From a virus: DNA of 41,462 nucleotides. The stretch spans positions 1 through 41,462 of the IMG/VR virus record IMGVR_UViG_3300042343_001567; one strand, 5' to 3'. Below the pieces are notes generated by a model. It was not told where the DNA came from. It searched no databases and worked only from the letters and a program-made list of their open reading frames with translations. The position numbers and the translations under genes were made by a program. Of this stretch, positions 1 to 41,462 are shown one piece after another. The number at the start of each line of letters is the position of its first letter. Positions within the stretch are counted from its first letter, which is position 1.

Positions 1-33
1 GTGCTTGCTTTGTTCGAGCGGATAAGGTATAAT
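1..33 (+). promoter_or_regulatory. sigma70-type promoter P1
   Basis: TTGCTT (-35) and TATAAT (-10) with a 17-bp spacer; the window starts inside the GTGCTTG element that precedes the -35 in this promoter family. A CATACTT motif lies at the expected start of transcription and the first gene follows with an ACCGGAGAA ribosome site. Confidence 0.85.
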
Positions 34-65
34 GAATCATACTTAATTGAAAACCGGAGAAACAA

Positions 66-272
66 ATGAATGATTTATCCTTAATCGCCGAGGTGATTGC
101 GTATTACGAAAATGACGACCAACCGTTTAGTTACCATATTATGGGTATGCTAGACGCAAAACGCGACGTGAGCGACCAGTGGCTTAGTCTAGGCAATGCT
201 TACCTAAATGGAGAATTTACCCCATCGGATTGCCGTTTTATGTATGGAATGTTAAACAGCGCGGAGGTTTGA
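66..272 (+). CDS. small phage protein of unknown function (68 aa)
   Basis: First gene of the P1 cassette. The ATG sits 7-8 bases after GGAGAA. The product is acidic and predicted mostly helical, with no membrane segment or motif I can name. The next gene starts 3 bases after its stop, so the two are probably translated together. The sequence does not show a function. Confidence 0.75.
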   Translation: MNDLSLIAEVIAYYENDDQPFSYHIMGMLDAKRDVSDQWLSLGNAYLNGEFTPSDCRFMYGMLNSAEV

Positions 273-274
273 TT

Positions 275-496
275 ATGTTTAAAATTGGCGATAGAGTTAG
301 CGTAACCGTGACTGGATTACATAAAGGAACGTATGTGGGCGTGGTAGCGGCAATAGAAACATTACCATACGGTGCTATCTCGTCAATTGTTGAACGCCCA
401 AGCGGACGATTGGGATTGGTATTAGATAACAATCCTTTTGGAGTGGGCGTTGCTTATTTCTGGGAAAGTGACTTAACTTTAATAGAAAGTGCTTGA
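275..496 (+). CDS. small beta-barrel-like phage protein (73 aa)
   Basis: I chose the ATG at 275, which has a GGAGG 8 bases upstream, over an in-frame ATG at 230 that lies inside the preceding gene. The N-terminal FKIGDRVSV pattern followed by alternating beta residues and Gly turns looks like a KOW/SH3-type small barrel, by inference only. The last codons, Ser-Ala-stop (AGT GCT TGA), are supplied by the upstream element of promoter P2, so gene end and promoter overlap. Confidence 0.75.
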   Translation: MFKIGDRVSVTVTGLHKGTYVGVVAAIETLPYGAISSIVERPSGRLGLVLDNNPFGVGVAYFWESDLTLIESA

Positions 497-521
497 CTTT
501 GTTTACGCAGTCGAGTATAAT
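488..521 (+). promoter_or_regulatory. sigma70-type promoter P2
   Basis: AGTGCTTGAC upstream/-35 block, TTGACT at 493, TATAAT at 516, 17-bp spacer. The -10 lies in an AGTATAA-N4-TTATACT dyad. It overlaps the stop of the preceding gene. Confidence 0.9.
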
Positions 522-555
522 AACTTATACTTAATTGAAACCGGAGAGATGAAAA

Positions 556-717
556 ATGAATTATTTTAACACTAGATATGCGGCAAAACAGGCGTTTCCT
601 AACGGTATCGTTAGAAAAATATTAAATCATCATGTAAACGCAAATGCTGGTGATTATGTTGTATTTAATGATTATTCTACTTATGCAGATTGGAAACGTT
701 GCGGACACGTTAAATAA
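556..717 (+). CDS. small phage protein of unknown function (53 aa)
   Basis: First gene after P2, with ATG preceded by CCGGAGAGATGAAAA. The product begins MNYFNTRYAAKQAF and ends in a Cys/His-containing tail (KRCGHVK). It is basic and rich in aromatic residues, with no recognised domain. The next gene begins 3 bases after its stop. Confidence 0.6.
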   Translation: MNYFNTRYAAKQAFPNGIVRKILNHHVNANAGDYVVFNDYSTYADWKRCGHVK

Positions 718-719
718 AC

Positions 720-944
720 ATGAATAAACGCGATAGAAGTCAAGAATGGTTAGGTGATAATGTTGAATATGTTATCCGTATGTTTATTTCAGCCTATACA
801 AAGAAAGGAAAGAAAATAGCGTTCAATAGGTTTAACAAAATGTTAGACGACGCTGGAGCGCAGTATTGGGAAAAATGTGCAATCCTTTCATGGGCTCAAA
901 AAAGAATGATTCGAGCCGGAATAAATTTGGAGGAAAAATGTTAA
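720..944 (+). CDS. small basic phage protein (74 aa)
   Basis: Second gene of the P2 cassette. It is Lys/Arg rich and predicted helical, with no motif I recognise. There is no strong ribosome site, so it is probably translated by coupling to the gene ending at 717. Its last codons overlap the next start by 7 bases and include that gene's ribosome site. Confidence 0.65.
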   Translation: MNKRDRSQEWLGDNVEYVIRMFISAYTKKGKKIAFNRFNKMLDDAGAQYWEKCAILSWAQKRMIRAGINLEEKC

Positions 945-1330
945 AAAGTAACCCGATTATCCAAGAACTTGAATTACAAGAGGGTGTTTATCTAAGTTAT
1001 TATTCATTTCAGTTACACGCCTTAGAAGGGAGAAATAGCGGTTATTCGCGCGATCCTGAATTTCCATCAAACGACATTGCATGGTATTACGGTGTTTGTG
1101 ATGGAATTGATAATTTGCTTGAAGTTATTCCTGAATTGACGTCCACAGATCGCGAATTTGTTGTCCTATTACATAAGATAGCAAAAAGCGATCAACCTAG
1201 TGAGGGAGGTTGGAGATGGCATAAATGGGGTGATTATATAGGTACACAAACGCCTACCACTGAATACATTTATGATGAGCCAGAAATCGAGGTCGTGTAT
1301 TGTTATCACATTTACGAGAAAATTAAGTAA
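938..1330 (+). CDS. conserved-type phage hypothetical protein (130 aa)
   Basis: The start at 938 follows GGAGGAAAA; the in-frame upstream ATG at 866 lies deep inside the previous gene and lacks such a site. The product is acidic, rich in Tyr and Trp (WYYGVCDGIDNL, GWRWHKWGDYIG), with no signal peptide or membrane helix. It ends just before promoter P3. Function unknown. Confidence 0.7.
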   Translation: MLKSNPIIQELELQEGVYLSYYSFQLHALEGRNSGYSRDPEFPSNDIAWYYGVCDGIDNLLEVIPELTSTDREFVVLLHKIAKSDQPSEGGWRWHKWGDYIGTQTPTTEYIYDEPEIEVVYCYHIYEKIK

Positions 1331-1332
1331 AA

Positions 1333-1366
1333 AGTGCTTGCTTTGTTCAAGCGGATAAGGTATAAT
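1333..1366 (+). promoter_or_regulatory. sigma70-type promoter P3
   Basis: AGTGCTTGCTT with TTGCTT at 1338, TATAAT at 1361 and a 17-bp spacer. The sequence is nearly identical to P1. Transcription should begin near 1373, just upstream of the structured RNA. Confidence 0.88.
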
Positions 1367-1386
1367 GAATCATAATTAAATTAAAC

Positions 1387-1537
1387 GAAACGCTTTCAGG
1401 ACGGCTTTGCTGGTGACCGAATCCAGCTTAACGATAGTTTGGCGAGTAGGGTGGTTCCTATGGTCTGGACTAGTCGGGATATCATACTGCTGACCACAGT
1501 TACTGGCGAAAACCCAGTGCCGTCCTGAAAGCGTTTC
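1387..1537 (+). ncRNA. structured leader or small RNA closed by a 19-bp stem
   Basis: The first 19 bases (1387-1405) are exactly complementary to the last 19 (1519-1537), giving a perfect closing stem. Inside are hairpins GCTGG/CCAGC (near 1410-1428) and ACTGG/CCAGT (near 1502-1518). There is also a TGGTC/GACCA-closed arm and a TAGG/CCTA hairpin, so the fold is a multi-branched junction. It lies between promoter P3 and the next gene and has no credible ORF. I do not recognise the family. It may be a cis-regulatory leader, or an independent RNA cut from it. A small inverted-repeat mobile element is the main alternative. Confidence 0.7.
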
Positions 1538-1556
1538 TAAAATAGCGGAAGGAAAA

Positions 1557-1775
1557 ATGAATATAAAAAATAAATTTATCGAGAATACATTTTTGTTTGT
1601 TGTGATACATTTGTATTGTTTAATTGCTATGCCTTGGCATATCTATCAAATAAAACAGCGAGATAAACAAAACCAAAAATCGCAAATTACAAAAGAAATG
1701 ATGGATAAAAAAATTCAAGATTTAAATAAATTTTACGGTAAAAGTAACAAATGGAGCGAAAATGATAGTAAATAA
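1557..1775 (+). CDS. small single-pass membrane protein (72 aa)
   Basis: Residues 10-30 (NTFLFVVIHLYCLIAMPWHI) form one hydrophobic segment, followed by a Lys/Gln-rich cytoplasmic-type tail. The ribosome site is GGAAGGA, 6 bases before ATG. It is the first gene after the structured RNA, so its expression may depend on that fold. Its end overlaps the next gene by 14 bases. Confidence 0.65.
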   Translation: MNIKNKFIENTFLFVVIHLYCLIAMPWHIYQIKQRDKQNQKSQITKEMMDKKIQDLNKFYGKSNKWSENDSK

Positions 1776-2145
1776 TCAGATACAATCATTTAAAGAATAC
1801 ACAAAAAACATTTGTTATGAGTGGGTTGAGCTTGAAAAGATTGAGGAAATAAGTTCACAAAACTTAATCAAAATGTTACAAGAATTGCAGCGTATACATA
1901 ACACAACTGATTTGACGATTAGTTGCGAAGAAGTGCTTGATGGATATCATAGTTCAACACAAATAGTAATTTCTCGTTTAGAAAACGCCTATGAGTTTAA
2001 TGAACGAATTAGGGGTATGTACGATTATTATGTAGCCAGAGAAAACAACGCTAGAAAAAAAGAACAATACGAAAAACAACAAGAATTAGACAAATTGATG
2101 CGCAAGCAGCAAGAATTACAAAAACAAATTGATGCTTTAAAATAA
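1762..2145 (+). CDS. phage protein with C-terminal coiled coil (127 aa)
   Basis: It starts after GGAGCGAAA within the preceding gene. The first 90 residues are mixed helical. Residues from about 95 to the end are a charged Gln/Lys/Glu heptad-like stretch (KKEQYEKQQELDKLMRKQQ), a likely coiled coil. No known family recognised; it may oligomerise. Confidence 0.7.
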   Translation: MIVNNQIQSFKEYTKNICYEWVELEKIEEISSQNLIKMLQELQRIHNTTDLTISCEEVLDGYHSSTQIVISRLENAYEFNERIRGMYDYYVARENNARKKEQYEKQQELDKLMRKQQELQKQIDALK

Positions 2146-2165
2146 CGGGAAAATGGTACAATTAA

Positions 2166-2378
2166 ATGAAATTTTTTGCTGATAATAGTTTAGGCTTAAA
2201 AGCTAACCTAGAGCGTCACAATAAACGGCAAGAACAATTAATGGCATCTATACAAAAAATTTTAGACGAACCCAGCGAATTCGATGATGTATTATTAGTT
2301 TCTTATAGAAATATGTTAGATCTTCTATTAGCAAGCAAGGCAGAATTAGTCAGTAAAATTGGCAGAAAAAGTGCTTGA
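2166..2378 (+). CDS. small helical phage protein (70 aa)
   Basis: Predicted all-helical charged product with no recognisable motif. Like the gene ending at 496, it ends Lys-Ser-Ala-stop because promoter P4's AGTGCTTGA block supplies the final codons. The ribosome site is weak (no clear GGAG), so the start is less certain. Confidence 0.6.
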   Translation: MKFFADNSLGLKANLERHNKRQEQLMASIQKILDEPSEFDDVLLVSYRNMLDLLLASKAELVSKIGRKSA

Positions 2379-2403
2379 CAAACTTTACTGCGTAAAGTAT
2401 AAT
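2370..2403 (+). promoter_or_regulatory. sigma70-type promoter P4
   Basis: TTGACA at 2375, TATAAT at 2398, 17-bp spacer, AGTGC upstream block. The spacer contains a 7-bp inverted repeat ACTTTAC-TGC-GTAAAGT, also present in P5. Confidence 0.92.
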
Positions 2404-2436
2404 AACTTATGTTTGAATAATAACGAACCGGAAAAT

Positions 2437-2466
2437 ATGGAAACCAATTTATACATGATACAATAA
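2437..2466 (+). CDS. possible leader peptide (9 aa)
   Basis: A tiny frame METNLYMIQ after CCGGAAAAT in the P4 transcript, ending one base before the ATG of the next gene. The spacing suggests translational coupling, but a frame this short could be chance. Confidence 0.35.
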   Translation: METNLYMIQ

Positions 2467-2467
2467 C

Positions 2468-2665
2468 ATGAGAATTGCATATATAGCGTTAACCTTTGTT
2501 TATTTTTGTTTGATAATTTCGCTTGCATTTCGGTTTAACGAGTTAACTGCAAAACAGGATACTAAGTTACCTATTCATATTCAATCGTTCTGTCAGGCTC
2601 AATACGAGATCTATGGAGTCGAGTTTAATGGTTGTATAGACGCATATCAAAACCGGAGAAAATAA
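2468..2665 (+). CDS. small membrane-anchored protein (65 aa)
   Basis: The N-terminal hydrophobic stretch (residues 3-24) is a signal anchor. The remaining 40 residues, probably periplasmic, contain two Cys (FCQAQYE, NGCIDAY) that could form a disulfide. The lack of its own ribosome site fits coupling to the short frame just upstream. The stop overlaps the next ATG (TAATG). Function unknown. Confidence 0.6.
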   Translation: MRIAYIALTFVYFCLIISLAFRFNELTAKQDTKLPIHIQSFCQAQYEIYGVEFNGCIDAYQNRRK

Positions 2666-2988
2666 TGGAACAGGTCATTAAAAAATTATTAGAAGGTCAA
2701 TATATTGCAAGAGATAAGACTAATTCCAATTTTTATACATTTTGGGATACAGGTTTAGTGGTATATTATTTTCATTCATCATTTTTTACTCTTAGAAATA
2801 TTGATACAATTGTCAAACATAACGATAAATGGTATCTTTTCAATTCAGATCTTATTGAGGGTAACCAAAAGGCGATAAGAGATGATATTGAGAAAGTTTT
2901 CGAAAATAGTTCTATCTTTACATGGGTAGAATGTGTTGATACAAATTTATTACAATATCGTCAAAGATTGGCGTTTGATGATTTATAG
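2665..2988 (+). CDS. phage hypothetical protein (107 aa)
   Basis: The start at 2665 follows CCGGAGAAAATA and overlaps the previous stop. The product is soluble, rich in Phe/Tyr/Trp with short beta-type stretches (FYTFWDTGLVVYYFHSSFF). Residues 45-65 look like a YLFNSDLIEG-type strand-loop. I recognise no family. Confidence 0.65.
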   Translation: MEQVIKKLLEGQYIARDKTNSNFYTFWDTGLVVYYFHSSFFTLRNIDTIVKHNDKWYLFNSDLIEGNQKAIRDDIEKVFENSSIFTWVECVDTNLLQYRQRLAFDDL

Positions 2989-3033
2989 GTGGTTAATATA
3001 AAAAACGGAGAAAATAAATTAGAGCTAAACAAC

Positions 3034-3396
3034 ATGATAACTGATTATGATAGCACAATAGCCAAACCATTACCTAGAACTACAATCAAATGTATGCTCC
3101 CATATAATCCGGATAAAAACAGATTCAAATATTGTTTTGAAATGACATATTATGGTAGCAATCAAAGAGATGAATTGCAATCATGGTGCGAGGAAAGCCC
3201 TACTAGAGAATGGGGCAATATGGGTTATGTATATTGTCAAAGCGATGATGACGCAATAGAATTTATCAACACTTGGGGGATTAATTACCCGCGACGCAGA
3301 AAACAACCTGATGCGCGAAAACAGTGTGCTGAAAAAATTAACGGTCATTGTCCATTACATAATTTATTTTGCCAATATCCTGAATGTGAGAAATAA
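3034..3396 (+). CDS. Cys-rich phage protein, possibly zinc-binding (120 aa)
   Basis: I prefer the ATG at 3034; a GTG at 2989 is also in frame. The last 30 residues hold Cys and His in metal-ligand-like spacing (KQCAEKINGHCPLHNLFC and a final CEK). Earlier Cys lie at YCF, WCE and YCQ. This suggests a zinc-binding or disulfide-stabilised tail. No family recognised. Confidence 0.6.
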   Translation: MITDYDSTIAKPLPRTTIKCMLPYNPDKNRFKYCFEMTYYGSNQRDELQSWCEESPTREWGNMGYVYCQSDDDAIEFINTWGINYPRRRKQPDARKQCAEKINGHCPLHNLFCQYPECEK

Positions 3397-3397
3397 A

Positions 3398-3643
3398 ATG
3401 ATGAATGAGAAAATTAACGCGCTGTTTAATGTTTGTGGTTTTCCCAATGATGAAATAATGGAAATCATTTTGGATGCTAATAAATCGTTATATATTCAGC
3501 GATTTGCTGAATTGATTATTCAAGAATGTATCAAAGCGATTGATGATGGCGATGGTTCAATGAGTAGCATGGCGGAACATAGTATGCGCTCAGTTTGTCA
3601 ATCTGATATTAGAAGTCATTTTGGGATTAAAAAAAACCAATAA
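3398..3643 (+). CDS. small paralogous phage protein, NEKI...HFG type (81 aa)
   Basis: It begins MMNEKINALFNVCG, has a central FAELIIQECIKAI and ends with SHFGI. These blocks recur in the next gene and partly in those at 6749 and 7252, so they form a small paralogous family. I recall similar short proteins in many tailed phages, all without known function. The start at 3398 was chosen because the upstream extension lies inside the preceding gene. Confidence 0.7.
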   Translation: MMNEKINALFNVCGFPNDEIMEIILDANKSLYIQRFAELIIQECIKAIDDGDGSMSSMAEHSMRSVCQSDIRSHFGIKKNQ

Positions 3644-3647
3644 AACA

Positions 3648-3899
3648 ATGAACGATAAAATTAATGTATTAGCTAAACGATCAGGCATAGATTTATACGG
3701 CTTAGGTCTTGACCGAGAAAAATGGGAAAAATGTTTGGAATCGTTTAGTAAATTAATCATTCAAGAATGTCTTGATAAAATTGAAACGCATAAAATCCCT
3801 GTAGGTAACAGTCCGGCAGGAGAGTTAGCCGCTGATTGGACTTACAACGCACTAGACTCAGTTAGCATTAATATCCGAGAACATTTTGGATGCGAATAG
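3648..3899 (+). CDS. small paralogous phage protein, NDKI...HFG type (83 aa)
   Basis: Paralogue of the preceding gene: MNDKINVLAKRSG at the start, SKLIIQECLDKIE in the middle and REHFGCE at the end. It follows 4 bases after the neighbour's stop, consistent with tandem duplication and divergence. No function can be deduced. Confidence 0.7.
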   Translation: MNDKINVLAKRSGIDLYGLGLDREKWEKCLESFSKLIIQECLDKIETHKIPVGNSPAGELAADWTYNALDSVSINIREHFGCE

Positions 3900-3914
3900 A
3901 GAGTCAACAAAATT

Positions 3915-4025
3915 ATGGCGACAATAAGCATACTCGGGTTATTTATTATATTATGTATTATAATTAACAATTACATTAGGCTTCAAAATTTATTAGATAA
4001 TCGACATAAAATAAAGAGGAAATAA
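3915..4025 (+). CDS. tiny membrane peptide (36 aa)
   Basis: A frame of 36 residues with a strong hydrophobic segment (TISILGLFIILCIIINNYI) and a basic tail ending KIKRK. It fills the gap between two genes, and its 3' end (AAGAGGAAATAA) carries the ribosome site of the next gene. The start lacks a clear ribosome site. Confidence 0.5.
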   Translation: MATISILGLFIILCIIINNYIRLQNLLDNRHKIKRK

Positions 4026-4027
4026 AA

Positions 4028-4252
4028 ATGAGAAGTGATGCATCAAGATTTACCCAATATGTTTTATTTGATATTAACCATGCAAACGAAAAATTATCCA
4101 AGGCTGTATGGAGTATCGGTAATGTACAACCGCAGTATACAGCTGAGGAATTTGATTGTGTAAAACAGCTAATGTGTGAATCTAACGAATTGGCTGAATT
4201 AAAACAAAATATTGCTAATATTGAAGCGATGCTGAATAAAAACGGAGGCTAA
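4028..4252 (+). CDS. small helical phage protein (74 aa)
   Basis: It starts 7 bases after AGAGGAAAT. Predicted helical, with a C-terminal leucine-containing segment (LAELKQNIANIEAML) that could pair with itself. Unknown function. Confidence 0.65.
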   Translation: MRSDASRFTQYVLFDINHANEKLSKAVWSIGNVQPQYTAEEFDCVKQLMCESNELAELKQNIANIEAMLNKNGG

Positions 4253-4253
4253 C

Positions 4254-4316
4254 ATGGGTAAAAATGGAACACCGAAACGGAACTCATGTTTATTATACCT
4301 ACCATTTTGGAGTTAA
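4254..4316 (+). CDS. possible very small protein (20 aa)
   Basis: A 20-codon frame (MGKNGTPKRNSCLLYLPFWS) directly after GGAGGCTAAC. Its stop touches the ATG of the next gene, and its end supplies that gene's GGAG. The context favours translation, but the length makes it uncertain. Confidence 0.35.
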   Translation: MGKNGTPKRNSCLLYLPFWS

Positions 4317-4745
4317 ATGATGGCATCCTCATATTTTATATGCTGCACAAATTTAGAAACTAAATTATCAGAGCATTTTAAAGTGCCGCATTCAATATAT
4401 GTTTATGTTAAACAGCTGGAATGCCAAATATACAAACTTAAAAAAGAAAATTGTAATGAGGGCGATAAAGTAATGAGTCAATTTAAAGCAATTAAAATAG
4501 AGCAATTTCTCCCTGATGAAGATAAAATATCAGATGGTGTTATTTCAAATGGATTAGGTGACCCAAGGAAAATACTTGAGTTAGACTGGGTGATTGATAC
4601 TGTAAGAGGTCGAAAAATAATATATGGTAAAGACTGGATTGCCTACAACGCTGATGGTGAAAAACTGATGATTAAAAGCCGTACTATGAGAGAATTCATT
4701 ACTAATGAATTTGACCCTCCACCAAATTTTGAGGGTGGTTGGTGA
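4317..4745 (+). CDS. phage hypothetical protein (142 aa)
   Basis: ATG 5 bases after TTGGAG. The N-terminal 50 residues are Cys/Tyr rich and helical. The rest (from MSQFKAIKIEQF, 4473) is a compact mixed segment with RGRKIIYGKDWIAYNADGEK. A second plausible start at 4473 has GAGGG upstream, so two products or a shorter gene are possible. No family recognised. Confidence 0.65.
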   Translation: MMASSYFICCTNLETKLSEHFKVPHSIYVYVKQLECQIYKLKKENCNEGDKVMSQFKAIKIEQFLPDEDKISDGVISNGLGDPRKILELDWVIDTVRGRKIIYGKDWIAYNADGEKLMIKSRTMREFITNEFDPPPNFEGGW

Positions 4746-4762
4746 ATAATAACTTACGCGAA

Positions 4763-4796
4763 AGTGCTTGACAAACTTTACTGCGTAAAGTATAAT
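4763..4796 (+). promoter_or_regulatory. sigma70-type promoter P5
   Basis: TTGACA at 4768, TATAAT at 4791, 17-bp spacer. The core is identical to P4, including the ACTTTAC/GTAAAGT spacer palindrome, and it is followed by TTATACTT completing the AAGTATAA dyad. Confidence 0.93.
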
Positions 4797-4825
4797 AACT
4801 TATACTTAATTGACTGGAGATATAA

Positions 4826-5152
4826 ATGAATCATCAACGAATATACAATGAACTTTACCAAGATTTCGGTCCTGTAATCGCCCTGAGCGTGTGTCAAGTT
4901 AATGCCATTAATTTGACTATGAAGGTCAAAACACGCGACTGGAAGAGCGGTTCTTTTAATCGAACTGACCGAGTAATCAAGAAAGCCCAAAAGTTATTAT
5001 ATGAATTAGACCAAAATGATTTTAACTTAGTTATCGCCCTATGGAAAAACGTAAACGTTTGGCAAGTTGGTCAGGATATGGACGGTTTAGGCGGCTGCGA
5101 GAAAAAAACATTTTTACAGTTATTGGAGAAAAAAGGCTATGAGTCAAAATAG
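4826..5152 (+). CDS. phage hypothetical protein (108 aa)
   Basis: First gene after P5, ATG after TGGAGATATAA. The mostly helical soluble protein has the conspicuous stretches DWKSGSFNRTDRVIKKAQKL and WQVGQDMDGLGGCEK. No motif I can assign. Its stop lies inside the next gene (14-base overlap), which uses the GGAGAAAAAAGG within this frame. Confidence 0.7.
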   Translation: MNHQRIYNELYQDFGPVIALSVCQVNAINLTMKVKTRDWKSGSFNRTDRVIKKAQKLLYELDQNDFNLVIALWKNVNVWQVGQDMDGLGGCEKKTFLQLLEKKGYESK

Positions 5153-5393
5153 AATACGAATTCCATGCAAGGACGCTGATATTATATTGGCAGCGGATAA
5201 AATAACATCGATGATTTTACAACCACTAACTGCTGATGGCGGGATTAAATTTTATGTCCTAGATATTAGAACTGTATCAAATCAAATAGTAAGTTTACAT
5301 AGCGATCCAAGAAATCAAGAAAGTACCATGTATTTAAATAGCGATGCTTTAATGTCTATTCATAACAACTTTTGGGCGTACTTAGGTGAGTAG
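5139..5393 (+). CDS. phage hypothetical protein (84 aa)
   Basis: The start overlaps the end of the preceding gene and is preceded by GGAGAAAAAAGGCT. The pattern is beta-rich (ILAADKITSMILQPL, IKFYVLDIRTVSNQIVSL), suggesting a small beta-sheet fold. Function unknown. Confidence 0.65.
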   Translation: MSQNRIRIPCKDADIILAADKITSMILQPLTADGGIKFYVLDIRTVSNQIVSLHSDPRNQESTMYLNSDALMSIHNNFWAYLGE

Positions 5394-5616
5394 ATATAGA
5401 ATTTTAGAAAAACCAGTGTATGATTATTCCGGTGAGCTTTCAATGGAATATTTTCCACAGTATAAATTGTGGGGATTGTTTTGGGTAGGCTTAGACAATG
5501 AAAACGGTCATGCTTCGTCATGGTTTGAAAATACTGCTCGTGGGACAATAAAAGCTCACAAAGCAGGAAAGGCGGCAAAAGATGGCAAAGTTAGAATTAT
5601 TGAGATAGACGATTAA
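5386..5616 (+). CDS. phage hypothetical protein with GTG start (76 aa)
   Basis: It begins at a GTG overlapping the previous stop, with the weak ribosome site AGG. There is no ATG nearer than MEYFPQ (residue 20). The sequence YKLWGLFWVGLDNENGHASSWFENTARGTIKAHKAGK suggests a compact beta fold with a basic tail. No family recognised. Confidence 0.6.
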   Translation: MSRYRILEKPVYDYSGELSMEYFPQYKLWGLFWVGLDNENGHASSWFENTARGTIKAHKAGKAAKDGKVRIIEIDD

Positions 5617-5665
5617 ATCGTGCTGCGTGTACGTGGGTTAAAGAAAATAGCATTGGAGAATAGTT

Positions 5666-5983
5666 ATGAGCAAAGAAAGAGAGTTACTGAAACAGATTCA
5701 GCAATTTCTGGCATGTGATTGTGAAGACATTTATGGATTCGCCGCAGATATTGAAGAAATTCTTACACAACCTGAGCAAGAGCCTGTGGCTTGGATGAAT
5801 GAGTCTGGCAGTTGCTTTTTATCAGATGGTAACAAGTATAGTGACCTTTGGACACCACTCTACACAGCACCACCAAAACGTGAGCCACCACAGACTGCAA
5901 GAGAGATGTATCAGCGGGGGCATGCTGATGGGGTTAGGTTTGCTAAAAAAGAACATGGGTTGGAAAATAGTGGTAGAATTTGA
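5666..5983 (+). CDS. PLYTAPP-type phage protein (105 aa)
   Basis: It contains the hallmark PVAWMNESG...TPLYTAPPKREP followed by a helix with GHADGVRFAKKEHGLEN. I recognise this layout from many small early proteins of phages and prophages of enteric and related proteobacteria, where its role is unknown. ATG 7 bases after TTGGAGAATAG. It is one of the better clues to the host group. Confidence 0.75.
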   Translation: MSKERELLKQIQQFLACDCEDIYGFAADIEEILTQPEQEPVAWMNESGSCFLSDGNKYSDLWTPLYTAPPKREPPQTAREMYQRGHADGVRFAKKEHGLENSGRI

Positions 5984-5992
5984 GATAGACGA

Positions 5993-6157
5993 ATGAAAAA
6001 TAATAATGCTTCATCATATGCCTTTGCATTAATGATTTTGTTGATGATTTGTGGATTTTGGTATTTAGTATATCAACGCGATACATTAATTAATGAATGC
6101 GAAAAGAATTTACCTAGAACGCAACATTGTCATTTAATTGCGATACCAAATGAATAA
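5993..6157 (+). CDS. small membrane protein with CEKNLPRTQHC tail (54 aa)
   Basis: N-terminal transmembrane helix (residues 8-29), then a short probably periplasmic tail with two Cys (NECEKNLPRTQHCHLIAIP). I have seen similar TM plus CE-NLPR--HC proteins in many proteobacterial phages, without known function. Its ribosome site is inside the preceding gene (GAGATAGACGA). Confidence 0.65.
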   Translation: MKNNNASSYAFALMILLMICGFWYLVYQRDTLINECEKNLPRTQHCHLIAIPNE

Positions 6158-6167
6158 AATTTAACAA

Positions 6168-6201
6168 AGTGCTTGACATACTGCATGCATTCGAGTATAA
6201 T
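6168..6201 (+). promoter_or_regulatory. sigma70-type promoter P6
   Basis: TTGACA at 6173, TATAAT at 6196, spacer 17 bp, AGTGC block. The -10 is within AGTATAA-TAAG-TTATACT. Confidence 0.92.
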
Positions 6202-6232
6202 AAGTTATACTAATTAACTAGGAGAGATAAAA

Positions 6233-6424
6233 ATGGGTGCAGTGTTAACATTAATGATGTATTTTACTTCCGCGCAAATAGCGAACGGAACTCCAGAAGT
6301 AACCATTATGGAGTTCGATACCTATGCGGAATGCGAGTTTTACATCGAAAAACATAAACCTGTGATTGAGCGTGAGTTACAGGATGGTTTGTTAGGCTAT
6401 TCAGCAAAATGTGAGGTTAATTAA
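6233..6424 (+). CDS. small exported protein (63 aa)
   Basis: A hydrophobic start (MGAVLTLMMYFTSAQIANG) looks like a signal peptide or anchor. The rest has two Cys (YAECEFYIEKH and a final AKCEVN), suited to a disulfide. The layout matches the gene at 8142 (signal, ENCETAR, GYCVRK), so the two probably share a fold. ATG after AGGAGAGATAAAA. Function unknown. Confidence 0.7.
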   Translation: MGAVLTLMMYFTSAQIANGTPEVTIMEFDTYAECEFYIEKHKPVIERELQDGLLGYSAKCEVN

Positions 6425-6425
6425 A

Positions 6426-6752
6426 ATGTCAAATTATATTTTAGTACAAGTAGATATGAATGATGGCGATTATGTAAGTAATTTTACTGCAATCAGCGAC
6501 GAAACATTAACGATTATAATGCCTTTGATTGAAAAGATTAAAGCTAATCCAAACCGTCATAATTTTAATTATCGCGATAATTGTGATGATGGTGAACATG
6601 CATATGATGTATATGTAGACAAGGAAACGGTTGATCACGACGAAGAAGTTCTTGATATATTTTGGGATTTTCTTCCTGTAACAGAATATGGTTTCCATAC
6701 AATAGAAACTATTGAAATTTATGAAGTTGGTCACGTTGAAAAATTATTATGA
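6426..6752 (+). CDS. acidic phage hypothetical protein (108 aa)
   Basis: Start at 6426 with GAGG upstream, directly after the preceding stop. Highly acidic (many Asp/Glu), with YDVYVDKETVDHDEEVLDIFWDFLPV in the second half. No membrane segment and no family recognised. Its stop overlaps the next start (ATGA). Confidence 0.65.
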   Translation: MSNYILVQVDMNDGDYVSNFTAISDETLTIIMPLIEKIKANPNRHNFNYRDNCDDGEHAYDVYVDKETVDHDEEVLDIFWDFLPVTEYGFHTIETIEIYEVGHVEKLL

Positions 6753-7051
6753 CAGAAACATTTAATTACGATTTAGAACGAATGAAAATAGCGGTTAATT
6801 CGCCAACCGTTAAGTTGGAGTTATATCAAATGAATAAAAAAATATTAGAATTGATTGAAGTATGGGATACATCATTAACTGATGATGCAGATTTTGACGA
6901 CGAATTAAGTTCTTTGGTTAAGCTGGTTATCGAAGATGTTTTGTGTTTTGTTTTAGACGAAGTGCGATATGAAGCAGGAACAAGTGTTGCTAGAACTATC
7001 GAACAAGAAGTTAAAAAACATTATGGTTTGCTTGATGAATCAGAAAATTAA
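6749..7051 (+). CDS. phage protein distantly related to the NEKI...HFG family (100 aa)
   Basis: Its C-terminal block (VARTIEQEVKKHYGLLDES) resembles the INIREHFG and SDIRSHFG ends of the genes at 3398 and 3648, as does the central LVIEDVLCFVLDEV. The N-terminal half is different and acidic. It overlaps both neighbours. No function inferred. Confidence 0.6.
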   Translation: MTETFNYDLERMKIAVNSPTVKLELYQMNKKILELIEVWDTSLTDDADFDDELSSLVKLVIEDVLCFVLDEVRYEAGTSVARTIEQEVKKHYGLLDESEN

Positions 7052-7268
7052 AGAGTATTTACCAAACCCTTTTACAGTAGATTATCAATACAAAGATGGT
7101 CCGTTAGAGTTATATACCGAACAAGAAATGTTAAAGTTCGGCGAATATATCGTTAAACGTTGTATGGGTATTTACCAAGCAATTGATCACGGTAATCTAA
7201 TAGAGGGAACTGACGATTATCAAGAAGCAATATGGAGGACGTTTTTACAAGATGAACGAGAAAATTAA
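7035..7268 (+). CDS. phage hypothetical protein (77 aa)
   Basis: The ATG at 7035 lies inside the end of the previous gene; the longer in-frame extension from 6969 overlaps it almost entirely and is less likely. The product has a proline-containing start (YLPNPFTVDYQYKDG) and a helix EQEMLKFGEYIVKRCMGIY resembling the FAELIIQEC block of its neighbours. Unknown function. Confidence 0.55.
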   Translation: MNQKIKEYLPNPFTVDYQYKDGPLELYTEQEMLKFGEYIVKRCMGIYQAIDHGNLIEGTDDYQEAIWRTFLQDEREN

Positions 7269-7428
7269 ACAATTAGCTGAACAAGCTGGATGGGTAGAGA
7301 CTGGGGATGATAACTGGATACATCCCTATTATCAAGAACGCGGATATTTGACATTAAACGATTTAGAGCAGTTTGCTAGGTTAATTATCGCAGAATGTCA
7401 TAGAGAAATAACTGAACATAGTTGGTAA
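7252..7428 (+). CDS. small NEKI-family phage protein (58 aa)
   Basis: It begins MNEKIKQLAEQAGW and contains LEQFARLIIAECHREI, matching the genes at 3398 and 3648, but it is shorter and lacks the HFG end. It starts inside the preceding gene behind GGAGGACG. This is probably a third or fourth copy of the family, truncated at the C terminus. Confidence 0.65.
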   Translation: MNEKIKQLAEQAGWVETGDDNWIHPYYQERGYLTLNDLEQFARLIIAECHREITEHSW

Positions 7429-7440
7429 TGAGAGGAAATA

Positions 7441-7581
7441 ATGTCAAATGAAAAAACCTTAGTAGAAGAATTGGTAGCTGCGCTGCAATTAGCCAAAGAT
7501 ATGATGGTGGCAAATGATTTGGATTTACCTAATACAATGGGCATTATAGATGCGGCTTTAGAACGAGCAAAAAAAGATTAA
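7441..7581 (+). CDS. small helical phage protein (46 aa)
   Basis: ATG after GAGAGGAAATA. The product is a single helical unit (EKTLVEELVAALQLAKDMM) with an ALERAKKD tail. It lies directly before P7. No family recognised. Confidence 0.6.
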   Translation: MSNEKTLVEELVAALQLAKDMMVANDLDLPNTMGIIDAALERAKKD

Positions 7582-7583
7582 AA

Positions 7584-7617
7584 AGTGCTTGACAAACTGT
7601 ATTGGTTCTAGTATAAT
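7584..7617 (+). promoter_or_regulatory. sigma70-type promoter P7
   Basis: TTGACA at 7589, TATAAT at 7612, 17-bp spacer, AGTGC block, then AGTATAA-N5-TTATACT. Confidence 0.92.
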
Positions 7618-7646
7618 AACTTTATACTAATTGATTGGAGATGATA

Positions 7647-7913
7647 ATGGCTGAGTTACTTGAAAAACGAATCTATACTAATGACTTAAAAGAAGGTGTT
7701 AGAGTTAAATTGCGCAACGGTTGGGAAGCAATTATGCGCGATAACAAACGCGGAAACTATCGTTATGCCGAGGTATTTGGTACATGGCACGAAACTGGCG
7801 AAATTTACGCTCATGATATTGTTGGCGTAAAAATTGATGAAATTTGGTATCCTGTTCAGCATACCCTTAAACAAAAACAAATGTTAATTCAGGTCAACGA
7901 TGCTAAAATTTAA
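7647..7913 (+). CDS. small beta-type phage protein (88 aa)
   Basis: ATG at 7647 after TTGGAGATGATA. The core GVRVKLRNGWEAIMRDNKRGNYRYAEVFG...GEIYAHDIVGV matches a pattern I have met in small proteins of many phages and gene-transfer regions: a strand-rich module with a conserved YAHDI. Function unknown. It overlaps the next gene by 14 bases. Confidence 0.7.
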   Translation: MAELLEKRIYTNDLKEGVRVKLRNGWEAIMRDNKRGNYRYAEVFGTWHETGEIYAHDIVGVKIDEIWYPVQHTLKQKQMLIQVNDAKI

Positions 7914-8130
7914 ATTACAGTTTGAATGTGAAAACGACGCATTTGTTGATGATATGAATGGTATGATAGCCAGTATTCTTGTTGGTTTAGCCGATAAAAT
8001 ACATCATTCCTCTAGCGATATAACAGGGGAAAATATTTACCTACGAGATCCCAATGGCAATAGAATTGGCGTAGCATTATTATCTGACCATTTTGATATT
8101 TTAAATGAATCAGGTCATCGTATTGGATAA
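7900..8130 (+). CDS. phage hypothetical protein (76 aa)
   Basis: The start lies within the previous gene. The second half reads IYLRDPNGNRIGVALLSD, a DxNGNxxG turn between strands, common in short phage proteins. No enzyme motif. Unknown role. Confidence 0.65.
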   Translation: MLKFKLQFECENDAFVDDMNGMIASILVGLADKIHHSSSDITGENIYLRDPNGNRIGVALLSDHFDILNESGHRIG

Positions 8131-8141
8131 AAAGGATTGAT

Positions 8142-8321
8142 ATGGATTACATTTTATATTTTTTTATTTCGTTTGCTGGATCAAATTTAGAACCAAGTCC
8201 AGATCCTCAGATATTTAAATCACAGGAAAATTGCGAGACAGCGCGTCAACTTATCGTTAATGACTTACGGTCAAAAATGGATAAAAATATTATGATTAAT
8301 GGCTATTGTGTGAGAAAATAA
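8142..8321 (+). CDS. small exported protein (59 aa)
   Basis: Hydrophobic N terminus (MDYILYFFISFAGSN), then PSPDPQIFKSQENCETARQLI and a final GYCVRK. The paired Cys and overall layout match the gene at 6233, suggesting distant paralogues acting outside the cytoplasmic membrane. Ribosome site AAAGGATTG. Confidence 0.6.
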   Translation: MDYILYFFISFAGSNLEPSPDPQIFKSQENCETARQLIVNDLRSKMDKNIMINGYCVRK

Positions 8322-8323
8322 TT

Positions 8324-8560
8324 ATGAAAATTGTAAAAGTAAGTGAAAAAACAAGAGCAAATATGACATTGGTTCTAGCTAATTTGCAAGAAACAATTGA
8401 TCGCAGAATGAAACTTATTCAAAAGTACAATAAATCCGGAGATGAAGAAAAAATACGAATTGCTACAGCATTGGAAGATAATGTAGGTATGTTAATCCAA
8501 ATGAAATTGGATATCATTGCTCTTGAGCAAACTAGCGAAAAAGAAATATTCGGAGATTAA
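8324..8560 (+). CDS. small helical phage protein (78 aa)
   Basis: The ATG at 8324 follows immediately after the preceding stop. A long charged helix pattern (ANLQETIDRRMKLIQKYNKSGDEEKIRIATAL) suggests a helical hairpin. No family recognised. Confidence 0.6.
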   Translation: MKIVKVSEKTRANMTLVLANLQETIDRRMKLIQKYNKSGDEEKIRIATALEDNVGMLIQMKLDIIALEQTSEKEIFGD

Positions 8561-8561
8561 A

Positions 8562-8792
8562 ATGGAAAATGATGGTGTTTTATTTGTAGTGGAAATGTTG
8601 CGATGGGGTGATCGAGAAAATCACAGCTATGTTATTGGAGTTTATTCTTCACAAACTTTAGCGGCTTTGGCAGGTGAAGCAGAGAAAACATGGCGTGCTG
8701 GAAAATATGAATATGCGATTAGCATAATGCAATTAGATTATATTCCACAAGACAAATTAGATTGCCACGGAAAAACTTTAGGGGATTTATAA
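8562..8792 (+). CDS. phage hypothetical protein (76 aa)
   Basis: Start chosen at 8562 because CGGAGATTAAA precedes it; the longer frame overlaps the previous gene. It contains a strand-turn-strand start (VLFVVEMLRWGDRENHSYVIGVYSS) and a helix. Its stop overlaps the next ATG. Confidence 0.65.
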   Translation: MENDGVLFVVEMLRWGDRENHSYVIGVYSSQTLAALAGEAEKTWRAGKYEYAISIMQLDYIPQDKLDCHGKTLGDL

Positions 8793-8998
8793 TGCACGAT
8801 ATTGTTGATTATATTATTGTCGGAGTTGTGTATGCTTGCATGGGAATTTGGAGCGGGCATATTGGTAGAATTCTGCATCACTCAAAACCGTTGAGATTAT
8901 TGGAAATTTTCTTTTGGCCATTTTTTGGAGTTGCAATCGTCCTTTGGGGGTTATATACCTCTGTAGCTACCATATTCGCTGACGAAGATTTAAAATGA
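8792..8998 (+). CDS. small two-pass membrane protein (68 aa)
   Basis: Two hydrophobic segments, about residues 5-25 (DYIIVGVVYACMGIWSGHI) and 38-60 (IFFWPFFGVAIVLWGLYTSVA), with a short basic loop between them. ATG overlaps the previous stop. This could be an inner-membrane accessory protein; nothing links it to lysis. Confidence 0.65.
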   Translation: MHDIVDYIIVGVVYACMGIWSGHIGRILHHSKPLRLLEIFFWPFFGVAIVLWGLYTSVATIFADEDLK

Positions 8999-9150
8999 GT
9001 GACGTTCAAATGCAAGCAATTTATGACGAGATGATAGAAATGTTTGGGAGTTTACCCAATCATCGTCAAGAGCCGATACAATTCGCGCATTATGTAAAAT
9101 TATTTTATTATTATAAATCTCGCGCTGAAGCACAAAAAGTGCTTGACTAA
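8995..9150 (+). CDS. small phage protein (51 aa)
   Basis: It begins at the ATGA overlap with the preceding gene and ends in Lys-Val-Leu-Asp-stop, encoded by the AAAGTGCTTGACTAA of promoter P8 read in a different frame from the Ser-Ala-stop cases. Helical, with LFYYYKSRAEA near the end. Unknown function. Confidence 0.55.
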   Translation: MSDVQMQAIYDEMIEMFGSLPNHRQEPIQFAHYVKLFYYYKSRAEAQKVLD

Positions 9151-9171
9151 TCTATTGCAATAGAGTATAAT
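9138..9171 (+). promoter_or_regulatory. sigma70-type promoter P8
   Basis: TTGACT at 9143, TATAAT at 9166, 17-bp spacer. The spacer holds the perfect palindrome TCTATTGCAATAGA, and the -10 is in AGTATAA-TAAA-TTATACT. Confidence 0.9.
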
Positions 9172-9220
9172 AAATTATACTTTAACAACTGTGTTCTTTA
9201 TTAAAGGTTAGGAGAGAATT

Positions 9221-9481
9221 ATGAAATACAAAGGTTTTATTATAAATCCTGTTTATTCGCTTTGCGCTGATTGGCGTTTAGATAAACATGGATCTGTAGT
9301 AGCGAAACGAGTTAAATCCTCAGACATTGAATACTATGAAATCCTCGATCCTATTGAGGGTGGAAAACGGTTTTTCGCTGAGAATACTATAGCGGAATGT
9401 AAATCAGAAATTAATCGTATCCTTGCTATATTAGGTATGAAAGATAATACGCAAAAATCATGGGATTTATTAGAGAATTAA
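9221..9481 (+). CDS. conserved small phage protein, YKGF type (86 aa)
   Basis: It begins KYKGFIINPVYSLCADWRLDKHGSVVAKRVKSSDIEYYEI, a pattern I recognise from short proteins in many phages, followed by a helix with ECKSEINRIL. No known activity. ATG after AGGAGAGAATT; the leader is about 40 bases. Confidence 0.7.
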   Translation: MKYKGFIINPVYSLCADWRLDKHGSVVAKRVKSSDIEYYEILDPIEGGKRFFAENTIAECKSEINRILAILGMKDNTQKSWDLLEN

Positions 9482-9482
9482 T

Positions 9483-9650
9483 ATGAACGAATTTGAAGTT
9501 GAAATGAAATTTAAAAACGAACCCAGATTAACAGTTTATAAAAAAGCTAGAACTTCTGATGGTGCGCGTTTTGCTGCTATCCTCGAGGCAAGTATGAATG
9601 GTTTTGATGTTAATGTTGTTGAATTTATAAACATAAAAAAGATGAAGTAA
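9483..9650 (+). CDS. small phage protein (55 aa)
   Basis: It starts 1 base after the preceding stop and its own stop overlaps the next ATG (TAATG). The first half is charged (EFEVEMKFKNEPRL), followed by ARFAAILEASMNGFDVNVVEF. No family recognised. Confidence 0.6.
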   Translation: MNEFEVEMKFKNEPRLTVYKKARTSDGARFAAILEASMNGFDVNVVEFINIKKMK

Positions 9651-9868
9651 TGGCAATTAAATCAAAATTAATCAAAAATGAAATATCGCCTGAATATCCT
9701 TGTATCGGTAGATATCCCGATAATATGCTTGTTTTGTTTACTGACCAACGTATAGGAACGGTAATTCATCAAGGGAATTCAAGTCACAAAATGGGAACTC
9801 ATAAAGATTATTGGATTAATACTTGGGAAAAATTTGATAGCAAAGTAACATTAACTAACGGACAATAA
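9650..9868 (+). CDS. tandem-duplicated small phage protein, copy 1 (72 aa)
   Basis: It shares the pattern YPC-G-(Y/F)P-----VLFT-----GT-I-QG...GTH-(K/T)-W---WE---VTL with the next gene, at recognisable but divergent identity. The pair therefore arose by duplication. Predicted beta-rich. Function unknown. Confidence 0.7.
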   Translation: MAIKSKLIKNEISPEYPCIGRYPDNMLVLFTDQRIGTVIHQGNSSHKMGTHKDYWINTWEKFDSKVTLTNGQ

Positions 9869-9869
9869 A

Positions 9870-10097
9870 ATGGCAATTATAGTACAATCAACTGAACATA
9901 AAACAGAAAATGGCATATCTTATCCATGTTTAGGTATTTTTCCAAACGAACAAATTGTTTTGTTTACTAGTATATCTGAGGGCACATTAATTAAACAGGG
10001 GCAATTTACATCCTTGCCTATTGGAACTCATACCAAAGATTGGATGCGCGATTGGGAACCATATGTTGGTACAGTAACTCTGGCAAACGAGAAATAA
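9870..10097 (+). CDS. tandem-duplicated small phage protein, copy 2 (75 aa)
   Basis: Second copy, with SYPCLGIFPNEQIVLFTS, GTLIKQGQ, GTHTKDWMRDWEPY and VTLANEK aligning with copy 1. It is 3 residues longer. Start 1 base after the stop of copy 1. Confidence 0.7.
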   Translation: MAIIVQSTEHKTENGISYPCLGIFPNEQIVLFTSISEGTLIKQGQFTSLPIGTHTKDWMRDWEPYVGTVTLANEK

Positions 10098-10098
10098 C

Positions 10099-10245
10099 AT
10101 GGAATTTATGACATTACTGATTATAGGGATTTATTTTGCAATAGGTATGTTTTATGCTTGTATGACTGAATATGACGGTATTAATGGATTTAAAAAGTGG
10201 TTTAATAGAACCGTTTTTTGGATTGTTGATATGTGGAGAAAATAA
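10099..10245 (+). CDS. small membrane protein (48 aa)
   Basis: One hydrophobic segment (residues 3-22, FMTLLIIGIYFAIGMFYACM) and a second amphipathic one (TVFWIVDMW). The stop overlaps the next ATG. The GGAGAAAATA at its end is the next gene's ribosome site. Confidence 0.6.
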   Translation: MEFMTLLIIGIYFAIGMFYACMTEYDGINGFKKWFNRTVFWIVDMWRK

Positions 10246-10523
10246 TGGAATTAAGTGAAGATGAATTTCTAGAAAAGTACGCTGAAGTTGAAGTAACATT
10301 TGATAGTTATTATAAATATGCGTTTAAATATGTTGGTTATACCGATCCTGGACCTGATGGATTACGAATAGAGGTTAGCTATGGCGGTGCACATTACCGA
10401 ATTTATCGATTTGAATTAAAAGCAGGACATACAGTTAAATTAGGTGAAACTGCTATGAGTTTTTATAGTGGCACAGCAGAAACTATATCCGGTGAAATAG
10501 TAGACGAATATTACGAGTTTTAA
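10245..10523 (+). CDS. phage hypothetical protein (92 aa)
   Basis: Last gene of the P8 cassette, with a strong ribosome site GTGGAGAAAATA. Acidic start (ELSEDEFLEKYAEVEV), then a beta-rich body with many Tyr (SYYKYAFKYVGYTDPGPDG, YGGAHYRIYRFEL). No family recognised. It ends right where the structured RNA begins. Confidence 0.7.
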   Translation: MELSEDEFLEKYAEVEVTFDSYYKYAFKYVGYTDPGPDGLRIEVSYGGAHYRIYRFELKAGHTVKLGETAMSFYSGTAETISGEIVDEYYEF

Positions 10524-10563
10524 CACGGCTCCAAGTCACGGGGGTTTTTGCAGTTTACCGTAC

Positions 10564-10771
10564 TGACAGCTTGGAAAGACAAGCACTATGAATGATTGGT
10601 TGATTTGCGCCGAACTGTCACAGCCATGATGAGTGGAGCTTAACCCAACCGCCAGTATCAATCAATCATTGATAGTTGATGCGTAGGCTGATACGCACCG
10701 ATGTGATGTAAGAGGGGAATAAGGCTATACGTTAATCCTTATTAAGCTGGAGTTCAGTGCCAGCAACTATC
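10564..10771 (+). repeat. RNA module 1
   Basis: First copy of the module. Its 26-base block at 10564-10589 recurs exactly at 10846-10871, and 10671-10696 recurs at 10986-11011 with one change. The closing hairpin at 10746-10766 (GCTGG/CCAGC) is followed by AACTATC. Confidence 0.8.
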
Positions 10772-10845
10772 AAATCTCCTTAGCCTGCCGGAGAATAATA
10801 AGGTAGGAGTGCGCCGAACCAGCTTGTGCACAGCGAGTGGACTGG

Positions 10846-11127
10846 TGACAGCTTGGAAAGACAAGCACTATCACGGATAAGAGCTGTTATTGTCAGGGTG
10901 AAACTTTTTCGCGAAGAGTTGTTGGTTCGACTTCAACCAATAATATAGTTTGTGTGTACAGCAAAAAAGAAAGCTCTTATCACGTGATAGTTAATGCGTA
11001 GGCTGATACGCTGAACCTATAAGTCTTTGTGTGTTGATTAGGGTGAAGTGAGCACTTCATAACAGTATTCGCAGTTTAGCTCAACTGGGTCACAAAGGAA
11101 AGTCGGAGTTCAGTACCGACAACTATC
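10846..11127 (+). repeat. RNA module 2
   Basis: Second copy, 74 bases longer because both variable arms are larger. One arm includes a TTGGTT/AACCAA sub-hairpin. The closing hairpin is GTCGG/CCGAC, a compensated version of module 1's GCTGG/CCAGC, followed by the same AACTATC. Confidence 0.8.
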
Positions 11128-11874
11128 TTTAAATTTACAATTGTCTAAATGATATTTTTTAATTGTATTTTTACCGATTAATCTATTACAATGTGGGCAT
11201 AATATTTTTATTTGAGACGTAAATTTTACGCCATATTTTTCTGTCATAGTATTTTGTTGTTTTTCTTTAATTTCCGGAGATTTTAACGGAATTTCAACTC
11301 CATAATTTTTTAATGTTGTTTCTCTTTTTTGTTGTTTTATAATCGGCGATTTCGATACATTATCGAATCCGTAAATTTTATTTAAAGTTTTTTTAGATTT
11401 ATTTTGTATTTTTTCTGAGGACAATGAATATTCTACTCCATGATTTTTTAATGTGGTTTCTTTTATTTTATTTCTAAATTCTATAGAATCCATAGCATTT
11501 GTTATATTATATTTTTCTATCATAGAATTTTTAAATTCCGTTGTTCCAAAAGATATTCCGGAATTATTATGTTTATTAAACCATAAATCTGATGCTGCAC
11601 AATTTAAAGTTTGTAAGAATAATGTTTCGTAATCATGTGGAAGTAATCCATCGCAATTAATATCAATCCTAAGAATTTCAAATGCAGATAATCCTTGGGA
11701 TTTTATGATGTAATTTATTTCTGAAGATGATGTTGTATAACCATTAATAGTCATAAATTCAGATGGGTGACAATTTTTAGCATATCGTGAACCTGCGTAC
11801 ATTTTATTAGATTCGATATGACGGATAATGTAAAAATATGGAATTGTTTGTGTATAAGTATTTGTGCTGAACAT
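11110..11874 (-). CDS. GIY-YIG-like endonuclease with repeats and zinc tail (254 aa)
   Basis: The N terminus (YFYIIRHIESNKMYAGSRYAK, residues 13-33) matches the GIY-YIG pattern, with Arg30 as the likely catalytic Arg and the Glu in YETLFLQTL as the metal ligand. Residues 130-225 hold four repeats of a TTLKNYGVE-PLKSPEIKEK type, usual in phage homing-type nucleases for DNA contact. The C terminus has CPHCNRLIG...HLDNC, a zinc finger. It is the only - strand gene in the first 15 kb. Its last codons run through the 3' end of the structured RNA. Probably a free-standing homing endonuclease. Confidence 0.8.
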   Translation of the reverse strand: MFSTNTYTQTIPYFYIIRHIESNKMYAGSRYAKNCHPSEFMTINGYTTSSSEINYIIKSQGLSAFEILRIDINCDGLLPHDYETLFLQTLNCAASDLWFNKHNNSGISFGTTEFKNSMIEKYNITNAMDSIEFRNKIKETTLKNHGVEYSLSSEKIQNKSKKTLNKIYGFDNVSKSPIIKQQKRETTLKNYGVEIPLKSPEIKEKQQNTMTEKYGVKFTSQIKILCPHCNRLIGKNTIKKYHLDNCKFKDSCRY

Positions 11875-11907
11875 TAATGTTCTCCATGAATATTGTAAGG
11901 AATGTTT

Positions 11908-11950
11908 AGTGCTAGTGGATCTTGCCGGATCGCGACTAGCATTTTTATTT
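11908..11950 (+). terminator. rho-independent terminator or attenuator
   Basis: Stem TGCTAGT (11910) with ACTAGCA (11935), an inner GATC/GATC pair, then TTTTTATTT. It sits before the gene at 11980 and downstream of the RNA locus, so it may end transcription coming from there. Confidence 0.65.
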
Positions 11951-11979
11951 ATAAAAATATTTTATTGAGGGGTTTTATT

Positions 11980-12447
11980 ATGGGTCTTGATTGTTATTTG
12001 AGCGGTAGTCGTTATATTTCTGAATATAGCGAAGTTGACCAACAATTAGATAAAAATATCAACAGCGATGCAGTTAAACGTTTACTTCCAAAAAACGTGA
12101 GAATTGAAAAAATCAAAGTTGAAGCAGCCTATTGGCGAAAAGCCAATGCAATTCATAACTGGTTTGTTCAGTATATTCAGGATGGTATTGATGATTGTAA
12201 AGAGTATGAGATTGACAAAAGGAAATTAAAACAATTATATGATACTTGTAAAGAGGTATTAGCGGATCGATCCTCTGCAGAGGATTTGCTTCCTTCAGCG
12301 GGTGGGTTCTTTTTTGGAACAACTGAATACGATGATTGGTATTTTGAGATCCTTGAGCAAACTATAGAAAAATTAGAACCACTACTTGATGATTCCGATG
12401 AATCTCCTTGGCGTCTCTGGCGTTTTACTTATCAATCTAGTTGGTAA
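11980..12447 (+). CDS. conserved phage protein, YWRKANAIHNWFV type (155 aa)
   Basis: The product starts MGLDCYLSGSRYIS and carries VEAAYWRKANAIHNWFVQYIQDGIDDCKEYEI and GGFFFGTTEYDDWYFEILEQT. I recognise this as a widespread family in phages and some bacteria, of about this length, with no established function. The start at 11980 follows GAGGGGTTTTATT; an in-frame start at 11902 would lie in the terminator hairpin and is rejected. It ends at promoter P9. Confidence 0.85.
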   Translation: MGLDCYLSGSRYISEYSEVDQQLDKNINSDAVKRLLPKNVRIEKIKVEAAYWRKANAIHNWFVQYIQDGIDDCKEYEIDKRKLKQLYDTCKEVLADRSSAEDLLPSAGGFFFGTTEYDDWYFEILEQTIEKLEPLLDDSDESPWRLWRFTYQSSW

Positions 12448-12450
12448 AAA

Positions 12451-12484
12451 AGTGCTTGCTTTCTTTATTAGGATTTGCCATAAT
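12451..12484 (+). promoter_or_regulatory. sigma70-type promoter P9
   Basis: TTGCTT at 12456, CATAAT at 12479, 17-bp spacer, AGTGC block. It is the weakest -10 of the set and lacks the dyad. The next ATG is only 10 bases downstream of the -10. Confidence 0.75.
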
Positions 12485-12494
12485 AAAAAAATAT

Positions 12495-12761
12495 ATGAAT
12501 AGCGAATTTATTAAGCGATTAGGTTCTATTTCTGGTTGGGTTGGGCTTGTATTATTACAGTCAGCTACTTTACCAACAATCATTAATAGAATCTTAGATC
12601 CTACCGCAGCAATACCTCCATTAAATATGGTATTGTTAATTTGGGGAGGGTTATTTTTGTTTTTAATTCGCGCATTTATCCAAAAAGATATGCTGTATAT
12701 TATTTCAAATAGCATTGGATTTTTATCTCAATCTGTGCTACTTTATTTGATTGTTGTTTAG
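12495..12761 (+). CDS. PQ-loop/SemiSWEET-like membrane protein (88 aa)
   Basis: Three hydrophobic helices in 88 residues. Helix 1 ends in SATLPTIINRI, the place of the PQ motif. Helix 2 is PLNMVLLIWGGLFLFLIRAFIQKD. Helix 3 is MLYIISNSIGFLSQSVLLYLIVV, with the Asn at the site conserved in SemiSWEET sugar transporters. The length and order fit a half-transporter that works as a dimer. This is my own pattern match and not certain. There is no ribosome site, and the expected transcription start is within about 4 bases of the ATG, so the mRNA may be leaderless. Confidence 0.6.
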   Translation: MNSEFIKRLGSISGWVGLVLLQSATLPTIINRILDPTAAIPPLNMVLLIWGGLFLFLIRAFIQKDMLYIISNSIGFLSQSVLLYLIVV

Positions 12762-12771
12762 GGGTTATATT

Positions 12772-13113
12772 ATGAAAAATGCAAAAAAAGAATTGATTAA
12801 AGATTTAAAGGATAACTTTAATTCTGTTATCCTATGTGCTGATATTACATATGAACCCAATTATGGGTCAGAAGTTCATTTTAGGTTGCCCGTTGGTTAT
12901 ACCGGAGAACAGTTAGCTGAATTTTTAGATAAATTAGATTTTGATTATAATAATGGTTATGGTCGTCAACAAGTATTTGGATATGTTTGGTTACAAGATG
13001 ATTGTTGGTTAGAACGAGCAGAATATGATGGTAGCGAATGGTGGGATTTCAAAGATACACCGTTGATTCCGGATTACCTTAAAGCACATCGCGACCATTG
13101 GGAGTTGGTATAA
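12772..13113 (+). CDS. conserved phage protein, WLERAEYDGSEWW type (113 aa)
   Basis: The second half contains NNGYGRQQVFGYVWLQDDCWLERAEYDGSEWWDF, a motif I recognise from small proteins in many tailed phages. The N-terminal half includes a ferredoxin-like pattern (VILCADITYEPNYGSEVHFRLP). ATG after GGGGTTATATT. No known activity. Its stop overlaps the next start. Confidence 0.75.
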   Translation: MKNAKKELIKDLKDNFNSVILCADITYEPNYGSEVHFRLPVGYTGEQLAEFLDKLDFDYNNGYGRQQVFGYVWLQDDCWLERAEYDGSEWWDFKDTPLIPDYLKAHRDHWELV

Positions 13114-13643
13114 TGCATAATTTTGATATACTGACTCAACTTAATTTACCCGTTAACGATAACGGAATTGTTCTTATTGGTGATAGTAATATCAATAAAA
13201 CTGAAATTCCTCATTATAAACCTGTTATCTTTCGAGGAAAAGTAGTAAAAGATTATTATGTTAGCCCAAAGGGATTTATCATTTCAGCGAAGCAAGGTGT
13301 ATTAAGAACATTATCTGCTTCTGGTTGTGGGTGTAAATATAATCCATACCCAAAAGTTTCTTTGTCGTTTGAAGACAAAACTAAAAAAACTTTAATGGTT
13401 CATCGATTGGTTTGTGAAACATATCACAAAAAACCAATGCCAAAAGAATTAAAAGATTTAAATTGGAATCGTATTCCTGCTAAAGAGAGAAAAATTTTAG
13501 AGGATTTTGTTACGCATGCTGATCGATATCAAGTAAATCATATCGATCACGATCATGGAAATTTTCACCCGTCTAATCTAGAATGGGTTACAGTAAAAGA
13601 AAATCAACAAAAATATCAAGAACACAAATTGAAAACTACATAG
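13113..13643 (+). CDS. HNH homing-type endonuclease (176 aa)
   Basis: Residues 46-58 (KDYYVSPKGFIIS) match the NUMOD4-like start of phage HNH nucleases. Residues 94-104 (LMVHRLVCETY) and 140-165 (QVNHIDHDHGNFHPSNLEWVTVKEN) form the HNH core, with His143, Asp145 and Asn155 as catalytic or metal residues. Cys at 72 and 74 may add structure. Probably a mobile nuclease inserted between genes. Confidence 0.88.
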   Translation: MHNFDILTQLNLPVNDNGIVLIGDSNINKTEIPHYKPVIFRGKVVKDYYVSPKGFIISAKQGVLRTLSASGCGCKYNPYPKVSLSFEDKTKKTLMVHRLVCETYHKKPMPKELKDLNWNRIPAKERKILEDFVTHADRYQVNHIDHDHGNFHPSNLEWVTVKENQQKYQEHKLKTT

Positions 13644-13652
13644 GAATATAAA

Positions 13653-13856
13653 ATGGCGGAAACATATAAAGTTGTAACAGGGCGTTATGAAACTGAAATT
13701 ATTGAGCGAGTGAATAATTGGGTCGAGCAAGGTTGGGTTATTCATGGTGGTGTGAGCGTTACTGCTGGCGGATCAGGAACTATTTTTGCTCAGGCTATGG
13801 TTAGGCGTATCGAAGATGCAATGGAAGAACTTATTGATGCAGAAAATGTAGAATGA
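13653..13856 (+). CDS. DUF1737-like small protein (67 aa)
   Basis: The sequence YKVVTGRYETEIIERVNNWVEQGWVIHGGVSVTAGGSGTIFAQAMVR matches the DUF1737 pattern: a strand, a helix with GW, then GGVS and FAQAMV. The family is of unknown function and common in phages. It overlaps the next start (ATGA). Confidence 0.8.
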   Translation: MAETYKVVTGRYETEIIERVNNWVEQGWVIHGGVSVTAGGSGTIFAQAMVRRIEDAMEELIDAENVE

Positions 13857-14188
13857 TTACTCTTGAATATGATGCATTAAATGGTATGGCTTTACCTGAA
13901 GGAATGGTAAAGCCTTTTGTTACAGAATTTATTCGTTTAAATAAAACTAAAGATATTAAGTTAATTTTTGGTCAAGAGTTAATTTTACAAGAATTTAGAT
14001 TAGCATTAATTAATAATGTATTGCCTATTGATGCGTTCAAATTAATGTTTGACGATAGAGAAGTTAAATTTACTTATGATTTTAAAATAGACGATTGGCC
14101 AAAAGGAATGTGCGATTATAGCGATCATTGTATTAGAGATATTGTTTCTGCAACAATTGAAAATGTATATCAAAAAGTAGTAGATTAA
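13853..14188 (+). CDS. phage hypothetical protein (111 aa)
   Basis: Helical soluble protein with ELILQEFRLALINNVLPIDAFKLMFDDREVKFTYDFKIDDW. No signal peptide, membrane segment or known motif. Coupled to the preceding gene by a 4-base overlap. Confidence 0.65.
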   Translation: MITLEYDALNGMALPEGMVKPFVTEFIRLNKTKDIKLIFGQELILQEFRLALINNVLPIDAFKLMFDDREVKFTYDFKIDDWPKGMCDYSDHCIRDIVSATIENVYQKVVD

Positions 14189-14202
14189 CAAATAAATATA
14201 AC

Positions 14203-14574
14203 ATGAAAAAAATATTATTAATTATATTATTAACCGTTTCAATTAACGTAAATGCTGCATGGGAACACGCGTTTTCAGATGATGGAAACGATGAATTTAT
14301 AGATTTATCTTCTATACAACACGGCATTTTTACTAAAAAAGTGTGGATTTATATAAATTTCGACCATTATTCTCGATATAATGTTGGATCGACTATTGCA
14401 CAAGAAGAATTTAATTGTTCAAATAAATCCCATAAATTATTGTTTTACGCGCATTATTCGGGAAAAAATACAACTGGCGACGTAATAGAATCAGGAAATT
14501 TTCATGATCAATGGGAACCCATTATACCTTTGTCTAATGATAACATAAAATATAATATGGTTTGCGGAAAATAA
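14203..14574 (+). CDS. secreted surface-adhesin E-like protein (123 aa)
   Basis: A classic signal peptide (MKKILLIILLTVSINVNA, cleavage near residue 18) precedes a domain beginning WEHAFSDDGNDEFIDLSSI. Conserved features are VWIYINF, EFNC, FYAHYSG and W-PIIPLS...VCGK with paired Cys. This is the pattern of the surface-adhesin protein E family, common in beta/gammaproteobacteria. It may be a host-derived periplasmic protein. Confidence 0.7.
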   Translation: MKKILLIILLTVSINVNAAWEHAFSDDGNDEFIDLSSIQHGIFTKKVWIYINFDHYSRYNVGSTIAQEEFNCSNKSHKLLFYAHYSGKNTTGDVIESGNFHDQWEPIIPLSNDNIKYNMVCGK

Positions 14575-14577
14575 CAA

Positions 14578-14787
14578 ATGTATTATAAAGGATATTGTGC
14601 AACATTTCATTATGACCCTGATACTAAAGGTTACGCCGGAAGAGTATCTAATCTTAAATATAATGAAATTAGATTTTCTTCTTCTTTAACGCTCGACGCT
14701 CTTGAAGAATCGTTTCATAACGTAATTGATAATTATCTTAATGAGTGTAAAGAAAAAAATCACAAACCAGAACAACCAAATAGATAA
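14578..14787 (+). CDS. hicB: HicB-like protein (69 aa)
   Basis: The pattern MYYKGYCATFHYDPDTKGYAGRVSNL...IRFSSSLTLDALEESFHNVIDNYLNECKEKNHKP matches the partial RNase H-like fold of HicB antitoxins (GY-a-v-yd, F-GrV, eL---F---id-Yl--C). No HicA toxin frame lies next to it and no DNA-binding tail is present. It is therefore a solitary copy, perhaps an anti-toxin decoy against host HicA. That role is inference. Confidence 0.7.
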   Translation: MYYKGYCATFHYDPDTKGYAGRVSNLKYNEIRFSSSLTLDALEESFHNVIDNYLNECKEKNHKPEQPNR

Positions 14788-14796
14788 GGAGACAAC

Positions 14797-15423
14797 ATGA
14801 AAAAGAAACCTAGTTTACCAGACGAATCGTGCGCTGCTGAGGGGAGCGATGTTATCTTTGATGGGGTAATTACACATTATATCAATTGCCAAGTTGGTGA
14901 ATGGTATGTAAGTAGAGGCCAATTTAAAAATTTAGTTTTTGGTGGTGCGGATAACGATATAATTCACAGCGGAGATCACGATGATACATTGATTGGTGGC
15001 GCTGGGATCGATTTTATTAGAGCCGGTGCTGGAAATGATGAAATCATTGGTGGGTCAGACGGTGATATCATGTTTGGAGATGCTGGAAAAGATGTATTTA
15101 AATGGTTTACAGGCGACATATTTAAGGATACACGAGAAGTAGATGTTGTGTATGATTTTGCTCTAGGTCAAGATAAAATTGATTTATCTAAGTTAGATGC
15201 AAATTTAAACAAAGCCGGAATGCAACGTTGGAAGTTTACTGGAAACTTCCAACACTATCACACACCTAACGTAAGTGAAGTTTATTACTGTAAAGATCAA
15301 TACGCATTGATTGGCAACATTGATAATGATTCTAATTCAGAACTCATAATACAACTAATTGGTGTTCTCAATCCATGTAACCCGCCTAAAATTACTATTA
15401 CTAGCGCAGATCTTATTCTTTAA
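14797..15423 (+). CDS. RTX-type calcium-binding repeat protein (208 aa)
   Basis: Residues 49-102 are six uninterrupted nonapeptides of the GGxGxDxxx type (GGADNDIIH, SGDHDDTLI, GGAGIDFIR, AGAGNDEII, GGSDGDIMF, GDAGKDVFK), which form a calcium-binding parallel beta-roll. After these, VVYDFALGQDKIDLSKLDAN resembles the C-terminal module of serralysin-type proteins. No protease or signal domain is present. The usual carrier is a type I-secreted bacterial toxin or enzyme. In this genome it may be a virion or surface protein. Ribosome site AAGGAGACAAC. Confidence 0.85.
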   Translation: MKKKPSLPDESCAAEGSDVIFDGVITHYINCQVGEWYVSRGQFKNLVFGGADNDIIHSGDHDDTLIGGAGIDFIRAGAGNDEIIGGSDGDIMFGDAGKDVFKWFTGDIFKDTREVDVVYDFALGQDKIDLSKLDANLNKAGMQRWKFTGNFQHYHTPNVSEVYYCKDQYALIGNIDNDSNSELIIQLIGVLNPCNPPKITITSADLIL

Positions 15424-15968
15424 ATTGTCACAGTACTCGTAAAATTAAATGCCGAAAAGGGATTGGTTCCGTATTGTGATGCAGCAGGACCAGAGATACC
15501 TGTATCTGTCACCGATTTAAATAAAAATGTTCTAACTCCTAATGTAGGAGTTAGTGCATCATTTTTATAAGCTAATGTTGATATTAAGGTATTTGGTAAA
15601 CTAAATCCGCTGGTGTTTGCCAGTGTGATTATTCTGGTTGTTCCTATCGAAGAAATTGCGTATGTTCCACCGGATGGTAGTGGTTTTGCAGCACTTAATA
15701 CAAGTGGGACTTCTAACCCGCTAATAATTACCTTTTCATTATTACTATCAGTAACTCCTGTTACTTGCAGCACAATCTGTTTTATCTTGTAGTTGGTACC
15801 AGAAGGAGAAGTAGCTCCAAGTATGCTAACATTAGTAAATGGTATTACTGATGCATTTGCACTATAAATAATGTTGTTAGTTGTCATAGATACAACTGGT
15901 ACTTTATTGTTAGTCGGTGGCGGCGCAGCTGATAGTTTTTGATACGATGCGATTAAAATAGCACTCAT
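15420..15968 (-). CDS. virion protein with Ig/cadherin-like beta domain (182 aa)
   Basis: Ser/Thr/Asn-rich beta pattern with few charges. It contains ILVASYQKL-like start residues, a PPPTNNKVPV linker and repeats such as VTGVTDSNNEKVIISG and TFLFKSVTDTG, as in cadherin/VCBS-like domains. It follows another virion-type gene by 18 bases on the - strand, and its stop overlaps the stop of the RTX gene. Probably a tail fibre or capsid decoration protein. No closer assignment. Confidence 0.6.
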   Translation of the reverse strand: MSAILIASYQKLSAAPPPTNNKVPVVSMTTNNIIYSANASVIPFTNVSILGATSPSGTNYKIKQIVLQVTGVTDSNNEKVIISGLEVPLVLSAAKPLPSGGTYAISSIGTTRIITLANTSGFSLPNTLISTLAYKNDALTPTLGVRTFLFKSVTDTGISGPAASQYGTNPFSAFNFTSTVTI

Positions 15969-15986
15969 GTTTAAGGCTCCAATCGG

Positions 15987-16475
15987 TTAAGTTAAATTTG
16001 TTCCAGATATGATCCATTCAGTAGCCGACAGTTTAATTGCAGTACACATTCCGTTGGCAGTCAGCGTTCTATTTCCAGTTATACCAGAACCTGCTAATCT
16101 CATAGTATCTCCACAAATAATGGTAAGCGTTCCTGCTGCATTTTGATTGATAACTGTTATTGTAGATCCAAGATCAAAATTAACATTCGTTGATGCTGGT
16201 ATAGTTAATGTTCTAGCGGTCGTATCGGTTGTTGGGTGTAATATATGTTTACCTGAATCCGACAATATACAAACATAATTATTTGACATTACGACCTGCG
16301 GAATATTAATATATCCTGTCGGTATTTCTATGCCGCCTAAAGTATGTCCATCGCTAAGGTGTAAAATCGGTATTATCGGATCGTAAAATATTTCACCAAA
16401 TTTTCCTATAAACTTGGTAACATCTGAATTGCCTAATTTTTCTGCATACAATCTATAAATGCTATTCGAAGCCAT
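15987..16475 (-). CDS. virion structural protein, LSDGxTxGG type (162 aa)
   Basis: The N-terminal part GKFGEIFYDPIIPILHLSDGHTLGGIEIP matches the G-iF-Dp-tp-LrlsDG-TpGG pattern of T4-like and marine phage structural proteins. The C-terminal half is a beta-rich DUF2793-like or fibre-like module (TLTIPASTNVNFDLGSTITVINQNAAGTLTI). A late promoter TATAAATA lies 31 bases upstream on its strand. Confidence 0.7.
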   Translation of the reverse strand: MASNSIYRLYAEKLGNSDVTKFIGKFGEIFYDPIIPILHLSDGHTLGGIEIPTGYINIPQVVMSNNYVCILSDSGKHILHPTTDTTARTLTIPASTNVNFDLGSTITVINQNAAGTLTIICGDTMRLAGSGITGNRTLTANGMCTAIKLSATEWIISGTNLT

Positions 16476-16494
16476 ATAATTTCTCGTCGTTGGT

Positions 16495-16502
16495 TATAAA
16501 TA
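16495..16502 (+). promoter_or_regulatory. T4-type late promoter for the lipase gene
   Basis: Exact TATAAATA, 28 bases before the lipase ATG and facing it. It is paired back to back with a - strand copy 3 bases away. Confidence 0.65.
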
Positions 16503-16505
16503 TAT

Positions 16506-16513
16506 TATTTATA
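16506..16513 (-). promoter_or_regulatory. T4-type late promoter for the virion genes
   Basis: TATAAATA on the - strand, facing the virion gene that starts at 16475. With the + copy it forms the palindrome TATAAATA-TAT-TATTTATA. Confidence 0.65.
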
Positions 16514-16530
16514 CCAATGGAGTTAATGTT

Positions 16531-17265
16531 ATGATTTCTGATTTAACAGTAAACAAACAGTCATTATTAATGGCAAAATTGAGTAGCCTTGCATATACTG
16601 ATAATGTAACCTTTGGTGGCTATAATAGTAAATTTTTAGATAAAGAAGGAACACAGGCTTATTTCCTTTGGGATAATGATGATGTTATTATTGTATGTCG
16701 TGGAACTCAACCAACTCAGTTTTCTGATATAGCGGCTGATGTTAAATTTGCTTTAGTACCTTCTAGCGCAAAAGTTGGATTAGTACATAGAGGATTTAAA
16801 CACAGTGTAGATCTTATTTGGGAAGAACTTGCGAAGTTACTTAAAAAATATAGCTCTAATCGCAGAGTTTGGTGTACTGGTCATAGCCTTGGTGCCGCAA
16901 TGGCAACCTTAATCACAACCCGTTGTTGTAGAACAGAGGGAATTAAAAATCCAGTATTATTTACATTTGGTAGTCCACGTGTTGGTAATGGCGAATACAT
17001 AGGATTTATGCAAGGATTAGATATTCAACATTATCGCTGGGTTAATAACGAAGATATCGTTACTAGAAATCCAATAGGTAGATATAAACATCACGGAGAA
17101 TTGCGTTATTTTGATCACAATGGTAATCTTGCAGATTTATCTTGGTGGCAAACAACAAAAGACAGACTAAAAGGTTTCTGGACTGGCGTTAAAAAAGGCA
17201 AAATTAACTTTTTCGTTAATCATGAAATTGGAAATTATATTAAAAATTTAGAAAAATTAGATTAA
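16531..17265 (+). CDS. class 3 lipase (alpha/beta hydrolase, 244 aa)
   Basis: The nucleophile elbow is CTGHSLGAAMATL with Ser119. Asp175 (NNEDIVTRNP) and His231 (FFVNHEIGNY) complete the triad in the order and spacing of class 3 lipases (fungal triacylglycerol lipase fold). VIIVCRGTQP at 52-61 is the oxyanion strand and FTFGSPRVGN a conserved loop. There is no signal peptide, so it must reach lipids through the virion, the holin or cytoplasmic access. It is served by its own late promoter beside lysis genes, which suggests a role in membrane breakdown at release or entry. The function is inferred. Confidence 0.88.
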   Translation: MISDLTVNKQSLLMAKLSSLAYTDNVTFGGYNSKFLDKEGTQAYFLWDNDDVIIVCRGTQPTQFSDIAADVKFALVPSSAKVGLVHRGFKHSVDLIWEELAKLLKKYSSNRRVWCTGHSLGAAMATLITTRCCRTEGIKNPVLFTFGSPRVGNGEYIGFMQGLDIQHYRWVNNEDIVTRNPIGRYKHHGELRYFDHNGNLADLSWWQTTKDRLKGFWTGVKKGKINFFVNHEIGNYIKNLEKLD

Positions 17266-17268
17266 TAA

Positions 17269-17291
17269 AAAAGGCTCTTAACGAGCCTTTT
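17269..17291. terminator. bidirectional terminator
   Basis: Perfect 9-bp stem AAAAGGCTC/GAGCCTTTT with a 5-base loop between the convergent lipase (+) and holin (-) genes. Its A-run and T-run let it end transcription from both sides. Confidence 0.9.
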
Positions 17292-17293
17292 GT

Positions 17294-17557
17294 TTATTCA
17301 TTTTTAGATGAAGATATTTGCTCTTGCGTTTTACCATGAGCCGAAATACCTAACACAGCACCCATACTTAAATGAAATAAACCACCGCCTTGTAGAGTTA
17401 TCGCTGTATATGCAGTAACATCTTGCCCTGGATTATAATATTGTAAAAAATTAAATATGATTGGTCCAATCATAAAATCATAAAGGCAAATTGCTACATA
17501 AGCATATGCCAACCATGTTCTCCATCCACCATCTAAAACTTTACTACTTGCTGCCAT
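17294..17557 (-). CDS. 3-TM holin-type protein (87 aa)
   Basis: The features WRTWLAYAYVAICLYDFMIGPIIFNFL, TAYTAITLQGGGLFHLSMGAVLGISAHGKTQEQ and the length match the phage holin family with hydrophobic segments near residues 14-38 and 55-75. It would form inner-membrane lesions that release the endolysin. It overlaps the upstream gene by 14 bases in a late - strand operon, near a lytic transglycosylase and a lipase. Confidence 0.8.
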   Translation of the reverse strand: MAASSKVLDGGWRTWLAYAYVAICLYDFMIGPIIFNFLQYYNPGQDVTAYTAITLQGGGLFHLSMGAVLGISAHGKTQEQISSSKNE

Positions 17558-17819
17558 TTTTTTCCTCCAATTGTGCTATCCTCCATTTAAGTAATGCAAT
17601 AGAACCAACTAATTCTGTGCGTTTAATTTCACTTTCATTGTGTTCAACCATAAAATCTTGTCGTAATTTTTCTCTTGCCAATTCTGATACTGAATTTGGT
17701 CTAGGAGTATTTTCTGGAGTTACAACAACTGATACTTTATTTTCTAGCGTGTTGATACTTTCTCTAACATCGTTTAATGCGCTCAATAGATAAACTAATC
17801 CACTGAATAAAAATGGCAA
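17544..17819 (-). CDS. TM/coiled-coil lysis-operon protein, 5' end frameshifted (91 aa remaining)
   Basis: The open frame MPFLFSGLVYLLSALNDVRESINTLENKVSV has a TM start and a helical coiled-coil tail (KWRIAQLEEK), like a small spanin or holin partner. There is no ribosome site at this ATG. A strong AAGGAGAAATA plus ATG lies upstream at 17875, in another frame. That frame gives METPKNALIEKITFAILP and would join this one if a single copy of the 8-bp tandem repeat at 17815-17830 were removed. The gene is probably 17544-17875, disrupted by a slippage duplication. It could also be switched by it, or the duplication could be an assembly error. Confidence 0.7.
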   Translation of the reverse strand: MPFLFSGLVYLLSALNDVRESINTLENKVSVVVTPENTPRPNSVSELAREKLRQDFMVEHNESEIKRTELVGSIALLKWRIAQLEEKNGSK

Positions 17820-17830
17820 TATGGCAATAT
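17815..17830. repeat. 8-bp tandem duplication GGCAATAT x2
   Basis: Two exact copies followed by a partial third (GGCAA). On the - strand the extra copy shifts the reading frame of the holin-partner gene. Confidence 0.85.
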
Positions 17831-17895
17831 GGCAAATGTTATCTTTTCAATTAATGCGTTTTTTGGCGTTTCCATTATTTCTCCTTGTTTAGAAA

Positions 17896-17903
17896 TATTT
17901 ATT
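17896..17903 (-). promoter_or_regulatory. possible late promoter variant (AATAAATA)
   Basis: One mismatch from TATAAATA, 21 bases before the upstream start (17875) of the lysis operon and facing it. It lies back to back with early promoter P10. Confidence 0.4.
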
Positions 17904-17907
17904 AAAA

Positions 17908-17941
17908 AGTGCTTGCTTTATCTATTGGAATATATTATAAT
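17908..17941 (+). promoter_or_regulatory. sigma70-type promoter P10
   Basis: TTGCTT at 17913, TATAAT at 17936, 17-bp spacer and AGTGC block, followed by TTATACTTT. Confidence 0.88.
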
Positions 17942-17973
17942 AACTTATACTTTAAAACTTTGAGGATTTTATT

Positions 17974-18075
17974 ATGGAAACTATTTTAAGTGTGCAATTT
18001 ATCTCTGCAAATGAATTAGATGCAGTTAACCAGCCAGTATTTGATTGGACTATTGTTAAAACTATTTTTGGATAA
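17974..18075 (+). CDS. very small protein (33 aa)
   Basis: A 33-residue frame after TTGAGGATTTTATT, first in the P10 transcript. It begins METILSVQFISANELDAV and ends in a hydrophobic VKTIFG. It could be a leader for the transglycosylase gene, which starts 6 bases after its stop. Confidence 0.5.
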   Translation: METILSVQFISANELDAVNQPVFDWTIVKTIFG

Positions 18076-18081
18076 TTTATT

Positions 18082-18645
18082 ATGATTAAGACGTTAATAG
18101 TATCATCGTTGTTTATTACACCTGCGTTTGTACAAATATCTACAGATGCACAAGGACATATACATTTTACCAGACACAAAGTTCAGGTAGAAAAAAAAGT
18201 TGCAATGGTTAATAATCAACCGATTGTTACTGTAGCGATTAATCAAATACCAAAAGAACCCACTAAACAAGATATTAATCGTTGGGTTCATAATGCGTGT
18301 TTGAAATATAGTGTTGATGAAAAATTGGTTCATGCGATTATCAAAGCAGAAAGCACGTATAGAACTGAGGCAATAAGTAACAAAGGTGCAGTTGGTCTTA
18401 TGCAATTAATGCCAGCCACTGCTGACCGATTTGGCGTAGAAGATAGAAAAAATGCTAAACAAAATATTGAGGGAGGTGTTAGATTCCTAAAATTTTTAAT
18501 GGATACGTTTAAAGATAAAAAATTAGCAGTTGCTGGATATAATGCAGGTGAACATGCAGTACAACGTCACAACTATAAAATTCCTCCATATCCAGAAACT
18601 ATTGTTTATGTTGATAGAGTAATGACTGAATATGAAAGAGGTTAA
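18082..18645 (+). CDS. lytic transglycosylase, SLT domain (187 aa)
   Basis: The N-terminal hydrophobic segment (MIKTLIVSSLFITPAFVQI) is a signal peptide or anchor-release sequence. The SLT domain runs from about 68 to 185, with catalytic Glu90 in HAIIKAESTYRTEAIS, then GAVGLMQLMPATADRFGV, NIEGGVRFL, AVAGYNAGEHAV and IPPYPETIVYVDRVM. It cleaves peptidoglycan glycan strands to anhydromuramyl products. It lies beside the holin operon and is probably the endolysin or a cell-wall entry enzyme. Residues 40-65 form a linker. Confidence 0.9.
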   Translation: MIKTLIVSSLFITPAFVQISTDAQGHIHFTRHKVQVEKKVAMVNNQPIVTVAINQIPKEPTKQDINRWVHNACLKYSVDEKLVHAIIKAESTYRTEAISNKGAVGLMQLMPATADRFGVEDRKNAKQNIEGGVRFLKFLMDTFKDKKLAVAGYNAGEHAVQRHNYKIPPYPETIVYVDRVMTEYERG

Positions 18646-18646
18646 T

Positions 18647-18880
18647 ATGCCTGAATTTAATACACAAGAAGATGCCATCGCTTGGTTTGAAACTCAAAAA
18701 TATGCAAAAATGCGAAATTTATATTTTGTATTTGAGTCTGAAGCAGAAAACGACGAAAAATACAACGAATTGCGGTTCGATGGTTTTAAATGTTCGCACA
18801 ATCGTAAATATCACGGAGTGACAGAACAATATGTAAAAGTCGCAGGTAAAACTGCAATTATTTTATGTGAATGGGGTTAA
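18647..18880 (+). CDS. phage hypothetical protein (77 aa)
   Basis: The ATG at 18647 uses AAAGAGGTTAAT at the end of the transglycosylase gene. Soluble, with TQEDAIAWFETQKYAKMRNLYFVFESEAEND and a final VAGKTAIILCEWG. No family recognised. Confidence 0.6.
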   Translation: MPEFNTQEDAIAWFETQKYAKMRNLYFVFESEAENDEKYNELRFDGFKCSHNRKYHGVTEQYVKVAGKTAIILCEWG

Positions 18881-18881
18881 A

Positions 18882-19196
18882 ATGAGAAAATTATTATTGT
18901 TATTACTAATTCCAGGAATAGTTCTCGCTAAAGAACCAGTACATGCTCCAGTTAAACAGCCAGAAAAAATATGTACACAAGTTCAAAAACCCAAGCCATG
19001 GGCACAAATATGGAAAGCTAAAATGGATGCTTGTACTACTCCTAAAGAAAAAGAATATCTAGCTAGATATAAAACTGTTCCCATAGAATATACATTGGAT
19101 CCAATGAAAGCAGAATTGGCATCAGCTATATACGAAGAACATAGAAAAATTTATTTACGAATAAAACCATGTTTAGATAAACAATTACCGAAATAA
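18882..19196 (+). CDS. exported protein with signal peptide (104 aa)
   Basis: Signal peptide MRKLLLLLLIPGIVLA with an A-K cleavage site near residue 16. The mature part is Pro/Lys rich with three Cys (KICTQV, DACTTP, KPCLDK), suggesting a disulfide-bonded periplasmic protein. It follows directly in the P10 transcript. I recognise no family, though the position next to lysis genes would suit an outer-membrane or periplasmic lysis helper. Confidence 0.6.
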   Translation: MRKLLLLLLIPGIVLAKEPVHAPVKQPEKICTQVQKPKPWAQIWKAKMDACTTPKEKEYLARYKTVPIEYTLDPMKAELASAIYEEHRKIYLRIKPCLDKQLPK

Positions 19197-19214
19197 CATA
19201 ACAGGAGTCATGGA

Positions 19215-20036
19215 ATGACAAGTAAAAACGAAACAAATGTAAAGGCTACAGCAGAAACAAATGTAACTGATACATCAGCAAGCGCAGAAGCAACTGCTGC
19301 GGTTGGGGCAGAAGCAAGTCAATCAGAATCAATTAATATTAATGGTATTGATTTATCTGAAGAATCTTATGCATCAGCTACTATTGAAGCCAGTGCAGAA
19401 GTAGAAATCGGATGGACCGGAACTGATGTAGTTGCGCATGCTGAAGCAGGTGTTGACGTATCAGTTGAAGCAGGAGCAAGCGCATCTGCAGGTAATGACG
19501 ATGTTAATGCTGAAGTAAGTGTTGAAGCATATGCTGAGGCGCATGCCGGAGTAGAAATAGATGGTTCTATTGGGTTACATGGAGCCGAGGGACACGCTGA
19601 AGCATCAATTGGGACAAGCACTGGAGTTGAAGCAGGAGCAACTATTTCAGGAAATGGAGTTACAGCAGAAGGAACTGCTGGAGTAAGTATTGGTATTCAA
19701 GCCGGAGCAGAAATAGGTGGCGGAGCAACATTTAAAGATAATACAATCGGAATTGGCGTTGAGGGCGAATTAGATTTATTAGTTGGTGTGGATGTTAGTG
19801 GTAGCGTTTCTGTGGATATTACGCCTGTTATTGATGCTGCAGGAGAAACAGAAAGATTAGCTAATCAAGCAGCTAAAGCTACTGAACATGCAGCTCAAGT
19901 TGCAGAAGAAGAAACAAGACGTGCTGCCGAAACAGCAGCAAGAGAATCCGAAAGATTGGCAAATGAAGCAGCTCATGTTGCACAAAATACCGGAAAACAA
20001 ATTGGTAATGCATTTAAAAAGGCGAAATTTTGGTAA
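19215..20036 (+). CDS. Ala/Gly/Glu-rich repeat protein with coiled-coil tail (273 aa)
   Basis: Residues 20-210 are low complexity, alternating small and acidic residues with Val/Ile (EAGVDVSVEAGASASAGN, AEASIGTSTGVEAGATISG). This period-two pattern predicts long beta strands or a solenoid. Residues 215-265 switch to Ala/Glu/Arg heptads (ERLANQAAKATEHAAQ), a coiled coil, ending in a basic KKAKFW. Ribosome site ACAGGAGTC. It may be a fibrous surface or scaffold protein. No family assigned. Confidence 0.65.
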   Translation: MTSKNETNVKATAETNVTDTSASAEATAAVGAEASQSESININGIDLSEESYASATIEASAEVEIGWTGTDVVAHAEAGVDVSVEAGASASAGNDDVNAEVSVEAYAEAHAGVEIDGSIGLHGAEGHAEASIGTSTGVEAGATISGNGVTAEGTAGVSIGIQAGAEIGGGATFKDNTIGIGVEGELDLLVGVDVSGSVSVDITPVIDAAGETERLANQAAKATEHAAQVAEEETRRAAETAARESERLANEAAHVAQNTGKQIGNAFKKAKFW

Positions 20037-20270
20037 ATGAAAAAAGATAAAATTAGAAAAATTGAAAACCTAATCGGCAGGCATTGGTGGTTAGGTCATC
20101 AAATTTGGGAACGAATTTATAACATGCGCGGGGATTTTGATCCTAATTTTTATCATTATTATAATACGATCCCGCTGAGAAAATTTAACATTAAACGTAA
20201 AAAACGCGGGTTTAAATTAGTAAGTCCTGCAAAACGAAGATTTGATTTTACACGAATATACAAAGGTTGA
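20037..20270 (+). CDS. small strongly basic protein (77 aa)
   Basis: ATG immediately after the previous stop (TAAATG). Very rich in Lys/Arg with aromatics (RHWWLGHQIWERIY, KFNIKRKKRGFKL), so nucleic-acid binding is plausible. No motif recognised. Confidence 0.6.
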   Translation: MKKDKIRKIENLIGRHWWLGHQIWERIYNMRGDFDPNFYHYYNTIPLRKFNIKRKKRGFKLVSPAKRRFDFTRIYKG

Positions 20271-20272
20271 TT

Positions 20273-20500
20273 ATGAAACTTATAACAGATTTTTCAATAT
20301 GCTTTTTTGTCTCTATGGTAATAATTTTTGGTTCAGTATGTATTGGATATATATGTCACGTGTTACATTATAGATTTCGCAGATTTTTTTTAGCATATGG
20401 AGATTTTATTTTCTTGACTACATTGCTATCGTTTACTGTATTTGGTGGATATAATTTTTATTTGAAATATGGCGAAGAAATTTTAAATTATTTAAAATAA
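20273..20500 (+). CDS. small two-pass membrane protein (75 aa)
   Basis: Hydrophobic segments at about residues 6-30 (FSICFFVSMVIIFGSVCIGYI) and 42-62 (FIFLTTLLSFTVFGGYNF) with a basic loop (HYRFRRFF). I chose the ATG at 20273; a TTG at 20267 is also in frame. It ends just before P11. Confidence 0.6.
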   Translation: MKLITDFSICFFVSMVIIFGSVCIGYICHVLHYRFRRFFLAYGDFIFLTTLLSFTVFGGYNFYLKYGEEILNYLK

Positions 20501-20534
20501 AGTGCTTGACATAATGTATTGAATCAAGTATAAT
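20501..20534 (+). promoter_or_regulatory. sigma70-type promoter P11
   Basis: TTGACA at 20506, TATAAT at 20529, 17-bp spacer, AGTGC block, with the perfect dyad AAGTATAA-TAAG-TTATACTT. Confidence 0.93.
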
Positions 20535-20563
20535 AAGTTATACTTGAAATTTTGGAGATGATT

Positions 20564-20896
20564 ATGAATAAAGATTTAATTGCTAATGCCGTTACTGCTG
20601 CTTTTGCTGCAGCAGAGACAGCTGGTCGAGAACAGTATGCTCGTGTTGGTGAGCGAGATTGTTGTGGTTTTGGATGGGTGTTAATTAGACCTGCGCGTGG
20701 ACCACTGGTTTCGTATCTTAAAAAAATGGGTATCGGTGGTAGCGAATATGGTGGCGGATATAGTATCTGGATGCCTGGAAGACAACCAACCCAAAGCATG
20801 TCAGTACATGAAGCTGCAGCCAAAGCATTTGCTGCAACAATAAAAAATATGCTTGGTAGCGATTTAAATATTACTTGGCGTTCGAGAATGGATTAG
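20564..20896 (+). CDS. conserved phage protein, CGFGWV...PARG type (110 aa)
   Basis: It contains GERDCCGFGWVLIRPARGPLVSYLKKMGIGGSEYGGGYSIWMPGRQPTQSMSVHEAAAKAFAATI and ends SRMD. I recognise this as a widely distributed small phage family without known function. Its Cys pair and Arg/Gly motif are conserved. ATG at 20564 after TTGGAGATGATT. Confidence 0.8.
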   Translation: MNKDLIANAVTAAFAAAETAGREQYARVGERDCCGFGWVLIRPARGPLVSYLKKMGIGGSEYGGGYSIWMPGRQPTQSMSVHEAAAKAFAATIKNMLGSDLNITWRSRMD

Positions 20897-20907
20897 GAGA
20901 TTATATT

Positions 20908-21999
20908 ATGAGAAAATTAGCAACTGTTAGAAAAATTGATGCATTAGAACCTATTGATGGCGCGGATTTAATTGAAACTGCTACTATCGGTGGATGGAAA
21001 GTAGTAGTTAAAAAAGGGGAGTTCTCTGTTGGGCAATTAGCAGTTTATTTTGAGATCGATAGTTGGATCCCAAATGCATTAGCTCCATTCCTTACCAGCG
21101 AAGGCAAAGAACCACGAGAATACAATGATGTTAAAGGTGAGCGATTAAGAACTGTTCGCCTGCGTAAACAGATTTCACAAGGTTTATTGTTGCCTATTCG
21201 AGTAGTTTATGATGGCGTTGAATCTGTACTTGCTGGGTTAGGAATTCGTTTAGAAACTATTCCTGTAATTATTGAAGAAGATATGGATGTTTCAGATTTA
21301 TTAAACATTCACAAATATGAACCGCCAATGTCAACTCAGTTAGCTGGCATGGCTAAAGGAAATTTCCCTAGCTTTATTCCAAAAACTGACGAAGAACGTG
21401 TACAAAATTTATCAAGATCTTTGTACAAATGGGCGAGTTCTGATGATTACGAAGTAGAAATTTCAGAAAAAATTGATGGTTCTTCTATGACCGTCTACGC
21501 TAAAGATTCTACTGATGAACAAGGAGCTTATCTTCAAAAATTTGGTGTGTGTTCTAGAAATTTAGAATTAAAAGAAACTGAAGGTAATTCGTTTTGGGCT
21601 ATGGCAAATTCTTTAGATCTTAGAAATAAATTAGCTAAACTTGGTAGAAATATTGCTATTCAAGGAGAATTATTCGGAACTGGAATTAATGGAAATCATT
21701 ATCGCTCAACTGAACACAGATTTTGGGTTTTCAGCATTTATGATATTAACAAAGGCGAATACTTAAATTCTAACGATAGAATTGAATTGTGTAAAGAATT
21801 GGAATTAGAACATGTTCCTGTTTTGGGTTATATGAATTTGCGAGATCAAACTATTGATGGATTATTGGCTATGGCTGAAGGTAAATCTGTAGTTAATCCT
21901 ATTGTTGAAAGAGAGGGGGTTGTGTTAAAATGTGTTTCAAACCCCCAAATTCACTTTAAATGCATTTCTAACAAATTCTTGTTAAAAGGAGGCGATTAA
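20908..21999 (+). CDS. RNA ligase, DRB0094-like family (363 aa)
   Basis: Residues 1-115 form the OB-like N-terminal domain typical of the DRB0094 type (ADLIETATIGGWKVVVKKGEFSVGQLAVYFEIDS). The nucleotidyltransferase core has motif I EKIDGSS with adenylated Lys188. Later motifs are GELFG, FWVFSIYDI, EREGVVLKC and FKCISNKFLLK. It should seal 3'-OH/5'-phosphate RNA ends using ATP. It is the second RNA ligase of this window besides the PNK fusion at 30957. Ribosome site GGAGATTATATT. Confidence 0.92.
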   Translation: MRKLATVRKIDALEPIDGADLIETATIGGWKVVVKKGEFSVGQLAVYFEIDSWIPNALAPFLTSEGKEPREYNDVKGERLRTVRLRKQISQGLLLPIRVVYDGVESVLAGLGIRLETIPVIIEEDMDVSDLLNIHKYEPPMSTQLAGMAKGNFPSFIPKTDEERVQNLSRSLYKWASSDDYEVEISEKIDGSSMTVYAKDSTDEQGAYLQKFGVCSRNLELKETEGNSFWAMANSLDLRNKLAKLGRNIAIQGELFGTGINGNHYRSTEHRFWVFSIYDINKGEYLNSNDRIELCKELELEHVPVLGYMNLRDQTIDGLLAMAEGKSVVNPIVEREGVVLKCVSNPQIHFKCISNKFLLKGGD

Positions 22000-22044
22000 T
22001 CGCTTCCACTTATAAGTTAACGAACAATTGATAAAGAGGAATAT

Positions 22045-22350
22045 ATGAGTATTAGAGTTATTGGTTCAGATGATAATTTTGTTGATGATCGGTTTTATTG
22101 TACAGGAAAGGGTTCGATTGGAGATTTACAGTTAGATTTTCCTAATGTCGAAACAGCAATTGCAGCTGCTAATGAGTTACAGGAACGTTATCCGGATACC
22201 AGTTATAAAGTTATTGAAGATACTGAAGAATTAACTAAACAGTCAATTGATGCGCTTTGGTATAATCCCAAGTTTATTCATCTTCGTGAGGTTGACGACA
22301 GGTGGACTGATGATAATGCATTCGCTGATGATGTTTGGGGAATTCGATAA
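22045..22350 (+). CDS. acidic phage hypothetical protein (101 aa)
   Basis: ATG after AAGAGGAATAT. Acidic, with FPNVETAIAAANELQERYPDTSYKVIEDTEEL, a helix-strand unit, and an Asp/Trp-rich end. No known motif. It is the last gene before promoter P12. Confidence 0.65.
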   Translation: MSIRVIGSDDNFVDDRFYCTGKGSIGDLQLDFPNVETAIAAANELQERYPDTSYKVIEDTEELTKQSIDALWYNPKFIHLREVDDRWTDDNAFADDVWGIR

Positions 22351-22353
22351 ATA

Positions 22354-22387
22354 AATGCTTGACGTTTCTAAATAGATATATTATAAT
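22354..22387 (+). promoter_or_regulatory. sigma70-type promoter P12
   Basis: AATGCTTGAC variant, TTGACG at 22359, TATAAT at 22382, 17-bp spacer. The TATACTT dyad is missing. Confidence 0.82.
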
Positions 22388-22411
22388 ATATAAAACTATT
22401 GGAGAAACGTT

Positions 22412-22930
22412 TTGAAAAAATTTAAAGAGTTTATACAAGAAAAAGTTGTTGATATGTATCAGGGTAAAAAGTTGATTTCTACCCATCATTATTACGATAG
22501 ATTAGATTCACGTCATAATAATGAAGAAGCAACTAGACAGGCAGTTAAGCATATTTTTAGAAAAACTGTTGAACATTTAAAAGATCATGATTATGGTGAT
22601 CAAAAACATTTTTTGGCTTATTCGAAATCTAGAAATCAAGCAGTAGCGTTTAGTCATCAAAAAAATAGAAATGACCGTAAAGATAAACGTAAACATTTAA
22701 TTGCTACGACTATATTTCCGGTTGGAGATAAACATGCCAATCCAAATACAAAATTGATTAATGTTGAAGGATATTCATCAGAGTTTATTGCTTATGTAAA
22801 TGAATTTATTAGCGAAGAGCAACGAACTGAATATCCTTTATCTGAAGTTTTAGTTGAAGATGTAGAATTTTACTTTTTAAATGGGCAATTACATAATTTA
22901 CCTTTTACAGAATTTATTGAAGTTGAATAA
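22412..22930 (+). CDS. phage hypothetical protein, TTG start (172 aa)
   Basis: The frame opens at a TTG placed 6 bases after TTGGAGAAACG, so TTG is the likely start. The next in-frame ATG (22454) has no ribosome site. Basic, with a His-rich stretch (STHHYYDRLDSRHNN) and RNQAVAFSHQKNRNDRKDKRKHLIATTIFP. This could be a small toxin-like or nucleic-acid-binding fold, but no family is recognised. Confidence 0.7.
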   Translation: MKKFKEFIQEKVVDMYQGKKLISTHHYYDRLDSRHNNEEATRQAVKHIFRKTVEHLKDHDYGDQKHFLAYSKSRNQAVAFSHQKNRNDRKDKRKHLIATTIFPVGDKHANPNTKLINVEGYSSEFIAYVNEFISEEQRTEYPLSEVLVEDVEFYFLNGQLHNLPFTEFIEVE

Positions 22931-22975
22931 AAATTTATTATGCGAAATATTACTATTAATTAAAACGGAGAAAAA

Positions 22976-23386
22976 ATGAAAGTAGGTGTTACTGGAACTC
23001 GTGAGGGTATGTCTGAGTATCAATTTAATAATGTTAGAAAAGGTCTTATTTATCTTAAAAGAAAGCATCATGAAATTGAATTACATCATGGGGATTGTAT
23101 TGGCGTAGATATTCAAGTTGCTACTATGGCAAGAAATCTTGGTATTAGAGTTGTTAGCCATCCACCTATTAAAGAAACTCTTCGTGCTTTTCATGATAGC
23201 GATGTTGTGTTAAAATCTGATAATTATTTAACCAGAGATAGACGTATCGTAGATTCTGTTGATATGTTAATAGTTGTTCCTAAAGAAGATACGTTTCAAA
23301 GAAAAAGCGGAACTAAATATACCCATGATTACGCGAAAAAAATGGGCAAAAATAAAGTTATATTTTATCCTAAACCAAAATTTTAG
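22976..23386 (+). CDS. SLOG-like Rossmann protein (136 aa)
   Basis: The motif order VGVTGTREGMSEYQ, ELHHGDCIGVDIQVA, VVSHPPIKETLRAF, YLTRDRRIVDSVDMLIVVP and KSGTKYTHDYAKK matches the SLOG/DprA-LOG-like nucleotide-binding fold seen in many phage and bacterial small proteins. The GD-GVD loop should bind a nucleotide or nucleotide-like ligand. Its actual role is unknown. ATG after ACGGAGAAAAA. Confidence 0.8.
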   Translation: MKVGVTGTREGMSEYQFNNVRKGLIYLKRKHHEIELHHGDCIGVDIQVATMARNLGIRVVSHPPIKETLRAFHDSDVVLKSDNYLTRDRRIVDSVDMLIVVPKEDTFQRKSGTKYTHDYAKKMGKNKVIFYPKPKF

Positions 23387-23398
23387 TTGGAGGTATAT

Positions 23399-23431
23399 AT
23401 GAGATACAACGAAAAGGTGGTTTTCCGTTAA
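23399..23431 (+). CDS. leader peptide (10 aa)
   Basis: MRYNEKVVFR after the strong site TTGGAGGTATAT. Its stop codon lies inside the left arm of the hairpin that masks the next gene's ribosome site, so its translation should open that hairpin. Confidence 0.55.
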   Translation: MRYNEKVVFR

Positions 23432-23449
23432 GTATTTTAACTTAACGGA
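23424..23449 (+). promoter_or_regulatory. hairpin sequestering a ribosome binding site
   Basis: Perfect 10-bp stem TCCGTTAAGT/ACTTAACGGA with a 6-base loop. The right arm includes the GGA of the GGAGG that serves the ATG at 23456. Confidence 0.7.
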
Positions 23450-23455
23450 GGAAAA

Positions 23456-23839
23456 ATGAGTAAAACTTATAGATTTAAAAATTCTAGTTGGAAAATTAAA
23501 ACTAGTCGTGTTTTAACTGAATGGACACATCGTTTGGATTTATGTGTGAATTTATATAATCCAGAAGATTATTACATTAGAGAATCTAATTGTTATGGTA
23601 TGCCAAATTGTCATGAATTAGTATTTAACGCTAATAGCAAAGAAGGAAAAAAACGATTAGCCAAATTTCGTTCAGATAAAAAACGGTATTATTGGAATCA
23701 TCGCGGTCCTGGATGGTTTCACAATTTATATTCACAAAGACCATATCGCAGAGATGCAAAACGTCAAATAAAACGCTGTATAGATAATGATATAGACGTT
23801 CAATTATTACGAAAACCCAAACGTGAATATTGGGATTAG
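23456..23839 (+). CDS. basic conserved phage protein, RGPGWFHNLYSQRP type (127 aa)
   Basis: Highly basic; NHRGPGWFHNLYSQRPYRRDAKRQIKRCI and the end LLRKPKREYWD follow a pattern I recognise from T4-like and other phages. Function unknown, though nucleic-acid contact is likely given the charge. It is controlled by the leader peptide and hairpin directly upstream. Confidence 0.75.
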   Translation: MSKTYRFKNSSWKIKTSRVLTEWTHRLDLCVNLYNPEDYYIRESNCYGMPNCHELVFNANSKEGKKRLAKFRSDKKRYYWNHRGPGWFHNLYSQRPYRRDAKRQIKRCIDNDIDVQLLRKPKREYWD

Positions 23840-23854
23840 TATGTTATGGTGGTA

Positions 23855-23894
23855 GGCGTGCCCCATGTAAAAAACAGAAAACGCCCTTTTTATT
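23855..23894 (+). terminator. probable terminator before the tRNAs
   Basis: Short stem GGCGT/ACGCC with a 21-base loop followed by CTTTTTATTT. The loop is long, so this is moderate evidence. Confidence 0.45.
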
Positions 23895-23895
23895 T

Positions 23896-23972
23896 GTCTC
23901 CGTAGCTCAACAAGATAGAGCATTCGCCTTCTAAGCGAAAGGTTATAGGTGCAATTCCTATCGGGGATACCA
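23896..23972 (+). tRNA. tRNA-Arg (anticodon UCU), CCA encoded
   Basis: It folds as a 77-base cloverleaf: acceptor GTCTCCG/CGGGGAT (two wobbles), D stem GCTC/GAGC, anticodon stem TTCGC/GCGAA with loop CTTCTAA, T stem ATAGG/CCTAT and ACCA end. The T loop is TGCAATT (G at position 55) and the D loop AACAAGATA lacks a GG pair, so the elbow contacts are unusual. It reads AGA/AGG codons, which are frequent in AT-rich genes. Confidence 0.9.
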
Positions 23973-23977
23973 ATTAT

Positions 23978-24064
23978 GGAAGGTTGCTAGAATGGTAATA
24001 GAGCGGATTGCTAATCCGTCGTCCAGAAATGGGCGTATAGGTTCGAACCCTATACCTTCCGCCA
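23978..24064 (+). tRNA. tRNA-Ser (anticodon GCU), CCA encoded
   Basis: It folds as an 87-base class II tRNA: acceptor GGAAGGT/ACCTTCC, anticodon stem GCGGA/TCCGT with loop TTGCTAA, long variable arm CGTCC/GGGCG, T stem ATAGG/CCTAT with canonical loop TTCGAAC, then GCCA. It reads AGC/AGU. Confidence 0.93.
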
Positions 24065-24083
24065 ATTTATTTAAAGGATGCTT

Positions 24084-25001
24084 ATGAATGTATTGATATT
24101 AGGTGGCGAAGGATATATTGGTTCTCGATTACAACAAGTATTACGAGAACATTTTACTGTTGATATTGTCGATACATGTTGGCATCACGGCTGTTTAACT
24201 CCAGCGGTAATACAAAAAGATTATGCTGATTTAACTACTGAATTTTTATCTAACTATAATGTTATTATAGTATTAGCTGGTCACAGTAGTGTTAAATCTT
24301 GTGCAGGAGATATTAAACATTCATGGTTAAATAATGTTACAAATTTTGATGAATTATTAAGAAAAATCACTAATCAACTTGTAATTTATGCAAGTTCCGC
24401 TAGTATCTATGGCAACAGTAAACCTGGAGAAATGCATAAAGAATCTACTGTAAATTTCTTTCCTGTTAACAATTATGATATAACAAAATATGCTCTAGAT
24501 TTATTGGCTCAAGTAGCTATTGATAATGGAAAAAATGTTATCGGATTAAGATTTGGAACTGTTAACGGTTGGTCTCCAAATTTACGAACTGATTTAATGC
24601 TTAATAGCATGTTTAAATCTGCTCTAACAAAATCGGTTATTGAAGTGACAAATAAGCACATTGGTAGAGCAGTATTAGGCTTAGAAGATTTATGTAATGC
24701 TATTTTAGCTTGCATCAATTCTCCAAAATCTGGAATATATAATTTATCAAGTTTTAACTCATCAGTGGAAGAGTTAGCTAATGTTGTATCAACAGAATTA
24801 AATGTTCCTATAGTTGATAATGGAAATACTCAAGGAGTTTACGATTTTACTTTAGATAATTCTAAATTTTCTAGAGAATTTAATTTTAAATTTTTACAAA
24901 CCCCTGAAACTATATTACAGCTGTTATTGCAAAATTATACATATTCATATTTTGGCTGTAGAGATAAACCTATTATTTACAATAAAGAGAAATTATTATG
25001 A
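24084..25001 (+). CDS. NAD-dependent sugar epimerase/dehydratase (305 aa)
   Basis: Extended SDR protein. The Rossmann motif is NVLILGGEGYIGSRL (residues 2-16), with ASSASIYG and the catalytic YDITK pair in the middle. It acts on nucleotide sugars such as dTDP- or UDP-hexose. The start at 24084 has AAGGA 7 bases upstream; an ATG at 24078 is in frame but too close to it. Its end overlaps the methyltransferase gene by 4 bases, which places both in one sugar-modification operon. Confidence 0.9.
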   Translation: MNVLILGGEGYIGSRLQQVLREHFTVDIVDTCWHHGCLTPAVIQKDYADLTTEFLSNYNVIIVLAGHSSVKSCAGDIKHSWLNNVTNFDELLRKITNQLVIYASSASIYGNSKPGEMHKESTVNFFPVNNYDITKYALDLLAQVAIDNGKNVIGLRFGTVNGWSPNLRTDLMLNSMFKSALTKSVIEVTNKHIGRAVLGLEDLCNAILACINSPKSGIYNLSSFNSSVEELANVVSTELNVPIVDNGNTQGVYDFTLDNSKFSREFNFKFLQTPETILQLLLQNYTYSYFGCRDKPIIYNKEKLL

Positions 25002-26212
25002 GTGAAGATGTAAAGCAACTTACAGAATGTTTGGCTTGTGGTGGTGATGACTTAAAACTTATTTTAGACTTAAATGAACAACCAATGGCAAATGAATTTG
25101 TTTCTGATATTACTGCACCAGAAAAAACATTTCCATTACGATTAAATGTTTGTGTAGATTGCACACACTTACAATTAAGTCATGCAGTTAATCCAGATTT
25201 ATTATTTAAAAATTATTTGTATGTCAGCGGTACTACTAAAACGCTACGAGATTATTTCGATTGGTTTGCTGAATTTGCATTATCTTTTTGGAGTAAAGAT
25301 GCAAAATCAGTATTAGATATTGCATGTAATGATGGTACACAATTAAATTCATTTAAAAAATTAGGTTTAAAAACTTATGGAATTGATCCTGCTGAAAATT
25401 TATATGAATTAAGCAGCAAAGATCATACGGTTATCTGTGATTATTTAAAACGCGAACATGTTGAGAAATTAAAAGATACGAAAATTGATATTATCAATGC
25501 ACAGAATGTATTCGCGCATAATAGTTATCCATTAGAGTTCTTGGAAATTTGTAAAGATATTATGCATGATGATAGTTATTTGTTTATTCAAACTAGTCAA
25601 GCTGATATGATTGTAAATAATGAGTTCGATACTTTGTATCATGAACACCTAAGTTTCTTTAATGCAAATAGTATGCAAGCATTAGCGAATCGCGCTGGGT
25701 TAAAAATTGTTGATATTATTAAAACTCCAATTCATGGCAATAGTTATGTATTTGTTTTTAGTAAACAGGCACAACCAAAAATGTCTGTTGATTTGATATT
25801 AACTTATGAAAGACAAATAGGATTGCAAAATTTAGAAACATATGCAATTTATGCAGAAAAGGCAAAACATATTGTTTTAAAACTTAATGCTGAATTATTA
25901 AATCGTAAAAATAATGGGTATAAATTAGTTGGATATGGTGCTGCTGCAAAAGGTAATACGCTATTAAATTTTGGAAAAATACAATTAGATTTTATTATTG
26001 ATGATAATCCATTAAAACAAGGTTTATATACCCCAGGAACGCATATTCCTGTTGTCAGTATTGATTCATTGATTGAATTTAAAAATGAGAAAATAGCATT
26101 CGTTCCATTAGCGTGGAATTTCTTTGCTGAAATTAAATCAAATATCCAAAAAGTTAGAGGTAATCCTAATGATATTTTTATTAGATATTTTCCAAAAATT
26201 GATATAAGTTAA
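24998..26212 (+). CDS. zinc-finger SAM-dependent sugar C-methyltransferase-like (404 aa)
   Basis: The N terminus has a Cys4-type zinc site (ECLACGG and LNVCVDCTHLQL), then the SAM motif SVLDIACNDGTQLNSFKKLG. The C-terminal domain has VGYGAAAKGNTLLNF and FIIDDNPLKQGLYTPGTHIPV. This three-part layout is that of dTDP-sugar C-methyltransferases of the TylC3/NovU type. With the flanking epimerase and cupin it would make a branched or methylated sugar, possibly to alter the host surface or decorate phage components. Confidence 0.88.
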   Translation: MSEDVKQLTECLACGGDDLKLILDLNEQPMANEFVSDITAPEKTFPLRLNVCVDCTHLQLSHAVNPDLLFKNYLYVSGTTKTLRDYFDWFAEFALSFWSKDAKSVLDIACNDGTQLNSFKKLGLKTYGIDPAENLYELSSKDHTVICDYLKREHVEKLKDTKIDIINAQNVFAHNSYPLEFLEICKDIMHDDSYLFIQTSQADMIVNNEFDTLYHEHLSFFNANSMQALANRAGLKIVDIIKTPIHGNSYVFVFSKQAQPKMSVDLILTYERQIGLQNLETYAIYAEKAKHIVLKLNAELLNRKNNGYKLVGYGAAAKGNTLLNFGKIQLDFIIDDNPLKQGLYTPGTHIPVVSIDSLIEFKNEKIAFVPLAWNFFAEIKSNIQKVRGNPNDIFIRYFPKIDIS

Positions 26213-26547
26213 TGAAACATAAAACTTTAGATATGAGAGATAATCTTGAATTGTGTAAATTCATTGAGAATCTCTCTAAAAAATTTCCATATAAAGATAC
26301 ATTTACAGCAAATACAGCTATAAATGTTCCTTTGCATACACACGATGATTATGAGGCAAGGTTATTTCTAGAGGGATCTGCTATTTTTAATATTGATGGG
26401 AAGGAATATAAATGTAATCCAGGGAGTTATATAGAAATAGCTCCTGGAGTTCAACATTCATTTAAATATGATGGAATTTATCCTATAAAAGTTTTGAGAT
26501 TTTTTAGCGAAGATAATGGTTGGGTTGCAAATTTTTGTCCAGATTAA
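26212..26547 (+). CDS. cupin-domain protein (111 aa)
   Basis: Single cupin: motif 1 LHTHDDYEARLFLEG and motif 2 PGVQHSFKYDG, with metal ligands His, His, Glu and His. NIDGKEYKCNPGSYIEIAPG lies between them. The ATG overlaps the stop of the methyltransferase. In this cassette it could be a sugar isomerase or a regulator; it is smaller than dTDP-sugar 3,5-epimerases. Confidence 0.82.
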   Translation: MKHKTLDMRDNLELCKFIENLSKKFPYKDTFTANTAINVPLHTHDDYEARLFLEGSAIFNIDGKEYKCNPGSYIEIAPGVQHSFKYDGIYPIKVLRFFSEDNGWVANFCPD

Positions 26548-26563
26548 TCTAGTTTTGTATTAC

Positions 26564-26571
26564 TATAAATA
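26564..26571 (+). promoter_or_regulatory. T4-type late promoter
   Basis: Exact TATAAATA, 35 bases before the ATG of the virion-type gene at 26607. Confidence 0.6.
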
Positions 26572-26606
26572 GTTTAATAAATTCAGACTTATTACAGGAG
26601 AATCAA

Positions 26607-27623
26607 ATGTCAGAATGGGGTAATTATGATGCTAAAACTATTTATGGAACAAGCGTCAACGTAACAAACGGTTCCACTACCGTTGTTGGAACTGGAACAT
26701 TATTTACAGCAAATTTAGAAATCGGAGATATTGTTGGTATTCACTCAGATTTATATACAAAAAATAGAGTTGCTGCTATTGCAAATAACATAAACATTAC
26801 GTTAGCAGATGTATTTTTAGGAACTTCTAATACAACTTTGCCAATTTCTTTTGTTAAACTTAACGAACAACCAAAATATGTTTATCAAAATGGCGGAGTT
26901 AATGGCGAAAGCGGTTATGATGCTATGCAATTAACATATGGTGTTGATACAACAGAAATTGACATTGGTGGAGCAAATGTAACTTCAGTTTCAGTTACAA
27001 CTGCAGGAACAAAATATAAAGAAATTCCATTAATCACAGTTTCTAGTGGTACTCTTGTTGCTAATGCAGCAATTAATACTTCTGGTGGCGTTGCCAATGT
27101 AACAATTACAACAACTGGTGGAGCATATTCTACAGTTCCAACATTAACAGTTGGTAATCCATATATTACATTTAATGGTGCAACTGGTGTTACTGCCGCA
27201 GCTAATACAATTACCTATACTGCACATTTATTTGCAACTGGTGATGCTGCTGTGTATTCTAATGGTGGTGGAACTACAGTTCCTGGATTAACATCAGGAA
27301 GTACCTATTATGTTATCAAAATTGGAGCAAATGCTCTTGCTCTTGCTGCAAGCGCATCTGATGCAACAGCAAATACACAAGTTGATATAACAAGTACAGG
27401 TGTTGGTGCTGCTCACACATTAACATTAACATCTGGCGCAGCTACTGTTGCTGCAAGTTTAGGTATTGGTACACCAACGGTATCTAAAGGTGCTCATGCT
27501 GGTTGGGTTAAGAAAACTGTAGGAACTGGTGGTCGTTCAGGTCGTATTCAATACGAAACATTAGTTGCTATTGGTTCAATTACAACTGATGCTGTAGACG
27601 ATAAAACTTTCCCAGACGCTTAA
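26607..27623 (+). CDS. virion structural protein (338 aa)
   Basis: Thr/Ala/Gly/Asn-rich beta protein of virion type. The N terminus NGSTTVVGTGTLFTANLEIGDIVGIHS...VAAIANNINITLADVFLGT matches a short module seen in T4-like cyanophage-type structural proteins. The middle repeats VSVTTAGTKYKEIPLITVSSG and VTITTTGGAYSTVPTLTVG are two copies of one unit. It has its own late promoter, strong ribosome site (CAGGAG) and terminator, so it is probably abundant. It could be a major capsid accessory or tail protein. Confidence 0.7.
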   Translation: MSEWGNYDAKTIYGTSVNVTNGSTTVVGTGTLFTANLEIGDIVGIHSDLYTKNRVAAIANNINITLADVFLGTSNTTLPISFVKLNEQPKYVYQNGGVNGESGYDAMQLTYGVDTTEIDIGGANVTSVSVTTAGTKYKEIPLITVSSGTLVANAAINTSGGVANVTITTTGGAYSTVPTLTVGNPYITFNGATGVTAAANTITYTAHLFATGDAAVYSNGGGTTVPGLTSGSTYYVIKIGANALALAASASDATANTQVDITSTGVGAAHTLTLTSGAATVAASLGIGTPTVSKGAHAGWVKKTVGTGGRSGRIQYETLVAIGSITTDAVDDKTFPDA

Positions 27624-27641
27624 TCTAGGAATAATTAAAGA

Positions 27642-27667
27642 AAGCCTGTTAACGCAGGCTTTTTTTG
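27642..27667 (+). terminator. rho-independent terminator
   Basis: Stem AGCCTG/CAGGCT with loop TTAACG followed by seven T. It ends the virion gene's transcript. Confidence 0.92.
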
Positions 27668-27692
27668 TACATAAAATTCATGGAACTTTTTT

Positions 27693-27839
27693 ATGAAAGA
27701 ATCATCACAAACAATGTTATATGTTGTGTATTATATCGTGGGATTAATTTTTAGTTTTGCTATCGTTTCTATTTGTGGTTTATTCGCTGCAGCGGGAATT
27801 CTTCACTTAATTGCATATGCACAAAAAATAAATATTTAA
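27693..27839 (+). CDS. small membrane protein (48 aa)
   Basis: Two hydrophobic stretches (MLYVVYYIVGLIFSFAIVSICGLFAAAGILHLIAY) nearly fill the product. There is no clear ribosome site. It ends at the start of P13. It could be a holin-like peptide, but nothing specific supports that. Confidence 0.5.
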   Translation: MKESSQTMLYVVYYIVGLIFSFAIVSICGLFAAAGILHLIAYAQKINI

Positions 27840-27841
27840 AA

Positions 27842-27875
27842 AGTGCTTGACATAATATGTCTAGTCTAGTATAAT
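27842..27875 (+). promoter_or_regulatory. sigma70-type promoter P13
   Basis: TTGACA at 27847, TATAAT at 27870, 17-bp spacer, AGTGC block. It lacks the TATACTT dyad. Confidence 0.9.
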
Positions 27876-27916
27876 ATAACTGTACCGTAACTTTAAACTT
27901 ATTGAGGAATTATATA

Positions 27917-28558
27917 ATGAAAAAAATGATTTTAGCATTGGCGATTTTAAGTCTTGTTGCTTGTGGTGAAAGCGAAGAAGAAAAGGCTAAAAAACAAACT
28001 GAACAAATTCTTGCACAGCAACAACAAATCCTACAAAATCAACAAGTTCAGCAGCAGCAAATTGATCAACAAAATGCAGTAGTACAGCAACAAGGTCAGC
28101 AAATCCAACAACAAGTGCAACAACCTGTTCAAGCACAAGCTCCAGTTATTATCCAGCAACCTGCTGCACAACAACCAGTAGTGGTACAGCAACAACATGA
28201 TAATACTATGACTAATATGTTGGTTGGTGGGTTAATTGGTCATGCAATCGGTAGCTCGGGGAATTCTTCTAATAATTCATCTCCTAGCTATAATCATGAT
28301 TACGGTTCAAGTTCTAGAACTGTAACCAATGTAACTAAAAATATTACGATTAATCAAACAGCTCCTGCTGCTCCAGTAGCTCCTGTGTCAACATCAAATG
28401 TTGCTTCAGTTACTCCAGCGGCAACAGTTGCACCAAAGGTTAATCATATGGATACAAGTAAATTTAATTCAACGAGTTCTTATAAACCATCAGCTCCTGT
28501 TAGCAGACCTAGTTCTAGTATGAATATGAGTCGGTTATCTTCAGCTGGAAGAAGATAG
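27917..28558 (+). CDS. Gln-rich lipoprotein (213 aa)
   Basis: Signal peptide with lipobox LVAC (Cys16), so the mature protein is lipid-anchored. Residues 30-95 are a Gln-rich coil (LAQQQQILQNQQVQQQQ). The middle has MLVGGLIGHAIGSSG, a glycine-zipper-like stretch, and the tail is Ser/Pro/Ala rich. It would sit in the outer or inner membrane facing the periplasm. A superinfection or surface role is possible, with no direct evidence. Its early-type promoter argues against a lysis-only role. Confidence 0.75.
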   Translation: MKKMILALAILSLVACGESEEEKAKKQTEQILAQQQQILQNQQVQQQQIDQQNAVVQQQGQQIQQQVQQPVQAQAPVIIQQPAAQQPVVVQQQHDNTMTNMLVGGLIGHAIGSSGNSSNNSSPSYNHDYGSSSRTVTNVTKNITINQTAPAAPVAPVSTSNVASVTPAATVAPKVNHMDTSKFNSTSSYKPSAPVSRPSSSMNMSRLSSAGRR

Positions 28559-28567
28559 GATAATTTT

Positions 28568-28735
28568 GTGAAACTAGATCCAAATAATTATTGCGTTTTA
28601 TATGAACAAAATATATTTTGGGCTATTATACATGATGTGGTAGCCCATCCATTGATGGCTTTAACTTTTTATAAAATTAATTTGTTTATAAAATTGCACA
28701 ATTATACATCAAATATGGCTTGGAAGCGCAGTTGA
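28568..28735 (+). CDS. conserved small phage protein, HDVVAHPLMAL type (55 aa)
   Basis: GTG start after AGGATAATTTT. It contains FWAIIHDVVAHPLMALTFYKI, a motif I recognise from short proteins in many phages, with conserved His and a hydrophobic helix. Function unknown. Confidence 0.6.
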   Translation: MKLDPNNYCVLYEQNIFWAIIHDVVAHPLMALTFYKINLFIKLHNYTSNMAWKRS

Positions 28736-28802
28736 AATGAAATCATATTTACACGCGAAAGTTCACTTTAAACACAAAATTAATAAAGCATAGGAATATA
28801 TT

Positions 28803-29135
28803 ATGAAAACAAAACAAATTAAAACTCCATCAAATGATGGATTAGATCAAGCATTCGCAGTTGTTGCGCTTGGAAGATTAAAAAAATTAGATAAACCATT
28901 TAATAATGATAACATTCAAGCAGAAGCAGCTAGGCTTGAGCGATGCGTAGAATATATGTACAAAATAGATAAGAAAATGGAATTAAATTACCAACAATTT
29001 GCATCCAATTTTTTAAAAGATAATCTTAAACAATTAATTTCGGGAAATAAATATTCAGGATTATATTTAAACGACGTGGTAGACAACGTCAAAGAAAAAT
29101 CCTATTACGTGGAAGAGGCTAATTTTATTTTTTAA
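28803..29135 (+). CDS. phage hypothetical protein (110 aa)
   Basis: ATG after CATAGGAATATT. Helical and basic (ALGRLKKLDKPFNNDNIQAEAARLERCVEYMYKIDKKM). No family recognised. A terminator follows at 29153. Confidence 0.65.
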   Translation: MKTKQIKTPSNDGLDQAFAVVALGRLKKLDKPFNNDNIQAEAARLERCVEYMYKIDKKMELNYQQFASNFLKDNLKQLISGNKYSGLYLNDVVDNVKEKSYYVEEANFIF

Positions 29136-29152
29136 AATTGCAATTTATTTTA

Positions 29153-29182
29153 GTTGCCTCTACGGGGCAACTTTTATTTTTG
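29153..29182 (+). terminator. rho-independent terminator
   Basis: Stem AGTTGCC/GGCAACT with a 7-base loop followed by TTTATTTTT. Confidence 0.85.
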
Positions 29183-29193
29183 GTGGTTGTTTT

Positions 29194-29418
29194 ATGGAAG
29201 TTAATGAAGTTATTGAACGTTCGTTCAAAAGAGATTTACGAAATCTTTTAAAAAAATATTCAGCAGAACTTGATGTTTCTGTTGAGATGTACGAATTTGG
29301 TGCAGCAGTAAATGGAATTACAGTATATATTCCAGAGAGTTACGATAATAATGGCAATATTTTACACGAAGCAGTAAATATTGAGCTAACAAAATGGGTT
29401 AATTGGGAAAGTTTATAA
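29194..29418 (+). CDS. phage hypothetical protein (74 aa)
   Basis: Helix-strand pattern (IERSFKRDLRNLLKKYSAELDVSVEMYEFGAAVNGITVYIPES) with an acidic end. ATG after GGTGGTTGTTTT. It overlaps the next start by one base. Not recognised. Confidence 0.6.
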   Translation: MEVNEVIERSFKRDLRNLLKKYSAELDVSVEMYEFGAAVNGITVYIPESYDNNGNILHEAVNIELTKWVNWESL

Positions 29419-29789
29419 TGCATCAATATAATATAATTTTTATATGTTTTTTTCTTTTGTTTACCAAACATTTCTATATAGATTTTATCAATCAAACATA
29501 CGAAGAAGTTAAATGTAAAGGTATATTTGGAAATTTGACTGGAGCAAAACATAGTATTAAACAAGGTCTTGCTACAGGTTTAGTGTTATTTCCATGGGTA
29601 GATCCCACTCTTTTATTCATAATAGTTTATGTTGAAATTAACGTACATTACTTTATAGATTATTTTAAGGCTCATTATGGTTTATCGGATATAACAGATA
29701 AGCGATTTTGGGTTCAATTAGGGTGTGATCAGTATTTACATTATTTAACATATCTTGCTATTACTTACGTCATTTTAATGGAGTCATAA
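29418..29789 (+). CDS. DUF3307-like membrane protein (123 aa)
   Basis: Three or four hydrophobic helices. Key residues match the DUF3307 layout: F-iDF-NQ-YEEVK near the start, an internal H, YVEINVHYFIDYFKAHYG and a final CDQYLHYLTYLAI. The family is of unknown function and occurs in bacteria and phages. The ATG overlaps the preceding stop. Confidence 0.7.
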   Translation: MHQYNIIFICFFLLFTKHFYIDFINQTYEEVKCKGIFGNLTGAKHSIKQGLATGLVLFPWVDPTLLFIIVYVEINVHYFIDYFKAHYGLSDITDKRFWVQLGCDQYLHYLTYLAITYVILMES

Positions 29790-29971
29790 TGTTAAAGTCT
29801 ACTAAATTTTCCGATTTTGATTTACAAAAAAAATTAACAGATAGAGGTTGGAAAGGTAAATATTATGGATATATGAATAAAGTTACATATCTTTCCGAAA
29901 ATAACGAAACCATTGCTGTTGTTGAATATGATAATCGAAGATCTTTAATTGTATCTGCAGATTTTAAATGA
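29789..29971 (+). CDS. small phage protein (60 aa)
   Basis: It overlaps the previous stop (TAATG) and the next start (ATGA). Contents: KFSDFDLQKKLTDRGWKGKYYGYMNKVTYL, basic then beta-rich. No family recognised. Confidence 0.6.
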   Translation: MLKSTKFSDFDLQKKLTDRGWKGKYYGYMNKVTYLSENNETIAVVEYDNRRSLIVSADFK

Positions 29972-30675
29972 TTGATATTGAAAAATTAGTAGGAAAGGTA
30001 TCAGATGAAATAAAAAAAGGTTCAACAAGATTAGTTTATTTTCCTATTAATCCAAGAAAAATTATATTAGATGGAATTGACGTTGAAATTGAAACAGTTT
30101 TAAAGGTTGCTAAATCGCATACTCTTGAACTAAATTCAGGAGAATGTGATTTAGGTAAATGTCAAAATCGCATTGAATTTGCATTAAACTCGTCAAAATA
30201 TACTTTATTTGCGAAAAATTCAAATTTAACCTATACCACAAATAATACTGTATTATTATCCACAATAATAAATTCTGATCCAAATAATAACTGGATAGAA
30301 ATGATAAAAGTTAATCAATTAACCCCTGCTTTATTTAATGAAATAACTGCAACAGAAATATATTATTGTGGATTAGGTTTTATAGATGTGCAAAATTGTT
30401 TTTTTAGATATTATACAAATATGCATAAAGCTGAAAATGAGCAAGTTCCGTCATATATAGATGATGATAAATATTTTTTTATTATAGAACACCCATGGGT
30501 TAAAATGTATTTAGATTTTATGAAAAATTTTAATCTTGTCCCTTTTGATTTTACATTAAAAAATCTTGGTTATATAGAACATCCTATTTCAAAAAATAAA
30601 ATAATACTTTTATGCGATTATGGATTTACTGAAGAATATAATAAATTTTTTGATTTAGTAGAAGAAAATGCTTGA
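29968..30675 (+). CDS. phage hypothetical protein (235 aa)
   Basis: Soluble, Asn/Lys/Phe rich, with no signal peptide. It has segments like SGECDLGKCQNRIEFALN and ATEIYYCGLGFIDVQNCFFRYYTN. It ends Glu-Asn-Ala-stop from the AATGCTTGA of promoter P14, another gene end built from the promoter element. I recognise no family. Confidence 0.7.
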   Translation: MIDIEKLVGKVSDEIKKGSTRLVYFPINPRKIILDGIDVEIETVLKVAKSHTLELNSGECDLGKCQNRIEFALNSSKYTLFAKNSNLTYTTNNTVLLSTIINSDPNNNWIEMIKVNQLTPALFNEITATEIYYCGLGFIDVQNCFFRYYTNMHKAENEQVPSYIDDDKYFFIIEHPWVKMYLDFMKNFNLVPFDFTLKNLGYIEHPISKNKIILLCDYGFTEEYNKFFDLVEENA

Positions 30676-30700
30676 CATCATTTTTTTATTATAGTATAAT
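30667..30700 (+). promoter_or_regulatory. sigma70-type promoter P14
   Basis: AATGCTTGAC variant, TTGACA at 30672, TATAAT at 30695, 17-bp spacer, with the dyad AGTATAA-TACA-TTATACT. Confidence 0.92.
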
Positions 30701-30733
30701 ACATTATACTTAAATGAGGAATAAGGAGTTAAA

Positions 30734-30943
30734 ATGAGTAACGCAAAATTAGACCCTTTTGGTAGAATTTTATATGAAGAATCTGCCGATAAAAGTTGGT
30801 GGAGAAAATACGAATATGATGAATATGGGAATAGAATATATTACGAAGATTCCGCAGGAATGTGGGTTAGAAAAGAATTTGATGAATATGGAAACGAAAT
30901 TCGTTATCAAAATTATCTAGGCGTTGATACAAATAAATGTTAA
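30734..30943 (+). CDS. small YD/RHS-like repeat protein (69 aa)
   Basis: Two copies of the unit W-(R/V)(K/R)(Y/F)E-DEYGN-I-Y (SWWRKYEYDEYGNRIYYED and MWVRKEFDEYGNEIRYQNY) cover most of the protein. They resemble single YD/RHS strands. Known RHS proteins are far longer, so this is probably a stand-alone beta-hairpin module. Function unknown. ATG after AAGGAGTTAAA. Confidence 0.7.
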   Translation: MSNAKLDPFGRILYEESADKSWWRKYEYDEYGNRIYYEDSAGMWVRKEFDEYGNEIRYQNYLGVDTNKC

Positions 30944-30956
30944 GAGAAATTATATT

Positions 30957-32219
30957 ATGAAAATGTTATTTTTAATTCGTGGCGTTCCAGGCGCAGGTAA
31001 ATCTACACTAATTAAATCATTAAACGTTAACCTTGCGGTTTCCGCTGATGATTTTCACACAGACGCAGATGGTAATTATAACTGGACTCCAGAAAAATCT
31101 AAAGCTGGTCATGCATGGTGTCAATCAGAAGTCAATCGTGCGCTGCAATCCCCATTCATTGATAAAATCGCAGTTCACAACACATTTACGGTTTCTTGGG
31201 AAATGGAACCATATTTTAAAATGGCTAGAGAAAACGATTATCAAGTAACAACTTTAATCGTAGAAAACCGTCATGGCAATCAAAATATTCATGGCGTTTC
31301 TCCAGAAACAATTAAAAAAATGGTAGACCGATTTGAATTTAAATTAGCTCCAGATGTTAGATATGAAGATTTCGTAGCTAAAAAAGCACAAAATGGATTA
31401 ACTGTTCATAAATACAAACGCAAAGTATTCTATGATAATTTATGGAACATGCACCCAGATTTAGTTGATGCTCGTGGTTTGGTTACTGATAACCAAGATA
31501 ACATCGTACAATATCCATTTACTAAAATTTTTAATTACAAAGAAAATGGTGTGACAATAGCACTTGACCATAAAGTTATGGCGATTGATAAAATTAATGG
31601 TTTTATGGCTGCTGTTACTTGGTACAATGATGAGCCTTTGATTTCTACTACTGGTTCGTTATCTAGCGATTTTATCGCAATGGCTAAAGAAATGTTACCA
31701 TTAAATAAAATGTCAAAGATTCTTAAATTGTATAAAGACTACACGTTTTGTTTTGAAATTGTACACATAAATGATCCACATATTATCGAAGAAAAATTTG
31801 GTGCATATTTAATTGGTTGTCGCGAAAAAGTTAAAGGTTCTAAGCAAGTTAACCAAAAACTTTTAGATGGAATTGCCAAAAAATGGCATGTAATGCGCCC
31901 AGAAGTTCAATCAGGTTTGTTTCATGAAATATTGGAACAAGTTAAAACTTATAAGAGAGAAGGCTACGTTGTTTATGATTTGGATAGTGATACTGTTTTA
32001 AAACTTAAAACCCCATATTATTTAACATCAAAGTTTATTGCTAGAACTAAAAGATTAGAATTGATTTTTAGTGGTAATTATAAACAAAACTTTGATGAAG
32101 AATATTATTCTTTGTGTGAACATATACAAAAAAATTACACTAAAGAATCTTTCTTAGAAACTCCAGAGCAAGAACGTTTAGAATTTGTTCGTTCTTGGGC
32201 TGAAAATACTTTAAATTGA
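30957..32219 (+). CDS. polynucleotide kinase-RNA ligase fusion (420 aa)
   Basis: N-terminal kinase domain with P-loop LIRGVPGAGKST (residues 6-17) and SADDFHTD. It is followed from about residue 165 by a T4 Rnl1-like ligase: LVDARGLVTDN, FTKIFNYKENG, motif I DKINGF with Lys212, FCFEIVHI, REGYVVYD and VLKLKTPYY. It should phosphorylate 5'-OH ends and rejoin RNA, as T4 PNK and Rnl1 do for anticodon-cleaved tRNA. The 3'-phosphatase domain of T4 PNK is absent. I chose the ATG at 30957; a longer frame from 30924 overlaps the preceding gene. Confidence 0.88.
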   Translation: MKMLFLIRGVPGAGKSTLIKSLNVNLAVSADDFHTDADGNYNWTPEKSKAGHAWCQSEVNRALQSPFIDKIAVHNTFTVSWEMEPYFKMARENDYQVTTLIVENRHGNQNIHGVSPETIKKMVDRFEFKLAPDVRYEDFVAKKAQNGLTVHKYKRKVFYDNLWNMHPDLVDARGLVTDNQDNIVQYPFTKIFNYKENGVTIALDHKVMAIDKINGFMAAVTWYNDEPLISTTGSLSSDFIAMAKEMLPLNKMSKILKLYKDYTFCFEIVHINDPHIIEEKFGAYLIGCREKVKGSKQVNQKLLDGIAKKWHVMRPEVQSGLFHEILEQVKTYKREGYVVYDLDSDTVLKLKTPYYLTSKFIARTKRLELIFSGNYKQNFDEEYYSLCEHIQKNYTKESFLETPEQERLEFVRSWAENTLN

Positions 32220-32227
32220 GAGACATT

Positions 32228-32452
32228 ATGAAATTAGGCGAATATTTAGAAAATTTACAAGAATTAGTACGTGACCAACCAGAATTAATTGATGCTGAAG
32301 TTGTCTATTCAATTGATGATGAAGGGAATGATTATGGTGTTGTTAATTGGAATCCAAGCGCAGGTCATTTTGATAAACGCGCTAGAGAGTTTATTTCAGA
32401 ACATCATATAGAAGATGAAGAAATGCCAATTAATGCTGTTTTAATTAACTAA
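32228..32452 (+). CDS. conserved small phage protein, YSIDDEGN type (74 aa)
   Basis: The pattern MKLGEYLENLQELVRDQPELIDAEVVYSIDDEGNDYGVVNWNPSAGHF is one I recognise from short proteins of many phages. Acidic and mixed alpha/beta, with no known activity. It lies 8 bases after the RNA ligase fusion. Confidence 0.7.
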   Translation: MKLGEYLENLQELVRDQPELIDAEVVYSIDDEGNDYGVVNWNPSAGHFDKRAREFISEHHIEDEEMPINAVLIN

Positions 32453-32461
32453 GGATATAAA

Positions 32462-32725
32462 ATGAGTGATATTCCAGAAAGCGGTAAAGTATTGGTAAAA
32501 TTTAGTGCATCTTGGTGCTCTCCGTGTAAAGTGCTTGCATCAATTATTGAGAATAATCCTCCACCAATTCCTATCGTAGAAATTGATATTGATCAAGATT
32601 ATGAATTAGCAGATAAATACAAAGTTAGAGGTGTTCCAACATTAATTGTTTTTGAGAATGGAGAAGAACTTAAAAGGAAAGTTGGGTTAATAACAGCAGT
32701 ACAGTTACGAGATTTTTGTGGGTAG
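32462..32725 (+). CDS. thioredoxin-like protein (87 aa)
   Basis: Trx fold with active site SWCSPCK (Cys19, Cys22), strand KVLVKFSAS, IVEIDIDQD and cis-Pro loop VRGVPTLIVFENGEE. At 87 residues it is shorter than typical thioredoxin (about 105), lacking part of the N-terminal helix, as in T4-like thioredoxins. It probably supplies electrons to a ribonucleotide reductase outside the window, or acts as a general reductant. Confidence 0.9.
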   Translation: MSDIPESGKVLVKFSASWCSPCKVLASIIENNPPPIPIVEIDIDQDYELADKYKVRGVPTLIVFENGEELKRKVGLITAVQLRDFCG

Positions 32726-32729
32726 ATAT

Positions 32730-32930
32730 ATGAAAAAATTATTTTTAATTTTAATGTTGTTTTTAGTTTCAGTAACAGCTAATGCTCTTCCATGGTGGAA
32801 TGGTTTTATCTGGGTTAGTAGTACATGTGTAGCTCCATCTGGAAATTTCTGGGTTTATCCTCCAAATTGGGCGCGACCTGTTGGTGAAATGTGTAGGTTG
32901 CCTAGTGGGGAATATGGAATTGTTGAATAA
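32730..32930 (+). CDS. small exported protein (66 aa)
   Basis: Signal peptide MKKLFLILMLFLVSVTANA with cleavage after residue 19. The mature 47 residues are Trp/Pro rich with two Cys (STCVAPSG, EMCRLPSG), probably disulfide-linked. ATG overlaps the end of the thioredoxin gene region (GTAGATAT). No family recognised. Confidence 0.65.
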   Translation: MKKLFLILMLFLVSVTANALPWWNGFIWVSSTCVAPSGNFWVYPPNWARPVGEMCRLPSGEYGIVE

Positions 32931-32931
32931 A

Positions 32932-32965
32932 AGTGCTTGACATTGAAAAGGGTATAGCGTATAAT
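32932..32965 (+). promoter_or_regulatory. sigma70-type promoter P15
   Basis: TTGACA at 32937, TATAAT at 32960, 17-bp spacer, AGTGC block. The -10 lies mostly within the loop of the terminator-like hairpin at 32946-32981. Confidence 0.9.
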
Positions 32966-32983
32966 AACGTTATACCCTTTTTT
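32946..32983 (+). terminator. terminator-like hairpin overlapping promoter P15
   Basis: A 15-bp stem (14 Watson-Crick plus one G-U), AAAAGGGTATAGCGT with ACGTTATACCCTTTT, closes the 6-base loop ATAATA and ends in a T-run. Read through from upstream it looks like a terminator. It overlaps the promoter core, so it can end one transcript while the next begins. Confidence 0.65.
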
Positions 32984-32996
32984 ATTGGAGTTTGTT

Positions 32997-33545
32997 ATGA
33001 ATATTTTTTACCTTAATAATGATACCAAATTATGTGCACAGCAACACGTCGACAAACATGTCGTCAAAATGATTTTGGAAACTGCGCAGTTATTGTCTAC
33101 TGCTCATCGGGTTTTAGATGGCGTAGAAACTACAGGATTTTCGGCATCAGGTCGCAAGAAAAAAGTCTGGAAACTTAACAATTCCTATGACGATATTTTA
33201 TATTCAGCAACACATATAAACCACCCATCAGCGGTTTGGGTTCGTCATGGATTTGAAAATTATCAATGGCTTCATTCTTTGCTTGTAGAATTATGCAAAG
33301 AATACACCTATCGTTACGGTAAAACGCATAAATGCGAAGAAATTGGTTTAGTCGATAAATTACAATATGCTCCATTTAATATCTCAACTAAACTATTTAC
33401 CGAACCGACACCAGCTATGCCAGATGATTACATTGTAAAAGGTGATTCTATCCAATCATACCATAATTATTATAATGGCAGTAAAACTAAATTGCACAAC
33501 TGGAAATTTAGAAATATTCCAGAATTTATTATACAAAGTGCTTGA
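32997..33545 (+). CDS. conserved phage protein, HVDKHVVKMILETAQLLSTAHR type (182 aa)
   Basis: It begins MNIFYLNNDTKLCAQQHVDKHVVKMILETAQLLSTAHRVLDG and later has HINHPSAVWVRHGFENYQWLHSLLVELCKEYTYRYGK and PAMPDDY. I recognise this as a family found in many T4-like and other large phages, with conserved His/Asp that could be catalytic. Its function is not established. It ends Gln-Ser-Ala-stop from promoter P16. ATG after TTGGAGTTTGTT. Confidence 0.8.
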   Translation: MNIFYLNNDTKLCAQQHVDKHVVKMILETAQLLSTAHRVLDGVETTGFSASGRKKKVWKLNNSYDDILYSATHINHPSAVWVRHGFENYQWLHSLLVELCKEYTYRYGKTHKCEEIGLVDKLQYAPFNISTKLFTEPTPAMPDDYIVKGDSIQSYHNYYNGSKTKLHNWKFRNIPEFIIQSA

Positions 33546-33570
33546 CATTAAGTTATGTTTAGGGTATAAT
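33537..33570 (+). promoter_or_regulatory. sigma70-type promoter P16
   Basis: TTGACA at 33542, TATAAT at 33565, 17-bp spacer, AGTGC block overlapping the previous stop. Confidence 0.92.
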
Positions 33571-33597
33571 AAACTATAATTAATTGGAGATGATTAA

Positions 33598-34905
33598 ATG
33601 ATACTATCGTTATTAAATGAATTAGCAGCAACAACTAGTACCAATGACAAATTAGCTTTACTAAAATCACACAAAGAAGATAACCTAGTAATAGCTGTAT
33701 TTCGTTTAGCATATAATCCAAGAATTAAGTTTTGGATTAAAAAACGCCCAGAATTAAATTCTGTGTATCATAAAGTATATCATGAAGGTGATTTATATAA
33801 TGCATTGATTAAACTTGTTGATACTATAGCAGATAGAAAATTGACAGGTAATGCTGCAATTGAATACGTCAGTGGTTTATTAGAAAACCTTTGCCAATTT
33901 GATCAAGAAGTTTTATATCGAATTATTGAACGCGATTTAAAATGCGGTGTAAATACTAAACTAATTAACAAAGTTTGGAAAGATTTAATTCCAGAATACC
34001 CTGTTTTATTATGTGGTAAATTCAACGAAAAAACTGAAAAAAATATTAAATATCCAGCTATTTTTCAATGCAAAATGGATTCTTCTAGAATTAATTTTGA
34101 ATTTGATAATGGTAAATTCGTTTCAGCGACAACTCGTAACGGAAATGTATTAGATATTACCGAATTTGATGATATTGTTATTAGTGACACAAGTAGAGTA
34201 GTTCTTGATGGAGAATTAATGTGGCGTTATCCAGACGGTCGAGTAGCAGAACGTAAAGTTTCAAATGGTTATGTAACCAAAGCCGTTAGAGGAACGATTA
34301 CCGAAGAAGAGGCTAAAGGCTTGTATGCTGTTATTTGGGATTATATTCCTTATGAAGATTTTATACTAGAAGTTTGTAACATCCCTTATGTTAATAGATT
34401 TAGATTAGCAGTTGACGCTATTTCTAGTGAAAATGCTAAATTGATCATCGTAGAATCAGAGATTGTTAATTCTCGTGAAGAAGTAATGGAAAAATACCAA
34501 CGTAATTTAGAACGCGGTGAAGAAGGTGGTATCCTCAAATCAATTAATGGTATCTGGGAAGCAAAACGTAGTAAATATCAATTAAAACTCAAAGCTGAAG
34601 ATCATGCTGATTTATTAGTTGTTGGTTATACACTAGGAACTCCTGGAACTCAATTCGAGGGTATGCTTGGATCATTGCTTTGCCAAACTTCATGCGGTCA
34701 ATTAGAAGTTGGTGTTGGTAGTGGTTTTAAACATAAACGAGGTGAACGCGATAACCCAGAATCATATGTTGGTAAAATTATTCAAGTAAAATATAACTGT
34801 ATTATTTCCAATAAAGGTTCTGATAAAAAGTCATTATTCCTACCAATTTATGATGGAATTAGAGACGATAAAACTACAGCTAATTCATTAGAGGATTTAT
34901 TATGA
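33598..34905 (+). CDS. ATP-dependent DNA ligase, T4 gp30-like (435 aa)
   Basis: Helical N-terminal domain to about 140 (LYRIIERDLKCGVNTKLINKV is typical). The adenylation domain has motif I CKMDSSR with Lys159, VVLDGELMW, VIWDYIP, a motif IV-like EEGGILKS and KLKAE. An OB domain follows. The usual KxDG is KMDS here, so a conserved Gly is changed to Ser. It joins nicks in duplex DNA during phage replication. It is the first gene after P16 and overlaps the next gene by 4 bases. Confidence 0.9.
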   Translation: MILSLLNELAATTSTNDKLALLKSHKEDNLVIAVFRLAYNPRIKFWIKKRPELNSVYHKVYHEGDLYNALIKLVDTIADRKLTGNAAIEYVSGLLENLCQFDQEVLYRIIERDLKCGVNTKLINKVWKDLIPEYPVLLCGKFNEKTEKNIKYPAIFQCKMDSSRINFEFDNGKFVSATTRNGNVLDITEFDDIVISDTSRVVLDGELMWRYPDGRVAERKVSNGYVTKAVRGTITEEEAKGLYAVIWDYIPYEDFILEVCNIPYVNRFRLAVDAISSENAKLIIVESEIVNSREEVMEKYQRNLERGEEGGILKSINGIWEAKRSKYQLKLKAEDHADLLVVGYTLGTPGTQFEGMLGSLLCQTSCGQLEVGVGSGFKHKRGERDNPESYVGKIIQVKYNCIISNKGSDKKSLFLPIYDGIRDDKTTANSLEDLL

Positions 34906-35288
34906 TTCAAGAAGATTTTCCAGAATATATTAAACAAATAATCGCCGAGGCAAAAGAAGTATTATACACAGGCTCTAAATATATTTGCCCAACAGAACCG
35001 TATAACGATATCGATATTATGATATTGGTTGATAATATTGAAAAGTGGGAAGTGGAGCATCCGGTTGATTCTAAATGCGGAGCCGATGCAACATATCCAG
35101 ATGACGACATGGTAGCGTTTAGGATTGGCGATTTTAATATTTTAATTGCGGCTAAACCAGATTACTTTATTAAATGGCAGTTTGCAACTCAAATTGCTAT
35201 TGCATTAAACCTAGTTAAAAAGGAAGATAGAAAATATCTATTCAAAACAATTTTAGATAACGACGGAGTTAAAATTGAACACCTCTAA
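34902..35288 (+). CDS. nucleotidyltransferase-like protein (128 aa)
   Basis: LYTGSKYICPTEPYNDIDIMILVDN gives the GS...DxD pattern of the Pol-beta-type nucleotidyltransferase fold, followed by a GDFNILIAAKPDYFIKWQFATQIA stretch. Similar proteins are common in large phages. The DNA-ligase neighbour suggests a nucleic-acid role. Catalytic activity is uncertain because the third acidic residue is not obvious. Confidence 0.7.
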   Translation: MIQEDFPEYIKQIIAEAKEVLYTGSKYICPTEPYNDIDIMILVDNIEKWEVEHPVDSKCGADATYPDDDMVAFRIGDFNILIAAKPDYFIKWQFATQIAIALNLVKKEDRKYLFKTILDNDGVKIEHL

Positions 35289-35508
35289 ACGAATTATTGA
35301 TTTAATTACTCCAGATACTATAAATAAAACTATAGTGGTTGCGGCTGGATACAAATTTGAAGTTAGTGATACCGTTAACGATAAAATTTCAGGAGTGATT
35401 TTCTTTGGAGATTATCGTTATCCCGTTGTATGGGGTGCTGATGGATTTCCACTTAAAATAAAAGATTCTCCGGAATATTATCACCTTAGATTAATAGAGA
35501 AGAAATGA
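35275..35508 (+). CDS. phage hypothetical protein, TTG start (77 aa)
   Basis: The frame starts with TTG 6 bases after ACGGAG; there is no early in-frame ATG. Beta-rich (IVVAAGYKFEVSDTVND, IFFGDYRYPVVWGADGFPL). It overlaps the previous gene by 14 bases and the next by 4. No family recognised. Confidence 0.6.
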   Translation: MNTSKRIIDLITPDTINKTIVVAAGYKFEVSDTVNDKISGVIFFGDYRYPVVWGADGFPLKIKDSPEYYHLRLIEKK

Positions 35509-35729
35509 AAATAAATTATACAAACCCAAAATTAAAAACGCCATTAGCAAAATATGGAAAACTTCTTAATGGGTTTAACAATAATCAATTGGATGAAACT
35601 CAAACAAAAGAATTGATTAAATTATCTTCTCTGTTAATTAACGAATTAATTAAAGATACTCAGCGAACTAAAAAACTTTCCATGATGGATGGAGATGCGC
35701 TTAGATTACAAAAAAACCTTAGTGTTTAA
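35505..35729 (+). CDS. small helical phage protein (74 aa)
   Basis: ATGA overlap with the preceding gene and AGAGAAG upstream. Basic start (KINYTNPKLKTPLAKYGKLL), then a helical pair (TKELIKLSSLLINELIKDT). Function unknown. Confidence 0.6.
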   Translation: MKINYTNPKLKTPLAKYGKLLNGFNNNQLDETQTKELIKLSSLLINELIKDTQRTKKLSMMDGDALRLQKNLSV

Positions 35730-35743
35730 TTTTTGGAGTTATT

Positions 35744-36325
35744 ATGTTTATATTTGATGTGGAATCATTGGGCGTTGAGTCTAATTCCGTTATTTTGTCT
35801 GCTGCTATTGTTTACATAAATCCTGCTGAAAAAAATACATGGGAATCATTATACGAAAACACTTTGTTTGTTAAATTTAACGTAAAAGAACAAGTTAAAA
35901 AATATAATAGAATTGTATCAAAAGACACCATTGATTGGTGGAATAAACAATGTGACCTAGCAAAGAAACAAAGTTTTTATCCAAGCGATAAAGATTTATC
36001 TGCTAAAGAAGGAATTGCATGTATTCATAATTATATTAATTCGCATTGTGATCCAAAAACAACATTGATTTGGATCAGAGGTTCATTAGATCAACTAGTG
36101 ATGGATAGTTTGTGCACAGCTACCGGAGATGAATCTATTATGCCGTATGCAAATTATCGCGATATGAGAACGTATGTTGATTTAGTTGCTACTGAATCAA
36201 CACGTGGCTATTGTGCAATTAATCCAGAAACTTATCCAGGAACATGGGATCGAAACGTAGTTATTAAACACAATCCAATAGATGACATTGTTCTTGATGC
36301 CTTAATGTTATTATATCCAAGTTAA
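35744..36325 (+). CDS. dexA: DexA-like 3'-5' exonuclease (193 aa)
   Basis: DEDD-type exonuclease: IFDVESLGVESNSVILSAAIVYI supplies the first Asp/Glu pair (Asp5, Glu7), WIRGSLDQLVMDSL the second Asp and HNPIDDIVLDALML the His/Asp end. The order and the helical IDWWN element match T4 DexA and the Rv2179c-like family, though the length is shorter than T4 DexA. It degrades single-stranded nucleic acid. ATG after TTGGAGTTATT. Confidence 0.82.
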   Translation: MFIFDVESLGVESNSVILSAAIVYINPAEKNTWESLYENTLFVKFNVKEQVKKYNRIVSKDTIDWWNKQCDLAKKQSFYPSDKDLSAKEGIACIHNYINSHCDPKTTLIWIRGSLDQLVMDSLCTATGDESIMPYANYRDMRTYVDLVATESTRGYCAINPETYPGTWDRNVVIKHNPIDDIVLDALMLLYPS

Positions 36326-36327
36326 TT

Positions 36328-36474
36328 ATGAAACTTATTGAAAAATTTGTATTAGGTATTGTATTATTCTTTTTGTTATTACTGGCAGTTCCAGCTATAG
36401 CGATTAGAATTTCTGAATTAGCATTGATTGTTTTCTTTTTGGTTGTACTGCTAAATCTAGGAAAACCTAGATGA
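36328..36474 (+). CDS. small two-pass membrane protein (48 aa)
   Basis: Hydrophobic stretches FVLGIVLFFLLLLAVPAIA and ELALIVFFLVVLLNL cover most of the product, with a basic C terminus. The ribosome site is weak. The next frame overlaps its stop. Confidence 0.55.
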   Translation: MKLIEKFVLGIVLFFLLLLAVPAIAIRISELALIVFFLVVLLNLGKPR

Positions 36475-36629
36475 ATGGCGAGGTTTGGCCAGTAACTCGA
36501 AAAAACTTTAATAATCTTTCACTAAAGAAAAAAGTAGAAATATTAAATTATAGAAAAACGCTTGATAATACTATTGAACTTTTATTATTAAAGCGTAAAC
36601 TGTGTAAACTTTCTCAGGAAAGTAACTGA
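36471..36629 (+). CDS. small basic protein (52 aa)
   Basis: ATGA overlap with the membrane protein. Basic and helical (TRKNFNNLSLKKKVEILNYRKTLDNTIELLLLKRKL). Its end abuts the acceptor part of the tmRNA, so it is the last protein gene before the RNA. No family recognised. Confidence 0.5.
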   Translation: MNGEVWPVTRKNFNNLSLKKKVEILNYRKTLDNTIELLLLKRKLCKLSQESN

Positions 36630-36694
36630 ATTGTTGTAACTCCTTCAAAATGAAGGCATCTGAGACGAGGGTTCGAATCCCTCCAGCTCCACCA

Positions 36695-36782
36695 TAAACA
36701 TATTAGACTCAGAAGGTAGACTATTCGCGGTAATCTACTGAATGGTGATCGAGTTTAAAGACTCAAATAGTATGTTTTTGAT
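36695..36782 (+). other. intervening segment of the permuted tmRNA precursor
   Basis: AAACATA after the CCA end pairs with TATGTTT before the GGGGCTG, TAGACTC with GAGTTTA, and GTAGA with TCTAC. The spacer therefore folds back and holds the two halves together, as expected for a processed precursor. Confidence 0.8.
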
Positions 36783-36871
36783 GGGGCTGTCATGGTTTCG
36801 ATCAGGTGAGATAGTAGAGAAGGCAACACGAGAGATGACTGACGTAATCAGCATAAAACAAAGTAAATGCA

Positions 36872-36913
36872 GCAAATGATGCAAACTATGGAGATTACGC
36901 TCTAGCAGCGTGA
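36872..36913 (+). other. tmRNA tag-coding frame
   Basis: GCA AAT GAT GCA AAC TAT, then GGA GAT TAC GCT CTA GCA GCG TGA, gives the peptide ANDANYGDYALAA. A GCA just before (36869) could be the resume codon, adding one Ala. The YALAA end matches the E. coli-type ClpXP degron. Confidence 0.88.
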
Positions 36914-36953
36914 GATTAGCCTGAGATTAAACCACTTGGAAACAGAACGGTTA

Positions 36954-36980
36954 GGGGATGGGATGTTTCATCCCCGTTTT
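36954..36980 (+). terminator. terminator of the tmRNA
   Basis: Stem GGGGATG/CATCCCC with an 8-base loop followed by GTTTT, at the end of the RNA and 25 bases before the groES start. Confidence 0.8.
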
Positions 36981-37004
36981 ACATTATTAACTAAAGGAAA
37001 AATT

Positions 37005-37253
37005 ATGCAAGTATTAGCGAAAAATATTTTAATTTTAAAACATAAAAATGAATACACTGGATTAATTCAGGGAGTAGAGTCCGATGAAAATACATATGGT
37101 AAAATTTTAGGAATCGGAACTGATGTAACTACTGTTGAATTAGGTCAAATTGTTATGTTAGATTGGAATAAATCTAAAAAAGTAAAAAATGATTTGTATG
37201 TAATTCAAGAAGAAGATATTATTGCTATTTTGGAAGAAGAAGATTTAAAATGA
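37005..37253 (+). CDS. groES: GroES-like co-chaperonin (82 aa)
   Basis: Small beta-barrel pattern: VLAKNILILKHKN, a mobile-loop region (YTGLIQGVESDENTYGK), ILGIGTDVTTVELGQIVMLDWNKSKKV and VIQEEDIIAILEE. This matches the order of GroES/gp31 co-chaperonins at slightly shorter length (E. coli GroES has 97 residues). It would cap the GroEL ring encoded just downstream. The start at 37005 has AAAGGAAAAATT; an in-frame ATG at 36936 lies inside the tmRNA and is rejected. Confidence 0.85.
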   Translation: MQVLAKNILILKHKNEYTGLIQGVESDENTYGKILGIGTDVTTVELGQIVMLDWNKSKKVKNDLYVIQEEDIIAILEEEDLK

Positions 37254-37594
37254 TTAAACAATATACCAAACGCCCAGTTATAATTGATGCAGTTAAATTT
37301 GAATATACAGACGAATGCATCAATAGATTAAAAGAGTGGCTTGGGGATGAATTCGTTTCTTGTGGAAAAGAGCGACGTATGGATGCTAAAGGGTGGTTGC
37401 AAATCGGAACCCTAGAAGATGGACAGGATTCTTACCAAGTAAAACACATTGCAACAGAGGGTGATTACATTATTAGAGGTATTAAAGGTGAATTTTATGC
37501 ATGTAAACCCGAAATTTTTGAAGAAACGTATGAAGAAGTAGTCTATCGAGTTGTTGAAAAAGACTTCGATGAAGACACTTACTATGGATGTTAA
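37250..37594 (+). CDS. conserved phage protein, GDYIIRGIKGEFYACKPEIFE type (114 aa)
   Basis: The sequence starts IKQYTKRPVIIDAVKFEYTDE and ends in EGDYIIRGIKGEFYACKPEIFEETYEEV. I recognise this as a very common small family in phages of many hosts, of unknown function. It sits between the co-chaperonin and chaperonin genes and overlaps the former by 4 bases. Confidence 0.85.
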   Translation: MIKQYTKRPVIIDAVKFEYTDECINRLKEWLGDEFVSCGKERRMDAKGWLQIGTLEDGQDSYQVKHIATEGDYIIRGIKGEFYACKPEIFEETYEEVVYRVVEKDFDEDTYYGC

Positions 37595-37629
37595 TATAGA
37601 TTTCTAATTATATTAAACACTTAACTTAA

Positions 37630-39264
<1,635 letters not shown>

Positions 39265-39271
39265 AGTTTTA

Positions 39272-39292
39272 GACCTCAATTATTTTGAGGTC
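39272..39292 (+). terminator. hairpin after groEL
   Basis: Perfect 8-bp stem GACCTCAA/TTGAGGTC with loop TTATT just after the chaperonin stop. No T-run follows on the + strand, so it may protect the mRNA end or act as a weak terminator. Confidence 0.5.
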
Positions 39293-39302
39293 GCATAAGT
39301 GG

Positions 39303-39337
39303 GATGTCGAGCAATTAATGTTTTAAGGCTCGACATC
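39303..39337. terminator. second hairpin between convergent genes
   Basis: Perfect 10-bp stem GATGTCGAGC/GCTCGACATC with a 15-base loop, 10 bases after the first hairpin. No strong T-run on either side. Probably a transcription or decay barrier. Confidence 0.5.
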
Positions 39338-39375
39338 TAACAATAACGTGTTATAAATTTGGAAATACTAAAAGA

Positions 39376-39480
39376 ATGGATGTTAATGAATACAAATTGC
39401 AATATACAGATCCACAAAAATCAGAATGGGTATCTTGTATGTCTACCGAAGGAAAACGTCGCAAATTATTTAGAAGTTAA
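39376..39480 (+). CDS. possible very small protein (34 aa)
   Basis: MDVNEYKLQYTDPQKSEWVSC...KLFRS. No clear ribosome site, and its end overlaps the convergent cyclase gene by 15 bases. Phage-like composition, but low support. Confidence 0.35.
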   Translation: MDVNEYKLQYTDPQKSEWVSCMSTEGKRRKLFRS

Positions 39481-41460
39481 AATATAAATTCCTGTCCAAT
39501 CTAAAGGTAAATTTTTTGTTTTCATTTCTTTACATCTATCTATCCACATATTGTAATATTGATCCATTTCTCCTTCAAATTTACCTTTAAGATTTTCGCA
39601 ACAAATACTAGCTTCATCAAATTTCTGTTTACGATATAAAGATAGCATTTCAGAATGTAATAATACATCTTCGGTATTAATTTTAATGCGCGTATTAAAA
39701 GCTGTATAAATTTTAATACCTATTGTTTTACCTTTAACTTGAATTGTGTCTAATTCTAAAAGCGTAAAATCATCTTTAACTAATTCAGCTGTTGTTTCTC
39801 CAAGGATTAATAAAACGCCATAACCTTTGGTTTGCCCTTCTAATCTAGAAGTTAATGATACAGCATCCCCTAGCACATCATAGCCAAAACGATATTTTGA
39901 ACCGATGTTACCTACTAAAATTGGTCCAGAATTCACGCCTACTCCCATACCAACAGGTGGCTTACCAAGAGCAACTAACTGTTTATTAAATTCAGTAACA
40001 GCCTGTACCATTTCCAATCCAGTTTGCACAGCAACCTTAGCATGATCCGCATCATCTAATGGAGCACCGTGAATATGTAAACTTGCATCTCCAATAAACT
40101 TAATAATACAGCCATTATTTTTAAGTACAGGCTCAGAAATAGCAGTCATGTAATCATTCATAATCTGAGTTAACCCTTCAACATCATCACCATATGATTC
40201 ACCCAGAGTAGTAAATCCACGCAGATCCGTCATAACAGAGGAAAGAATTTTTCTTTCTCCACCTAACTTAATTAAATCTGGGTTTTTTTGTAAACGCTCA
40301 ACCATTACAGGGGAAACGTATCCACCAAATTGTTTTTTAATTTGCTCTTTTTGTAAATATTCAGAAAGGAATTTAACAGTATATGCATGACCATAAACTA
40401 ACGAAATTCCAACCACAAAAGCGGTAATATCAATCAGCATATTATAGCTCTGGAAGACCCAAGAAGCCGCGAAATGACTTACCCCTAGCGTTAGTATTAC
40501 TGGAGCAAATGCATACGTCCAGCGCGATGCAACGACAACTATAATGCCTCCTAGAAATATAGCTAAAATTTCAGCCATATCTACCCAGTCTGGTCGTTCT
40601 ATAACTACACCATTAATCATCGTTGAAATAACAGCTGCTTGTACGTCTTGAGGATAAACTGCCCCAATAGGTGTTGATAAAGGATTAGAGATACCAGCAG
40701 CACTAGTTCCAACAATAACCACAGCGCCACTAAAATCAGCTGGAATATCAGTAATGCTTACTGATTTATTTTTTTGACTCCAATCAATCCAGATTCTACC
40801 AAGGCTATCTGTTGTAACTGGACCAAATGATGGGATACGAAGTTTTTCCACGCCCAATTCATTTAATTTAATTTGAAACGTTGTATCCTGCGCAAGAACT
40901 CGTAGCGTTTCTAAACTTAATGCTGGATATAATTTACCATCAACTGATGTTACTAATGGAACTCTACGATTAACGCCATCAATTTCGGGTAATGTATTTG
41001 TCGTTCCAACACCAGCAGAACTATTTTCTAAAACAGGAATGTTAGAGATTATTCCAGGATAGCGAACTATTTTATCTTGATATTCCGGATTTAATATTAC
41101 CGATCCTGGATTTTTTGGAGTATTTTTAGTTTTACTTGCAGGAACACTAGGTAAAACAACAGGTAATACTTTTAAAGTTTGTTCTAATTTATCATCTCCA
41201 CCTAATCGATCAGTTTCACTCATTAAAACGTTAAATACAACTAATCCTGCATTATGTAAATACAATGTTTCTACTGTATCTGCATAAAAATCGCGTTTAA
41301 ATGGCCACTGACCATTTTTATCTAATGCTGCTTCATCAATGTTAACTGTATAAACATTATTTTCTGTTGGAGCTTTAGATGTAATTAATGTGTCGAAATA
41401 TTTTAATCGGGTGGAAGACACAAAGTATGGATCATCTATTCGTATACATATTACAATCAA
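39466..41460 (-). CDS. CHASE2-transmembrane-class III adenylate cyclase (664+ aa, N terminus probably cut by the window)
   Basis: The CHASE2 sensor (residues about 15-290) shows YTVNIDEAALDKNGQWPFKRDFYADTVETL and GAVVIVGTSAAGI. Three hydrophobic helices lie at about 297-365. The cyclase domain (about 402-590) has metal Asp412 (MTDLRGFTTL) and Asp458 (KFIGDAS). Lys454 and Asp528 fit ATP choice, and Arg539 is kept, but the transition-state Asn (VNLASR) is Ser535 (VSLTSR). The visible frame starts 3 bases from the window edge, so an N-terminal signal anchor is probably missing. It would make cAMP in response to a periplasmic signal, if active. This type is common in proteobacteria and unexpected in a phage. 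Confidence 0.9.
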   Translation of the reverse strand: MIVICIRIDDPYFVSSTRLKYFDTLITSKAPTENNVYTVNIDEAALDKNGQWPFKRDFYADTVETLYLHNAGLVVFNVLMSETDRLGGDDKLEQTLKVLPVVLPSVPASKTKNTPKNPGSVILNPEYQDKIVRYPGIISNIPVLENSSAGVGTTNTLPEIDGVNRRVPLVTSVDGKLYPALSLETLRVLAQDTTFQIKLNELGVEKLRIPSFGPVTTDSLGRIWIDWSQKNKSVSITDIPADFSGAVVIVGTSAAGISNPLSTPIGAVYPQDVQAAVISTMINGVVIERPDWVDMAEILAIFLGGIIVVVASRWTYAFAPVILTLGVSHFAASWVFQSYNMLIDITAFVVGISLVYGHAYTVKFLSEYLQKEQIKKQFGGYVSPVMVERLQKNPDLIKLGGERKILSSVMTDLRGFTTLGESYGDDVEGLTQIMNDYMTAISEPVLKNNGCIIKFIGDASLHIHGAPLDDADHAKVAVQTGLEMVQAVTEFNKQLVALGKPPVGMGVGVNSGPILVGNIGSKYRFGYDVLGDAVSLTSRLEGQTKGYGVLLILGETTAELVKDDFTLLELDTIQVKGKTIGIKIYTAFNTRIKINTEDVLLHSEMLSLYRKQKFDEASICCENLKGKFEGEMDQYYNMWIDRCKEMKTKNLPLDWTGIYILTSK

Positions 41461-41462
41461 AA

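Follow-up and report, generated by a model that had tools for sequence, protein, structure and literature searches.

A phage RNA family built of repeatable modules, with covariation for two alternative pairings of one strand

The window, by which we mean the whole 41,462-nucleotide stretch of viral DNA analysed here (IMG/VR record IMGVR_UViG_3300042343_001567), almost certainly carries a member of a real and so far undescribed RNA family. Judged from sequence comparison, covariation shows that this family conserves an alternative pairing, in which one strand (S') has two mutually exclusive partners, one at the base of a long arm and one in a downstream junction (BC) formed with hairpins B and C. 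The window itself is a large-phage fragment with a DNA ligase, GroEL, a tmRNA, two tRNAs and two RNA-ligase-family proteins (20875-21999 and 30924-32219, the second fused to a kinase-like ATPase), which suggest RNA repair in this phage. The tmRNA (36602-37004) is permuted (tmRNA*) according to Aragorn, matches the permuted and betaproteobacterial tmRNA models of Rfam and has the tag AANDANYGDYALAA. RTX calcium-binding repeats and a class 3 lipase are found at 14797-15423 and 16531-17265.

Layout of the window locus

Two copies of the module stand in tandem at 10564-10771 and 10846-11127, with all features on the plus strand and in the order hairpin A (loop GAAAGA), arm, hairpin B (loop GGCUGA), variable insert and hairpin C (loop AG[AU]UCAGYR). 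The initial annotation, made from the letters of the DNA, had proposed two homologous structured modules in tandem across 10524-11127. This is borne out by direct repeats (33 nt at 10564/10846, 91% identity; 27 nt at 10670/10985, 96%; 28 nt at 10744/11100, 82%) and by the predicted fold of each copy, which contains hairpins A, B and C and a long arm, although the first 40 nt of that interval proved to be upstream flank. Hairpins A and B are identical between the two modules, and the compensated closing stems that had been pointed out, GCTGG/CCAGC in module 1 and GTCGG/CCGAC in module 2, are indeed present in hairpin C. The locus as a whole has a predicted folding energy of -184.6 kcal/mol (z -3.4 against dinucleotide shuffles) and holds no ORF of at least 80 aa.

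Module 1 opens (10564-10589) with the leader TGACA, hairpin A (GCTTG 10569-10573, loop GAAAGA 10574-10579, CAAGC 10580-10584) and the arm 5' strand ACTAT (10585-10589); in relatives the stem of this hairpin covaries and its loop is invariant. The arm (10585-10677) is formed by ACTATGAATGATTGGTTGAT pairing with ATCAATCAATCATTGATAGTT (10657-10677), with a helix score of 38 against a control maximum of 27.5, and it ends in strand S', GATAGTT (10671-10677), whose partner is either ACTAT upstream (arm) or AACTATC downstream (junction). There follow hairpin B (GCGTA-GGCTGA-TACGC, 10681-10696), a variable cassette of 49 nt (insert 2, 10697-10745), hairpin C (GCTGG-AGTTCAGTG-CCAGC, 10746-10764), whose loop is complementary to loop B, and strand S, AACTATC (10765-10771). 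Sequence and locus fold place a further hairpin, CTCCTTA...TAAGGTAGGAG (10776-10809), between the modules. Module 2 likewise opens (10846-10872) with the leader TGACA, hairpin A (10851-10866) and the arm 5' strand ACTATC (10867-10872). The predicted fold of its arm (10867-10992) pairs ACTATCACGGATAAGAGCT with AGCTCTTATCACGTGATAGTT (10972-10992), and this arm contains a T-arm-like hairpin, GTTGG-TTCGACT-TCAAC (10921-10937). The module is completed by S' (GATAGTT, 10986-10992), hairpin B (10996-11011), a 90-nt insert 2 (11012-11101), hairpin C (GTCGG-AGTTCAGTA-CCGAC, 11102-11120) and S (AACTATC, 11121-11127).

The two-copy design of about 600 nt, prominent in the initial annotation, is true of the window but does not define the family, because single-module and BC-only versions exist. 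L012, a close relative of the window phage, has a single module and aligns to the window in two parts that share 27 nt at hairpin B, which points to module gain or loss by recombination there. Beside the RNA locus, a homing endonuclease gene (phrog_3339, DUF7487; 11132-11979, minus strand) lies in a stretch that is missing in L012 and is therefore probably a recent insertion.

Covariation of the core and the two partners of S'

Relatives were collected by searching IMG/VR for exact patterns of blocks A, B and C, and many loci carry A-B-C in order; a whole-locus BLASTN against phages gave only one weak match, because the arms diverge. The 3.8 Mb of fetched loci held 94 B-C pairs (61 non-redundant), against 0 in five resamplings. 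In 61/61 non-redundant modules, S' (just before hairpin B) forms a helix of at least 7 bp with S (directly after hairpin C), and this across ten different S' sequences; the linker between S' and hairpin B is AAT in 50 of the 61. Loop B pairs with loop C in every one of these modules, with 10 G-U pairs and one double change (GGTTGA/TCAATA, in L045). Similar counts were obtained in a first set, where hairpin B was 98.8% paired over 17 distinct sequences (9 double-change cells), hairpin C 98.7% paired over 15 (7 double-change cells) and the two loops paired in 27/27 combinations (one double change, seven G-U pairs). Covariation among homologues, proposed at the outset as the check on the modules, is thus present, by scripted pair counts rather than by R-scape.

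Because some of the patterns used to collect the 61-module set fixed S and S', a second set was drawn from 496 bacterial genomes with hairpin C as the only criterion; it covers the families of one Pseudomonas and one Yersinia locus (the reversed pattern gave 0 matches). Hairpin B was present in 11 of the 22 loci of this independent set, and an S' x S helix of 7-12 bp in 9 of these 11, mostly with strands of new sequence (for example GGAGTGGTCTG/CAGACCACTCC); the long helix is absent from the other two copies (L466 and L486). Loci without hairpin B include coding sequence as well as variants missed by the strict pattern (L472, L482). BC copies of about 120-230 nt occur without an arm in prophages, which is why we regard BC as the core and the arm as an addition. 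The insert between hairpins B and C varies from 30 to 178 nt and is about as stable as shuffled sequence (median z -0.45), and S is doubled (CACCATCaACTATC) in four loci (L424, L425, L427 and L455).

The second partner of S' lies at the base of the arm. An arm helix scored above all shuffled controls in 45 of the 58 modules with enough upstream sequence, and in 43 of those 45 it extends 3-7 nt into S', where the same bases pair with S. In 39/45 modules, a hairpin ends at most 3 nt from the arm 5' strand, which is the case for 24% of random positions; 21 of these hairpins have the loop GAAAGA, and a few others a GAAnAGA-like one. S' thus lies between two strands complementary to it, each with a hairpin (A or C) directly before it; in L037 and L088, the S that follows hairpin C doubles as the opening strand of the next arm. 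The A-side arm strand is paired with S' in 85% of cells, versus 99.5% for S x S', a shortfall that comes mostly from a conserved G-G mismatch seen in roughly half the modules. Since the arm base and the BC junction share S', only one of them can close, over about six nucleotides. A pseudoknot between the hairpin A leader and the arm of window module 1 (TGACAG/CTGTCA) was also considered and rejected: TGTCA occurs in 4/17 arms where 1.9 are expected, which is not above chance (95/1000 shuffles were as high).

Arms, hairpin A and genomic setting

The arms are more stable than their shuffles (median z -2.8) and part of the cargo is related to tRNA. A tRNA T-arm motif was found in 4/17 arm families (0.15 expected), the other 13/17 having no recognisable T-arm, and in 3/20 insert-2 families (0.06 expected). 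The arm of phage ZC03 is an annotated tRNA-Arg within a ten-tRNA array, and RF00005 matches the arms of L089 and ZC03 (L458) as well as tRNAs adjoining hairpin A in L087 and L101; the window modules contain no RF00005 match above the gathering score. In L087:3577-3688 and L101:1405-1538, the tRNAs stand directly 3' of hairpin A, with Rfam matches of 112 nt and 134 nt, respectively, and an anticodon region that looks replaced or enlarged. Scans with Aragorn at a lowered threshold gave too much noise to be used.

Arms and inserts are swapped between phages. The spacers are wholly different in sequence between loci, yet recur as cassettes, and these are joined in changing combinations: one insert-1 family is found with four insert-2 families, and one insert-2 family with five insert-1 families. 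This swapping, the tRNA-like arms, the B-C kissing loop and the exclusive pairings of S and S' all go beyond the initial annotation.

Hairpin A (consensus TGACAGC NN G-GAAAGA-C NN GCAC) also occurs across phages and genomes at sites that lack B and C. Of 324 copies with the flanks kept, 321 have the loop GAAAGA, and beyond the hairpin there is no conservation within about 40-60 nt on either side. It can abut the first base of tRNAs, precede capsid or other genes, precede terminators or lie 32-95 nt downstream of HEARO or Proteo-phage-1 RNA, and intergenic copies are found on the same strand as the genes in 56 cases versus 5 on the opposite strand. As an observation in its own right, the motif (TGACAGCNNG-GAAAGA-CNNGCAC) is very widespread in phages (L181-L298, L299-L414 and named phages) whose hosts range from Proteobacteria to Bacteroidetes and Clostridia. 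Four loci (L188:1815-2111, L230:997-1190, L203:2252-2437 and L192) place it 32 nt after HEARO, the spacing measured in L188, or about 86-95 nt after Proteo-phage-1 RNA (RF03044), which was found only in three Pseudomonas loci, upstream of hairpin A. Two identities were rejected for hairpin A: that of a sigma-70 promoter, since TGACA resembles a -35 but no conserved -10 was seen among 219 examples, and that of HK022 put, the motif being absent from HK022 26000-40751 with up to 4 substitutions allowed.

The element is carried by several named phages. It is unannotated in HK620 and HK633, where it lies in the late leader between qut and tQ (an annotated terminator in HK620), in phiEt88, directly before tRNA-Phe, and in mEp460, ZC03, swi2, CASP1, YMC11/02/R656 and many Klebsiella phages. 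It is also found, again unannotated, in 116 of 5,426 complete E. coli genomes, the O26 copies lying between Q and holin. A tRNA lies within 600 nt of 8/61 modules, versus 2.1% of random positions, and tRNA genes are close by in five of the named phages inspected. Two further pieces were observed among the loci collected. The first recurs in phages (near L156 7535, L037 1400, L088 1140, L031 3850, L099 1545 and L139 8150) and has the look of an H-type pseudoknot (GGGTGTCCTCnnnnACCC-AAAAAGG-nnnnGAG); by eye, its second stem covaries. The second, GCGACTTTGCGG...TTTTTAGAAACTGATCACAAAGATAAATGCAAACGA, is conserved upstream of BC in enterobacterial phages (L463:1170-1230, L459 near 880, L462 near 700) and looks like another junction type. 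Several resemblances were discarded: that of GGAAAGAC to 23S rRNA 2054-2068 extends over eight bases only and is taken as coincidence, a P22 sncRNA with GGAAAGAC (P22G) lacks the motif, and the E. coli prophage sRNAs AgvB/AsxR gave no Rfam match at the HK620 element.

Candidate mechanism, alternatives and known RNAs

We propose that S' leaves the arm for the BC junction by branch migration, because this is the simplest mechanism that uses the two exclusive partners of S', the tRNA-related cargo and the untranslated placement, and we hold it as a plausible reading that falls short of a probable one. BC is a closed junction in which S', AAT, hairpin B, the variable insert, hairpin C and S follow one another, S pairing with S' while loops B and C kiss; in arm-bearing modules, such as those of the window, the arm comes after hairpin A and another copy of S, and its base is closed by the same S'. 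During transcription, the arm, be it a tRNA, a tRNA-like body or some other structured cargo, would close first. The emergence of hairpin C would then allow B-C kissing and the branch migration of S' onto the downstream S, which would open the arm base, leave the leader beside hairpin A single-stranded and lock a compact knot on the 3' side. The cargo could then be presented, or released to be processed, in ribosome-free transcripts such as tRNA islands and the late leader. We infer, in other words, that the element is transcribed, folds in this order, switches and is processed, with a role in presenting or releasing tRNA-like cargo. Such a switch would not be the whole function, because armless BC copies exist in prophages.

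Among other explanations, a self-assembling ornate RNA of the GOLLD/ROOL sort, in which the loops and S/S' pair partly between molecules and a multimer encloses or displays the insert cargo, is unlikely: the setting is as for those RNAs, including tRNAs in linkers and kissing loops (PMC12286853), and identical S and S' within one phage would permit trans pairing between modules, but GOLLD and ROOL are unmatched at E<=10, and the BC-only copies are small (only about 120-230 nt), size and module number varying freely. It is more doubtful that tRNA-like arms serve as decoys for host tRNA-acting factors (anticodon nucleases, RNase P, EF-Tu), stabilised by the scaffold and swapped as host defences change. 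The altered anticodon regions of the tRNA bodies in L087 and L101, the RNA-ligase-family proteins (one with its kinase-like ATPase) and tmRNA of the window phage and the arm swapping between phages would fit, but most arms have no tRNA features and the conserved double pairing of S' is left unexplained. Just as doubtful is an antitermination or attenuation element with a put- or nut-like role, letting RNA polymerase cross untranslated phage regions. Hairpin A is indeed co-directional and often stands before terminators, tRNAs and unrelated genes, its GAAAGA loop on a 5-bp hairpin recalls boxB, and the HK620 BC element sits between qut and the annotated terminator tQ; put RNA, however, is about 70 nt with two stem-loops (PMC9378689), the HK022 stretch searched lacks hairpin A, and the swappable arms are given no role. 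Finally, a recombination or homing cassette system at the DNA level, with A, B and C as exchange sites, is very improbable despite the swapping, the module gain or loss between the window and L012 (the 27-nt overlap) and the adjoining endonuclease gene, since RNA is favoured by the G-U pairs in all helices and the co-directional gene setting (the hairpins hold one strand relative to genes), S/S' sequences differ between phages with pairing kept, and homologous recombination between conserved RNA repeats accounts for the swapping.

Returning to the branch-migration reading, a broader and more tentative extension of it is that the family may serve phages as an RNA construction kit, in which a repeatable module of three-strand exchange, its S/S' strands specific to each phage, would mount, lock and hand over interchangeable tRNA-derived cargo during infection. 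If so, a widespread class of RNA switch-scaffold has been overlooked in well-studied phages. In any case, Rfam 15 has no model and GenBank no annotation for this strongly covarying RNA of HK620, mEp460 and many Klebsiella and Pseudomonas phages. It offers an entry to two questions, namely the role of large untranslated RNAs at phage tRNA islands and the reason for the degenerate tRNAs of phages. RNA-switch designs in which two conserved partners compete for one strand are rare, and this one is directly testable because the element is carried by phages already in laboratory culture.

The design had seemed unfamiliar from the start, and this stands: Rfam 15 (4227 families) gave no match in window 10400-11250 at the gathering score or at E<=10, and thus none in the window to the GOLLD and ROOL covariance models at E<=10, to HEARO/IscB omega RNA (RF02033), to Proteo-phage-1 RNA (RF03044) or to group I and group II intron models. 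In the purine riboswitch class, a closing helix is followed by two hairpins with kissing loops. The same architecture is found here, but with a variable insert of 30-178 nt, other loops, a closing helix of free sequence and no Rfam match. As in tRNAs and the tRNA-like domain of tmRNA, some arms combine an acceptor with a T-arm and a few contain true tRNAs, but the acceptor end is locked in an extended helix (A-strand and S') and most arms are not tRNAs. Lambda boxB is a 5-bp hairpin with a GNRA-like purine loop; hairpin A has a close 5-bp stem with a purine loop, but its loop is the hexaloop GAAAGA, no boxA is seen and its phages infect many phyla. The put RNA of HK022, about 70 nt with two stem-loops (PMC9378689) and cis-acting, likewise consists of phage-encoded hairpins in untranslated leaders, but motif A was not found in HK022 26000-40751. 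GOLLD and ROOL, large structured RNAs found close to tRNA islands in phages and prophages, have kissing loops and sometimes tRNAs in linkers (PMC12286853). The likeness to them suggested by the initial annotation is a fair analogy of setting (phage or prophage, near tRNA islands, kissing loops) and not of sequence, as no Rfam model matches even at E<=10. The literature searched, which covered sources outside subscription papers, contained no description of the element, and we know of no precedent for the combination of a repeatable module, swappable cargo and one strand with two partners. As a kind, the element stands beside GOLLD and ROOL; as a design it differs from them in having a short repeatable module rather than one fixed fold, swappable arms, BC-only versions and a strand with two conserved partners.

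Follow-up and report, generated by a model that had tools for sequence, protein, structure and literature searches.

A CHASE2 nucleotide cyclase encoded at the end of a phage contig

The DNA analysed here (the window) is a linear virus record of 41,462 bases, IMG/VR IMGVR_UViG_3300042343_001567, and the gene of interest is read on its minus strand from the very end of the contig. The gene and its parts are as follows.

39466–41460, minus strand: gene for a CHASE2–transmembrane–class III cyclase protein; its 5′ end is lost at the contig end, and the first 15 residues are found in contig L002
40540–41448, minus strand: CHASE2 sensor domain, predicted periplasmic (residues 5–307; Pfam PF05226, E = 1.1e-38)
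40444–40587, minus strand: transmembrane helices linking the sensor to the catalytic domain (helices 307–326 and 333–354, L002 numbering), where domain shuffling and gene splits fall in relatives
39724–40233, minus strand: class III nucleotide cyclase catalytic domain (residues 410–579; Pfam PF00211, Guanylate_cyc, E = 4.2e-18)

The preliminary description of this sequence had called the protein a sensor joined through transmembrane helices to a class III cyclase, and we confirmed this: the reading frame is genuine, with 664 codons open up to the contig end, and both Pfam matches exceed their curated cut-offs (for CHASE2, 133.7 bits against 26.3). Comparison with the 100%-identical L002 shows that the TTG "start" at 41460 is the contig edge rather than a true start; the L002 copy continues for 15 more residues to an ATG (MKKILLSPYWAILTL...), giving a full protein of 679 amino acids, with an N-terminal helix at residues 8–24 (L002 numbering). 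An AlphaFold2 model built from a 35-row alignment has a mean pLDDT of 89.5, and its C-terminal part matches solved class III cyclases in Foldseek (3r5g, E = 1.5e-15, TMt 0.89). The PHROG family phrog_35576, listed as of unknown function, matches the protein over its full length (E = 8e-199); an NCBIfam search with the cyclase gave no match.

The position of the gene at a contig end, on the strand opposite to its neighbors, would fit host DNA or a chimeric assembly, which the preliminary description had named as the finding that would overturn a phage assignment. However, the junction recurs at 100% identity in two other contigs, L002 (window 36686–41462) and L003 (window 31182–41391), which rules out this explanation and leaves it a negligible probability. 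The isolates Melnitz (a Methylophilales phage; ~40% identity, full length) and HTVC008M (36%) encode homologs amid T4-like genes, and IMG/VR yielded homologs in 95 stretches in one scan and in at least 589 in a second that used the catalytic domain as query; bacterial relatives are at most 34% identical among the matches listed. A further contig, L012, is largely collinear with window 29–41 kb except for GroEL, and mostly 83–94% identical. Other window genes match phage families too: DNA ligase (phrog_114), exonuclease (phrog_255), two RNA ligases (phrog_968 and phrog_562), an endolysin-like gene (phrog_669), and GroEL (phrog_5725). We conclude that this end of the window is phage DNA, because the junction repeats, isolates carry homologs, and phrog_35576 is a full-length family; the cyclase is phage encoded, as the preliminary description had held.

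Three features lie on the window side of the gene.

37642–39264, plus strand: GroEL chaperonin, convergent with the cyclase gene (Pfam PF00118, phrog_5725)
37008–37253, plus strand: GroES-like co-chaperonin (phrog_3188, E = 1.3e-5)
36602–37004, plus strand (also delimited as 36560–37004): circularly permuted tmRNA (ARAGORN; Rfam RF04321 and RF01850)

The chaperonin island to which attention had been drawn earlier is real as far as its GroEL and GroES-like genes go, but it is not meaningful context for the cyclase, because GroEL is absent next to most relatives (it adjoins the cyclase only in the lineage of the window and in a handful of relatives, among them L050, L051, and L054) and the conserved neighbors are curli, or type VIII secretion system (T8SS), genes beyond the window. 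The tmRNA, a few kilobases from the cyclase, fits both the permuted and the betaproteobacterial models and lies on the same side of the cyclase in L012 and L213; this may hint that the host is betaproteobacterial. There is also a homing endonuclease-like gene at window 11110–11874 (minus strand).

In relatives the cyclase closes a curli-secretion cassette

Relatives from many aquatic phages place the cyclase in a curli-secretion cassette, where it closes a run of genes on one strand, csgF-csgG-curlin-fecR-(curlin)-...-cyclase. At least 7 kb of upstream sequence is present in 44 loci, which are not independent and include several near-copies. In 36 of them this sequence contains cassette genes in the same orientation as the cyclase, and 29 have csgF, csgG, curlin, and fecR in this order, followed at most by one more curlin gene. 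The csgG gene falls outside the 10-kb flank in 11 loci, the longer records having it elsewhere in the record, for example 13–19 kb upstream of the cyclase on the same strand in L027, L034, L037, and L047. Five of the 11, all shorter fragments (10 to 42 kb), gave no csgG match. In L034, L037, and L047 (contigs of 95–329 kb), csgG is separated from the cyclase by about 16–19 kb of additional sequence.

Because the contig ends inside the cyclase, we infer the window's own cassette from L004, L006, L007, and L012 (~83–85% protein identity); in relatives including L006, L007, and L012 the cyclase follows csgF-csgG-curlin-fecR and shares their strand. Curated Pfam models recognize CsgF, CsgG, Curlin_rpt, and FecR, together with a DNA/RNA non-specific endonuclease, in L012, long parts of which are 85–94% identical to the window. 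In L002, which represents the window's exact lineage, all that is visible upstream of the cyclase is a remnant of a nuclease gene and an open reading frame (ORF) resembling a homing endonuclease. This ORF (L002:300–1139, no Pfam match) is inserted directly upstream of the cyclase and is preceded by the remnant of the secreted-nuclease gene. The L012 endonuclease (L012:9172–9930) has a likely signal peptide and overlaps the start of the cyclase gene; such an overlapping endonuclease is present in the window's clade and in L050, L051, and L054.

There are further variations around the cassette. A metallophosphoesterase and a glycosyltransferase-like gene are inserted between fecR and the cyclase in L007 (5435–8358) and L012 (7227–9146), and in L066 (1799–7300) the arrangement is inverted: the curli cassette comes after the cyclase and is read from the other strand. 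Just upstream of csgF, L012 (1815–4339) codes for a GH19 hydrolase and several small membrane-like ORFs, a gene content that suggests a lysis neighborhood. Short "histidine kinases" near the csgF position are reported by Wittmers et al. (PMC9599517); Pfam showed no histidine kinase in the two small ORFs tested from the L012 region upstream of csgF.

Curli genes are known in pelagimyophages (Zaragoza-Solas et al., PMC7029224), and the Melnitz CsgGF pore has been proposed to act in lysis (Buchholz et al., PMC9004378), in a text that leaves the cyclase unmentioned. Wittmers et al. 2022 (PMC9599517) describe an adenylate cyclase of alphaproteobacterial affinity in the viral T8SS region, as well as metatranscriptomic expression of a related marine cassette, so that the existence of a phage cyclase is in itself no novelty. 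The window gene resembles this pelagiphage cyclase, which ends a csgF-csgG-csgA/B-FecR-csgA/B array and is represented by HTVC008M I899_gp019, a CHASE2-cyclase homolog with 36% identity over 87% of the window protein. It also resembles Melnitz gp104 (QZI94833; PMC9004378), which is ~40% identical over its full length and has the curli cassette upstream and a tmRNA nearby.

Bacterial CHASE2 cyclases, such as Sinorhizobium meliloti CyaD1, CyaD2, and CyaK and a Bradyrhizobium protein (L085), share the CHASE2–transmembrane–cyclase architecture but differ in their surroundings. No csgG, csgF, or curlin gene, and hence no bacterial curli-cyclase cluster, was found in the fetched flanks of the best 80 bacterial loci among the matches listed, a set biased to the nearest relatives; this agrees with the statement in PMC9599517 that the adenylate cyclase and FecR are missing from bacterial T8SS operons. 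Some bacterial CHASE2 cyclases do lie beside FecR: a FecR gene is within 300 bases of the cyclase in 15 of these best 80 listed loci, and the two also adjoin on a Rhizobium plasmid. The FecR-cyclase pair therefore looks older than its phage version, and it would be a bacterial module that was joined to curli genes in phages.

An altered active site shared by most phage cyclases

Two motifs of the catalytic domain, read in the sequence and the alignment, depart from the canonical form.

40060–40092, minus strand: derived motif GDASLHIHGAP (canonical GDxxMAFW[GN]AP), in which the second metal Asp is followed by HxH
39844–39882, minus strand: derived motif YDVLGDAVSLTSR, in which the purine-specifying residue is Asp, the transition-state Asn is replaced by Ser, and the Arg is retained

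Bacterial CHASE2 cyclases have GDxxMAFW[GN]AP and Y[ST]xxGDxVNxxxR, such that four substitutions set the derived site apart: the Ala and Trp that follow the second metal Asp become HxH, Ser/Thr at the purine site becomes Asp, and the transition-state Asn becomes Ser. The first motif reads GDA[ST][LM]H[VI]H[GN]AP in 76 of 83 phage loci and the second YDxLGDxVSxx[AST]R in 75 of 83. Among 97 distinct phage proteins (those with both motifs readable), 90, including the window's, have HH/Asp/Ser, six have AW/Ser/Asn, and one has AW/Thr/Asn, with no mixtures. HxH, Asp, and Ser are each absent from all 80 of the best bacterial CHASE2 cyclases among the matches listed, every one of which has the canonical site at no more than 34% identity. 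HTVC008M, unlike the window and the other derived proteins, keeps the canonical active site, and Melnitz gp104 has the derived one.

The remaining catalytic residues are intact. The metal-binding Asp pair (D427 and D473 of L002) is present in 83 of 83 phage loci, as is Lys at the substrate-specifying position; its partner is Asp in 75, Ser/Thr in seven, and unaligned in one. Lys with Asp is the standard ATP-specifying pair, typical of adenylate cyclases. The Asn-to-Ser change is found in the window and in 75 of the 82 aligned loci, and the Arg is kept wherever it could be aligned.

A DNA pattern for the HxH motif (one exact pattern) is absent from 766 bacterial genomes (12 + 385 + 369), a sample of many thousands, and occurs in at least 120 viral stretches, some of them confirmed as cyclases. 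We also looked for a bacterial source of the derived domain: there is none in the 12, 385, and 369 genomes, and the two top plasmid matches (47–50%) are canonical. The four-substitution site, carried by 90 of 97 distinct phage proteins and by no sampled bacterium, appears to be new. For informative, truly divergent pairs, dN/dS of the catalytic domain is mostly 0.02–0.10, and this domain is usually under tighter constraint than the sensor; such strong purifying selection indicates function.

These data bear on whether the protein is simply an ordinary adenylate cyclase, with active-site changes that are near-neutral drift and a curli link due to shared transcription only, which raises host cAMP and works via a CRP-type regulator of the host. 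This reading fits the Lys/Asp pair and the canonical site retained in seven phage proteins, and the transition-state Asn is not obligatory in class III cyclases, Rv1900c being active with His there (PMC4886424). Drift, however, accords poorly with four changes that always come together, with no mixed form among 97 proteins, and with the strong purifying selection, although common descent alone would likewise hold the four together; nor does shared transcription alone fit well with a gene order kept with the cassette across very divergent phages. We regard an ordinary cyclase as somewhat unlikely, if a serious contender.

A proposed envelope-sensing role

The reading we prefer, and hold with about even confidence, is that the cyclase serves as the envelope-sensing signaling component of a curli (type VIII secretion) cassette carried by the phage and makes a purine cyclic nucleotide for a host receptor. 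CHASE2 would read the state of the envelope from the periplasm, probably that of the CsgG/CsgF pore, curlin-like proteins, or FecR, and the transmembrane helices would relay the signal to the class III cyclase domain, acting as a homodimer. The product would most likely be cAMP, since the enzyme retains both metal Asp residues, the Lys/Asp pair, and the Arg; Ser in place of the transition-state Asn could lower or alter activity, and the rise in host cAMP that the preliminary description envisaged is less certain because the active site is altered. Late in infection, the product would act on a host receptor to change the envelope, metabolism, or the timing of lysis. A search of 28 phage records with the cNMP-binding domain (Pfam PF00027) gave no match, so that a phage-encoded candidate was set aside and a receptor would probably belong to the host or be of a different type. 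The closest worked precedent for such a mechanism is S. meliloti, in which CHASE2 cyclases respond to an outside protein by way of NsrA, a barrel in the outer membrane, and exert their effect through Clr, a regulator of the CRP family (PMC13001267).

Loss of the transition-state Asn could alternatively mean a pseudo-cyclase with little or no catalytic activity, retained because it serves in the membrane as a sensor or partner and, together with the GH19 hydrolase and small membrane proteins, sets the time of lysis or pore opening. The GH19 and membrane-like genes upstream of csgF in L012 and the lytic role proposed for the CsgGF pore (PMC9004378) are in line with this, but no metal or substrate residue has been lost and constraint is usually tighter on the catalytic domain than on the sensor, so we consider it very unlikely. 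The earlier suggestion that the enzyme feeds or overloads a cyclic-nucleotide defense found no support. A product that floods or starves a Pycsar- or CBASS-type system would draw on the distant homology between the class III cyclase domain and that of Pycsar PycC, but the PycC match is weak (its PADLOC score is below that of an ordinary bacterial CHASE2 cyclase), no Pycsar-type effector partner was seen, and the constant partners are secretion genes rather than a defense island; counter-defense is thus highly improbable. Pycsar itself (PycC plus effector) was rejected, as the 28 records lack PF00027 and the neighbors are nuclease, FecR, and curli genes.

Domain shuffling and split genes

Sensor and catalytic domains have different histories in some phage cyclases. 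Identity in CHASE2 and in the catalytic domain, respectively, is 32% and 90% for L016 with L076, 91% and 54% for L052 with L073, and 57% and 36% for Melnitz with HTVC008M; the switch in identity falls near residues 300–380. In the CHASE2 tree, L076, L079, Melnitz, and HTVC008M group together (SH-aLRT 98), so that Melnitz gp104, unlike the window protein, carries a CHASE2 domain of the other phage sensor clade. This grouping, fixed from the CHASE2 tree before the catalytic tree existed, is rejected by the catalytic-domain data (AU p 0.00014), both trees being quick searches. The catalytic tree puts all derived domains in one clade (SH-aLRT 100) with the canonical L052 beside it (SH-aLRT 99), which suggests that the derived active site arose within phages. 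Shuffling of sensor and catalytic domains between phages appears to be new, and neither it nor the substitutions and gene splitting are described in the part of PMC9599517 available.

The single derived clade, not found in 766 bacterial genomes, and the fact that the purine-specifying and transition-state residues changed jointly with two residues on the strand after the second metal Asp would also be expected of a phage-specific signaling enzyme with a different product or substrate rather than an adenylate cyclase; we think this quite unlikely, given that Lys and Asp form the standard ATP-specifying pair. A broader idea, which we offer tentatively as unlikely, is that the cyclase domain with HxH, purine-site Asp, and Ser for Asn is a class that arose in aquatic phages and differs in its chemistry or product. 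It would travel between phages as an interchangeable module fused to different envelope sensors and, coupled to the secretion pore that the phage encodes, would form a second-messenger circuit of the phage's own during infection. Phage second-messenger enzymes with a periplasmic sensor are little known, and an active site apparently rebuilt within phages, strong selection, and the tie to a curli cassette make this a concrete enzyme for testing: its product would tell whether phages address the host via cAMP or something else, and its sensor would give a handle on the role of the phage curli cassette.

Some relatives have the gene in two pieces, a CHASE2–transmembrane half and a transmembrane–cyclase half, in L213 (3916–6879; also L214 and L216) and, separately, in L190 (1938–4815). 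The split point in all four is the shuffling junction, and insertions that split a cyclase gene at its sensor-catalytic junction appear to be new. A group I intron was considered, and there was no Rfam match in L213 or L190. In L213 and L216 the halves are separated by a GIY-YIG-like homing endonuclease ORF (recognized by motif only, not by family search), and in L190 by a different insert; homing endonucleases would be a plausible agent of the shuffling.
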